A DNA stretch of 64,000 nucleotides, from assembly GCF_000003605.2 (NCBI RefSeq), contig NW_003148281.1:1-64000 (forward strand). The letters run 5' to 3'. This DNA comes from Saccoglossus kowalevskii. Taxonomy: Eukaryota; Hemichordata; Enteropneusta; Harrimaniidae. The position numbers were made by a program, and so were the translations under genes. Positions within the stretch are counted from its first letter, which is position 1; every line of letters begins with the position of its first letter. The notes beneath the pieces are model-generated. The model had not been told where the DNA came from and made no database searches. It was given only the letters and a program-made list of their open reading frames with translations. Shown one piece after another: positions 1 through 64,000 of this stretch.

Positions 1-534
1 ACTGCAGCTGTCATTTGTGATTTTATTGCAGCCGTGCTGTGTGAGCATATTACTGCAGCTGTCATGTGTGATTTTACTGCAGCCGTGCTGTGTGAGATAT
101 TACTGCAGCTCTGTCATTTGTGATTTTATTGCAGCCGTGCTGTGTGAGATATTGCTGCAGCTCTGTCATTTGTGATTTTATTGCAGCCGTGCTGTGTGAG
201 ATATTGCTGCAGCTCTGTCATTTGTGATTTTACTGCAGCCGTGCTGTGTGAGATATTGCTGCAGCTCTGTCATTTGTGATTTTATTGCAGCCGTGCTGTG
301 TGAGATGTTGCTGCAGCTCTGTCATTTGTGATTTTATTGCAGCCGTGCTGTGTGAGATATTGCTGCAGCTCTGTCATGTGTGATTTTACTGCAGCCGTGC
401 TGTGTGGGATATTACTGCAGCTCTGTCATTTGTGATTTTACTGCATTCCTGCTGTGTGAGATATTACTGCAGCTTTGTCATGTGAAATTTTATTGCAGTC
501 CTGCTGTATGAGATGTTACTGCAGCTCTGTCATG
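1..534. repeat. 52-bp tandem satellite inside the OPA1 last intron
   Basis: About ten head-to-tail copies of a 52-bp unit, cut by the left edge of the window. Each unit has two related halves of about 26 bp, both carrying a TGCAGC core followed by TGT/GTG-rich sequence; about 16 of 26 positions agree between halves, so the array looks like an old 26-bp monomer that doubled before being amplified. Copies around 150-400 are nearly identical; the last copies (about 430-534) are more diverged. The position puts it in the intron before the last OPA1 exon. No coding role is suggested. Confidence 0.95.
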
Positions 535-2351
535 TGTGCGAGAAGGAATTATGCTGTTTTTGATATAATAGTTTGTGCATGTTTACCTCTTTGAGAAAAG
601 ATGATTTTGAATAGCAATAACCCACCAACTTTTCCTTTCGTACATATGCTTTGCGGAAAATGTCAATATCAATATTCTCATCAAAATAGCATGGACTCTT
701 GAATCTGAGTTGAATTTTCTTCGTGTATTAGATGTATTTAAAGAGAGCAGTGTGTTGGTGCAATAAATGTTTTGTTTTTTGCCTGTATTGCTCGATCATT
801 GTATCGCCGTATCTCCCTCGGGAATGGCAGGATATCACAGAACGTCTTTTGTAAACAAGTGTGTCGACCGGGATCCAACGACAAATGCTAACATTAAATG
901 CGTACGATGTATCGCAGTGACGGGATACACTTAGCATTTGTCCATAATGTGGATTATTTCACCACGGCCATGTGTGCCGCGGTTTTTTCCAATCCATCTG
1001 TCAAAATATCCCATCGTTTCCGGTGGACTGGCATTCCATTAACAATAATCCATTTCGTTCGTGTCTAAACAACCTGTTTGATCCTAAACAGCATTTTGAG
1101 CTAAAGTTCTTATAAAAACACTGGTAAAATGTTATTACTGTGTAGTGGTACGATAAATGTGGGTCACCTGTGTCGACATTGTTGCCCTAGGGCTGGCGTG
1201 TCGATTAGTTGGATACGTACAAGTCACTGTAATCAAAGAGACAAAGGCCAATGGTGTGAGATCATTTAAAGACTCGTAGAATGTCTCAAATTGAATGCTG
1301 TGATATTTGCTGACAATTTCGGTGTTTGTTTATTCTTAAAAGTGAACGTTTGTGTGGGGTTGAATTTCACTTGGAAAGTTAGGTGGTACTTATTTGGCAC
1401 AAGAAAGCGTTCCTTTTCCAAACTCATCAATGGTAAAATTTCGAAACAATGTTTTCTGTAGCTGGTTTATAAAGTGTAACAACGTGGTGTTAGAGTTCGA
1501 TAATTTAGCGGAAGTTATTATTTTTATTTATTTTGTTTGCTCTGTCTGTCAGATGTTTCAAAACGGTATGGCATATTTGGAATATAACAACATATGCGTG
1601 ATTATCAGTGTTTGACAAATGTACGGTCGCTGTGAAAGCGTGGGAACGGAAGTCGACTCCACTCTCGGCTCGTTTCTTGCACTGGACTTGTAGTCACGGG
1701 CTTTTGAGATTTGAATTTCATCGGACATTCCTTTCTGCTGGTTATTTAAAGCAAACAATGGTCGGCTACTTTCAACGAGGAAAAGACCAAAGCAATATCA
1801 GAATGTAGCGCTACTGAATAAGTGGTCCTCGCAAACGACTCCCGTGGTATTGGCAGAAATCGTTAGGCGGGCGAGTGATATCTTCTGTTCACTTGACTGC
1901 ATACTAGTATATAGCTCCGTTCTGTTTGCGTGTGGCGTGCTTGTGTTACTTTCAACTTGAAACAGCGAATGTCGTATCCTCTTGCTAGTTAATATGGGCG
2001 CTTGTCCTGTGCCAGTCATTTCTTTCCAGGACGTCGATAATTAAAATTGGCGCTAACTGGTGCTCAGCCCTCTTTCCAATAAGAACAAAACAAAAACGAA
2101 AGTTTCTTAATGCAAAATGCACATTCTTACGTTCTTCGTGTACACTTCCGTTTTGTATGTTGCTTGTTTTTTTGTTTTTTTTTTGTATCGCCTGTAGTGT
2201 TTTACTTTCGCTTATGCCGTGTTTTGCTGAGTTTTTTTATTGCGCTTTTGACGCACGCAATGCGAAATTATTTTTTATCCACTTCCTCCCAATCAATTTA
2301 CCTACTAGAAAATCATTGACTAACTGTTTTCTGTTTTATTATTCATTGTAG
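535..2351 (+). other. 3' part of the last OPA1 intron
   Basis: No further OPA1 exon was recognised here, although a penultimate exon should lie upstream, probably before the window. The 3' end has good splice features: a branch-point-like CTAAC at 2320-2324, a T-rich tract, and AG at 2350-2351. One strict Su(H)-type octamer CGTGGGAA lies at 1639-1646. A T-rich stretch at about 2165-2185 is low complexity. The short open frames in this stretch show no recognisable protein. Confidence 0.6.
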
Positions 2352-2416
2352 AAAAAGTGCGACACATTCAAGAAAAACTGGAAGAATTCATCGAAGCGCT
2401 GGGCCGGGAGAAGTGA
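2352..2416 (+). CDS. OPA1: OPA1-like mitochondrial dynamin GTPase, last coding exon (partial gene)
   Basis: The exon starts after a good 3' splice site (AG at 2350-2351) with the last two bases of a split codon, then reads KVRHIQEKLEEFIEALGREK and TGA at 2414-2416, followed at once by an in-frame TAA. From memory the human OPA1 C-terminus is [20 protein letters not shown], which gives 15 of 20 identities without a gap. OPA1 is the dynamin-family GTPase of the mitochondrial inner membrane that drives inner-membrane fusion and cristae shaping. The C-terminal helix belongs to the coiled-coil/GTPase-effector (paddle/stalk) region. Only this exon is in the window: the GTPase domain and the rest lie to the left. 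It is too short to be found by open-frame length. It could be another protein with a similar helical tail, but the match at the exact C-terminus plus the linkage to a Hes gene makes OPA1 much the best reading. Confidence 0.85.
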
Positions 2417-2506
2417 TAAAGCCCCCACCTAACCAATTTATACAAACTTAAAACTGCTTGAATTTATGGGTTTGCTTCAGATCGTAAATGTGAAGATTTT
2501 CTTTAA

Positions 2507-2608
2507 AGGGTGGTGGTCGTCGCTCAGCCTCTGTTTGTATTTTACACGCTTTGTATAGACACTATGAGTCCCATATCGAACAGGACACGGTACGACGACC
2601 ACTGCCCT
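2507..2608. mobile_element. TTAA-flanked MITE, family A copy 1
   Basis: A 102-bp element with terminal inverted repeats: the left end AGGGTGGTGGTCGTCG matches the reverse complement of the right end with two differences. It is bounded on both sides by TTAA (2503-2506 and 2609-2612). The TTAA duplication suggests a piggyBac-type non-autonomous element. The centre carries an ATGAGTCCCATATCG motif shared with the other family A copies. It has no coding capacity. It probably lies in the OPA1 3' UTR. Confidence 0.8.
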
Positions 2609-2807
2609 TTAAAAATTATATAGAGACAAAGGTCGTATTCTCGCCTGGTGTGATGTATTTTCCTTCTATTGTAATTTGCTTTCTACCCATATAGAATGCG
2701 ATAATGCTTAAACAAGAACGTTCTGTAAAATGTGTAATTAATTTCTTTGAAACATAAGCATATATACATTGCTTACTCACCAAATATTTATTGTTGGTCG
2801 AATTTAA

Positions 2808-2943
2808 AGCGAGGGAGTGGTCACCTGCGCAAGTGGCAGACGCTCATAGCGTTGTTTACAACAAACAAGCGTCGACCCAGAAACCTTTGCGTTTTCAGCT
2901 TGCGTTATTGTGCACAGGTGACAACCCCCCCCCCCCCCCCACT
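2808..2943. mobile_element. TTAA-flanked MITE, family B copy 1
   Basis: A 136-bp element bounded by TTAA at 2804-2807 and 2944-2947. The left end AGCGAGGGAGTGGTCACCTG is inversely matched at the right by CAGGTGACAA followed by a long C run, which has probably expanded. The interior is clearly homologous to the element at 59364-59517 (shared TTGTTTACAA and CCTTTGCGTTTT blocks). The ends resemble family A (TTAA, then a G-rich block), so both may use the same transposase type. Confidence 0.75.
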
Positions 2944-3459
2944 TTAACTATATGATATTTGGACTAGTACGTCTGCTATTGCGATTTTTCAAGTGTTTTA
3001 GTGACACGAGTTATAATTGGGAAATACTGAAATTTCACTGTAATGGTGTGTTCGACTTATTTGGGTGAAAATCAAACTAGCAATGACAAGGAACAAGTTT
3101 AGTCAGAGTATCCCATCTGTCATGTCATACGCCCTAACTTGCATGATCTACATTTAAAAGCAGCACCCTCAGCTTCATGTAATTTCACGAAACATTAATT
3201 CTAATTATTACTCAGTCCTAGTCAGTACATCATTTTACTTATCATACTGTTGTCTTGCTGGGTGCACAATGTTAACCAACAATCGAATATGAACAGGAAT
3301 CTACAGAGGATGTCGCAACTATGTTTTAATATTTTTACCTAGAAGTATTCTACAAGAAAGATTAACATGTGTAAACCATCTTCAAATGACAAAGGTTTTA
3401 TTAATATAAAAGTTGTGCTAATTGTAGATTTCTTATAAATAAGGTACACTCTGCATTAA

Positions 3460-3591
3460 AGGATGACAGTCGTCGCGCCGCGCCCTGTTCGATATGGGAT
3501 TCATATCGACATATACAACTCGTGTAAAATACTAGTACATTGTTTATTTACGTGAAATTCGGAACACGCGCTGCGCGACGACCTCCGCGCT
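3460..3591. mobile_element. TTAA-flanked MITE, family A copy 2
   Basis: A 132-bp element with left end AGGATGACAGTCGTCGCG and right end CGCGACGACCTCCGCGCT. It is flanked by TTAA on the left (3456-3459) and a diverged TTAT on the right. It carries the central GATATGGGATTCATATCG motif of the family. It has no coding capacity. Confidence 0.75.
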
Positions 3592-3755
3592 TTATTATCT
3601 AAAACAGTGCCCTCCTCCAATGCACTATTGCGTATACAGAACGTGTGCTGCATAAGCAGGCAATTGTATTTGCATTGAATAACGTGGCAACTGATGTGCG
3701 TGCATATAAAACGTGTATGATTTATGTAGTAATAAAAGAAACAAAAATCAAAATG

Positions 3756-6700
3756 TTTAGCACGGTCGTATTTTATAATGCCTTTTGGAAATCCTCAATT
3801 TTCGTATTTTTAGTGAGTAGCAATATATAACTCATGGAATGAATGAGGTCCTTCCTCGGAACGTTTGGTGATGTTTAGTTCTGGATCATATAACTTTGCC
3901 GCTAGACCAAACAGTTTACAAATGTAGGTTCCAGTGTATGGTTTCACTAGCCTTAGTACCATGGCCTCCGGACGCCCTTATCCAATCGTACCAAGGTCTT
4001 TGCACATACTTGATTTTATGAGTTAGTACACTCTCATACTTTAATAATTAAGTTATGGGAAAGCAGAGAGTTGGAACAGTTGGCAGTTATATTGGGATCT
4101 CGGAAACAAGTCAAATGTGATATCTGCATAAGTTCGCCACACTTGTTGCACGTTATGAGATGTCGCCGACAGCTGACAATGCGTCTAGATCGGAAGTCGG
4201 AAGATCGTCTTAGGAATTACTAGTTGCATATCCGTTAACGGTTGCTTTCGATAACAATACATTAGCGGGAGCGGGACATGTTTACAGGGATTTTGCAAAT
4301 CTGAGTGTGCTGATTTAGATACGGTGTGTAAAGGCACTCTGACGCCGTGTCGTTCCGCTTGACTGGGAACGGGACCTCCGTCTCTGAAAGCGGTGTTTGA
4401 CCCTGCAGAGGGATGTGATGATGCATGGGCTAAGCACTGTTCCCAGGAATGAATACGGAAACGCCCACGTCACATGGCAGCACGCCCAGCTCATGTGAGT
4501 GCACATAACGACTGTCTATACGACAAGTGCAGATCATTTTTACGAATCTATCACGCATTTCAGACTGTCTAATTATTAAAAAATGCAAAAACGTTTTTTT
4601 TAGGGCAGGGATTGGCCCCGAATCCTATGAGATTGCATTCTTGTGAAACGCCACAGCAACACACTTGTGTGTATACACATTAGGAAGTGATGACAGGATT
4701 CTCTTGCAAGTCGGTTAGATTGTTAGAGTCATTTTATCAGAATACTTGAGATATGTATAGCAAAACAAGGTTTCTATCAAAAACAGTTAAGATAAGTATA
4801 GCAAATTAGTTTTCTGAGGTGAAGAGAAATCTGACGAATCTGCATAACCTTAAACTAGATGTTCACGGTCCTTTCGTTAGTGCGCTTGTAAGCACGTGAC
4901 AGCATTGGTGCTGCGTCACGGAGTAGAACAGATGATGCGTCGACTGTCAAAAATGTGTATTGGTGAAACATATGGTATGATATTCCAGCTGGTCAAACCA
5001 AATAAATAAATAACCTACTTGAATGAGGTTACATTCTATACTGTTTTCTGGTGCGCTTGTGGCAATGGCGAGAAACTGCAGAAGATACAATTTCGGCAGT
5101 TGAAAACGAGTTCATATAGGTGATGAATTATGGCGGCAATAGAGTGATTTGCATCTCACCCAAGATAAGGGGTCTGATAGACCATAAATAAATACCTACT
5201 CATTGGTCTATGAGGTATCTGTCTCATATTGTTTTGTATTTTCATAGCTGTTTCACGTCTCTGTTTATAATGAAATGGTGAATAGCTTCCTGTCTTTGGC
5301 AGCATGCTAACGGAATTAATCATAGCACAAATCGTACTCGTCTTCCAATTCCCGGTTACCTCCCAACACCATCCCATATGTGTGCACTGTTATCATCAAC
5401 AACCGGGCATCGAAACCGCTAAATAAACACGTGGCCCATATGGTGTTCGCTAGTGGAAACTCCTCACTCGCCCGTCGCGGGGATACCAATGAAAACAAAT
5501 AGGAACGTGGTGTGAGCGGTTACTAAGAGTAGGTGTCGTGCAGTTACAAAAAAAGATCAAGTTTAAATAGTTACTGTTTCAAATCCATAATCGAGGGGTG
5601 TGTTTTTGAAATTGTCGGTAGACTTGATCATGTTTTGTGTGCGTCCGAGTCTGTGGATGCAGGGATGTTCATTTCAATGGGACGTATATCTACAGCATCT
5701 ATCTATTATGCAAGAGTAAAGGAATATTATGTTACAATGATTTGAAAAAATAAAAAGTGTTGAAATAGGTCATTTTCGTAAATTTCTGATATGGTTATCG
5801 CTTGCACTCGGGCACCTGGCTGCTTGCAAGATATGCGTTGTTCAGTTGCTTATCAAATTTATTTCATATATGAATTTATAAAATTTCGCTTCGATATCAA
5901 CACGCACACAAGGAAGGGGAATTTGTTTTACAAGAAGAATTACGCCCAATAAAAATAATTGTTTTATAATACTCAAAAAGATTGTGCCTGATTGGCAGGT
6001 TTTACGACGTATTAAATTTTCATTGTCAATGAATATATGCTTCGAATCAACCGCGATTCGGTCGTCACATTGTAAACTTCACATTTTGTTGAACATATAT
6101 CGAAAACTTGCCTAGTTCTCTGGTATTCATTTCTCTGTGGATTTTTTGAAAGGTTCTAATCAAAAGTAATAATTTTATCGTATGTGAGATTTTATATTAA
6201 AATGGTGAAGAAAATGAAATAAACATACAAGGTTTCAGTTCAGAGAAAGTGAATGTTTAAAAAAGTGGCAAGTGTTGTGGCAATTTTTCGTTGTTTCCTG
6301 AAGCAAAGAATTTTGCTCGGTGACAAAAGAAAACGAAAAGTAAATGTGTTACACATTTTGTTTACTAACTTGTCATTAAGTATATTATTTGAAAGAAAAA
6401 CGCATGGTTAAAATACTGTTGATTAATATAAAAAAATATGGACAGGTTTCGACATGAAATATAGTCATTGTTACATGCGCACGTGTTTAAAACTCTGCTA
6501 TGCGTGTGGCATTCTATTCTGAATTAGGAATGGCCATATTCTCGGGCAACCATCACGGTGAAAATTTTCAGAAAACTGTACTTTGGGATGGTTGGGATGG
6601 TTCCTGAACAGTGTAACAAGATTACCCCCCGCATGTCCAACATCTATAAATGTGGTTGTCCAGGATTACTTCAAAGTTGATTTTGTGTTGTTTTCTCGAA

Positions 6701-7727
6701 TTTAGCTGCTTTCGCCGCTCTTCGACCGGCGTTCCACCGCAGCTCGTGCAGTGGCCTGTAGAAATACATGGTACATTGGTGCGCGTCTCAGCAACGTGAA
6801 ACGTCTTGTTACATAGCTCCGCCTCCGGGGATATGAACATATCAGTTCTGAGGCATCTTGTCGTCAAAACGCCTTCCGTCGACGCGTGACTCGTTCGAGA
6901 TTTTGCAACCGAAAATATACGAACGTGTATCTTCGGGGTACAGTATTGTGTAAGTTTACATGGTCTTCACAGTATTTTTTAATGTTTGAGACCATTTGAT
7001 AATACAACATTTGTTTAATCAAGAATGTTTTGTGGGGTTATAGTTGAGATGTGGCGCCAATAATGCCAGGATACTACGTCGAATCTCATATCTCGCATCT
7101 GACTCGACCCTTTCCGACTTTCATGTTAATTTATGAATCAGAAATATGGTGGGCAAAATTATGTTCATATTTATTTAGGAAATAGGTCTTTGTTTTGATA
7201 TATCGTCTCTTCTCGTATCATATAGACGTGGTTTGGAAATTGATTGCAGTTAAGAAAATGCTAAAATACTAAAATCGCCCGTAGATGGGGTTAGTGACGG
7301 CAGTGCGCTTAAATCACCGCAAACATCTATTTTGTTATTTCTACAGAATTGGTGGTGACGCCATGCCCCTCTCGCTCACCAACCCAACACCACTCTATAT
7401 TCGATGCACTTCACCTAGACGAATACTCGACTTATTTGAACGCTTTAATGATGTCGTAATTGTCATTTAAATCGATATTATCACATATTTTCAGTCAACA
7501 CTCAGTTTTTATCTGAGACAGCATTGTATTCGTGGCAATATTTTATATTTTATCTTGGCGTTGTCGTATTTGTTTGTTTTCTTTTCTGTTATTGCATTTT
7601 TCCCACGTACCACGCCAACCCAGACTCATGACTGGTCATTCGTTATATTAGCACTGCGATTGATGTCAGCAATATAGTATTTAAAAAATCACGTAGAATG
7701 AATGGACTGGGTCATATGCCAAACAAT
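3756..7727. other. Intergenic DNA without recognised genes
   Basis: No convincing exon, RNA gene or repeat array on either strand. Open frames are all under about 80 codons and look random. Small features only: a loose direct repeat around GTATAGCAAA at about 4745-4810, A/T-rich blocks at 5860-6260, and one strict Su(H) octamer on the - strand at 7600-7607. Confidence 0.6.
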
Positions 7728-7731
7728 TTAA

Positions 7732-8035
7732 AGCGCGGTAGTCGTCGCGCTGCGCATGTGCGAGATATATGGGTCTCATATACTAGTAAACAAAGATGGC
7801 GACTTTGACTGTTGCGCAGATAACGAGTACGAACTGACACGTTTCCAAGCTTTAAATAGGTAATTTTCATGTGATTGGAAGGTATCGAAGAAGTCACCGG
7901 CGGTAATCAGTGCAAGTCGCGCCCAGGTCAAACCTCAAACTTGTGATTTCCATTTGAAGAGCGCATTGGATTGTGGGGAAATCAATATTTATCAACACAA
8001 ATGTCGAACATGCGCAACGCGTCGACTACCGCGCT
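7732..8035. mobile_element. TTAA-flanked MITE, family A copy 3 (long form)
   Basis: An approximately 304-bp element between TTAA at 7728-7731 and TTAA at 8036-8039, with matching ends AGCGCGGTAGTCGTCG and CGACTACCGCGCT. The left about 190 bp is homologous, in inverted orientation, to the neighbouring copy at 8131-8332, including GATATATGGGTCTCATAT and AAACAAAGATGGCGACTT. The right part is private, so this is either a longer family member or a copy with a later insertion. It has no coding capacity. Confidence 0.75.
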
Positions 8036-8130
8036 TTAACGTTATGCGTTCGACATGGAGATTCGTATGTTTTGTCTCTTCCTGATTCGCGACAACGTTT
8101 TTTTTCACGAAATCCCCGTTATCAATTTAA

Positions 8131-8332
8131 AGGGTGGCGGTCGTCGGCTTGCACTAATTACCACCAGTGAATCCGTCGATACCTTCCAATTACCAAAAAA
8201 TACCTAATATTAAATAAAGCTTGGTGACGTCTCAGTTTGGAATCGTTGATCTGCGCAACAGTCTAAGTCGCCATCTTTGTTTATATGAGACCCATATATC
8301 TCGCGCATGGGTGGAGCGACGACTACCACCCT
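8131..8332. mobile_element. TTAA-flanked MITE, family A copy 4 (short form, inverted)
   Basis: An approximately 202-bp element with left end AGGGTGGCGGTCGTCGGC and right end CGACGACTACCACCCT. TTAA is present on the left (8127-8130), and the right flank is diverged (AAAC). It is the reverse complement of the left two-thirds of the copy at 7732-8035, so the two together could fold into a long stem. Confidence 0.75.
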
Positions 8333-8408
8333 AAACTAACTATTTCCTAATTAACAGCCCAATAAGTGGTTCTTCATTTGTGAAAACTGTGTTAGCCAGA
8401 GGGTTTGT

Positions 8409-8822
8409 AACGCTGCGATGAAGACTTTCCGTTTTCGACATCGTGGAATCCTTTCGTTTTTATGCAGAAAAACACAGTATTTCTTCTAAGTAAAATCATA
8501 TTTATTAAAGTTATTTTTCATACATGAGCTCTTAAACACACTACATAGATTGTAATTTCATCCAGCTTCTTTCGGTCACAGTTCAACCCAAATAAAAGGC
8601 AAAAATATAGAAAATATAGCAAATTATCTTTTTTTGTAATATTCATGTGTAATCGGTAATTATGAAAATTATTTATGGGTGCATAGGGAATACATTTCGT
8701 TATGAAATATTCTTAAATATAAATTTCTGAATTATCTGGTCAAAATCATTTTTTCAGGGTTTTTCCCCCCAAAAGAAAGAATTTCACAATGTCGAAAACG
8801 GAAAGTCTTGATCGTAGTGTTT
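8409..8822. mobile_element. MITE with about 45-bp terminal inverted repeats
   Basis: The left end (about 8409-8452) and the reverse complement of the right end (about 8780-8822) match closely over about 44 bp, sharing AAGACTTTCCGTTTTCGACA and the flanking CGAT and GTGRAAT blocks. The interior of about 330 bp is AT-rich and has no coding potential. Exact termini and target duplication are unclear (a TTGT is seen near both sides). Long simple inverted repeats fit a non-autonomous DNA transposon; I cannot assign a superfamily. Confidence 0.7.
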
Positions 8823-8825
8823 TGT

Positions 8826-10679
8826 GTAAACATCGTCGGTGAAGCTAATATAAAAATCACTTCCACGATAACAACATCAATAATGCTTTCAAATAACGAA
8901 ATCCACGTCTTTTTATGATATTAAAAATTCACAACTCACAAGAGGGATCAGAAATTTGAAATCCGAACTAACACACTCTTAAATGTGTGTGGCTTCGTTC
9001 CCCCTTTTATTAAAACAAATCTTGCTCTATCCAGTTGTCTGTGAGTTTCGCTCTATCTTGAACGCGCCATCTACAGTTGATGAATTGCTCAATTCCGTGG
9101 GCTAGTTAAACAAATTTAACTTGCCTTCTTTTATAAATGTATACTGTGGCGCCTAGCAGCGTTTTTTTTTTAAATAATACCGGAATCAATGTTCAAAGAA
9201 ATATAAATTTATTATGCCTGTAAAAAACTTGAGAATTCTATTTGATTTCCGACGCCATGAGTATCCTTTACGAATCTGTAAGTGTCTTCGCCACAAACTC
9301 TTGTGTTGGTGTTAAGTGGGTAACGTTTACTTCCATATTGATTTTATGAATAATTTCGATATCAGTGTTTATCGTCTGGACAAATTGTACAGTCGACAGT
9401 AAAGTGTGATTTGTATACGGCGCTTCAAGTTTAACGTCATCTCCTGTCGTATAATGTTGACCGTCAGTGAGGTTAGACTCAACTGGGCGCCGCTTTGAAA
9501 TTGGGATGGATTTAATAGCAATATTGAAATTGACACTGGTGCGTGAAATGTTACAGCATTTTTATATTTCACATGTTCCCGCTTTAAGGAAGGATTTGGC
9601 AACTAAGTGATACCTCAAAGTATTCTGTGCTCGTTCGTTTTACAATGAAAACATGGAAACAAGTGGGCGGATAAATCGAAAATTTGCCACTGCTTTCAAC
9701 TGCGTCCATCATCATTTCAATCAAAGGATACCTAGTCGGTGTCTAATTTGTATTAAGTGTTATTCAAAATATTAATCAGGTATCAAATAGACGCCCACGG
9801 TTCACACTTTCTATATAGCTGGTCAGCTTTCAGCGATCGTACCATGTTTTTACGCACTGTATTTCCCGGAACTGCTCGCCGTCATTTATGTGTAACGAGA
9901 ACAAGTATCGAAACTTGAGGACTATATATCAACAGCTGTGCATCGAGACGTAGACTGATTTTAGACAGAATGGCGCGTGATGTTGAAATATCTCGGATCT
10001 CTTTCTTGTGGTGACGCCAGCTACTGTATTCCACCCAGTAAACACGTACATATCACATGTAACCTTGTATATCCAAGTACAGTGTATGATAAATATCGGC
10101 CCTCTTTCAGTTTTTTTTAATTAAACAAGTCGAAATGATCTATATGTGTTTCCCTTGAAAGGTAATTCATATTAAATATTCCTTACAGCGCCACAGTCAC
10201 GGCGCGTTATATTCAATGCGAGTCCCACGCGACGCAACAATGCCGAAATACTTGAAATATGTCAGATTTGAGCCCTTGCTACATGTCGGTTGTGACGATA
10301 TGGCGTGATGTGAAAAAATCCGTATCTGGATAATTGTAAGTTGGGCGGCAGAACAATCTGCGAAGTCATTTTACGACAATAATGTTTGTGAGTACACAGG
10401 GGTTGATTTGGAAACTAACGGTGGGCTGTGGATGTTGTGAAAAAATTGCCAACGACAAAGAGAATATAACTCTGCACGTGTCTTTATAAGAACCGTGAAG
10501 ACAAGAATTATCTCTTTGTATATGTGAATACAATACCAACGTAAAATTGGTCTTCAGGTTCCCTCCCCCCGGTTTCACATGTGTACCCTCATATATACAA
10601 TGTAGTTTCAAATCACGCCAGAGTGGGCAACAAACTGAATTGATCAGTGTTGAGGCAGTGACGGCACGGGAAGAAGATC
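8826..10679. other. Intergenic DNA without recognised genes
   Basis: Only short, unremarkable open frames. There are two loosely similar blocks at about 9960-10020 and 10230-10310 (both with TTGAAATAT and GTGACG). No strict Su(H) octamer and no array. Confidence 0.55.
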
Positions 10680-10788
10680 AAACCCTGTGTGTCAGCAAAA
10701 TTTGCCCTCAAAATGCAGGAAATAGCGTTTCAGAGGATCTAAATTTTAGATCTCGGCCCTTATGCTAAATTCCGTACCGCCGCCTCTG
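10680..10788 (+). mobile_element. hAT-like repeat fragment
   Basis: A segment containing TGTCAGCAAAATTTGCCCTC and the following GCAGGAAATAGCG block is repeated in opposite orientation at about 14331-14580. It ends with CCGCCGCCTCTG, the reverse complement of the CAGAGGCGGCGG that ends the other copy. CAGNGGCGG termini are typical of hAT non-autonomous elements and resemble the intact element at 16384-16546. The left boundary is not resolved; a G/C-run region at about 10559-10572 may belong to it. Confidence 0.55.
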
Positions 10789-13302
10789 TGAGCGAATTGC
10801 CGGAGAACGCAACAACCTGTCAGAATGTGTAGGATACGACGCGACAGATCATGACGACGTGTTCAATGCAGTGCTTATTCAAATATCACGTACTGCAATG
10901 TTAGGTGCACCTGGAAGTGGTGTCAGAGATACACTAGACACCTAAATTGATATATCCGTACTGAATGTATATTTAGTTTTCTCATGCATTAAAAATATAA
11001 GAGCGTGTTATCTCGATGAGTTAAAGTGCGCATGCGTGTAATTGTGGCCCATCCCGCAGTTATTGTACAGGTGTTTGATCAATGTTCACACAAGGTAAAA
11101 AAAAACACTCAGTCCGTGGTGACAGTGACCAATCCTACATGATATAGTATTTGAAATTATGTGTAAAATAAACAAATAATTTTTACTGGCAGTTCTTCCA
11201 CTCTGTGTGCAATCTTGTCATAATTAATCATTTAACAATCGTGACGTCACTAGGAAGGTACATCTTAGATTATCCTTTATAGGTCGTGTTCAGGCTACAC
11301 CAAGTAAGGGATAAGATTGAACCTAATCTCGCACGCATATCGGCTATACTCAATTGCGTTCATGCACGAGGGGGAACAGCAGTTAGCACGGGCTAGAGAA
11401 CATCCAAACTTGTTGAGAATATATAAATCTTCAGTCCTTTTAACTACAATTAATCGGTACAGTATCTAGGAAGATGTACATGTTAGTTCTTTGGTCATAA
11501 AAAAGAAAATTCAAAGTATTTCAAAGTCTGATCGTCAGTTCATTCTTTTCTCGAGAATATTGTCTCAGAATGTACTTGCGTTGATTGTCATGTTGGAAAT
11601 GACATACTGGAAATAACAGTTACGAATATATAGCAAATTTTTGAAATCCCGAGCTAAGCGTTGACACATACTTGTTAGCCCGTGTTAAGGGTCTGGGCGG
11701 GTCACGATGAGGTGAGGAAGTGGCCAAAACTCACGTGATGGTCGCATATCGCGTTCTATCTGGGAGCTAGTGATTGGAATTGGCTTAAACCACAAAATAG
11801 CTGTCCGTGCCTTTTGACATGGGGTTCATGACCTGTTAACATCTACTCATTTTATATTCTCGGTGGCAAATTTCATATTTATATATATGTTTGAAAAGTG
11901 AGTTGTCGGAGTTGGCCAAGAATGTCTCTATGGAAGTTATGGAATGTGTGCTATCCATGAGAACCATGGCTATGTATCGTGCTTCGCCCACTTGTAGCCC
12001 ATTTCTCAAATTATTCTCTAGATTTAATGCGCTCGATGAAAGATGTGTTAAATTCTAATTGTTAAAGACAGGGCTTTTACGTTCAGAGTGCACTCAACGA
12101 ACACTCTCAACTAATGATAAACCCTCTAAATGTCATCATAAATTCCAAATTCCATAAGCAGGTGAAGAGCCCTTACAAATGATAAACTGTTCTCGTGTAG
12201 ACTCTGGTCATTCGGACGTCACCGCTCGGAATAGTTTGGAGTTTTATTCCCGAACTTGAAGGAGGCGGACACCACGTCCAGTGTTTGCATTTTGTATTAA
12301 GCACGCATAACTGACTGTTAAATTCGATTGTCTATTGTTTCTTTAATTTGTCGGCATTTCTTTACTTATTATACCATTTCGGGCGGTGTTTTGACGCCGG
12401 GCAGTTCTTTTATGTCTTCCATACACGATACATTATCGTCGCTCCTATATGCGATTGATGCGTTTCCCCGTGTTCCTTATTACAACATTCGGATATCCTT
12501 CGTCATATTAACGCATATTGGACCTACACGTCTAATAAAAAACAATATGGAAAAAAAACGCCCGTCCACTCTTTAAACGGACATTTTGAACTCTGGTAGA
12601 TCGGGCGGTAGATACGTTCTTTCCCATGCCACGTCTCGGCTGATCCATCCTGTGTTTGTTTGGTCTAGAGAGCATCGAATACAAAGCGTTCTTGTGTGGT
12701 GTTATTATTTGTTTGAGAATCGCTGTTTGCAAGTGCAGACTTTTTCTCACGGTGCGATTACGGTGTTTTGTGTCTACACACAAGACAATTGTATCCTTGG
12801 CTATTTGTTCATTCCGACAGTGATTCGAGGGGGTCTCAGGCAATTTCACTTTTGATCTCTGAAACGATCATAATGAGACCACGTCTCATTTACTGAGGAG
12901 AAAAAACCTGGCGGGCCGCTAGGTCTGAAGTTCAGCGACATCCTCAAAAATCGCACGAAACTACTAAGGTTATACGGATATTTACAAACGATTAGTAATA
13001 TGAACTGATGTTACACCCATCTACGTATTGTGCATGGCTATTTGTCCCTGGATACCTACGTGACCCCTCCAAAGACAGCTTCCATTTTCTCATTTCAGCA
13101 AGATTCCTTTTACGAGGAAGAGAACCGCCCATACGTTCCTATTTATACTGTTACCGAGCGTAAGGGACGACATTCTGGGATGGTAACTCTGATCTAAGTT
13201 TTTCTTTTGTCATCACCCTCTCCTAGGATTTCAAATAGGTAATCCCTAAGATTGAAGTTTCTCTGCCAAGTTCACGGTTATTCTGGCTATATATTCGGGG
13301 CA
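10789..13302. other. Intergenic DNA without recognised genes
   Basis: Nothing coding recognised. The region 12530-12850 has overlapping open frames on both strands (105 codons on -, 89 on +), but neither resembles a known protein or has splice or start context. A small perfect inverted repeat AATGAGAC-CAC-GTCTCATT sits at 12872-12890. Confidence 0.55.
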
Positions 13303-14285
13303 TATACTTGCTAACTTGTGCGTAGTATATACATGTTATACCACAGATAAATTGACGTGCGTGATATATATTTATTATATCATAGCTATATTAGTATGTA
13401 TGGTATATACACATTATATCATGGTGTGTGTGGTATTTACACATTATATCATAGTTATATTGGTGTGTATGGTATTTACATATTATATCATGATGTGCGT
13501 GGTATTTACATATTATATCATAGTTATATTGGTGTGTGTGGTATTTACATATTATATCATAGTTATATTGGTGTGTATGGTATTTACATATATCATGATG
13601 TGCGTGGTATTTACATATTATATCATAGTTATATTGGTGTGTATGGTATATACACATTATATCATGGTGTGTGTGGTATTTACATATTATCAGTTATATT
13701 GGTGTGTATGGTATTTACATATTATATCATGATGTGCGTGGTATTTACATATTATATCATAGTTATATTGGTGTGTATGGTATACACACATTATATCATG
13801 GTGTGTGTGGTATTTACATATTATATTATATCATAGTTATATTGGTGTGTATGGTATATACATATTATATCATGATGTGCGTGGTGTTTACATATTATAT
13901 CATAGTTATATTGGCGTGTATGGTATTTACATATTATATCATGATGTGCGTGGTATTTGCATGTTATAGCTATATTGTTATGCGTGGGGTGTACGTTTTA
14001 TAGCACATCTATATTGGTGTGCGTGGTGTGTACGTTTTATAGCACATCTATATTGGTGTGCGTGGTATATACGTTTTATAGCACATCTATATTGGTGTGT
14101 GTGTGGTATATACGTTTTATAGCACATCTACATTGGTGTGCGTGGTATATATGTATTGTATCATAGTCATATTGGTGTACGTGGTATATATGTATTGTAT
14201 CATAGTCATATTGGTGTACGTAGTATATTATCGTTACACCATAGCTATAGTGGTGTAAACGGTATATACAAGTTATATCATTGTT
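13303..14285. repeat. Higher-order AT-rich minisatellite (39 + 30 bp = 69 bp)
   Basis: A nearly 1-kb array built from a 39-bp type (GTGTGTATGGTATTTACATA then TTATATCATAGTTATATTG) alternating with a shorter 30-bp type ending in CATGATGTGC. Together they make a 69-bp composite unit over 13390-13970. At about 13980-14140 the pattern changes to 39-bp-only units with CGTTTTATAGCACATC, and at 14140-14260 to a third variant with TATGTATTGTATCATAG. Both subunit lengths are multiples of three and lack stops in several frames, which is why long repetitive frames appear on both strands; they are not genes. Confidence 0.95.
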
Positions 14286-14330
14286 AAGTTGATGAAATAT
14301 GTCACCGTGTAATGGCAGAGCATCGAATAT

Positions 14331-14580
14331 CAGAGGCGGCGGCACGAAATGTTGCATGGAGGACGAGATCTGCTCGCCAACCTCGCGCCAAAGGCACGAC
14401 CTAACTAGGGGGTCTGGGGCATGCTTCCCCTTAACATTTTTGAAATCTAGACCCTCTGCAACGCTATTTCCTGCATTTTGAGGGGCAAATTTTGCTGACA
14501 CATTGGGTTTCAGCTTGATTTTGGAGGGGCGACCCCCACCCCACCAACATTTTTCGAGGGGCGACCTCTGTGCCACCGCC
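14331..14580 (-). mobile_element. hAT-like non-autonomous element, diverged
   Basis: It starts CAGAGGCGGCGGCACG and ends GTGCCACCGCC, so GGCGGYGGCAC is inverted at the two ends. The interior holds G/C-run blocks and a roughly 60-bp segment shared, in the opposite orientation, with 10680-10788. ATATCAGA occurs just inside or beside both ends (about 14327-14334 and 14584-14591) and may be the target duplication, but end assignments conflict. It has no coding capacity. Confidence 0.55.
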
Positions 14581-14591
14581 AATATATCAGA

Positions 14592-16375
14592 GTGACGTGT
14601 GACGCAGGTAGCTAACTTACTTCAAAGAATATGATGTATAATAATACAGGCTTGGTAAACTGACTTAAGACGAGGTTGTATTGGGTTCGTGCTAAAATAA
14701 TGCGTGTTTGTATAATAGTTCATTTGGGAGTTTAACGCCATGAGAGTTTCATTGGAAGGTTAGATGTGCCAAAATAACCTCCGACTAAATGTCTATCATC
14801 TTTTTTTTAAATGATGGTTTGTGCATGCTTGAATGTATTGCCCAAAGACGTTTGTCTAACCACTACCATTAATCATCACACAGCGGAATTTATTTACATT
14901 CGAATCAGATCTCGGAGAAAAACGATTTCTCGTTTGTAGAAACACAATTAAAGCAAGAAATGCCTTCAGCTATTTGCAAATTGAAGTAGAGTTAACCCTG
15001 TCCTTCCTCCTGATATTAACTTGCAGTGTTTTTTTATTTCGTGTTCTCCGTTTTTTTTGGGGGGGTGGGGAAATTGTCATTGCGGGTATTCCTGTCTTTT
15101 GAAAAATGATTTATGTGCCCGACTCTGCTCTAGTTTGCATCCGGCTATAGGCAACGCGATTTTTTTTCAGAGAAACTAGAGACATGTTTACCTGACGTCC
15201 TGGTGTGTACATTACAACTAATTGTCCTGACTTGAACTGTAGCGTTCTTTTTCAGAAAAATGTCGTTGTCTCCAGGCAAAAAGTAAACGTGATATTATAA
15301 ACGTTAAAAAGTTAATTTGTTTCCATCTTCGCGTCCGGTTACCACCCCGAATTTCACATTGTATGGTCGTGAGAAACTTGTGCCCTTTGACCTCATGGAA
15401 TTAATGATATGCTAAATCGTACAGGTGATAACATTTTCGTGAGACGCCCTCTATTGAAACACGGAGAGAGGGACTGGTCATTAATAAAGACGTGTTGTTT
15501 TAAAGGGTTCATTTGTCTGTGTAATTTGTTTAAAAAATAACAGACGCTGTGTAGTATACTTTGTATATTCTGTTTGTGTTCATTACAACATTCCGGGATT
15601 ACACTGGCGTCAAAATACTTGATTGTTTCTTAATGTTTATAGTAATACTATCAAAATGTACATCTCGTAATAAACTCGACTGACGAGGAGGCGTGTTCAA
15701 TTTTTCGCAGTACGCATGCACAGAAGAACCACTCACACGACTGTTTAAACTGTTGTTACTTTCGTCACGTAGCATAGCTGTTATAGGCACGGGGTTGTCC
15801 AATGGACACCCTGAAAGACACACACTAGGGAGACGTTATGTGTTCATAAGTGTATCCATTTTCAATGGGATCTTAGACGGTGGTACGCGGTAGCATGGAA
15901 TTTTTCTCATCCATTTGACGTACGCATTGAAGCCATGTGTTACGTGAAACATAACCGGGTTCCGGAGTCACCTCCCGGGGCGCTGGGATCATATTCAACG
16001 CTAAGAGAAGCCACGCTTCTCAAGTGTGTGCTATTTTCCCACACCTCTCTGTTGCATTCTGCAGTCATTTTGACTGCCCTCTCTGATTTATCCGTTTCAA
16101 GTCCAGAAGCGCCTAAATTAATTTGCAGCACGTCTCAAGGTCATGTGAGGTTAAACGAAATTGCTATACGACCATTCACATTTCTAATATGTTTATTAAT
16201 AAATTATCTGTTAACTTAAAATGGCCTATCATTTTTTTTAACTTTATTGTATGTGCGCTGGTTTCATTTTGCTCATATATTGCATCAGTTTGTGGCAAAT
16301 CAAATAACTTCATTGTTGAAGTTTAAGTTGCTGTTGCTGTTCGCAAAGAGCATGACGTTACCTCTTAACAGAATA
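14592..16375. other. Intergenic DNA without recognised genes
   Basis: No gene recognised. Contains G-rich and T-rich runs near 15040-15070 and one strict Su(H) octamer on the - strand at 16036-16043. Short open frames at 15.6-16.3 kb overlap on both strands without recognisable content. Confidence 0.55.
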
Positions 16376-16383
16376 GTGATCGC

Positions 16384-16546
16384 CAGTGGCGGATTCAGAG
16401 GGGGGGCAGGAGGCAATGGCCCCTCCCAAACGCATGACGATTCATATCATCTGGATTACGCATAGCTTCTCTGCGATTTACGCTCCATATATCTTAAGCG
16501 AAGCTTGGACCCCCCCCCCCAATACATTTTGCTGGATCCGCCACTG
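16384..16546. mobile_element. hAT MITE with intact 8-bp target duplication
   Basis: A 163-bp element beginning CAGTGGCGGATTCAG and ending CTGGATCCGCCACTG, i.e. 15-bp terminal inverted repeats with one mismatch, followed inward by G runs (left) and C runs (right). It is flanked by identical 8-bp duplications GTGATCGC at 16376-16383 and 16547-16554. An 8-bp duplication plus CAGNGGCGG ends is the signature of the hAT superfamily. It has no transposase, so it depends on another element. The clean duplication suggests a fairly recent insertion. Confidence 0.92.
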
Positions 16547-16727
16547 GTGATCGCGCGACTTGTGTTGCAATTGCCAAGCAAATGATGTGATTCGCAAATG
16601 GGATAATTAAACAATTATTGCGTGCCACGTGCATGTGTGTTTTCGCTATAACCCCAAACTGCGCAGTAATCCAGCTGTGATTTAGTGCGAGGTTCGGTTC
16701 ATTTTGACAAGACTACAGAAATGCCAT

Positions 16728-16743
16728 GATGATGATGATGATC
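16728..16743. repeat. Short (GAT)n microsatellite
   Basis: About five GAT units in a row. Confidence 0.8.
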
Positions 16744-16872
16744 CAGAAAAAATAGTTTCGTAACAACCGGCGTGAGCCTGGATTTATGTGTGAAAGCATG
16801 TTTAATTAATATTCGTAAGAAGCCCAATTTTATCTGAAACCGCATCTTGATCTTCTAAAGAGAAAAAGAGAG

Positions 16873-16922
16873 NNNNNNNNNNNNNNNNNNNNNNNNNNNN
16901 NNNNNNNNNNNNNNNNNNNNNN
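16873..16922. other. Assembly gap (50 N)
   Basis: Exactly fifty N characters, the usual size for a gap of unknown length, so distances across this point are not reliable. Confidence 0.99.
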
Positions 16923-19900
16923 GATCACGTGGCATTCTCGAATCGACACAGTATTCTACGGCGACGACATTATCCAGATGGCACACACGAACGAGCATGA
17001 AATCCGTCTACCCTCCAAAAAACTTACGTTTGACAACTAAATGTAATATTTCACTGGTTTTAGTATACGTGTTACGGACGACCATCAACGTATCTCGTGC
17101 TGGTTCTCATATTTTCGTCACGGTCAGAATGCATCTTCATTGAAACATTAGTAAATATCGTGTGTGGTACTACCATAAACTTGCTTCCTGAAAACGTTAA
17201 CCTTAAATGTTATTTAAGGTGGCCTACATGTATCTATAAAAGCGCTTGTGGTGATTAGAGTCTCGCTGAGACCGTGGGAAAACCAAATATCGAGCGCGGT
17301 AATTTGCCCGTGCAGACCCCCTTGACCGGAAGATTGTGTATGTTATCAGTGTGACCCCCGGATTACGGAGGTGGTCTCTATTGCATTGTAGGGGAGTTGT
17401 CTGAAATCGGAGCTAGCACCTAGTGCACCTTGGAATTTATTGCCATACACTAAACATTAATTGTACTTACTTTGCAGATGGGTCAAATATAGATAAATTG
17501 CGTAGCGAATATCGCATCTTTTTCCTATTTATCAAGCATTGTGGTGCGTCTCAGTTCACTAAGATTTAAATGCGGTGTCATCTTTCATATGCAATAAGCG
17601 TATTTCGTTGTGGTAGGGAGTGACAGCTCCAGAAACAGACGCCAGTTTCCCGCCAAAAAAAAATCGCACAAACCGCACGCTCATGGACTCACGTACTAGT
17701 TTGATTGGCGTAATTTTTAATCATAACATTTCCCTGTATTTTTTAAGTAAGTGAGTCGCGTGGGAAATCTTTAAATTTGCCGTGCTTTGTTTAGATAGCG
17801 GGAAGGTCGACCAAGAGATTCGATCTGGCTGGCACGCGCCTGGCTTGAGGGAAAATGACTCGTGTAAATGGGTATGGGCAAAGTGCCTAGCACGCGAACA
17901 CACTGCCAATAAACAATCCGCCTATAATTCGACCCAGTTTTACCACGTAACTCGATATACTATATCGCGTTTTAAGTCAGCACGATGGCGACCACAGTGG
18001 TGGAAGCGGATGCTCAGCATTTACGCGGGAATCTAAGGCACATAGACGTATAAATATTAAATGTCATCACATACTCAATATAAACTCGCGCAGTCCGGCC
18101 CGGGCGCCAGGATGCGGCCGTTGGTTATGCTACGTGTTAATAAACAGATAAAAGTACGGCTATAATTAATACAAATGGACTGTGGGAAGGTCTGTCTGGA
18201 AAGATCAACTATACAATACGGATAAAACACTAAAAACAACGCCGTCGTTGCTGGCTTATTCCGTGGTTTCCTCCTCACAGCAACTACAATAGGCCATTGT
18301 AATGTTTACATGCCGACACAAAACAACCTTAACAAGGACAAAGAGGGTGATTATCGTCACGTGACTGGTCTATTGTTTCCCTCCTTTGTTTGCTTAAGCA
18401 ACTCCTCGTTTTCAACGGTGTGTTGGAATTCTCCTCTGATCGGCCGACAAAGAAGTTAACAAGAAAAGGCATCCTTCACCGGCTCGGCAGGTGTTATGCT
18501 ATTAAATTTCCCTGCGCGTCTCTTGTGTCATCGAACTCGCTGTCCATTTGCTTTGAAGATCACACCGCTCCACGCAGTATTTTATAACGGCCAACTGCCT
18601 GGACAATAACTCAATATAGGAAGACGTCCCATTTATTTTCTTGTACGTTCCTGTGCAAACTAATCCCGCCTTCCAAGACGTATAGTCATTATTGACAGTT
18701 CCACATTCTTCGCGTGTGTGTCATGAATCCAACGTAATCTCGTTTACGAATGTCTTACGTCGCCAAGTTAGTTTGTTCACCATAGTATAATAAGTTTTAC
18801 CGAAGCCCAGCATATTGAATAAGTAATATAATTTCAGTTACTGCATTCTTAATAGTTTGACTATGAAATAAATTGAAACAATAAAGTACCTTTTAATATC
18901 TACTTATCATACAAAGTTCACGGTGTATCAAGCCACGATTCACAAGATAATCAGACTGTTGAACTGGTGTACACACGGCGACCCACTCGCTTGGCAAGTT
19001 TTTTTTAAGTTTGTTTTAGATAGGAACACGTATGTACTTGTATGCGAGAACGAACTGAAATGTGACGGGCCTTTGAAATCATGCTATACCATTTCATTCG
19101 AAAATACATACATATCCGTGTTGCCAGGGAAACGTTCACAACACGAAATAAACACGCGCCAAAATCACGACAACGCGTTACAAATTAGACAAAAAGTCAA
19201 CATAAACAAGACCAGACATGAAACAGGCTTGCTTTAGTGATAAAAAGACCGCCAATCAATCGAGTTATTATCTTATGTACTGTTAGCGATCGATCTCATG
19301 AAATTTACAATCGCGATTTAAACATCGGGGGTGTCGCCAACTACTACTCTGTTGTTGACGATGTACCGATGGGTGAGTGGCATAATCTATTAGGAATCCC
19401 AAAGACCGTGTGCTAGAAATTAAGGGCGAAAATATTTCCCATTCAGTTTTTCATAAGGTAGCATATAGTGGGCGTACTGTGGGGGTGTACTCACTGCTGG
19501 GCGTTCATCGCGTCGTCGTTCACCTAAACGAGCTGTGTACACTGCTGCGCGTGGCACCCCCGTATTCTGAAACTTTGCCAAAGATACCTGTCATAACGGG
19601 ACCAAGCCAAGTTACCAGATAAGGGCACGCGGGGACCATTTGTCACCAGATAAGAGTGCGAGAATCACGTGGAAATAAAAAAAAACATGGCTAAATACAG
19701 CCTAAACTCTTCTTTATATATTACCCTTTGGTCTGTTTGACACGTGTCGAGTCATATTGGCACGCGATGGCCGTGCGCAGGACAGCACGTAGTTCAGTAG
19801 AATAGCGGTGAGCGTGTGTACGAATCTTTGTGTAGTTCGGTAGAAAATTTCAGTTTTGAGGTAAATTATCGTCAGTGTAATATTTTTTCTCTCTAATAAC

Positions 19901-21070
19901 TTGATTGTTCAAATTGTTGGGATACCCGCTCTACACGACGTTGCCGAGAAATAAGTTGACCTTCTTAAATAAGACGTAACGGTAGATGGGCGACGGGTAT
20001 TTCATGAAAACCAAGCGCAGTGAGCTGACCCCAATGCTAGTCAATGAACATATTTCAGCCATGATCGTGCAATGATAGCACCGAGCTTCCAGAAATGAGT
20101 GGAAAAAACGTTAATAAACAAAATGTTTTCTGCTTGGGGTTGAGTGTTACGGCTGGGTAGCCAATCAGACTGGTACTTCGAGTTTGCGCTCTACAAAACC
20201 TATAAATTAGAAGAAACATATGTGTTATGTTAGCCTGTGGTACACTCAATATGCTTCTAGCATATGTATCTTTCATTTGTATCCGGATGAAATCACTGTC
20301 GTCAAACTTTAAAATCGCACAATGCAATATTTTTTAATATATTCATTTCGAAATAAATCGACCTTTGTATTGTTCTTTTTCTCAAACACAGAATCAATCT
20401 TATCCATGTTAAAACTCATGAAGTGCTATTTAGAAAGAAGTTCATTTTGCAGTTACGTTGCTGATTATGCGACAATATGTAATTGTTACAGCATGGACGT
20501 ACCGTGGTCACAGGGACCGTTAATTCCACAGTGGGGTGACCTGGTATATTTTTTGACATGCAAGACATTAAGAGGCCCGCGGTCGTACGACAAGCGTTAC
20601 GAATGTGGACATAATCGTGAAGCCATGTTCGCTTCATCATGAGTAATGTTCGTTCTCCACGCCTGTTATATGATTAATTTCACATTTGTTTGCCCGTCTA
20701 TGTTATCTTATCGGGACTTTGCCTTTTACTCCAGTGACTTAACAAGGCCATCGTTGGATTCGATCTGCAATCGCGACTCGTCGAGTGACATAAATCAGAT
20801 AGCGAGCAATTTATCAATTTGCCTAGGTTTCAACCCCAAGTCTACTTAGACGTGTTATCGTGACATGTGCGACCTACATGGGAAAAATCAACAATAACCA
20901 ATGACAACAGTGTGTGTATCATTGAAAAAATTAAAACGGTTGACGGGAATGAGATACAACACAAAATGTGGCTAACGCCCGAAGATTGGTGCGGTTTTTG
21001 TGTCATAGTCACGTAAATCATTCCTAAATTCGCAGATCCATGGTCGACGTCTATGTGGCGATCGGCATTG
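16923..21070. other. Intergenic DNA with a small group of Su(H) octamers
   Basis: Strict YGTGGGAA sites on the + strand lie at 17273-17280, 17759-17766 and 18181-18188, three within 0.9 kb, on the downstream side of Hes. No gene recognised: the longest open frame (18923-19237, 104 codons, + strand) resembles nothing I know. Confidence 0.5.
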
Positions 21071-21110
21071 GTTGAACCTCAGACTAGTAATTACTAGTCT
21101 GAAGTTGAAC
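21071..21110. repeat. 40-bp near-perfect palindrome
   Basis: The two 20-bp arms meet without a loop at AGACTAGTAATTACTAGTCT, with two mismatches in the outer arms (GTTGAACC versus GTTCAACT type). The AGACTAGTAAT core recurs in the palindrome at 25441-25491, so this is probably a tiny foldback element or a transposon-end remnant. Confidence 0.75.
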
Positions 21111-21394
21111 GTGTAGTTAGTAAATATGCATAATATTTTATATGCAATTAGAAATCCTTGAAAGTCGGTCGATGTTTTTGCTTGACCAGATACCCGATGG
21201 GAAACCTTTGACCAATACACCCCCATGGTAATACAGTTACTATGTAATATCAGATGTACTAGTAGTTGTTTCCCGTTCGGCCAAATGACACGGACGATTA
21301 CCAGTAATTAACGTGACCTCCGTCCGCGCCCGAATGCATTTTTAACACGCTTCGACCGTTAGATTTCTGTGACATTTGTCATAAACACATTCCG

Positions 21395-21447
21395 TGTACG
21401 CCAATTTGCACGCAAACTTGCACTCGTGTACGCCAATTTGCACTCGT
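21395..21447. repeat. Short tandem duplication of a CGTGTACGCCAATTTGCACT unit
   Basis: Two to three imperfect copies of a unit of about 20-30 bp with the shared core ACGCCAATTTGCAC. No function suggested. Confidence 0.65.
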
Positions 21448-24400
21448 ACACGCCGAGTTGTCTCAACATATGCTAATATTGACATATGGTAACCAATATG
21501 ATAATCATCAATTCTGCTTTTCCATTTCAAAAGCGAAGAACATTGTCGGATCCATGTCGACTAAATAACATCTCTTTTCCAGAGTTGTAGAATATTATCG
21601 ATCCTGAAAATACGTTGAAACGATCAAGTACATTGCACTTCAATGATACAATGTTAACCGATTAGCAAATAATCATTTGAAAAAAAAATCTGGTACTTGT
21701 TGGTCATGGGTATTTAATTATCAGCCCTTCATGGTTTAGCAAGCACAGTGCCATGTGTGTGTGCGTGTACAAATCATGTCACGTCCGCAAATCGTTTTAA
21801 ATCCAATTTAAAATCAGTACAAACGTATTTGATTGTAACTGACAACACGTAAAAATTATATGTGACTTGGGTTGCGAAAATTGTTCTGAGCCTATGCCAA
21901 GACACAATAAAATTAAGCGATTATTATTACTAGTTATATTACCAAATACAAACCTTACTTACTTGCTTGCTAGATCTGCGTGGTTTAAAACAATCGATTT
22001 TAGAAAGTACACTATGTAATCATATTCCTTCTATAGATGAACTGCGATAAAATGTAACTTAATGTTTTCCCTACTACTTTTCAGTTTTGCGAATGTGATT
22101 ACAGAGTACCGACTGTAGCGTACTAGTAGTTTACCTATGCTTTATATCTGCACCTGTATCAACCTTCGTATGTGATTATCTTAATTACATTTGAGCTTAA
22201 TACATATAGGATTAATATAATATGTGGATTAGACTTGACGCCAACATCAAATAATTAAAGTTAAATACCAACAAACACATCCAAAGTTTACAGATCATCT
22301 TATCATTGCAGACATCTAATCACCCACGTGCTGTTTTTTTTTATTGAAACCTTTTGTTCTGACACAGAAATTTCGTTATTACATCACGAATGTCGACGAG
22401 AGCCGCTCAGGCGTCGCCGTAACTACGGTAACCCTTGACTGTAAAAGGCGAGAGCGTATCGGCTTTTTCTTTGCGTGCTCTCGAAAATTGTTGCCAATTA
22501 AGAGAACAAACAGAGCCGCGTGCAAGGTGAAGAGGATGGAAGTACGTATTTCAGCTATTACCGACAATGCCACATTATTCACATTTATTGGCATCGGCGT
22601 TTTTTTTTTTTTTTTTTTTTTTTTTGGTGGGGGGTGGGTCACTAAATACAGACGTACTTACTGATCATATCAATTAATAGAAAACACGCGGGAAACACCA
22701 AACAGAAAAAGTCTCTTATACAAGTTATCTTAATCGTGTCGCCAGACACCAGATAAATCCGCTGCGACATGGCTCTGTTTTTCTATTCTACGGAATGGCT
22801 GAAGTGTGTATCATAATGTATGTTGGTATAGTCCACGACACACTTGGCGTCGCACTGCGTATTGTAAATCACTCGCCGTGAATATCATTATCTCCGGATT
22901 TCCTTTTACTATGTAGACTTTCCATACGAATGTAGGAAGTTTTGGCCACCATTTTCGATTCCCTGGTTTTCAGCCCCGAGTTGGAAATGATGGCCGACAA
23001 TTCCTACATTCGATTTTATAACATTCCGATCCAGTTTTCATCTAGTAAATATTAGTATGATATATATGTTTTTCTTTTGACTTTTTCCATATATTCAGTA
23101 TTTGTACTACCATGGTGGGTTTTCTCGCCCTTGGCATATAGACATGCAAATCTGTGAAACAAGGGATACATATTAACTAAACAGCCAATGCTTGATTTTC
23201 TATCCGATATTTGAGTCGATATCTGGGTTTATTCCCGTCGGGTGCATTTCCGTTGCTATCTACTGATTTCATTGTGAGTAGGCTAGGAAAGAAACCACGC
23301 CGCTTATGCTGCACCAGGGGGAGATGTCAACAGCACTGTACATATTTTGGACGCTTACTTAGGTCGGGGATATGCGAGAGTACTAAGAACATGCGCAAAG
23401 ATGGGCGAGGTGTTAGACAAATAAACTATGCGCAACTACAAGCAAACAGAACGCCAGATGATTAGGATTCAAATAAATTAGCTTCATGAATGAAATGAAA
23501 GGAAAAAAATGATAAGTAAATCCCAAAGTGAAACTGTCGCAGAAAAAGAAATACGAAAGCTGACACCGTGATTATTCCGATACCACCACGGAGACCTGTG
23601 CACGCCGGTATGGGACAATAGATGAAGTGTGGGTCCTAGAGATCGCGTACAAGTACTTGTCTTCGGAGAACACTAGATATATGTCTATTATAAATGTACT
23701 GCAAACTAAAAAATGGACCTTTTCCATTCTATTTTCAGTTGCAAATACCTCCACAACCTCTTCCAAGTAAACACAGACTTGTTTTAGCGCAATGTTGACT
23801 TCCGGCTTCACACCACACATGCACGAGGAAGTCTGCTCGGAAATCTGGTCGGCGGTGGATTTCTCCAGGTTGAAAAAAACATGCAAACTTTGACAATAAT
23901 ACCAATTTTTCTTCGAAAATCTGAGGGCTCATGCATATCCATCGACCAGCTAATTGTGGGGGAAATGTCACAGGAAAAAAGTTACGAAAACATTAGTTGC
24001 CAAAAACTAAAGTCACAAACCGTCCCAATTAGTCGGAACAAATGTGAATTGTGAAATAGGCATGTCGATTAATAGTTATTTCGGAATTCGGAAAATATTG
24101 TATACAATAACTTAAAGATGAACTGCTCGAAAAAAACACATAATTTGACGATAAAAACTAGTAGGTACTTGATAAAAATGATACAGGTAATAGTGACACA
24201 GTCACAAGTAAATGGCATTGATCGTAATGATGGCCCACTATCTCGTGCCGAGACATTATAAAAAACAAGGACTGTTATTTCTTTTAGCAATCACGGTGTA
24301 GTTGGAAATATCTGAAACTGTGGTATTTCAAACACTTTTAAAGAGCATTACCAAGGCTATAACTAAGAGTAATGACTGATTCCTTTTAATAACATTGGCG

Positions 24401-25440
24401 TCGATGGAAAAATCTGACAACGGTGTAGTTTTACACACATCTAATGCACGTTACCAAGGTTACAACAAAGGCGAACGGAAGTCTCGGCCACCATTTTCAA
24501 CCCCATATTTATCGATCACATACATGTTTTTTGACTTGTGGGTTAAATTGCCCAATGTCCCCTGGATTACGCCATATATCAACTATCCCAAAATGATAAC
24601 TAGCAATACACACAGACCGTGATAGTGGCCGGGAAGAGACCTACTAAAAAGACATCGAAATTGTATAATCGTGTGTTTTAGTAATTTAATTGGCATTTCC
24701 TAGTTAATTGGCATTTTATGAAGAAAAAACAAAACGAAAAAAAAAAACAGTAAATAGGAAGCTCATATATACTGAATGGGGCACGTAAACGATGACGTTC
24801 ATTGGCCGTCCGTCGCAGAATTTTATTCTCTAGAGGTTTATCGTTCCCTAACCGTGGGAACCCCAGCGAGTCTTTAGGAATAAAGTCCATTGTAAAACGC
24901 ATTAATACAATAGCTGGAATGTCGTTAAGTTCAAAAACGCCATATGTTAGTTCAAGTCTGTGACACGGATACATCGCTATACCCGGCTACAGCTGTCCGT
25001 ATTCGCTGAAATCAAACCCAACTCTTTAGTAATTTACGGATAAATATGCAGGCCATTGTTCAAAACTCAAAAAGCACGAAACAGGGCATCTCGCCTACGC
25101 AACACTCCGATACACCAGAAAGTGTAGACAATAGTTTGAATCAATTCCGCGGTTCTCCCAGGTATCTACTTCTGAATCTACAACTATGGTAACGATTGGT
25201 TTCGAAGGTCACGCCCCTCGATTCTTGAACCGTGTAAAACAACAGGTAAATTCAAGGTGAATTCTCACAGTTAAACAACAGATGTGTTTAGTGATTGTTT
25301 GTTCTCTGTTGCTGTCCTTGTGCTATCATCGTCACCGTCCCTTACGGTTGATTTGGACGATCGCCAATTTGGATGCAGCGTTTAGTACGTGCACCCAGCA
25401 ACCACTCCAGGTGTCACTGTTTCGTATCATGGTTGCGTTC
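21448..25440. other. Intergenic DNA with one hairpin and a T/G homopolymer block
   Basis: No gene recognised. Contains an imperfect inverted repeat at 22927-23012, a long T run followed by a G-rich run at about 22600-22640, and a strict Su(H) octamer CGTGGGAA at 24853-24860. Open frames at 23.2-24.0 kb and 24.7-25.0 kb are short and unrecognised. Confidence 0.5.
22927..23012. repeat. 86-bp imperfect inverted repeat (hairpin)
   Basis: The left arm CGAATGTAGGAA and following GGCCACCATTTTC pair with the right arm GAAATGATGGCC and TTCCTACATTCG. The GGCCACCATTTTCAACCCC motif also appears singly at about 24488-24506, so this may be a small dispersed foldback family. Confidence 0.65.
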
Positions 25441-25491
25441 AAACTCAGACTAGTAATACAATGTATTACAATGTATTACTAGTCTGAGTTT
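25441..25491. repeat. 51-bp palindromic foldback
   Basis: Perfect 19-bp arms (AAACTCAGACTAGTAATAC at 25441-25459 and its reverse complement at 25473-25491) around a 13-nt centre. It shares the CAGACTAGTAAT core with 21071-21110 and lies just left of a family A MITE. Confidence 0.85.
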
Positions 25492-25526
25492 CAAATTATA
25501 CATATAGCAGAAGAGTTTTTTACCAC

Positions 25527-25630
25527 GTACTGTCGGTGGTCTTCGCGCAGCGCGTCTTCGAATTTTATGTAAACAAATAATGTATTTTACACGCGTTGTG
25601 TACGGGACGCGGCTCGACGACCACCGCCCT
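25527..25630. mobile_element. TTAA-flanked MITE, family A copy 5
   Basis: The right end CGACGACCACCGCCCT is followed by TTAA at 25631-25634. The left end is diverged but still shows GTCGGTGGTCTTCGCGC. The interior AAACAAATAATGTATTTTAC resembles copies 1 and 2. It has no coding capacity. Confidence 0.7.
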
Positions 25631-25634
25631 TTAA

Positions 25635-28600
25635 TAACAGTATTTACATATATGGTCTACTATGTACCTAACAACGCACCAATTCAGGCCATTCTACGTC
25701 CCGTGTACTCAGAATTATAGTTCCTCAATTATAGAGGGACTGAGTCACTCTCTATGATCCATGCTATGATACAGGAACTACTAGTATGGCAGAATGTAAC
25801 GTTTCATTTTGATTGTTACCACGCAACTAAATAAACTTGTCACGTCGCTGTTACTAAAATCGAGTGTTAGTAACGATGGCCGTGTCACGTGTACCACAAG
25901 TACGAAAAATAACATTCTCCTTTCGCCACATTTACCAGGATGAGAAACATTGCGCCGGTAATTCGATGTTCGCGTTTTGTTCGCGTGTCATGGTTAAAAA
26001 TCCCCGGATATGACTGAGTCAATCTCGATGTCGACGCGGCGTCATAAAAAAACAACATTAAAATGAACAATAACACATTGTATGTTTCGCCGTTTGAAGG
26101 TTTGTTTCAGAACCATCGTCAAGCTATTTTTCTATTTAAAAATGACGTCAGAAATGAAATTACAGTTCATGGTGGCATCCATTTAATGTTCGTTCAGCGA
26201 CAGCGGGGTATTGAAACCAAAGCGGTCAATGACCCCAGTGAAACAGATTGAATCACTCCATCCATGAGCATGGTGAAGTCATTACTAAATCCGTACTAGT
26301 CTGTTCTGTCGGGACTGGCCTTATGAAGAGGATGTTCTGTTGTATGGATTCTCTCTGTGCGTGCTTTGTGTATAGACGGAAAGCGATTGTTATTAAATTT
26401 CAAATGTAGTGATTGGTCAAGCTGACCTATCGTGACATGACAATTGGTGTAATTCTACTTGGAACAGTGGGTGCTGTTCAATCCCACGGAAAACGAAGTC
26501 ATATTTTCATGGTTTTTCGTCGAGACGCGTTTCTAGACGCGTTTTGGAAAGCCGTGAAAGGACACCCACATATTACACAAAAATAACACCTCGAAAATAC
26601 AAGAATACGAAAATACGAGCGGGGTAATTATTTTGCGTCTTAGCTTTTTTCCGAATTTATAGCGTTGAGATCGATGCGATAAACGAAACAGAATCTCCGA
26701 GAGAGGGGGAGAAAGAAAAAGATGGGAAGAGAGAAACACCCTTTTTCAATCTATGATCCACGGATCTTTCATGCATGAGGTTGCGATTATATGGTTCTTA
26801 CAAATTCCATTACACGTTTAGTCTCATTCATGGATATATGTATTATAATAATCTACTGATCACAAAAACTGTGCACAAATTATAAATTTATTTTAAAGAA
26901 TCTGGGCATATCTATAATTAAAATGAAGAACCTATACCAATATAACCGTTGCTGTGTATATAACCCAAATAACGTCGCACCCCAGGAATGTGCGCACTTC
27001 GTAAATCCGTCCACACTTTCCGTACTTGCCGATACACCACGTATCGACTACCATTTGTCATGGACTACAGCTTTAAATATACACAACAATACCAATACCC
27101 TGACAGGCGTGTATACTTATGGAGTGTTTTTCTCACGACCTTTTAAATCCAACGTGTCACCTCAAAGTCTATGAGTATCTGAAACCAGACCACGGATTTG
27201 CTTTTTAGTTCATTCATTGATGTCACTCGAATCCGGTGCTATTTAGTAAGCGGGGCTTCTGGTTTGGTGTGGAATGGCCGCTAAAGGAGCTGCCCGTGGC
27301 TTAGCGTTTGCACCTGACACAGGGTCGATATTTCACCGGCTATCAAAGATCGGCAGTTAACACACTTACACGGCATTTTTAAAATAGTAAAAAGAAAAAC
27401 GTGTTCAAACCCGCACAGGTGAGAACAATGTTATAGCGTCTTTACCTGTACGACGGTCGGTGTCTGTGCTACGCTGGAAGTTTGCCAACAACACAGGGCC
27501 ACCACTTGTATGGCGTACGCACATTGTAAAGCCCTTCGTATAACAATAGGCATCAATTTATTGTTCTGCGTACCAGGTAGAAGAGTGGCAGAGATTTCGA
27601 TAAAATTCCAGAAACCCTCATAACTATGACAAATTTAGATTTATTCTCTCGTTCTATGAATATGGTTGGACCAGTTGTCCTGGTGAGTGAACGTAGGGGT
27701 AGTTTGACGGCCTTTGAAACCGTGTAATCTTATGAGAGGCGGCGTGTCGCCGGTCGCATAGCCTTGGCACTCGCACGTGCCAATAGTAACATCAGAGGCA
27801 TTGGAATGCAGTGTTCCGTGAGAAATGGTTAACGGTGGAGATTTACGAGAAGTTTGTTAACGTGTTCAGACAAGATATATTCACACTAAAATAGTTGACG
27901 TTTCGGAATATATTCTGAGGGTCACATCGAAATGAAAAATAGGCGTTTCGGGTGGGGACAGACTGTTGCAGTAAAAACCAATCTGATATGTTATATTGGA
28001 TCTATTATCTCTGGTTTCCGGCGCGAGGGATCCTACTATTTTCTTTTTATGTTTTACCTTCCTTATTATATATTTATAACGAGCAAACAAATGGAATTAC
28101 CGATGATGATTTTGGGTTATTGGAAATCAGGGTTCTAGCTATTTATTGTTATGCTTCTCTCGGTTACTATGGCATTTGGGGGCGCACCATACTCGCACAA
28201 TTTGGGGACGTTAGCGATTGTGTGCATTATTTAAATACCCAGACCGCATACACTAAAAGTTCATATATATATGCATCATAACTACTTGTGCTACCAAAGA
28301 TATCGAAGTACTTTGCTCATCGCGCGGAGCTGTTTGTCTACACTCCGGAGCGTTTAAATGGCGATCCTTGTCAAATTTCTGCTATTTAATAATACCGTAC
28401 AAATATGTGAATACAATTTGACTCATTTTGTTCGTGCAAACGGGTATAGTTTCGCATAGACAAGAAATGGCAAGTTCGAACAATGTACTACGGCTAGCTG
28501 TCGACATTGTTTTCAACAGTTTCTCATTTGCTCCTCGCCTATCATCGTTTCAATCACTGCAAAATACAATGGTTATTAACTCGACGGATGAAGTGACGTA

Positions 28601-28858
28601 ACGCTTATCACATTTGGGGCAATCGTCACAACTTGACACCTTTTTTGATGTTATTTCGAGACTGTGGGGAATACGCATGCTTAGCTACCGCCGTCTCCTG
28701 GATTATAGAGTGGCGCAGGGGACGCACACGCGGGGAGGAAGAAGCGGCGGTACTGTATCCGGGCAGTATGCGAGGATACTAGGCAGATGTGAAGGAGAAG
28801 TGTGGGCGAAAAACACTGCATGACAACATATGTAACATTTCCTCAGAATCATAATCAT
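25635..28858. other. Intergenic DNA between OPA1 and Hes without recognised genes
   Basis: Open frames are short (largest 109 codons at 27952-28281, + strand) and show no family features. A tRNA-like A-box (TGGCTTAGCG at about 27298) has no matching B-box. No arrays and no strict Su(H) octamers were seen. Confidence 0.5.
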
Positions 28859-29156
28859 TTTAATAAATGTCAACTTATAAACTTGGAAAATGACATTATA
28901 TAAAATAATTGCGACACAGTAAGACAGACATCGGCGAGATGCCGTAAACCTCAAAAGCAATAAGTCACTAAATTGCTTCTCTTTTGTAAGCATCAAAACG
29001 TATATATAAAACTCTTATAATAAAATATATATATCTTATTTTACACTGTCGGTATGGAAGACCATTGTACAAAAAAATATTCATAAAGTAAATGTCTTTG
29101 GAGGTGTAGAAGTTCACAAAGTTTGTAAATGCGAGTTGGCAGTAAACGCCAAGCTC
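28859..29156 (-). other. Probable Hes 3' UTR
   Basis: Non-coding sequence after the Hes stop codon. The first reasonable poly(A) signal on the - strand is ATTAAA at 28864-28859, giving a 3' UTR of about 300 nt. Several ATTTA pentamers occur on the transcript strand (for example opposite 29125, 29089 and 28865), which is compatible with a short-lived mRNA as known for Hes genes, though the stretch is AT-rich anyway. Confidence 0.45.
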
Positions 29157-30453
29157 CTACCAGGGTCTCCATACAGACTCTGACTCGGTGGGCACGACGT
29201 GCTGCGCGAGAACAGCTGGTTTTACTTGTACTTGCGTTGTCACTGGAACAGGAGAAGTTGTTGCCTGGTACGCAACGGGAGCGAGGGATCCTGCCATCGG
29301 ACTCACTGCTGACGAACAGGCGGTGTATGATGATGTCGTTGTTGACACAACTGGGCTGGCGAGACTAGATTCCGTACTTGTTGGGCTGCCGAGCGATGAA
29401 ACTGGACTCAGAGCAGGTGTACCGTGTGCGTAAACTGGGATGAAGTGACTGGGTATTTGTCCGCCTGGGAGGGTTTGTGGCGACAAAAGAACGGCAACTT
29501 CGCCGCTTGGTAGATTTCCTGGCATGACTGGGAAAAGTCTGGCCATTGGCGAGTTAGCTTCTAGCTTAGTTGTAATGTTCGTTGTTTGGACTGACATTGT
29601 GGGCTGTGAAACTTGAAGTTGTGTGGGTGATGTTGTGGCGATACTGGTTCCCTGTACCGACGTGACGGCAGCTTGAGCGGCGACTGGCGAAGAAGCTTGG
29701 TGAACCGTATAATTTTGGCTCATATTTTGACAGCAGTTAGCGAGATGTCCAAGAAGACGTGAGCGGGTATCGGTACCGACACCTTCTACGCTGGTCAGGT
29801 AACGTTGAACTTCGCCGAAGCATTCATTGAATCCAGCTCGGTATTTGCTGAGAACGGTGGGATCTTGGTTGAGAGCAGCTCCCATTTGTTGCCTCTGTAC
29901 GTTTTGAAGATATTTGACAGTCATCTCCAAGATATCAGCTTTTTCCAACTTTGAGTGACGAGAGCTCTATAAAAAAAATAACAGGAATATATATTTAGTG
30001 ACAAGTTCCGAGAGTATACACGGGAAATGCGATATACTAGTATGCGGAGATCATAGACACGGCTTGACGCAGTATAATGCAGTCGAGGCGCCCGATGAAT
30101 GGAGATACCAATACAGTGCAGTCCATTGGAATGTAAGACACCGTGAGAAATGAGGAAGCAAAACCAAGAATACTTACATCTTTTTTCATTGCATCAAGTA
30201 TCAGAGTCTTCAACTGAGAAAGACTTTCGTTAATTCTAGCACGTCGCCTTTTCTCCATGATAGGTTTGGAGGACTGTAAGAGAAAAAAGAAAAGATCATA
30301 AGTACCTGTTGTGGATAGATAACTTGGATCATTGCAAGTTATAACACGATTTTAAAAATAATTGTAGAAAACGGGAAAAAAAGTTTGTAAATTATAAGGT
30401 AAACTTACTTTGCGGTTTTCGCTAGCTTTGCTGGCTGGCTTGTCTGCAGGCAT
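29157..30453 (-). CDS. Hairy/HES family bHLH-Orange transcriptional repressor (Hes1-like)
   Basis: Three exons on the - strand: 30453-30409, 30273-30178 and 29966-29157, all joined between codons (phase 0) with GTAAGT donors and CAG/TAG acceptors; total 316 residues. The start ATG ([15 protein letters not shown]) matches the family N-terminus. Residues 16-71 form the bHLH. The basic region [10 protein letters not shown] carries the family proline (P19) that gives N-box/class C DNA preference. Helix 2 includes [20 protein letters not shown]. Residues about 88-127 are the Orange domain ([10 protein letters not shown], then RLLGHLANC). A Ser/Thr/Pro/Gln-rich tail follows, and the protein ends in WRPW (313-316), the Groucho/TLE recruitment motif. 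In the family this is a nuclear dimeric repressor, a direct Notch target that blocks neurogenic bHLH factors and represses itself. The vertebrate Hes1 intron after the bHLH is absent here: the last exon runs unbroken from helix 2 to the stop. The family assignment is certain; the exact paralogue is not. Confidence 0.97.
29967..30177 (-). other. Hes intron 2
   Basis: 211 bp, donor GTAAGT after MKKD, acceptor TTTTTTTATAG before SSRHSK. It sits at the position in the HLH loop where vertebrate Hes genes also have an intron. Confidence 0.95.
30274..30408 (-). other. Hes intron 1
   Basis: 135 bp, donor GTAAGT after ENRK, acceptor TCTTACAG before SSKPIMEK. Same position as intron 1 of vertebrate Hes1. 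Confidence 0.95.
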
Positions 30454-30567
30454 GTTTGTATGGAAATAGTGTTACACTGGGTATATGAAAAGTAAAGCGC
30501 TGAGATTGCGTGCGGTCACAAAGAGATAAACACGAAGTGACTCGGTGAATGTCTGTGTCCGAACTAT
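30454..30567 (-). other. Hes 5' UTR (predicted)
   Basis: The start site is inferred about 30 bp downstream of the TATA box, near 30567, giving a leader of about 114 nt. A TATGGGAA (weak Su(H)-type match, + strand) overlaps the inferred start at 30565-30572. No upstream splice site is needed, because the TATA box lies so close to the ATG. Confidence 0.6.
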
Positions 30568-30590
30568 GGGAATGTGAGGTTGGTGTTTGC

Positions 30591-30597
30591 TTTTATA
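30591..30597 (-). promoter_or_regulatory. Hes TATA box
   Basis: TATAAAA on the - strand in the context GGCTATAAAAGC, about 140 bp upstream of the start codon. Vertebrate Hes1 also has a TATA promoter with the Su(H) site pair just upstream, as here. Confidence 0.85.
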
Positions 30598-30619
30598 GCC
30601 GTTTCGCATGCGAACGGCT
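30597..30619. promoter_or_regulatory. 23-bp near-perfect palindrome between TATA box and Su(H) pair
   Basis: Arms AGCCGTT(T)CGC and GCGAACGGCT around a central GCATGC-like core; only a one-base shift breaks the symmetry. On the gene strand the left part reads CGAGCCGTTCGC, directly next to the Su(H) site. A 12-bp piece, GCATGCGAAACG, recurs at 30851-30862. It may be a binding site for a dimeric factor. Confidence 0.6.
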
Positions 30620-30651
30620 CGTGTGAATTTTTTTGGCAATATATTCCCACA
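30620..30651 (-). promoter_or_regulatory. Su(H)/RBPJ paired site (SPS) of the Hes promoter
   Basis: CGTGTGAA at 30620-30627 and TTCCCACA at 30644-30651 are two Su(H) sites in head-to-head orientation separated by exactly 16 bp, the spacing known for Notch-dimer paired sites in E(spl) and Hes1 promoters. On the gene strand the order is TGTGGGAA, 16 bp, TTCACACG, then AGCCGTTCGC, which agrees with what I remember of the mouse Hes1 promoter in order, spacing and the flanking block. It should make the gene a direct, cooperative Notch target. Confidence 0.92.
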
Positions 30652-30671
30652 CCGCATTCTTGTACACGCAA

Positions 30672-30788
30672 CCAATCAGCGCTGAGCTGCTGCCTTATTT
30701 GCATGAGACGTGTGGTATGGGCTCGCGACCACTTAACACTGATTGGCTGAGGTCTAATAGAGCCTATTGTATGCCGCGCCGTGATTGG
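30672..30788. promoter_or_regulatory. CCAAT boxes and POU octamer upstream of Hes
   Basis: Three CCAAT/ATTGG pentamers (30672-30676 on +; 30742-30746 and 30784-30788 as ATTGG, i.e. CCAAT on the gene strand), the first and third in the wider ACCAATCA or GATTGG context expected for NF-Y. A perfect octamer ATTTGCAT (POU/Oct type) is at 30697-30704. Together with the TATA box and Su(H) pair these outline a compact proximal promoter. Confidence 0.65.
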
Positions 30789-30891
30789 TGTAGGCGTTGG
30801 TAGCTGTCAATCAGGCGTGTGTAATTAGCACTGACAGTTGACATCTGTTGGCATGCGAAACGTTAAGTGTCAGCCCATTATCTCGACCAAG

Positions 30892-30897
30892 CACGTG
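30892..30897. promoter_or_regulatory. CACGTG box (possible Hes autoregulatory site)
   Basis: A palindromic CACGTG in the context AGCACGTGCC, about 300 bp upstream of the TATA box. Hes proteins bind class C/B boxes (CACGNG) and repress their own genes, so this is a candidate feedback site; other bHLH factors bind it too. Confidence 0.45.
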
Positions 30898-30938
30898 CCG
30901 TTTCCTTTGTCGTCGTGCTGCGCTGAGCGTGGTCGATG

Positions 30939-30946
30939 TGTGGGAA
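30939..30946 (+). promoter_or_regulatory. Upstream Su(H) site
   Basis: TGTGGGAA in the context ATGTGTGGGAAAACC, about 290 bp upstream of the promoter pair. It is a strict single Su(H)/RBPJ site. Confidence 0.6.
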
Positions 30947-31159
30947 AACCCCGCCCACAGCAGTGGCGAGAAGGCATATTGTAAACAAGCATTTCATATG
31001 TAAACAGCCCCGCTCCGTAGCACACTCTTCAAGCCAAAGACCAAATATATTATTGTATTGGATTGCGACGACGACAAATCCCAGAATTCCACTGGTGTCA
31101 TGTGTCAGAACTCCGAGTTCCATCACTCGCTGCTTTCCCATTCATGTTAGATTGTGATG

Positions 31160-34100
31160 GAATGCACGGCTGTTAGCGTCGAAAGCCTTACCCATTAAAT
31201 GCTCAAAACGCGTGGCGTTGGAGACCCCTTCCGTGGGATGTGTTTACTTTATCTTGCGATCTTTCTGAATTATACTACCCACGGTACTTACACATACACG
31301 GTGGAAAACAGAACCCTACTCGTACTTTGTACATTTTAATGACTACGCTTTTGATGAGTTTGAGGTCGGGCAATTTAACACAGGAACAATACAGGTAGAA
31401 TCACGGCACACCTGAAATCTCGATCTGAAATCTGATCATAACACGACTATAGAAGTAGCTTGTGCGCACACTCCGGACAAGAGACTCTTACGCTCTGCCC
31501 CCATGTATAATGCATGAATGGCCTGTCACACAACTTTCGTTTGTTCTGCTGAGAATTTTCTCACGGGTCGCCTTTTCAGCTTTCCCACTGTCGGAATGCA
31601 ATGGAACCCGTTATAAACATTCTTATGCGGGCTTCCCAAGTGCTCATACAGGATACGTCGACAGCCGGTGGCCAGAACCCTGGTTTTCTCAATAGTTTCC
31701 TAAATTTTCCCACGGATACTCCGCTTGCCGCGATTTTATTATAATTTAGATTTTTTGTGGATGGGGTTCGATATGGTCGTAGCATTTCATTTCTTAACTG
31801 TTCAGAATATGTTTTATTTTCCGACTTTTTGCAACCCCCCCCCCCCTCGCACCCAGCTACATTAGTGGTACCCCGGGAATCAGTCCAATCTCAGGCCTTG
31901 CAAATCACGTATGTCGCAGGCACGTATCGCGCTGCGTAGGAACAACTTTTCAGTTCTCATTGGCTATTTGACGAATTAACGCAAAATATGTTTTTAAACA
32001 GAGAAATGTTTTGTTTTTTCTCTCGCTTATTTGAGGGTTTAAGTGTTGACCCGGGGTTAATGTGCACAAGCCGTTAACAGGTGATGGGGGGATAGCGCGT
32101 ACTGTCCGTGTACTTGTTACTGTTAAAGTCGGTGCACTCATAACAGGTGCAAGTGCATTGGTATGTTCCCCTGTAATTGGCTTACGCCCAAACTCGCACT
32201 GGCATATTACTCTCACTCATTTGTGGACGCATTTATTTCAATTACTTATTAAAAAAAGCAAAACAAATAATTTCTTTTATCTTTATATTTAGAATAGCAA
32301 CAATCATTTTAAAATGTTAGAAAAGAAGTTGTACATGTATTTCTAAATTTCTTTTTTTTTAAACGGGGTGTTTAATACCCAACCAACGGAAGCAATACAT
32401 CCGATGATGCAATAGAAGTTTTTTTCACACGTTGTGGTGTTGTTTTCCTTTGGAGGTCATGGGAAAGTAAAAAGGGCAATTGTTGAAGCAGTATAAAAGT
32501 GAGATTTGTATATGCAACGCAACACTATACGCACCGACTCTACCGTGATGGCTACCGTTCCAGTCACGCTTGTAGCCAGCCACGACACGCCACCCCCGTG
32601 CTTTCCGCGTATATACGATGGCAGCGATTGTCCATCAAACACGTCTATATGCATATTATTGTTTTCGCTAACAATTATTCTTCGACAAGCAAGACACATT
32701 AGTATATAATGCAAACACACTTTGGGCGTGTAATAATAATCGTACGGTAAATATTGCATTGCAGCAAGGTTGTAGTACATCTTGCCTAACTCTGCAACTT
32801 CGCCCTTTTTTCGCCGCACCGGTGCTTATGATCAACCTGCAATTCTCGTTTGTTTGTTTTTTGTTATTTTATTTGAACATGTGATTTTTTTTATAAACGC
32901 GTTTTATTGTGTATAGGTATGGATGTACTCCAGCAATTAGTGCGATAACTCACCTACATGTCAACCGCTGCGTCAAAAAACTTTTTCTCGGATGTTTCTA
33001 CTTTTGAAAAAATAAAAAGTAGTTTTTTGTTTTTGTTTTTTTTTTCACAAAAAGGGAACTTGAGAAGAAAAAAACTGAGAGTGAAGATGAGATTTGTTTT
33101 TAAGAAGAGCGACGTGACATCTGGTGGGGTGGAGGAATTTTCTAACTGTATTGGTATGTGGGATGGGAGTGAAGTGAAAGAACGCGAGATCGCAGTGCGT
33201 GGGAACGTGTCCCCCGATCCCTTTATCTACTGGTATTGACTCAGCCTCATAGCGTCTATCGTATACTCTTTGAATAAGAACAATGAACATGCTTATGCCA
33301 GTATTGTGTGCAAGCTTCGTTCCCACGGTGGTGTACAATGGTGTCCAATTCATATGCAAAAAATTCAAAATGGCGGGAAGAAGCCAAGTGAATGTGTTTC
33401 CTAATCATTCGGCCATTGTTTCCTCGCATGCCATTATACGGGTTTACTTTTCTCGTAACAAAACGCCTATACGGTGTGGTCACGTGGGTCCACGTGCCGT
33501 TGCTCTTCGTACTTTCCAATAATTTCCCATCGACCACGTTCCGTAACTATTAGCGCATTCCAATACAGACCAAATCAGGATAAGCACTCAGTCGTGTGAA
33601 CAAAATATAAACCCATCTTTTGTTTTTTCCCCGATTATATTTGCTCTTGCATCAGTGGAGCGACCGTGAAAGCGATCCCCATCCAAGATTTTCAGTACAC
33701 CTATCTAAAGAATGAACGACAATTTGTGTCTTCTTTTAGTAGTAATTACTAATTTAGTACGCTCGATAATGATCTACTTAATTCGACATCCGACACAATG
33801 TCCCAGTCGGAAACTTTCCCACAAGAACAGTTTGGGTCTGATGGCCCTCCGCTAAGCCGGCGACATGTAAAATGCGCGAAACTTGCAAAGCAATAACTTG
33901 CGACAACATTGCCGTTCTATTTATCAAAATACAACATTGTGCACTGAGCACATAACCTATATCTAATTACAGTTATCGAAACGATAATAACACCACCATA
34001 CTACACAGACACGTAATTTACAACGTGCACGACTAAGTTAGACTCAAACAATTATTAAAAAAACAAAAAAAACGGGCAGCTGACTCGAGTTTGGTGGTCG

Positions 34101-36500
34101 CATTTTACCGTTACATAAAAAAAGCTTCGTATATGAAAACGGAAAAATCCATATTTTCTTATATGTGCGTATTTTATGATGCGAAATGTATTAGACGTAT
34201 TCGACAGAAGGGAGGACCCTATACGACGCTGGCGCGTGTCTGTATAATAAGTTACCGGGCGACTGCTTGGGGGCATGGCCTTTCCCACAGGATTCTAATG
34301 AAAGACTTCCGAACGACGCTACGCGAGTAATCATTGTAGTTACGATTTACGGACGTGTTATCCTTATCTTAATAATTCCTCACTACGAGACGTTTGGACA
34401 GAGTTTATGACTGATACCCGCCTATAAGCGTACACACTCGTTCGCCCTGTCGCAATACACTGCAATATATCATTCCACCACGCTCCAAGTTTACCACGCA
34501 CTCGTTCCCGCTGATCGCACAAACATAACAAATCTCGTAGTATAAGGCATTATTTTTGGTAATTTCCTAAACATCGTATTTGTTATTTATTCTGACTATG
34601 CGTGAGTGTTTATCTCCGACTCCCCGTTATATGGATTGTTATCGCTTAGTTGCAAAACAAACCAACTGACAAACAGTCTACACAAAACACGCAAAACGCA
34701 CCTCTATTGATATCCCGCGATCCGTGAACACAACCACAAAGTTAGCACAAAGTTTGATATTCTCACCACGTATATTTTCAGAGGGGAAAATCGTTTCACG
34801 CAACCCACCCGAGAGTCGATATTTCAGTCCTACCACCCTGTTATTTGCCAATGACAACGTTTCGAAGGATTGTCTCTTTAAAAAAAACACATGGGAAGAG
34901 CAAACACATTAGCCTCACTCTGGAAGTATGTTGATACTGAGAAGTGTACCGCTCAACTCATTGTTTTCATGTTTATATAATGTATTTTAACATATTTACT
35001 CATGATATCAACGGCATCCGGGCATCTAAGATACTAAGAAGATCACGCTCTTACAATGTTTTTCGTCTCACCCAACACGTCAAATTAAATATTCAGTAAA
35101 TTGAATCAAAATTGAGTAGAACAAGAACCGTTGAATAACTCATTTTTTTATTTGTTTACGAAAATCCGTAAGGGGTTCTTCCATTATTGTATTTGCAGTT
35201 TTCGACTTTTCGCCGACTTTTCATAAATTTAGAAATAAAACACGCATTTGTTCAATTATCGGAGAGTACTGCCACTCGCTATTACTGCCACTCTCTATCG
35301 TCATGACAACGACATTAGTTCTCATTTCTGTATCACGAAAAATGAATATATTTCCTTTGCTTGGAGAAATGACGAGAGCTAAACATTTGGGCAGATGGCC
35401 GGATGGTCGGATAAAATCAACATGTGAAATTTATTAAAATGATTGGGGCACACATACGTATGTTGTTGTTGACGCGTGGCTGGGGCCTTTCCTACGCACC
35501 TGCGTAATGCTCTTACACGCACTTCCGTTTTTCTTTTGTATGTTCCTCCACTAAAGACAGACAGGGGTCGCGACCTCTGTGAAGTCTTATGTCCGATGCT
35601 GTTGCTAGGCGCGACTCACTTGGCGTACAATTCGTTGAGATGTTCATGGAACATGCATAGAAATTTATCGTATGCGTTTTTTTATATTATTTAAACGATA
35701 TATTCCAGGGTCAAAAAGCAGTTTCACAGCTGGGATTTAACCGGGTTTCGTGCATTGGTCCCAGAACAGCAAAAGATCTCGGGGGGTTCTTGGGGTCCGC
35801 CCCCCCCCCGTTGAAATTGTTTTTCAATTTTTGTATAATATAAAAAAATCATTAACTTAGGCGATTTTAAAGTTTGGATAGCGGTTATTTTCGGGTGAAT
35901 ATTATTCTACGTAGTCTACACCCAGGAATGACTAATTCTCACACACATGTCGAATTTGTAATATAACGGTAATTGACTTCAGTTATTGTTTAAATTATTC
36001 CATATCATTTACTTCTACTCAGGTTATAGAATGAAAATTTATCTCCACGCCGTAATGATGCAGAGATGAGCAAATGGCCATGCATCCATGATAAAACCTA
36101 ATAATGATTAGGTCAAGTAAAATAATTTTGATGTTTTCATGGTTATTTTTGTTAAATGAGTTGCAGCCTTAGGTATTTGTAAACATAATCAGGTGTGAAA
36201 AATACACCTAAGTTAGTTTTCAGAATATATGCATGGAAGGAAAATGCGACATTGGTGGAATGGCCATATGATAGCAATTTTACGGAAATAAATCATTTTT
36301 AGCTGATTTATATGAAATAAAACTTTTCAATTTCCAAAAAAAAAGAAAAACTATATTTATTTGGCCACGTGATATGCAAATTTTATCGATTAATTAACAT
36401 ATAAATAATGTTATTGGTTCTAAGATTGATTTTTCCAGAAAGATTCTCTGCACAAATCTCAAATTTTACTTAGACACAATGCGGATTTATAATGTTTTAC
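31160..36500. other. Gene desert upstream of Hes, part 1
   Basis: No exon recognised. Besides the Su(H) octamers it holds a pair of CACGTG boxes 10 bp apart at 33481-33496, a C run at 31838-31847, T and A runs, and a G/C-run remnant at 35776-35811 (GGGGGGTTCTTGGGGTCCGC) that resembles the interior of hAT-like repeats. Confidence 0.5.
33481..33496. promoter_or_regulatory. Paired CACGTG boxes one helical turn apart
   Basis: CACGTG at 33481-33486 and 33491-33496 separated by GGTC. They are within 160 bp of two Su(H) octamers (33198 and 33320). They could bind bHLH dimers, including Hes itself. Confidence 0.45.
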
Positions 36501-36501
36501 T

Positions 36502-36515
36502 GTTACCATGGTAAC
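36502..36515. promoter_or_regulatory. Perfect RFX X-box palindrome
   Basis: GTTACCATGGTAAC, a 14-bp perfect palindrome that is the ideal RFX-family X-box (GTTRCCATGGYAAC). Confidence 0.6.
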
Positions 36516-39500
36516 CTCAAATAAGTCGCCAACACCACACTACTACAACCGCATATACCCCGGTCATGCACGCCATCGACTCGGGACAGAGCTTCGCCGA
36601 GATCGATGTCCATGGTATTACTGTACTGCGTGGAGTTCGCGGGAAACTATTTCATCTCATTGTAGATTACTAAGTAGTCAAAGGCGAAGCGCATTTTGTA
36701 CGGAAACGGTTCGTCTAGTAATCATCTAAGGAGGGCCATTCATTTGATTGTGCTGCGGTGGGAAAAAATTCGAAACACGAACAGATCGGATATTGGACGA
36801 TAATGTAAGACGTCAAAGTTATGCGATTACACAAAAGCAGGAACTTCAAGGCTTAGCTCACGCTCGCACACGAACTATACACGTGTACAATCTTTTTCAT
36901 TTTTTTTTTAAATTATACTTTTAGCAATCCTGGGAAAATAATTTGACGCCAAAAATTGAAAATTAAAAATCAGTGGTAATTTTTCCGCAAAAAACCTTCC
37001 ACTTTGACAATCGAGTGACTAACAGATATTTTGTATAAATCGGAATACCCAACTGGTAGAAACGAGCGGATAGCCACTTAGGTTCGCATTCGGTTACTAT
37101 AGGTTCCGTACCGTCGGAAAAATGACATAATTAATTTGTTATTCAATCCAACAAAATCATTTTATATCTAGAACAGATTTGATATGTGCCTCTTAATTAA
37201 AAAGATTATTCCCGAACTGGGCATGTACTTAATCGACGAGCGGGTTCCGAAAGTGATGACACCCGTAAAACGATTAAACGAATCCACGGCTTTCAATAAC
37301 TGTTTCATCTCCACAAGAAAAGCGTGCTTTAACTAAATTTTAAATAGTCTATCCGTGAAACAACTGCTTTGCGAGTTTTAGATGTTATAATAATAGAGTT
37401 GGTATGGGAATTATGTGCACAAGAATTCAACAGAAGAAGCGGTGTGTTATAGCCATCGGCATTTGATCTATCTGTGACCGAATAAAGGCTATCTGCTATA
37501 TAGGAGGAACAATGGGGACAATGCAGAGCCACCGTGGGAATACTAGTAGATGTCGTTCCATTGTAGGCACACGCAAGACACTGCTACCGGTCCAGATAGC
37601 CTGTAATCTCTCGGCAGTGGCGTTTTGCACACCACCTCCGACGAAGCGTCTTATCTGTTTTGTTCACCCGGCTGCATGCGATCAATTGGTTTACGTGGAA
37701 GAACCAAACACATGACTCATCACCTGGTGGCCGCACGGCAGTGCTGAGAATAAGTAGAACAATACAATTCACCTGCAATGGCAGAAAACATAGATTTCCA
37801 CCCTGGACAATCACAGGCGAATTATGAATAATTCTCATCAATAACATACTGTAACCATGGGAACGGTTTCTTTACTAAAACACAAACAAACAATGCTGAT
37901 AGAACTATAGCGGCCTGCCTTGTTTTGTTTTGCCATTGTTTTCTTTCATTTCATTTTATTACATTATAACAGTTTTATGTAATTCAAACATGCATCGTGT
38001 GATTTGATTTCCCACGATGTTCGAGCAAAGATAATGTACAATACTTCTGGTCATGGGGCATCATTTCTGTTCAAGCGATTTTAGTGAAAAATGGGCATGC
38101 AAAACGAAGAAATTGTAAATCTTCGATTGAACCACAGGTAAAAAAAAGTATGTATTCCGATCAGCGTAAAATATACGAAATATCACGTGACATGTTATGT
38201 TATCATCATTTGAATGAAGCGGTGGGTGGAAGGAGTGGTACGGACAAATGTGAAAAGAAAGTAAACACAGGCGGAGTGTAATTACATATACACGGTAGCC
38301 ACTATTCCTAAGAGTGTCATTGCTCTCTAAACTCGCCATTAAAATTGTTATAACATACGAGTCCTCTTTGTGCAATGAAGTCGTTATTTTTATTCTTTTT
38401 GCTAGAAAGTACACACACTTGTCGTTTACTTGTATCGCCGCGTCTCGCATTGTCTGGTTACCGACACCCAGACTTCTGCCACCGCCACTTGAAACGCACA
38501 CACTGCGGTGAAATGCGTTATGACATGGACACCTCCGTGGCAATGATTTGTGTACATTATCACAACAATCGAAACTTTTCTTTTTCCGTTTTCGAACTTA
38601 TCCCTGAAAATCATCATCGCATTTTTGCAAGTGTGCTCGAAAGTGGGTAATAATAAGACAGTCTCCTCTACTTGGATTTCAAAGTAAACGATCAGTCCCG
38701 ACATTGTTATGATTGTCTCTTCACAATTAATGCTCATCCTGTGGTTTAAGCGCGTGGGAAACGGACACCATATCGATCGAATGAATGTCCAGTTTCGTCC
38801 GAGTGCCTATTGTCTCTTTCAAAAGTAGGCTTTATCGTCGTTCTTTTGATTCAGGTAAGAAGTCGTTAAGAAGACGGACTGTGGGAATGCAATTGGTTTT
38901 ACCATATCGATAACTAAAGGCTCACGAAACCCAATGAAATTTAACATTTTAAGAGATCTTCTTACGATGTTAAAAACGCCCGGTTTAAAAATCCAATTTG
39001 GTGATACACTGGACAAACGGCACCATCTAAACACTGATACTTATTATTACAGAAATGAAAACGAAACCTTATATAGAACTTGATAAATTAGCAAATTTGT
39101 TGTTGATCTGTGTTCAAACAAATCTGGGGAAGGGTAATGTCTTCTGACAAACTCAACTATTTTTTCCAAATTCTGTTTAATTATCAATAATTTAATTTTC
39201 CCATTCAAAGTAACACATACATTATTTCTCTCGTCATTATTTTTATTTTTATTTCAACTCATTGGACGCAAAGAATGGTAAGATATAGGTGTTGTTGGTG
39301 TACCCCCAAGTTCAAGTTACTGCACGGACTGTCGGTGGGTTTGGATAATCAATTACACCTCCAAACCATGCTTCCCGCTAGGCGAAACTCGTTGCGCGTA
39401 GTTTTCTATGCATCACATTGTCGCACTGTAATGACCCGTTGCCATGGCAGCAAAATCCGTTGCGACAACCAGGTCTGATTTTCTGATCACACGAATTTAA

Positions 39501-41396
39501 TAATGTATATATCGTGCCTGCGCGGTTGCCATGACGACATAGACACGTGTATGTCAAGTGTGGGACTCCAGTACGCATTGACGCATGATATACTAGTACA
39601 TACTGAGTCAAGGCGCTCCCATTACTTCACATTCACTGAGTAAGAATAAAATAACGGTTAATACCACACAACCCCCCAAAAGATTTATTAAATTCCAATC
39701 TATGTATATCAACACATTTATCAGTTTTTTTTAATTGATATGATCCATTTCATGGTGACATATGTTGTTTTCTTTTCTGTAAATATTGTGTCTCGAGATT
39801 TTGAACGTGTAAAAGAAAACTGGTCTCGGAGTTATATACATTCGTGTCCATATTTCTTTTTGCATTGGACGACTTTTGTCGTGTACTATTTTTTCGGAAT
39901 TTTCCGAAATAGAATTCTTTCACTGATTAACACCATCTCGGTGTGTGTTTTTTTGTTGTTTTTTTTTTTTTTTGGAGCGCAGTCCGAATTACTGCACTCT
40001 TGGTACCATCGGAATTAGTCAAAGAATATATTAGATATAACGGTAACATTAATTATCATACATGTCTCTTTCAGGACGGCATGGGGTCTTTAATCTTGAA
40101 TTGTTATATTAAAATCATATTTACAAACGTCTATGATAATGCGTAAGATATCCCAGTTTGATTCGAATGTTGTTGATTTTTGCTAATGGTTTTGCAGGAG
40201 GGGTGGTTGCCGGCAAAAATGAAACGAATACCTGCATACCGACGTTGAATTGCCACCTGTTTACCGAGTATGGCTCTGAATTCCGCAACTCGGTAATGGT
40301 ATTCTGGCAACGACCATTTAGTACCGTACTGCGCATAGAAAATCGTAGGCTGTAGGTCGTGGGAAAGTACGCCGTTCAGACCGCTAGATTTGAATTTGAA
40401 TTCTCCACCACTCAATGGGCGCCCTTTGGGACGCTGCTAAAGGCTTCTAATTGGGTGTTCCCTCATGAGTCCACAAACACAATGTGAGTACCGATACATT
40501 CCTGTTTTTAATATCCAATCAATAGTGCGTGTGCGTGTTCGGCGTAGATGCGATATGCTGCCAAAGGCGGACCAATACCTTGACAACGGAGGCAAACATT
40601 CCCACACTACCTATCCCTAGCACAGCGTCTCAATAAATAAAATCAAAACTGATAAATAAATAAACCGGAGCCGGAACTATTTACGTTTTTTAAATGAATT
40701 AGAACATGGATGTACTAAGAACAAATCCTGTTAACATTCAGTATTCCAATTTGTATATTTTATCTCTGTGATATATATATGTATTACAATTTAGTGATGT
40801 TGAGAGGGTCGTTCCGTGGTCAAATAAGCTGCTATCTGTTCTGTGATGCGGTATTACTACATCTACACACGTATATACGTGGAATGAAGCACTGTTGCGG
40901 TGAATTCTGGGGAGCAGGGAGTCATGACAGGTTCTACATCATAATTATATTTCTGTAACAATGCGTGAGTTCACGTAGATACGAATGTTATCCTATTTAT
41001 TTTGAACTCTGTTGCCAGTATAACTTCAGGATGTGATTTGAATTTGTATGAAAACTAGCTGTTTTAAAATGGCGGACTGATACATTTAGCAGTCAACAGT
41101 TATAGCATTGCCATTGGAATTTTCAACATCTGAGGACGTTATTTACTATTTTCTTTAAAAACTGGACTTTTTATTATTCAAAAAAAATAACTTATTGTTT
41201 GTTTGTGTAAAGCTCTGCGTTTTTAAGTTTTTAAACTTTCAGATATAGGGAAATTAATTGAAGTTGTAGGGAGTCGTTACATTAATGCAGAATACATTCC
41301 CCAGTCAGGAACACACATATTCTCTAAATAATTCTTGATTCATAGCTTTGAACGTGTACGCTAGCGTCAAGCATGTCCATTCTATTCCACATATGT

Positions 41397-41410
41397 GTTC
41401 CCATGGTAAC
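41397..41410. promoter_or_regulatory. RFX X-box-like palindrome
   Basis: GTTCCCATGGTAAC, one base from the ideal X-box. It overlaps a CATGGGAA, a weak Su(H)-type match. Confidence 0.45.
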
Positions 41411-44400
41411 ATCACAGACGGTGAGTGAGACACTTACATCGGGCATGACCTGTACGCACCTTAATTGTTTCGAGACTTTATCGCCCACGCATTTTGTTTT
41501 TATAAATGCATGCAACTCAAATTATTGTTTTCTGAGTAGTTGCTTTGTCCCATTTGTATGCGACATATAACCTGTCGGGTCATTTTCGTTTCCGCCAGTA
41601 AATTTACGAACCTGCAGTAATACAAGATGTGCGACCAGAACCAAGTTGTTCTTTCGTTTTTATGACAGTACAGAATAACACCATAATTTAATTCTGACGA
41701 TGCAGAAATTGGTCCAAGTGAAAGCGTTTGATATAATTGCCACACAGATTTAACACGAACCGCATGAACCGTATTTGTTTAGTCTATTCGCTTTGTGGGA
41801 ATGCAGCCAAGCTTACAATTTTTGTTTCCCGTGACAGTAAACTTGAATTTAGTTAGCTCTCGTAAATCAATTTGATTTGTGTAGTGTCACCAGTATACAA
41901 ACTCACGTGCTCAACTATCACGTCAATGGAAGAGCAGCTGGGCTCTTATTTTTTGATGGATGGGGTTCCGTCTTAAAATTGTGAACTTCCGAGAACGATT
42001 AACGTCCATCGTGAGACCCGTCTGACGATACTAGGTTGCGAACCACGTTGCGTATACACTCACTGATTACATGGGTACTGTAGACATATTAATGTTATTA
42101 TAATGTTAATATAATTTATCATACTCTACAGGCCGTAAGTGCAAGTCAAAACAAGGAAATCTAACCACATTATAATCATCGAGGAAATATAGCTATGACG
42201 TCATTAATCGAAATTATTGCCAGGGTTCTGATGCCGTTGTAAACGTTCTATATGTTGGTGTTGACCTCATTATTGTCATTATTCCGTCCACTTGTACATA
42301 TGACGTCACTAGACGGAGACAGCCCTTGGCCCTCTTTCTAGTCAACTGCAACTTAGAATTGTTCCAATTTGCGTCAAATTAGTCCGCACTTTGGGCAATT
42401 TACCGTCCAATAAATTGTAACGAGGGTAATTTCGCCAACATGGGGGACGCCAGCAAATATGCTAAGCATGATTAGAATGTAGTGTGTAGTCTTTAAGTGA
42501 CGATCGGGATGAGTTGGCGCGACGTTACCACAGCCAACGAGGAGACAAGACGACGACACCAACACGTCGCTTCTTTTCTTTTATAACTCGATTAGAATTT
42601 CTGTTAACTGACATTTCAGGTGACGTCACCCATGTAAAAGTGAACTAAAAGAGTGGAATTTCGTATACACAATGTGGGAAATGGCATTTAAGGTACGAGA
42701 CTGAGGCATAAATTCTGGTTATAGAGGTAACTTGACAAATTCCATCGTGGTGCTAATGTAGCCATTAATTCAAAATTAAAATATCAACTTTTGTTTTTTA
42801 TTTTTCATGCAGAAACTTCCGGATACGGTCCGAATAATATAAGCAGCCGGCCGGGCAGGGCACAAATTACCTCTAAAACATGGTAATTAAACGAAGAATC
42901 GGATGTCTGGTTTATACCAAACTAATAACTCGTTTCATTTACAGCGGATGGACGCCCGTCAATGATGCGTTATTTTGGGCTATCTATTGAAATGCCGTAC
43001 ATCTTTTTTGCGGTCAAGCAGAACGTTCGTGGGAAAGTGTGCTTGGCATCGGTGACTAAAATGTCGCAACAAACAACTTTGAAAACATGCCTGTGAGTAT
43101 TTCCAGGGACAGTAGCGCCCCCAGCTATTTTTCTTCACAGGCGAAATATCGACCATGTCATTATACTTACAACATTGCCAACGAGCTAAAATCAATCGTT
43201 TTGTTTATGTTAATTAATAATAGAAAACAAAACAATTAAAATTAAATTGATCGATCACCATGCAAGTTAATTAATCAATGAACGCGTCATATGTGAAGGA
43301 AATATTACACAAATGCTAAAGTTTGCAGATAAAATCCATACGATATGGATATGTCAACTATCGCGCGGAGATATATTGAGTGATATGTATGATATTCAAA
43401 ATGGAATATTATATCGCAGAGATTTGAAACTGAAATGATAAAATTATTTACTTATTTACCAATTTTAAACCAAATGCATTTTAGCTGAAAGTCATCATTC
43501 GATCTAAGTTCATTCCCGGACTTGTGTGGCTGTCGTAGCAAAATACTAAATTCACTCAGTATTTATATGGATTACTATGATGCTGATAACTCGTTTCAAG
43601 TAATCAAAGCCAATTGAAATCAAGATTAAACTTTTTTACGAAAGAAATCACGAAGAACCAACAGCATTCATCGAAATTCAATTAACAGGTGCTGGCGGCG
43701 ACGGCTCGCCATTCTAACAACTCAGAAGTGTCAATTTTCCCACGGAAACTCAGCAATTAGGCGCCTCTAACTGATGCGGATTTGCATATTACCCGCCAAC
43801 TATGACGTAACACCAATTAGGTAGCAATTTGATCGAATGGGTACTGTATTGAAATGTTTAATCATACGTGCACTCTCAGTGCCATGTCATGTGATTTAAA
43901 TGTCTGCATTGTTTTTATCTCATTGTTTAAGCGCTAATACTTTTTAGTCCTCCACGGCTAATGGACTGGGGATTATCCCACAGACAATTGCCTGCACGTT
44001 TCCTGTCACGCCACATACCACGGTGAAGCTTGCTACGAATATCCACGTTTTTATCGATCACATTAATATTCCGAGCAATAAAAAGCCAAGCATTTATGGT
44101 CTGTTTGATATCAGTGCTTGACGTTGATACATTAACAAGTATATGTGGAGAAATTCTAGTCGTACTGCACAAGTGAGGAGAAAGAAAACTAGTATGGGAT
44201 GAGATGTGAGGATTAAACAGTTGTCACTTTAATACCTGGAAGAAATCATGTTAAAACATTGACGAAGAGAAATGTATACGTGTTTAGATACACGCACAGT
44301 CACGTCGGTTTACGCGGGGAAAAAAAAAACAATGCATGTGCCTTAATTAAATTTAACGTAACCTTAGCTTTTGTAATATCCCACAAAACTACTGTCCATG

Positions 44401-44889
44401 CATTCGTAATTAAGGCAATAAACAGTGATCACAACGTATTAGAGTGATTTACGTGATACGCTATGGTTGCCGTGAATGTACTTTTCGGACACGGGGCGGA
44501 GAAGAATTTTGTTAATTTCTAAGATGTGTGAATCGGGGAACAGTGCTTGTCTAGGCAAGTCGATCTTTTCCCAAGGCACATTTCAAAAGACCTGTTCGCA
44601 CCCCGGCATTTGTCCTGTCAGGTTCCCAGGGCTCAAAAAACATGTCCACCATGGTAATTCTGGGCATTTGCGCCTCAAAGTATTTTTTCTAGGGCTAATA
44701 GTCAAACATATCACTGTCCTAGTGATTCTATGAATCATATTTATCAACATATAGATGAACGACTTCACTAAAAAGATCAAATTTATCCTACGATTTTGTT
44801 ATTTGATTTGACAGATACCCGGCCCGCAGTGGTTTCTGGGAATAGAACAATAATTGTAAACAAATATTTGACTTAATATTCAATATCTT

Positions 44890-44959
44890 GCAAATGTTAT
44901 GGAGAGTACTATATGTGACATTGGACTAAATGTCAGTGGCATTCTGACATAACATTTGC
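44890..44959. repeat. Stem-loop with 12-bp arms
   Basis: GCAAATGTTATG at 44890-44901 is the exact reverse complement of 44948-44959. A second small inverted pair (TGACAT / ATGTCA) lies in the loop. No function is known to me. Confidence 0.6.
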
Positions 44960-47900
44960 ATATAGTATTCATGAGATGTAGCCAATATTTTTGTTTGTTC
45001 CATGGAATCAACTTGAAGAACATATTGTACATTACACCAGCGTCAAAGGAGATCGTTCACGCAGGATTATTTATGTCAATTAAAAATTCAATCTAATGTA
45101 GATTTCAATATATAATAATACTATGTTATAATATACTTCATACTATTGATTGCTGTTCACAGAAAACGTTTTTTTTGTGTGGAAATAGTGGTGTGGAAAA
45201 CCGCTAATCTATTACATCCGCTGGCACAGGAATATTTGTAATTTTAGTTCACTTACGCTTTATTACTTTATGAATAATTGGAATTAAAATCATAAAATAT
45301 ACTTCGGGTCAAGTATGTCCACTCGCAATAAAAATGGCATTATCTTCTTCACAGATACACCACCCCAGTTTGTTTTATTCTGAAAAAATATGCATATACA
45401 GCGAATAAGCCAATTTCATGTTTGCGTGTATGGTTTAAAATATACATCATTATACCAACATAGTTTCTAGAAAGTGGGTTTTATTATATTATACAGTCAC
45501 AGGTAGTTGTGATTATCAAGTAAGTTTAGTTTCCATGGTGATCACAAATGCAAAGAGCTGTCATTGGCTCTCGCTGCCTTCCGCCTCTCAGCTCAGTCTT
45601 GTAAAGATTCAAGTGTACGTGGCTGTTCAATTTGATAACACCACTCCCACTCAATGATTATTGAATAATATTCACACCTGGTATAACGCAACGAAGAAAT
45701 GAAAAATAAAAATTATGGTATCGAACAATGAATAGCTAGCTAGACCCGTTACGTCATACAATGACGACAAAGTTACGTAGTGAACGAATGACGTATTAAT
45801 GTCCAAATTCGACGAAATCCAGAAAAGTGTATACATCTGACATGTGCTTATAACTTGAAAAAAATAAAAACAATCAAACTCGAGTTCTTAAATATATATT
45901 TAATACACGGCTGAACTGCGATTAATTGACGCCGTGTTAACTCTGGCGAACGCCGGGAGTTTATATTTAGTGTCGCAATACACCGTCAGTACAATTAATT
46001 AAGTCAAACTTGGCAAAGTTTAAACTTGACTGAGACAATTATAGAAAATGGGATTTCAATCACATGTGCCGACGAGATAGTTGATATGATTTTAATTATT
46101 GTGAATACAATGTATCTTCTCAATGGCAACTTTTAACAGTAATGACTGTATTAGGTTTTGTCTTTTTACGCCGTGTATATATTCATTACATAACAACACA
46201 GCTACTAAATGTTATATATTTATATGGTATAAAAACCATCATATCGTATTTTAGCAATGAGAAGTTTATTATAGTGGCGTATCTAAGGAAGGAAATCTAG
46301 TGTTCGATCCTAAAACCAGAAGTGACCCGAAATTCGCCTCAAGTTGAAATCGACAAGTAATGTCACCAATCCTGTTGCAATATCCACCATTTATTCATAA
46401 AAGCCTCTCAAATATTACTCATTTTTTGTTATTCTCGAAAAGGTCAAACATTTTCTTCGATTGAATTCTCACATGGTGTAGGTGTTAACTGTCATGGGTT
46501 TTCTCGATATCGGTGACAATGACCAACCAGCCACCTGCCATTTCACAGTCAGTTTTTTTTTTAACCCGAAGTGGAAAACGTGAAAAAATAAATTCTCACT
46601 CCGGGAGGTATTTACACCTAAACGACGTGGTTTTACGTCTAAAAGTTGGATATACAATAGTATGTGGTATTAGCGAATAATGACCGGCTAAATGATCTAA
46701 TCGATGGTGGATGGGTTTCGAGGATCAATGAAAGATGTGCAAAGGGACGTACAAAGACGTGTCAAACCGTCACCATTCTTCGCTTCGTGAAAGTTGGACG
46801 ATATTGTAATCAAACGTGATAACGACTCGAGTTCACGACTTGGTGTCAAATAACGTCAAATTCGCGACATATTTTCAAGGCACGGAATTGTTATGTTGCC
46901 TTGGTTACTGTGAAATATATTCCCATTCTACTTTTAATTGTATGTTCAAACTAGTGTCCTCGGTTATGATAGTCATTTGTCGCGAAATCGGTATACATAC
47001 CGCCAGCCTGAGGTAAGTGACACGTTGGCCACAATCGATATGAGTAAAAAATAGACCGAACATTCGGTATCCTGGGGTCAGATGCCAACATTACTTTCGA
47101 TCCAGCGCCAACAACTCGTATCTTACCTTACTATGTGTGATAACATTCTAAAATGGGAAAGATCTAGGGACTGTGAACTTTTCCCAGATTTCCGTGAAAG
47201 AATTCTCAGTAACAGTTTCCTTACAGGTTGCAATGTTTAACAAGAAAAGCATAAATAAAGTTAATTTGTTATACGGATACAATAGTACTAAAAACATTTA
47301 AGTACACATAATCAGACGGGTAGTTCATTATTTAAAAACTTTATTTAATACACATAGTACTCTTCAGTAGATTTGGTATCTTTATTGCCTCTGTTTGTTT
47401 TAAAATATACATACCCTATTACTTCAATTTAAGATGACCTGTCAATATTCATTACGATTTAATAAAGATATTATCATTATTATTATTATTTCATGGCTTA
47501 AGATATAAGCACCACACGGTAACGCAATCCGAACGACCGGAAACGCAGATGTAATACATTTATAGCCTAAAATAGAAATAAACACACTTGGAAATAATGG
47601 TTACACTCAAGGGAAGATAACTATGAGGGTTTATTAGATTTATTCAAGTACGACGCTTGTGTCGCTGCCAACAAAAAAAAACAGCCTTTTGCAGTAAAAT
47701 CTATTATTTTAAACCAGTAATTCACGGCTTGATTGTAGAGTCCTAAATCGATAACGCCAATCTCGGCGAATGCACGTGTACATTTGACAGTTTCTTACTC
47801 GTTTCACATAAAATTGAATAGATTTTTTATTTTCAAAAGAAAAAGCTGTTAGCAAGCTATGTGACAATGTTTCACAGCTTGGTAACCCCCCAAGCCGTGT

Positions 47901-50900
47901 AAATTATTTTTGTTTTCGAAAAATTGGTACAATATGCAATTAATGCTTCAAAAAATCGCGTCGCGATATTGGAAGCATCAGGGTCAGGCCTTGCGTTATC
48001 AGGGATGACAGTGACATCATGGTGTGAATAACACACTGCGCAAAACAATAATAAACGTGCCACTTTAACGCGATTTAATGACCATGTACTTCACGCCTGT
48101 ACAATAGGGATGCGTTTTTCAAGTCCATTGTACAATCAATGCTTTCCCGGGAAATTCAAGTTGTTGAATAGCGATTTTTTGAACAGTTTTCCCTCAGCAA
48201 TAAGACAAGTTTGCTTGAAAAACAAATACGTTTCCACTTAAATTATTCAATAAATTCAAATAATTGTGAGGAATAGATTGCCAGGAAAATATGTTAAAAT
48301 AAATCTGCTTGTCAGTAAAATAAGTTAACCAATACATTGCAATCACTTGTGATACATATTTCAACTACTTTGATCTAAAAAATAATCACACTTTCCGGTT
48401 ACAGAAAAGATTATAAAATAAGTTCTCCCATGAGTTTATTACTGCCAGATCGACCAGTTTCCAATTCCAGAGTTCTATTTCAACTGTATGCAATGTTGGA
48501 CGATCAACGTACGGTGTTGTATCTGCACACCACGTGGCTTTGGACCGACTGGGTGTCGTCACCGGTGAGGGTCTGTAGGTGCAGTGACGCCGCGTTCATG
48601 AAACTATTTATCTGAAAACAAAATTTTTCGTTGCTTGTTTGCGTGTTTGTATGTTGGATCGACTACAACTTATTAAATTTTCATTTTAGGAAATTAACAC
48701 CTGATATTCACATTGTCATTTCACGATAACGTAACCAATGACTTTAACCTTTTCAACATATACTTCCTCCTTAATATAATTGGCGTAAACCATATCGCTT
48801 AGACTGTACATGTGTCATTTAAAAACTGTATTACATTTATTCTCAAATTGGTATGATGGTGAAACTTTTTAAAAACTCGACGGTAGTATTTCCTTTTTGT
48901 CAAGAAGAAATCTCTTTCATTATTTGGCGCCAAATAAGCATCTTGGTAGTCGTGGCAACGTCATTAAATATCACCGCGCATCATTTCCATTCAATGTAGA
49001 AGTTTTCTTCTGAGTTTGCCGAAATTGAAATAAATTTAAGGAAATCAGCAAAGACGGCGTCGCAAATCCGGGGACCAACGATTCATCCCAAAAGAAAGAA
49101 AACAATGATATCGAACAATGTTACCCCTTCACACCTTGCAACCACTTAAAGGTAATCAAATTAAAAAAAAATAAAGTAAATTATTCGTGTCATTCAAGCT
49201 AGCTTCTAGAATTACTATACATTTCTCATCAAGAAAACACAAAGTTTTTGGTGACGTGTTTCATTCATCATTTGGGAAACGCAACAAAAAAATAAACATT
49301 GTCAGAATTATGCAAGGTAACTCACGAAATGAGTGCTTTAGTTTATGCATTGCCACCCTAACTAGATTAACTCATGTAGTGTTGTATAATTTATAACATA
49401 TTCAATTCAGCACTGGGAGCAAATAAAACGATTCGAAAGAGTGTGGTGTGGGAAAGTCAGGCTGTCCTCGAAGCAAATTGAATGCCTGAAATGGAACGTG
49501 AATACTGTCATGATCTATTGGGTGAATACATGTGTGGTACATGGACTGCTAACAGTGAGAATTCCCTGCACACCGATTCATGTTCGCTTAGTTTGATATG
49601 ACTGACATGGTTGTCCGTGACTACACAGATTCAATAATAATAGTACAGATTCCACACTGACCCGCCATCGTGTGCAAAAGTATGCTTCAGTTGACAATCT
49701 TTTTGTATGTGAAGCGAAATCTGCTTGCCTCTTACCATTTCGTTTTTTTTGTAGCTCGTTATCAATGTCATAGCACGTGTTTATTGGTAACACACTCTAC
49801 GCACATATGTAACACCTGAAATTATTATCAATCTAAAACACAACAATTCAACAATTGTAACATTTATAATATAACCTCAGGCTAGTCTGAGACATAACAT
49901 ATGGGTACAAACTCTGGGTGGATATGGAGTTTACTCGTCATCAGAACTTTGCTTTCATCAAGTATCATGATAGAATAAAACAAACACACAACACTTCACT
50001 CACTTGAGACTGATGTCAAGACTGATATGTAATTTCACAGAATTCACAAATTCACAGATTCTCTATTTTAACCAACTTCCGTGAACAATTAATGAATTTA
50101 CAGTAACCCTGACAAGCTGTAATGGAATGTGGGGGCTAACTTCGGCTCCCTTCAACAAACAAACAACCAACGTAATATCACATACTTCGTATTTGTTTAG
50201 CAGTACGGAAAAAATGAATTGGCGATGATAATTGCGGGCTGTAGTTAGGATTTACAATTTTACTACACGTATCCATGACAACGGTGTCACGCGATTACTT
50301 TCTTCTTTAATTTTGTTATTTTGCAGATTTCAAGATAAGGCCAATAGTTCAAACCAATTGCTTATTGGTATAATTAATCATATGCATAAAATGGAAATCA
50401 TTTGCATAAAATGGGCGTTGTCATGCATATTCATTGCATATAACTTGTTCTGTCGCGTGGACTAGGGCGGACACCCCCGGATAACAGCGTCAACGAGGCG
50501 GCATCGCTCCCACATAGAGAAATTCAAAACTCGGGACATCTCGCGGTATTTTACTGGACAGGTTCAGCGATGGATTTGAGAGATTGGCAAAATGGCGAAC
50601 GAAGTTTCGTGAATTGTGCAAAATGATTTAAAAAGTGTGTTGCATCATTGCACGATAACAGAATGGACTGCCTAGATTACTACCACACATACACCAACGT
50701 TACCGAAACGTTCAAACTAAATAACAAACTGAACAATTTTTTCCACCATTTTGTCATATCAAGATAAAACCCGATGGTAAATTGACGACAAATCTTGATA
50801 CACATTGTGAACATATTAAAGTTTGAGACCTGATGGTCTTGAAGACGAATTACAATTTCATATCATAGTAACATGTAGAACGAACCCAAGGTAGTTCAAA

Positions 50901-51110
50901 TAGCTTTCAATAAAGCGATGTCCAGGTCTATGTAGACTAGATTACATGCCTCGGTTGGTGTTACCGGTGTTCTAGCGAAAACATCTATGCTCGGCTGGTG
51001 GAAAATTGAAAAACCTTTAGTAAATACCCCTGCACATTGAAAATAATGACGCATTGAGTGGAACTTTCCAAGCTACGAGAAATTAGCATACTTTATACCA
51101 GTGACCTATT

Positions 51111-51780
51111 AAAGTGAATGGGACAACATATCATTTGAGGGTCTTGTTGTGCGTTTGCCCTTCCTCTGTCTGCATTGGAAGGAAAGAGGCCGGGTATCAT
51201 CCGCTGCATTTCTCCCAGAAGCAGCCATGTTGTTGCCTGGCAACTCCGGAAAGGATTGTTTGGCGGGGTAGCAAATTCTGGGCCGGACTTTTCCGCGTCA
51301 TTAAGATGGCCTATTTGTGAATTGCGGATCTTGTCGTTGCTATGGTTAATTCAGTTTGAGTGGGACTGTTATGCGCGCGTTGGCGGTGGTCTTTTCTTAA
51401 TTTATTGGGGATCTCACAGAATTGGCGTTTGCAGGTCGTGGGTAACACCATGTCGGCAGATTATCGGTATGCGACAACAACGCCATAGACACATAAACAA
51501 GACAGTTTGGGTGGTCGTTTTCATGACACACTCACAATTTTTTTTTACCGGATAAAACATGTACAGTAAAACTGTCTGCGATGTTGGCCCAAGCACGGCC
51601 CTGGATAAAAGGTGTCAAACGGGAGCACGGGTCGCAAGAGGGCGGCATATTTTGGGTTTTTATGTCAAATCACGCTGCATACTTTGTTCTCAGTGCATCT
51701 GGCGCGAGACAATATGGCGAGAGTTGAGTGTCAGATGTTTCGCGTGGCCATTTATCCGTCGCGAGATGGCGCTATAATGA
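51111..51780. promoter_or_regulatory. GC-richer island with RFX and YY1-type motifs
   Basis: A visibly less AT-rich island in an AT-rich desert. It has a perfect X-box GTTGCCTGGCAAC at 51232-51244, a weaker one GTTGCTATGGTTAA at 51336-51349, and YY1-type AAGATGGC / GAGATGGCGC motifs near 51303 and 51765. A 126-codon open frame (51175-51555, +) lies here but resembles no known protein. It may be a promoter or enhancer; no downstream exon was identified. Confidence 0.4.
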
Positions 51781-54700
51781 AAAGAAACACATGGACCTCA
51801 GTTGATATATGAAGGCTTTTAATATATTATAGCGAAACTATTAAGTGACTAATATTTCCGTATTTAATTCATAATCGTATCCATTTTAATTGTGTTCAAG
51901 ATTCATTTAACTTGTTCTGTGAATTTCATGATTGCTGTCATAGCACGACACGTCACACCATTCAAATTCAACGCCCCTACCAGACTCCTTATAATATTGA
52001 ACAGCTTATCAGCATCATTCAGTGATCGTATAAGTTTTTAAAATATCTTAGAATAGCATGGAATCCGACAGTGAATAAGATGAAATGCAAAAATACGAAC
52101 TAGGCCAAATATCTGCCTGAATTTATTTCTTACGTTGGTGACGTATTTCTAGCGAGGGGATTCAAAAGAAGTAGAGTCCGCTATTTCTGTTTTACGCCTA
52201 TTTTATATCTATTTACACACAGACCTTTTTCTTGTGTTCTCAGGGTCATGCAATCTAACCAACGACAAATATATTCATTCTCTTCGACTGTCCAAAATGA
52301 ATTGATTGAGTTCCGCCTAGTGTCACGAGTGGGCGTAGTAATACATACTTTAGGAGGAGTGGATCGGTAAATAATATGCTGTTTCATCAACGTCTTAATC
52401 TAGTATAATGAAGAAACATGCTGAAATTACTGTAGAATCCATGAATGATGGAAAAACAAAAAAAGAAGTATTTCTCCTATTTCAAATAACGATTGTTATC
52501 TGGGGTCCCATGCATTGCTTGCGATACGAGCGCTGGCTACTTTCAATTAACAAAGGACATACTTTAACAATCGCGGTTAATTTAAACGAATCTAGAACGC
52601 GTGAAGTCTTTTGTTTTACGTTGCAATCCAATTAAATTAAAGATAAGTACGGTGGCCCACATGTGCAATGCTATCACGTGAAGACTATGAACTTTACATT
52701 CGGTTACACATCTCTTTTGAAACTGTATCCGTCTTTGTGATGTCACTGACTCGTTATGTACGTGTTCGTTTGTACGTAATGACTTGTGTTATTAGTGGCT
52801 TGTACAATCGTCCACTTTCAACGTGTTCAATGTATCACACTACATGTATATTCATATACGGCAATTACATAACTTGAAAAGCAGGGCAATTTCACATACA
52901 GAGTCCTGTATCTACAAATTAAAAAATATACGCTTTAGTGCTAGTTCAATTTTTCCTGTTTCGCCAGTATTTCATCAGATTGTACATAAAGTCAGGTGCG
53001 TTAGTGAGTTTAGTTCTCTGTGTGATACATTGATTGGACATATATGTCTGACGTGTTGGAGGGTTTATTTCGCTGTATTAATTGGGGGTGATGTTTATGA
53101 TGTATTCTTCACGTTATGGTGTTAACGTGTGTAAGAAAAACAACTCTCTGGATTTTAAAACAAGTAATTAGTTGTTTTGTTTGTGTTTCTCAAATGTGAA
53201 TTAATTACTAGTACTAAATCAAATTGAACTTATTAACTTTTGTTCCCTTTGGCTCGTTCCCCCCCCCCCAAACACTGTCTCGTTTTATTCTGTTGACGCG
53301 TGTGTGAGACTGATACACGCGTTTCAATTAAACGTCTATTCAACTAAGTGTGTAGTTCTGATCAGTGAATGCATCAAAATCAAAAGATTTAAAACAATGT
53401 TACTACCTTTTCAAAATTGTACCAATCATTCTAGGTTATATGAAATCCAACCCAATAGTAAGTGTCTCAGTAATGCAGGTACTAGCGTGGATACCTTGAA
53501 TACAAGTATGTTAAATGGACGTACTCGTGTATTACGTGTGGGTGTAAGTGACAGTGCATTTTCTATTTATGGCGTGAAACATTTTCCGCATTACATTTTT
53601 CCTTTCAAGTATTTAAAAAATAAAAATAAACATGTACTTTACATTTCCCCCGCACAAGACCTGGTCATTGTTTTGTCAAGCACGCTTAATTGCCTTCACC
53701 AATTTGGATAATTAGTGATCAAAGGAATCCAAGTTTATTTTAGATATCGATTTGTGTGTGTCCGAATGTAAGATGATCTGCAAATATGAGAGCGATGATA
53801 GCCCGTGATGGCAGTGTGACGATAATGGATGAAATATATTATATCGTAGTTTTCATTTATTAATTAGCACACATTCAGATAGGTGAGGGTTCCGTATTTA
53901 TCTACATTTGCGGCGACATTTTTTTTTCTAAACAAGCACGGACGACGCGCCTGGTTTTGTTTGTAACTAACATACAAAGTAGACGCATAAATCACCTTTA
54001 GTTACATTCAGTCCAATTCAAGTATTAAATGGCGTGTTATCAAGTTTAAGTACTCGAGGGTACCCACAAACTTGAATGAGACAGTGTGTTTACAGGGGCA
54101 CATTTAAACGTTCGGATCATCAATGCAGGGAAGATTTAAGTCTAAAAATAGACATGGTTGCATTTGTCACAGAGTTGAATTGAAAACCCACTTTACTGGT
54201 GGTCATTCATGAAATATGTAAAATACAATATCATGATCAAGGTGAAGAACAACGGTCTCCCTGTTTCTGGTAACAATCGGCCGGAAACGGCAAAGAGTCG
54301 AAATCATTTGATTAATCGAAACCAATTATTTTCATTTTGAGTACTTGGCTTTGCTTGGCATTTAATTTATCAATGTGGAAAAATAGCGTGGGATAGCTCC
54401 AATTTCAGTAAATAAATCACACTGTCATGGTAGTTACTGAGCTCACAGGTTTAATAAGCTCAGTTATTTTGAAGGAGAACGTTTCGCGTTCCCAGATAAT
54501 TATCGTCGAGGTCATTGGATTTAACCAACTTGATACTCGTATGGTTAAATACAGTCCACGGCTTCCAATAGTATAAACATGTGCCATACAGTTATGGAAC
54601 TTTTTCACGAATAATCTATCCATGATCTATCCATGTTCGAATTGGCTACTTCCGGTGAAATCCCAGTTTGTGTTAATCTCAGTCTGTGTAATGTACAGAC

Positions 54701-55098
54701 AGGATTACGCACTAATACCCTAGACAGCCAAATTACATAAATCAAAACATAGGAACCAGTTTTTAGTTTTTAGAGAAGGAATATTGAAAAATAAATTAAA
54801 CGTAGAAAGCACGCACATTCCAATCAGTTCAGTATCACCGACCTAAAATCATCAAAAAGGAGGCTTGGATGTCTCTTTACATAGAATATATGAATAAATG
54901 CAAAAATGGTACTGGATACTTAATCTACCCGTTGTTGGTCGAAAATCCAAAATTGAATTCATTGCTACAAGCTGCACTCGCACAGAAAGAGTGTGCTAGG
55001 TATTACTGAAGACGTAAAATATTGTTTCATTAAGTAAATAATTCTTTTATTCTCAGCATTTTTGTAAAATCTATTTTCTATATTTTTTAATGTTTTAG
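51781..55098. other. Intergenic DNA without recognised genes
   Basis: Nothing recognised. The 135-codon frame at 53304-53711 (+) has no homologous features that I can see. There is a short C run at 53261-53269. Confidence 0.5.
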
Positions 55099-55099
55099 T

Positions 55100-55134
<35 letters not shown>
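55100..55134. repeat. (GTT)n microsatellite
   Basis: About eleven GTT/TTG units in a row. They create a polyglutamine-like open frame on the - strand and a polyleucine-like one on the + strand, both artefacts. Confidence 0.95.
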
Positions 55135-55135
<1 letters not shown>

Positions 55136-58100
55136 TGGGACATTACTCAAGGTTTCTATGGTACGTTCCAAATACAAATCTACAAAAACAACCCACAGTA
55201 CACGTTATATATAAAGGTGACACGACACAAATGTTCTGTTACTAACAGTGTATCTTTCATATTCTGTACCATATTTCCGGTTGATATCCATTAATCCACT
55301 CAAACGAAAAACATCGTACTTACACCGAAAAATAGAAACGTTGTTTTTCTTTTAGTTAGTTTTAACAAAACAGAAAAAAACGACCGCGAGGTGCAATTAA
55401 GATTTGTGAGCGATTGCAATTTTTTTCTCTTCAGCCATCGAAGAGAAAATCCCCGATACTCGTATTAATGGCTAAGAAAAGAATTTCCCGATCAATTAAC
55501 AAACGCCTTCATTATAGTATTAAAACGAAGTCGGTGGTCATTCAGCAACTGTGGCGCTCGCTTCACCCAATTAACAAATTTCTGTACTAAATAGAACTTC
55601 ATTTTTAATCCTCGTCTGAGCCTTCTCTTTTTATTGGCTTCCCCAAAACAGCGCCATTCTATCCCATAATTGTCCGCAGCTTAGTAAGAAACACAGTGAA
55701 TGGACAAAGTGATTGTTGATGTGCGACTGGATCGCTTAATTGACTCCGTATCTGATTCATTATCAAAGAAATCTGGACAATACTGGGAGTAGTTCACTTT
55801 GTACATATTATGTATGTTTCATTCAGGGTTGATTTTTTTCTGGCTTCGTGTATTAATCATTCGTTTCGAAATTCAAATAGTTCCTTTATTGGCATTTATT
55901 CGCCAAAATTAGCCAATCCATGACCAAACAAAAGTTTTTTACCGAAATGTTTCAGCTTCCAAATTAGCCCTAGCGTTTACCCTGTCGTCTACTAAGTCAA
56001 TACCGCCAGACTGGCCGCAGCAACACAAACAGTCTCCTCCATTGACAGACGTGAGTTTCTGTGACAAAAACCAAACGCATGTTTATTGTATTTGACCGTG
56101 GGTGTTTTATAAATGATTTTGTCTTTGACAATTCGGGTAAGTTCGAATCTCATTTTGTGTGATTCGATCTAATCCGTCCGGCTTATTGTCAAAATGTGGA
56201 TACAGTGTTAGTGAGAAGCGCCCGAAGCCACTCTGCCTGTCAGCATGCCCCTAGAGGGGAACTGCGAGGAAGTCACCCGACCAATATGTCACCCATAAAT
56301 GTCCATTTAATAACATATAAATGTTTTGAGTAATTTTCTCTACCCTTGGTAAAAATTAAAAAAATATATATCGACAAATGACAATTTTCAAAAAATTGTC
56401 ACTTTGACAAAAATGCGAATAAAGGTAGATCTAGGAATATGGAAAGGATGGATGGCACAAGGGCGGTGGGTGAAGACGTACACACACTCTTCTGGGTCAG
56501 ATTTAACAGAGTGCCCCAGGTAAACTAAGAACTCATGTGAGTATGATTTACGACCAGTTTATTCCCTGTATATCTGGTTAGCTGTTTAGAAACTATGGCT
56601 GGTCAGATTTTGGCAGAACAGATAACATTATAACGCTACTAGTCGTGATGTTTGTACACAGTTTCCGTCGAATTTCATAAACTGTTTAGATCTTCGTCGC
56701 TCACAGCGCGATGCGCGATGTACGCGATGTTGACCTCTTACAACGTCATTGGTGTGATTCTCATCACTTCCACGGCATGTGCACGTGGATCATCGCCGCT
56801 TGTTTCATCTTTGTCAGTATACTCCTTGAACACGGTACGTTGAGGTACATGTATGTTATAGTCAGTTCACCCAATTAATCAATGTTGTTTCATGTGGTAG
56901 GTAGAAAAATATAAAGACAAGGGACGATGAACGAATTGAGAATAGACAGATCGTAGAAACTTACAGGTGTTCTTTTCCTTATGAAACACAAATATATAAT
57001 CTTCATCGTAACACAGCACCAATTTTTTTTTTGTATTGTAACTTGTTGCGTTAGTATATTCCCTGAAGCATGGGACAATTTGTAATGCAGCATCGAGGGT
57101 AACACTGGTAGTATGCATGTTATCAGGCACGTTATAATAATAATGTGCAAAAAATGTTATGAATAATTACTTTATCCAATTAGCTGGGACATATTCCCTC
57201 TATTGGCGGTATATAGAGGGGGAGATGTGTTGTGGATTGTACTAGATCTAAATTACTCTAATTAATGGCTACATGCACAATACACAGCGGTTAATTGATA
57301 ATCTATTAGTACGTAATATACCTATCATCTATAGATACATCCCTGTAATGAGTTCTTTGCCTGGTCGAACTCACCGTGGTGATTCGATGGTCTCTCTGTG
57401 CAAAAGAATCTCATTAGCGTTTCTTTTAAAACAAAGCAAAGACGCGGACGAATGTTGTTGTGTTGGGTTTACAGCCATTGTCGGCATTGCGATTGAGGGA
57501 TCACGGTTACTAAGGTTACTGGAGGGATAAAACCGAGATAAACCCGTGAATTGATGAATAAAGTGTTGTTATCGTGAACAACGCGCATCTTTTTCTCCTG
57601 GAACTATTTATACCACGTACATATCGATGATGTGGGTGAAACAAGTGATGATAAATACATGATATCTAGAAAGAGCAGTTTTAGACGGAGTCTATTATAT
57701 TGTTATTTATCTCATGCCTCAGGGTTACTTATATGTATCGTAGTTTCAAGTCTGTGATACTAATAAACCACTGGCAGCCCAGTAGTCGTTTTCTAACAAA
57801 CAAATAACGCGCAAACGGATGTGCATAATTTAAATATTCCGCGTGAAACTGGAAGCTATTTATGGCAACAATTTGAGCATATTATTACAAGAATGAATAT
57901 TAAAGACTTGTCAATCGCCTTTGAGTGATTCGATAATGGTTTTGAAAGATACTGGGAATGTTAGAATCACATTATTTGCGGTCATATGAACTCAATTTCA
58001 CTAGCATACTCCACATTCGTGTATTGCACCGTGCAAGTAAAGTTTTTAACGAAGATCCTTAATAAGAGTAGTCTGTATTATCTTTCTCCTCTTTCAAATG

Positions 58101-59357
58101 CCAACCAACTGTACACGATTCAAATACAAACTCGCAATTATACAAAATAACAATAATTAACCATAAAAACAGCGAACTCAGCAAAGTTTCGTTAATCCTT
58201 ACATGGCAGTGATAACAAAAAACAATATAAAAACACGCTTAAACGTTGTCCAGAAACAACTCATTTCTCTGTTCACTCTCATTGTAGATATTCCTTTCAT
58301 AGAAGATAGAGTTAATTGGTTCGCAATGACGTAACGCTGTCTACGCACACGTACATTGTTAATAGTACCATAGAGATGGAATCTGATTGTATACAATCTT
58401 TAGACGATATATGGGCTTAATTGGCTTAGTAATAACATGTATAGTGTTTAGAATTTAAAACAACAGGGGATTAGCATCATTTAAATTTAGTATAGACGAA
58501 TCTTTTCTCCAACTATACAATCCTAAAATGTGCACAAAGAATCAAATTGGACATAATGTTGGTTATTATTGTATGGGAGGATATGGTAAAGCAGTATGAA
58601 TGTGACGGGTAGTCGCGTGGGTACACGTCCCAGACAACAAAGCCAGGCGACACGGGGTGTTGTTTAAGCTAGACGGGAAATTGTCCTTAGTGATTACCAA
58701 ATCATGCTTTGATTTTTGTTAAAATTTCGGAATGTTAAAGCTATATTTTGTATGACGCATCTTGGATGTGAACCTCACATGCACACAGTAACGAAGAAAT
58801 GAAGACATTATTTAATAGAAGTGAGTGTGGTGTTCTGCCGCTATCGAGTAAAATGACAAGTTTATGAAACATGAGTTCACGCCAATCTGCAATATTACAA
58901 AACATGCACAACTAATTCTGATTAAACAACGACCCTACGTGTATTGTTAATATTTTCCCGTCAGCCATGTTTCATACATTAAATGGAATTATCTCGGCTC
59001 GATCGAGAGCAGGCTCTAAATTTAGGGCTACCCCGAATCTGCTAGTGAATAAATCGCGGGCAGTAGCTTAGACCAACTCAGTCTGTGCAACAACCATCCA
59101 GCACAGTGGTCTCCAAACTCCACGGAGCATTTGAACTATACCGTATACTCGAGGGACTGTGCGTGGTCTGAGACCAGTTTTTACCTCTGCGTGTTAACGG
59201 TCGTTTGCGAGTAGGGATACATCAACTACAGTACGAGAAAGGACACCTCTTTACAACAAATACAAAACCCTGGCGTGGGTTATATTCAACATGGCCATTT
59301 TTTTTTTATATCTCTGGGATTTCTAGGGTTTTCATGATAGTGTGCTAAGACTGAACA
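55135..59357. other. Intergenic DNA without recognised genes
   Basis: No gene, array or strict Su(H) octamer. A weak CTCF-like match (CCCCTAGAGGGGAA) at 56248-56261 is noted only as a possibility. Confidence 0.5.
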
Positions 59358-59363
59358 TTTTAA

Positions 59364-59517
59364 GCGGGAGTCGTCACCCGCGCATGCACCAGAAAGCCAT
59401 AGCGTGTCATTGTTTACAAACAAGCGCCTACCCATGGGCCTTTGCGTTTTTAGCGTGCGTTGTTATCGTCGCTTGGGACACAAATCCCGTGCGTCCGCAG
59501 GTGACAATCGCCCCGTT
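59364..59517. mobile_element. TTAA-flanked MITE, family B copy 2
   Basis: A 154-bp element between TTAA at 59360-59363 and 59518-59521. Left end GCGGGAGTCGTCACCCGCGC; right end GCAGGTGACAATCGCCCCGT. Its interior shares CCCATGGGCCTTTGCGTTTT-type sequence with 2808-2943 and 63588-63664. It is the best-preserved copy of the family and has no coding capacity. Confidence 0.82.
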
Positions 59518-59567
59518 TTAATATAATTCGATACTCGACACCTTTCCCAACCTTTTTATGTTCGGCG

Positions 59568-59740
59568 TAGACTGGCAAAGTCGAAGACTTCTTTTTTGTT
59601 CTACAAAAAGAAATAGCGTGATCGCGAAAACTAACCTGGCAGTAACGCTAGTTTCTGCGATCACGTTAAAAGGGTTATATTAGGAATTAATTATATTTTT
59701 GTTTGTAAAACAAAAAAGAAGTCCCGACTTTGCCAGTCTA
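59568..59740. mobile_element. MITE with 9-bp target duplication (Mutator-like)
   Basis: A 173-bp element beginning TAGACTGGCAAAGTCG and ending CGACTTTGCCAGTCTA. The inverted repeats extend inward over ACTTCTTTTTTGTT with small indels. It is flanked by identical TGTTCGGCG at 59559-59567 and 59741-59749. A second inverted pair lies inside (GCGTGATCGCGAAAACTA versus TAGTTTCTGCGATCACG), so the whole element can fold into a long stem. The 9-bp duplication (10 bp if a preceding A is counted) fits Mutator-like elements; Merlin (8-9 bp) is an alternative. The intact duplication suggests recent movement. Confidence 0.85.
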
Positions 59741-59749
59741 TGTTCGGCG

Positions 59750-61611
59750 CTATAGAGAATATTCTGACAGTATCAGTTAGCCTAACGATCGTGACTCTCA
59801 GACAACTTAGTACTACGCATGCTCTGTATAGTTAGACTTCTGCCATCACTAATTTTACTATTACGTGTACACTCGTTGTATAATAGTACATTATGAATAA
59901 TCTTATATTATAATTCTGTCGATAAACTTGTGATAACATGCACGACGTGCATATGCTTGAATTTGTCTTTTATTCAAGTCGATTTCATTAGAAATGTAAA
60001 TTTCATTCTCAGAGCAACAGCGCGCTTTGTTTGTAGTTTGAAAGCGGCATTGTTCCTATGCTTTTTGTTTCAATCCGAACTCAACAAAGCGGGCATGGTC
60101 GTAGAAGTGGTCTCTAAAATTCTTAAGGTTCAAAAATCTGTGTGAAATTTGTTAGCTTAATAATTAGTTAATCCAATTTCATCGTTCTGATTTTTTACCC
60201 TGGCAAACACGATTACACACCTTCTACCCCCAAAAAGTATACACGTTGTAATTATGTATTTGCGTCCACGTGGTATTATGCGTCACTTTTGACACACCGT
60301 GAGTAATACGCGTGTTAGCAGTCTGTTCATTCTTTATAAATTTTTCGTGGTTTATGAGAATACGGTTAGATCGGAGCACGGACTAATAATTAAAATCCGA
60401 TTGGGGTTACACCACTAACAAACGGCTTATCCGTCGATGAGAACGATGAATTTCTTTCCGTCAAGTAGATCGGAAGGATGACCAGTCTAGCGGACAAGAC
60501 AATTGTTCTTCATGTCGGCACATGATCCAATTAACCATCATTATCTGCACGAGGGGTAACTGATGGGTGTTCACACCTTTTTACGATGAGGAAGAATGGT
60601 GCGCTCTGTCTATTATGTGACTACGTTTGAAGCGACCGACACGACGAGTCAAGTCGCAGCGGTCGCTGTTCATAATGTTTTTACATGTCGGCCAGAAAAA
60701 CTTCAGAACGGCGGCACGCTTTGTGGATCGTCGTTAACAAAACGAACCTCCTCATCGAATTCCTCTTTAATTAACACCTAACATGTAATATGAGCTCCCC
60801 GGAAACGTTTTAATCGTGAAAGAACATGCCACGAAAGTACAGTGTATTATGGAATAAGAGACGAAATCATAAATCAATATTGACTGAAGGGGAAATCGAA
60901 CAAGCGAAATACATTATAACTCTTAGAATTGGGTTCGTTATTATATGGTTAGTGTTGGTTGTTTTGAAATTATATTTTACGATAAATGCTAAAATGACGA
61001 ATGACATATATTGCTTCATTTCATATTACAGCACTCTGGCTAGTACACGCAGGGAAACATATAGCATGCAGAATGTTGAGTCAAGGCAGCTCTGAGCTGA
61101 TTCGATCGCTGTGAAGCAAATTACAGACACACAAACAAACGAGGGTCTTCAATTATAGGAAGAAAAAAAATACCCTCAGATATATTACTTTTGAATAAAA
61201 TTTCAATAAAATCATTCACAGTTGGCGTATGTCCATTTTTTAAAAGTCATGTTGTTCATCGGCGGACCATGAAAACAGAGTCATCTAATGCGAAAAGTTC
61301 TGTGGTTCGTTTGAATCTTTTGAATAAAGAAGAACCGATTATTTACCAACATCATCTGACTGTAAATGGCATATTTTAGTTTGGGCTGAATATCAGTCAG
61401 AATGTTGTGGTGCTTTTTTGTATAGTGAAAAGTATATAAATGGCGAGAAATCTAAAAAGTGGCCATTTCGAAACATTTTTCATAGGATTCCGAGTAAACA
61501 AATTCTGTCATGGATAACTTGCTGGATTTCGCGGACCATTTTTTAATGGTAGCAAACTACCTTAAGCGAAGAAAACACACATGTTGAAGACTCGTAATTA
61601 CCGCAATGAGT
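59750..61611. other. Intergenic DNA without recognised genes
   Basis: Only short open frames without recognisable content. No arrays. Confidence 0.5.
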
Positions 61612-61658
61612 CGAGTCCGATGCGATTCCGAGTCCAATGCGATTCCGAGTCCAATTTG
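61612..61658. repeat. 17-bp short tandem repeat
   Basis: CGAGTCCGATGCGATTC, then CGAGTCCAATGCGATTC, then a partial third copy. Confidence 0.85.
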
Positions 61659-63587
61659 AGGTATACCGGCCACACGTGATATTTACACAAAATTCGACCG
61701 CTGAACGACGACGTTTTAATTTCAGTTACTTCATCAGATTTCACGTGTAGAATAGTTCTGCTTTTCAAATGTATACATTGTCAGTAGAGAGTTCATTGAC
61801 ACTGTCAGTCATGATGTCACCGTAATACCTGGAACTCATAGACCAAATACGTGCCATGTCTACTAACACACGTCACTTCCTGTAAGAAATTGGTAAGTTA
61901 TCACTGCCTTTGGCGACAGCGTACATTTTGAGTGAGGCTGACAAATAGTTAATTTAAAATGTCGCAGATGAATACAGGAAATGCTAACCGACACGATAGA
62001 GATTGTCGCATTGTAACAGTTAGACTCAAGAGGGCGGGTAATGAGTGTTTTGTAGCTCTACCCCAACATATGATTCATGTTGATGTTTTGACGCAATGTT
62101 CGATTTCGCAGTAAAGCTAAGTTGCTTGCTTTGATAGTAACCAAACTATGGAGGAAGTTTTGAGATTTTCTTTATTCAGTGGTGTTTTTTTAAACGATTG
62201 TTCATGTCATAACATGTAGGAAATGAACTTCACGCGTTTTATCCATTGGTTATACACAGCGAACTCAAGTTTCGTGTTCATTACGTCATGCAAACCCGCA
62301 TTAAATACTCAATTTTCAATCTCATTCCTGTCCGGGAAATGCACTGAACTTTAATATATCCGCATTCCCTCGGTGCCCGTCATTTCGAACCACCCACAGA
62401 CAGTTATACAATTGACATCAATCACGCACGCGCAGTAAAACATAATTTAGTGCCATTATGCGCACATTTCCGTCCTTGCGCTGCTATCAGGCAAGAATGG
62501 ACAGCGAACCGATCTTTATTCATTTTTAATACAACTGGCTACGAAAAATGTTGAATAACATGAAGGATTTGAAGGATATTATGAACCAACCCGTCCTCTA
62601 TTAGGTGCAACGTACCACGTGACACTGTAGCCCACGTGGTATATTTGGTGCAATCACGGTCGAGATAGAGGGAATTTGGTGCATTGTAACACAAATTTCC
62701 TTTGAATGAGTTTCAAATTGTATTTGCCTGATATTTTAGGTCAAAGACCACCACGTCGCGTGTCTGTCAACTTTTTTCACACGGTTGGGCCGAGACATCG
62801 CGTTTGAAGTAGACCACTCGACGGACTGCATGCTTTGATAGTTGTATTGACCATAATGATTAATAACTCCAATTAATAACCATAGATGTTGACACCAAGA
62901 ATTAATACGATAACTGTGTCCGAACGACGACAATTGTCTGTCTGGGCACGCTTGAAATTACGTGTTAATAATTGACATGTGTAACATATTTTGTTAGTCA
63001 GGGACACTCCAATAATGAGTATGAATCTAACATGACGCACGATTACGAAACAAAACGCACATGATGGAACATTGACGTATTTTGACAAAACAGCCAAGCC
63101 CAGTATCCGATCAACGGATGTGTAATTGTGGCGATATGGTTGAAGAACATGAAATGTAAAACATGAACTTATTTTAAAGTTGGGATAAATTACTGGAATG
63201 CGGCTTAATTATAAAATATTCAGTCACATACCATTCTTTGGCTGGTGTTGGGGGGGGTAGACTTATGCAAACAGGTGTGTATTAATAATAGTAAACACTT
63301 GATTCTGTACTAGTTTGTAATTGCCTTTTAATTAATCTGCTATTTTAATTTTTTTACTGTGTTATTTGATTATCCTCTTTACTTTTTATTTTTATTGGCT
63401 ATGTTCATTTTTCATAGAAAGAATAATGTCAATAAAGTTATCTTATCTTATCTTACAATCGCTGTAGTATACAGGGTCACGGGAATGAGTGTTGTGAGGT
63501 TTGTGGGTAGACTGTACTTAGTCAGGTGTGAAGGGTGAATTGTAAGGTGTGAGACGTAAATACTGACCACATTTGACCCAGTTGTAT
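61659..63587. other. Intergenic DNA without recognised genes
   Basis: No supported gene. Short low-complexity stretches only (G run near 63250; ATCTTATCTTATCTTA-type run near 63440). Confidence 0.5.
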
Positions 63588-63664
63588 CTACCCATGAGCC
63601 TTTGCGTATTGGCGTGTGCAGTTATCGTCACTTGGAACTCAAATCTCGCAGATGACGATCCCTC
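63588..63664. mobile_element. Family B MITE fragment
   Basis: Matches the right half of the element at 59364-59517: CTACCCATGAGCCTTTGCG, then GTTATCGTCACTTGG, then GCAGATGACGATCCCTC. The left half and both TTAA flanks are not recognisable, so it is a truncated, older copy. Confidence 0.65.
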
Positions 63665-63755
63665 AAGGACACCGTACACAGTGAATGCAATCCACGGGAG
63701 TTACCAGAATATAAAACCACTAATATACCCAAGATAGTTACTAGGTTGAGGCCGC

Positions 63756-64000
63756 CACCAACAAGTGTATGGTCACCAGCATACTCACCCATCAAAAAAT
63801 GTTATGTCGTCACCAATAAATGTACTCACCCGTCAACTAATTCTATATTGTCACCAATAAATGTACTCGCCCATCAACAAAATATATGTCGTCACCAATA
63901 AATATACTCGCCCATCAACAAATTGTATGTCGTCACCAATAAATGTACTCGCCCATCAACAAATTCTATGTCGTCACCAATAAATGTACTCGCCCTTCAA
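63756..64000. repeat. 41-bp minisatellite running off the right edge
   Basis: About six head-to-tail copies of a 41-bp unit (core GTCGTCACCAATAAATGTAC then TCGCCCATCAACAAA). The first copies are more diverged and the last nearly identical, so the array is probably longer beyond the window. Confidence 0.95.

Follow-up and report, generated by a model that had tools for sequence, protein, structure and literature searches.

The RBPJ motif is short and occurs frequently, which makes Notch target genes hard to recognise from sequence. In the available passages of the papers cited here, the top-affinity CSL motif is given as [T/C]GTG[G/T]GAA, with CGTGGGAA ranking highest (PMC4176381), and an SPS is defined as two CSL sites placed head to head with a gap of 15-17 bp, 16 bp being preferred (PMC7685452). 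Drosophila Hey and E(spl) enhancers carry several single or paired Su(H) sites upstream, near bHLH-Orange genes; for Hey, three upstream and four intronic sites on short fragments are described (PMC11353301). In mouse cells, clustered RBPJ input is linked to Notch responsiveness, and overlap with enhancer clusters is more frequent for RBPJ sites that are signal-dependent. These clusters were defined by ChIP and acetylation, and the signal-dependent sites follow a relaxed TGRGAA motif in which both purines are equally frequent (PMC11109962).

The locus described here is a known kind of element and an unusually dense and long example of it. It shares with the Drosophila enhancers the several Su(H) sites upstream of a bHLH-Orange gene but has 17 strict sites (YGTGGGAA) over 13 kb, and unlike the mouse clusters it was delimited by strict octamers in sequence alone. 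The window, i.e. the whole 64-kb stretch of DNA that was analysed, contains Hes as the only gene detected. The gene and its promoter comprise the following features.

29157..29966, minus strand: Hes exon 3 with the end of the bHLH domain, the Orange domain, the C-terminal WRPW and the stop codon (open frame, Pfam)
30178..30273, minus strand: Hes exon 2 with the basic region and helix 1 (tblastn; frame and AG/GT borders checked)
30409..30453, minus strand: coding part of Hes exon 1, 15 residues (tblastn; frame and donor GTAAGT checked)
30591..30597, minus strand: TATAAAA box (sequence)
30606..30627, minus strand: 22-bp block TTCACACGAGCCGTTCGCATGC (alignment to a mammalian Notch reporter fragment, PMC4391858)
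30620..30651, minus strand: Su(H)/RBPJ paired site, TGTGGGAA-16 bp-TTCACACG, head to head (partner search)

The protein encoded by the three exons matched the Pfam families HLH (3.4e-15) and Hairy_orange (1e-16). Its start codon lies at 30451-30453 on the minus strand, and transcription would start near 30560-30570. A second gene was not found in the window by means of the open reading frame list, residue composition, Pfam searches with 10 high-ranking segments and Rfam. Likewise, a search of the genome for further close Hes genes at E 0.001 matched solely the window's own copy. The genome encodes an RBPJ-type domain, with RBPJ BTD exons present on contig C214.

The strict site next to the promoter has a weak head-to-head partner (30620-30627) which matches seven of eight consensus positions. 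With its gap of 16 bp the pair has the layout of an SPS; this is a real pair that the first-pass annotation of the window had overlooked. The mammalian fragment likewise has TGTGGGAA, a 16-bp gap and TTCACACG, and from TTCACACG onwards 21 of the 22 bases of the block are identical in the two sequences (PMC4391858). The block aligned with a score of 39, whereas none of 200 mononucleotide shuffles scored above 32. We take the reporter fragment of PMC4391858 and the SPS oligonucleotide of PMC5410256 to be the mammalian Hes1 promoter; the source passages do not name Hes1. The similarity extends beyond both RBPJ sites, as the 14-bp block that follows TTCACACG agrees with the mammalian fragment at 13 of 14 positions. 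The locus has a Hes1-type arrangement, in which an SPS closely precedes the TATA box of a bHLH-Orange-WRPW gene. The spacing to the TATA box is 22 nt here and 23 nt in the mammalian fragment (PMC4391858). GAAAGT, which is part of the mammalian spacer, is absent here because the two 16-bp spacers differ. One literature match to Hes1-promoter words proved to be an unrelated IRF6 primer, and a study of annelid Hes genes contained none of the regulatory terms looked for (PMC4172395).

Genome-wide (572 Mb), the pattern YGTGGGAA-N15-17-TTCNCACR was found at eight places including the Hes promoter, three of which, again including Hes, have a 16-bp gap. Three forward and seven reverse matches to this weak-partner pattern stand against two and two for the reversed control, so that most of these places may be due to chance. 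Hes homology was not found within the 3-kb locus around any of the other seven. An SPS with two strict consensus sites occurred at two distinct places in the genome; its matches were as numerous as those of the reversed control, for which reason an SPS so defined was rejected as a used element.

The promoter site is the first of 17 strict YGTGGGAA sites that form a field on the upstream side of Hes (30600..43750, no strand assigned; supported by density, 7-mer rank, and Markov and scan tests). The octamer scan located the remaining sites as follows.

30939..30946, plus strand: strict site TGTGGGAA
31707..31714, minus strand: strict site CGTGGGAA
33198..33205, plus strand: strict site CGTGGGAA
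33320..33327, minus strand: strict site CGTGGGAA
33816..33823, minus strand: strict site TGTGGGAA
34282..34289, minus strand: strict site TGTGGGAA
37533..37540, plus strand: strict site CGTGGGAA
38009..38016, minus strand: strict site CGTGGGAA
38753..38760, plus strand: strict site CGTGGGAA
38880..38887, plus strand: strict site TGTGGGAA
40358..40365, plus strand: strict site CGTGGGAA
40599..40606, minus strand: strict site TGTGGGAA
41794..41801, plus strand: strict site TGTGGGAA
42673..42680, plus strand: strict site TGTGGGAA
43028..43035, plus strand: strict site CGTGGGAA
43737..43744, minus strand: strict site CGTGGGAA

An exact scan of both strands detected 25 YGTGGGAA octamers in the window, 17 of them within the field and eight elsewhere. 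These are precisely the counts reported in the first-pass annotation, and all eight positions printed there were recovered. The excess over shuffled background that it had anticipated was also borne out, since 100 dinucleotide shuffles of the window contained 3.5 octamers on average and nine at most. Markov models of order 1-5 predicted 3.6-11.9 sites per window, and models of order 1-4 trained outside the field predicted 0.7-1.5 sites within it. With 17,126 copies in 572 Mb, 0.39 sites would be expected in the field at the genome rate, which the observed 17 exceed 43-fold. The eight sites outside the field correspond to a 5.3-fold excess over the same rate. Conditional on 25 sites in the window, finding 17 in 13,151 bp had a scan-test p of about 2e-5; at three scales of up to 2 kb no excess clustering was detected in the window. 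When 13,151-bp windows were started at each of the first 100 genome matches listed, none of them contained more than three sites.

The enrichment is specific to one word. GTGGGAA ranked first among the 5755 7-mers occurring in the field when enrichment was compared with the rest of the window, with the 21 one-base neighbours of the motif present in 0-5 copies each and the 104 other anagrams in at most four. Other CSL-type words were barely enriched (YGTGTGAA, three inside and five outside the field). YGTGAGAA occurred only twice inside and seven times outside, which contrasts with the equal purine usage of the mouse TGRGAA sites (PMC11109962). The 6-mer TGGGAA was found 29 times inside and 29 times outside the field; 19 of the 29 inside copies belong to GTGGGAA, which is preceded by a pyrimidine in 17 of 19 cases, and a G follows the octamer at none of the 17 sites.

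The sites are not copies of a repeat, as the first-pass annotation had stated: the flanks of the 17 sites are mutually unrelated, and comparison with about 0.3 Mb of this genome revealed no repeat match over them. The outcome was unchanged when the window was divided in the same way as the other stretches compared. In none of these stretches is a run free of detectable repeats longer than the one that contains the field (25605-59355), and the field has the far-above-background, non-repetitive site density expected of an extended Notch-responsive enhancer region. The close pairs to which the annotation drew attention exist but are not special, given that five of the 16 gaps are shorter than 400 bp versus 6.5 expected. 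Pairing as a design feature of the field was rejected because the gaps are no shorter than random. Apart from the promoter site, none of the 25 sites in the window has a partner of at least 7/8 at a 15-17 bp gap, and the field can therefore not be called dimeric. It contains no array of paired sites, its sole SPS being that of the promoter.

Site density was further compared between two expected Notch targets, Hes and a Hey-like gene (contig C2445), and two other Orange-domain genes. Upstream of the Hey-like gene, 10 strict sites span 9.76 kb from first to last (34-fold over the genome rate), and a 10-kb piece chosen before inspection contains eight (27-fold). The two other genes have one strict site in 60 kb and one in 70 kb, respectively. 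As the Hes field occupies the longest repeat-free run found, so that of the Hey-like gene occupies the second longest. Unlike Hes, the Hey-like gene is without a full paired site, the best candidate being a 6/8 partner at a 15-bp gap (140238). A G at position -10, present at 12 of 17 Hes-field sites and at one of 12 Hey sites, was judged to be chance because it is not repeated at Hey. TEAD (GGAATG) and Runx words, which appeared raised in the Hes field, were dropped since the 10-kb piece at Hey did not show this, and no convincing companion k-mers common to Hes and Hey sites were found.

A smaller group of four strict sites (16036, 17273, 17759 and 18181) was noted downstream of Hes.

16036..18188, no strand assigned: group of four strict sites downstream of Hes

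At the genome rate 0.06 sites would be expected in this interval, which was picked after the fact; against the window's own density the group is unexceptional (2-kb scan, p 0.53). Judged by its sites, it is possibly a second Notch-responsive element of Hes.

Very probably, as far as sequence can tell, the 13-kb region is Notch-responsive control DNA of Hes that consists of two parts, a dimer promoter switch and a field of single sites. A long Notch-driven control region is the most likely reading because of the site density and the near-identity of the promoter block with its mammalian counterpart. The essence of the first-pass proposal, an extended Notch-responsive region of Hes, is supported by the motif rank, Hes being the sole gene detected, the pattern at Hey and the RBPJ domain; its detail of pairs is not. 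The first part would be a Hes1-type core promoter composed of the head-to-head paired site with its 16-bp gap, the 22-bp block and the TATA box, at which two NICD-RBPJ-Mastermind complexes would bind jointly and cause Hes to fire. The second part would comprise the 16 further top-affinity single RBPJ sites, reaching 13 kb upstream and probably representing several enhancers. When there is no signal, these sites may hold RBPJ and co-repressors; once the signal arrives, each would recruit activator complexes independently of the others, and Mastermind and Mediator would accumulate locally over the field and act on the promoter. We infer RBPJ binding, responsiveness, Hes as the target, and the additive or hub-like action.

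Real RBPJ sites might instead serve mainly for repression or as a sink for complexes, forming a silencer or buffer that keeps Hes off without Notch and sets a threshold, activation being left to the promoter paired site alone. The lack of pairing among the 16 promoter-distal sites fits this explanation, as do reports from flies that the activator complex is cooperative on paired but not on single CSL sites and that paired-site reporters resist the Hairless co-repressor more than single-site ones (PMC8494340). However, the single-site reporters in these passages were weaker yet Notch-responsive, and in fly Hey enhancers Notch-dependent expression relies on several Su(H) sites (PMC11353301). A role as sink is opposed because, in the passages available, a Notch-loss phenotype in flies arose from added paired sites and not from single ones (PMC7213981). 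We regard the silencer or buffer explanation as unlikely. Control of a gene outside the window, either in place of Hes or in addition to it, is less probable still. The contig (C3856) extends to 181,789 bp, and the field stretches away from Hes, but it starts at the Hes promoter itself, the same layout is seen upstream of Hey, and past the field sites are sparse (one in the remaining window, at 49447, and three in 64001-94000).

Ownership of the sites by a different factor with a TGGGAA-like core, such as an Ikaros-type zinc finger, would account for the enrichment of the 6-mer, but it is at odds with the predominance of GTGGGAA among the copies, with their flanking bases, and with the promoter copy being part of an RBPJ paired site; we consider it highly improbable. 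Chance, base composition or repeat expansion has next to no probability. The rest of the window is somewhat rich in sites too, and across the genome YGTGGGAA outnumbers its reversed form 1.7-fold, but shuffles, Markov models, neighbours, anagrams, the genome rate and the genome windows listed all contradict chance, and the unrelated flanks and the lack of a repeat match over the field (about 0.3 Mb compared) speak against repeat expansion.

Returning to Notch-responsive control of Hes, the near-identity of the promoter block with the mammalian fragment would, if the animal is not a vertebrate, as its Hes protein and genome size would indicate, represent a deeply preserved signal-response promoter, and the 22-bp block, if preserved since a distant ancestor, would allow a clean test of its role. 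At Hes the motif comes first in an unbiased ranking of words, and it is dense again at Hey, which suggests that direct Notch targets might be findable from the genome alone. More tentatively, and with considerable doubt on our part, a readable code may mark the direct Notch targets of this lineage. It would consist of a dimer promoter of the Hes1 type, preserved almost unchanged in sequence since a remote ancestor common with mammals, plus a repeat-free field of about 10 kb or longer of single top-affinity RBPJ sites without fixed spacing, orientation or partner motif. Such a field, exemplified by both Hes and Hey, would work as an additive signal integrator or hub in which site number sets response strength. 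If this were true, field density could suffice to call direct targets in a single genome.

The window encodes a Hes protein with HLH and Hairy_orange domains and a C-terminal WRPW; nothing else in the window resembled a gene, with Pfam run on 10 high-ranking segments. The coding exons of Hes were located as follows.

30409-30453, minus strand, Hes coding exon
30178-30273, minus strand, Hes coding exon
29157-29966, minus strand, Hes coding exon

As Hes is on the minus strand with exons in 29157-30453, the field of Su(H)/RBPJ (CSL) octamers at 30600-43750 lies upstream of the gene, where the first-pass annotation had placed it. An exact scan detected 25 strict sites (YGTGGGAA) in the window, 17 within the field and eight elsewhere. 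Both numbers agree with the earlier hand count, and all eight positions printed there were recovered. Dinucleotide-shuffled versions of the window contained a mean of 3.5 and a maximum of 9 copies (100 trials). Expectations from Markov models ranged from 3.6 to 11.9 copies per window for orders 1 to 5; the order 6 expectation (23.6) is necessarily high because that model has learnt the 7-mer itself. In a scan test conditional on 25 sites, the occurrence of 17 inside a single 13,151-bp stretch had a p of about 2e-5, whereas no extra clustering was found in the window at scales of 500, 1000 and 2000 bp. The strict sites form a broad field rather than tight knots.

The contig whose initial 64 kb make up the window measures 181,789 bp, and the genome totals 572,110,611 bases. 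Genome-wide, YGTGGGAA occurs 17,126 times (8142 + 8984), and the same octamer written backwards, used as the reversed control, occurs 10,105 times. The field is enriched 43-fold, since the genome rate predicts 0.39 sites and 17 were observed; the eight sites outside it correspond to 5.3-fold. Among the first 100 genome matches listed (contigs C1 to C9, 3.25 Mb from first to last site), 13,151-bp windows starting at a site held at most three sites each. Downstream of Hes, four further strict sites occupy 2.15 kb at 16036-18188 (0.06 expected at the genome rate, the interval being chosen post hoc); this group is possibly a second enhancer of Hes.

When the region was compared with the rest of the window, GTGGGAA ranked first among its 5755 strand-collapsed 7-mers (19 in, 8 out; p 3.4e-8). 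Seventeen of these 19 copies are YGTGGGAA, and both window copies of RGTGGGAA also fall in the region (27 GTGGGAA in all). Octamers one base away from YGTGGGAA (21 in number) each occur 0 to 5 times there, and none of its 104 other anagrams occurs more than four times; YGTGAGAA occurs twice inside and seven times outside, YGTGTGAA three and five times. YATGGGAA, which we take to be a weaker CSL-like word, is mildly raised in 30600-43750 (5 in, 4 out). The base 3' of the octamer in the field is A in 10 cases, T in 5, C in 2 and G in none; around a Hey-like gene on contig C2445 it is A in 8 and C in 4 of the 12 sites. The CSL motif of highest published affinity is given as [T/C]GTG[G/T]GAA, with CGTGGGAA at the top (passage in PMC4176381). 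The 200-bp flanks had nothing in common beyond short matches (21-24 bp) and stretches where the flanks of adjacent sites overlap, which bears out the earlier view that the sites differ in their flanks and are not copies of a repeat.

Read on the minus strand, the strict site at 30644 is half of a head-to-head paired site consisting of TGTGGGAA, a 16-base gap and TTCACACG. Its partner is absent from the first-pass annotation and was found in this analysis. Apart from this promoter site, no 7/8 partner at a gap of 15-17 was present at any of the 25 window sites or the 12 around Hey. In the genome, YGTGGGAA-N15-17-TTCNCACR occurs at eight places (3 forward and 7 reverse matches; the reversed control gave two of each), three of them with a 16-bp gap; both numbers include the Hes promoter. 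No Hes homology was found within the 3-kb loci of the other seven places. One of these, C2389:143915-143946, is another 16-bp-gap paired site ending in TTCACACG, again with no Hes homology within 3 kb. A gap of 16 bp is preferred in transfected cells, and the Hes1 partner site has been termed slightly non-consensus (passage in PMC7685452). Near the promoter, 30672-30897 contains CCAAT once and ATTGG twice (at 30672, 30742 and 30784), as well as the octamer ATTTGCAT at 30697. CACGTG at 30892 is a possible Hes self-binding site.

The promoter was also compared with a mammalian Notch reporter fragment, which we take to be the Hes1 promoter. From the second half-site onward, TTCACACGAGCCGTTCGCATGC is identical to the printed fragment at 21 of 22 positions, 18 of them consecutive, and the TATA spacing after TTCACACG is 22 nt at Hes here versus 23 nt in the mammalian fragment (passage in PMC4391858). 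The alignment scored 39; when the fragment was mononucleotide-shuffled 200 times and aligned over the whole window, the maximum was 32. An oligo sharing the same start is termed SPS (passage in PMC5410256). The passages from PMC4391858 and PMC5410256 do not themselves use the name Hes1 for this sequence.

A loose first search, which sets a lower bound, detected at least four Hairy_orange genes in the genome, the window Hes included. The gene at C2445:146908 has a bHLH and a YRPW-type C-terminus and is Hey-like on these features, its name following our assumption that such an ending marks Hey. A 10-kb piece covering its start and upstream DNA (C2445:137001-147000), chosen ahead of any site count, contained eight strict sites, 27-fold over the genome rate. 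Between the first and last site of the 9.8 kb upstream (C2445:134889-144637) there are 10 (34-fold), and the full 70 kb examined holds 14 (6.7-fold). At the genes on C1798 and C367, where the sequence is partly N, one strict site was found in 60 kb and one in 70 kb, and no WRPW or YRPW ending was present in the frames seen. Dense sites at Hes and Hey and not at the other two agree with the prediction of a Notch-target reading, in a small sample of two versus two. An RBPJ-type BTD domain is encoded on C214. Judged by its Hes protein and the size of its genome, the animal is probably not a vertebrate.

When the window was compared with 308 kb of this genome, no repeat match at 1e-5 was detected over the field, and many were detected in the remainder of the window, chiefly its left part. 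All-against-all comparison of the stretches showed the longest run without detected repeats to be 25605-59355 (33.75 kb), which holds both Hes and the field. The second-longest (17.99 kb, C2445:127655-145643) is at the Hey locus. The ranking was unchanged when the window was divided into 10-kb pieces, which brought into the comparison within-window matches whose omission could favour the window. That the Hes and Hey fields lie in the two longest of these runs is suggestive only, because the comparison library (308 kb) is small. Minisatellite arrays are located at 1-538 (52-bp unit), 13353-14257 (mixed units of 27-143 bp) and 63782-64000 (41-bp unit).

Both RBPJ enhancer clusters and paired sites in Hes promoters are already known. 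No published description of a comparable field was recognised in abstracts and passages of the open-licence literature, and absence is not claimed. What the sequence shows is a specific excess of the motif, a paired site, a promoter that matches the mammalian fragment and a parallel at Hey. A role of the field as a sink for NICD is less likely, because in flies a phenotype arose from added paired sites and not from single ones (passage in PMC7213981). As a control region of Hes, the field would be kept off by RBPJ and co-repressors and, on signalling, be converted by NICD and Mastermind. The promoter pair would serve as a cooperative switch; single sites would add non-cooperative input, as binding of the activator complex to such sites is non-cooperative in flies (PMC8494340), and they may seed a Mastermind hub of the kind described in fly nuclei (PMC11087053).
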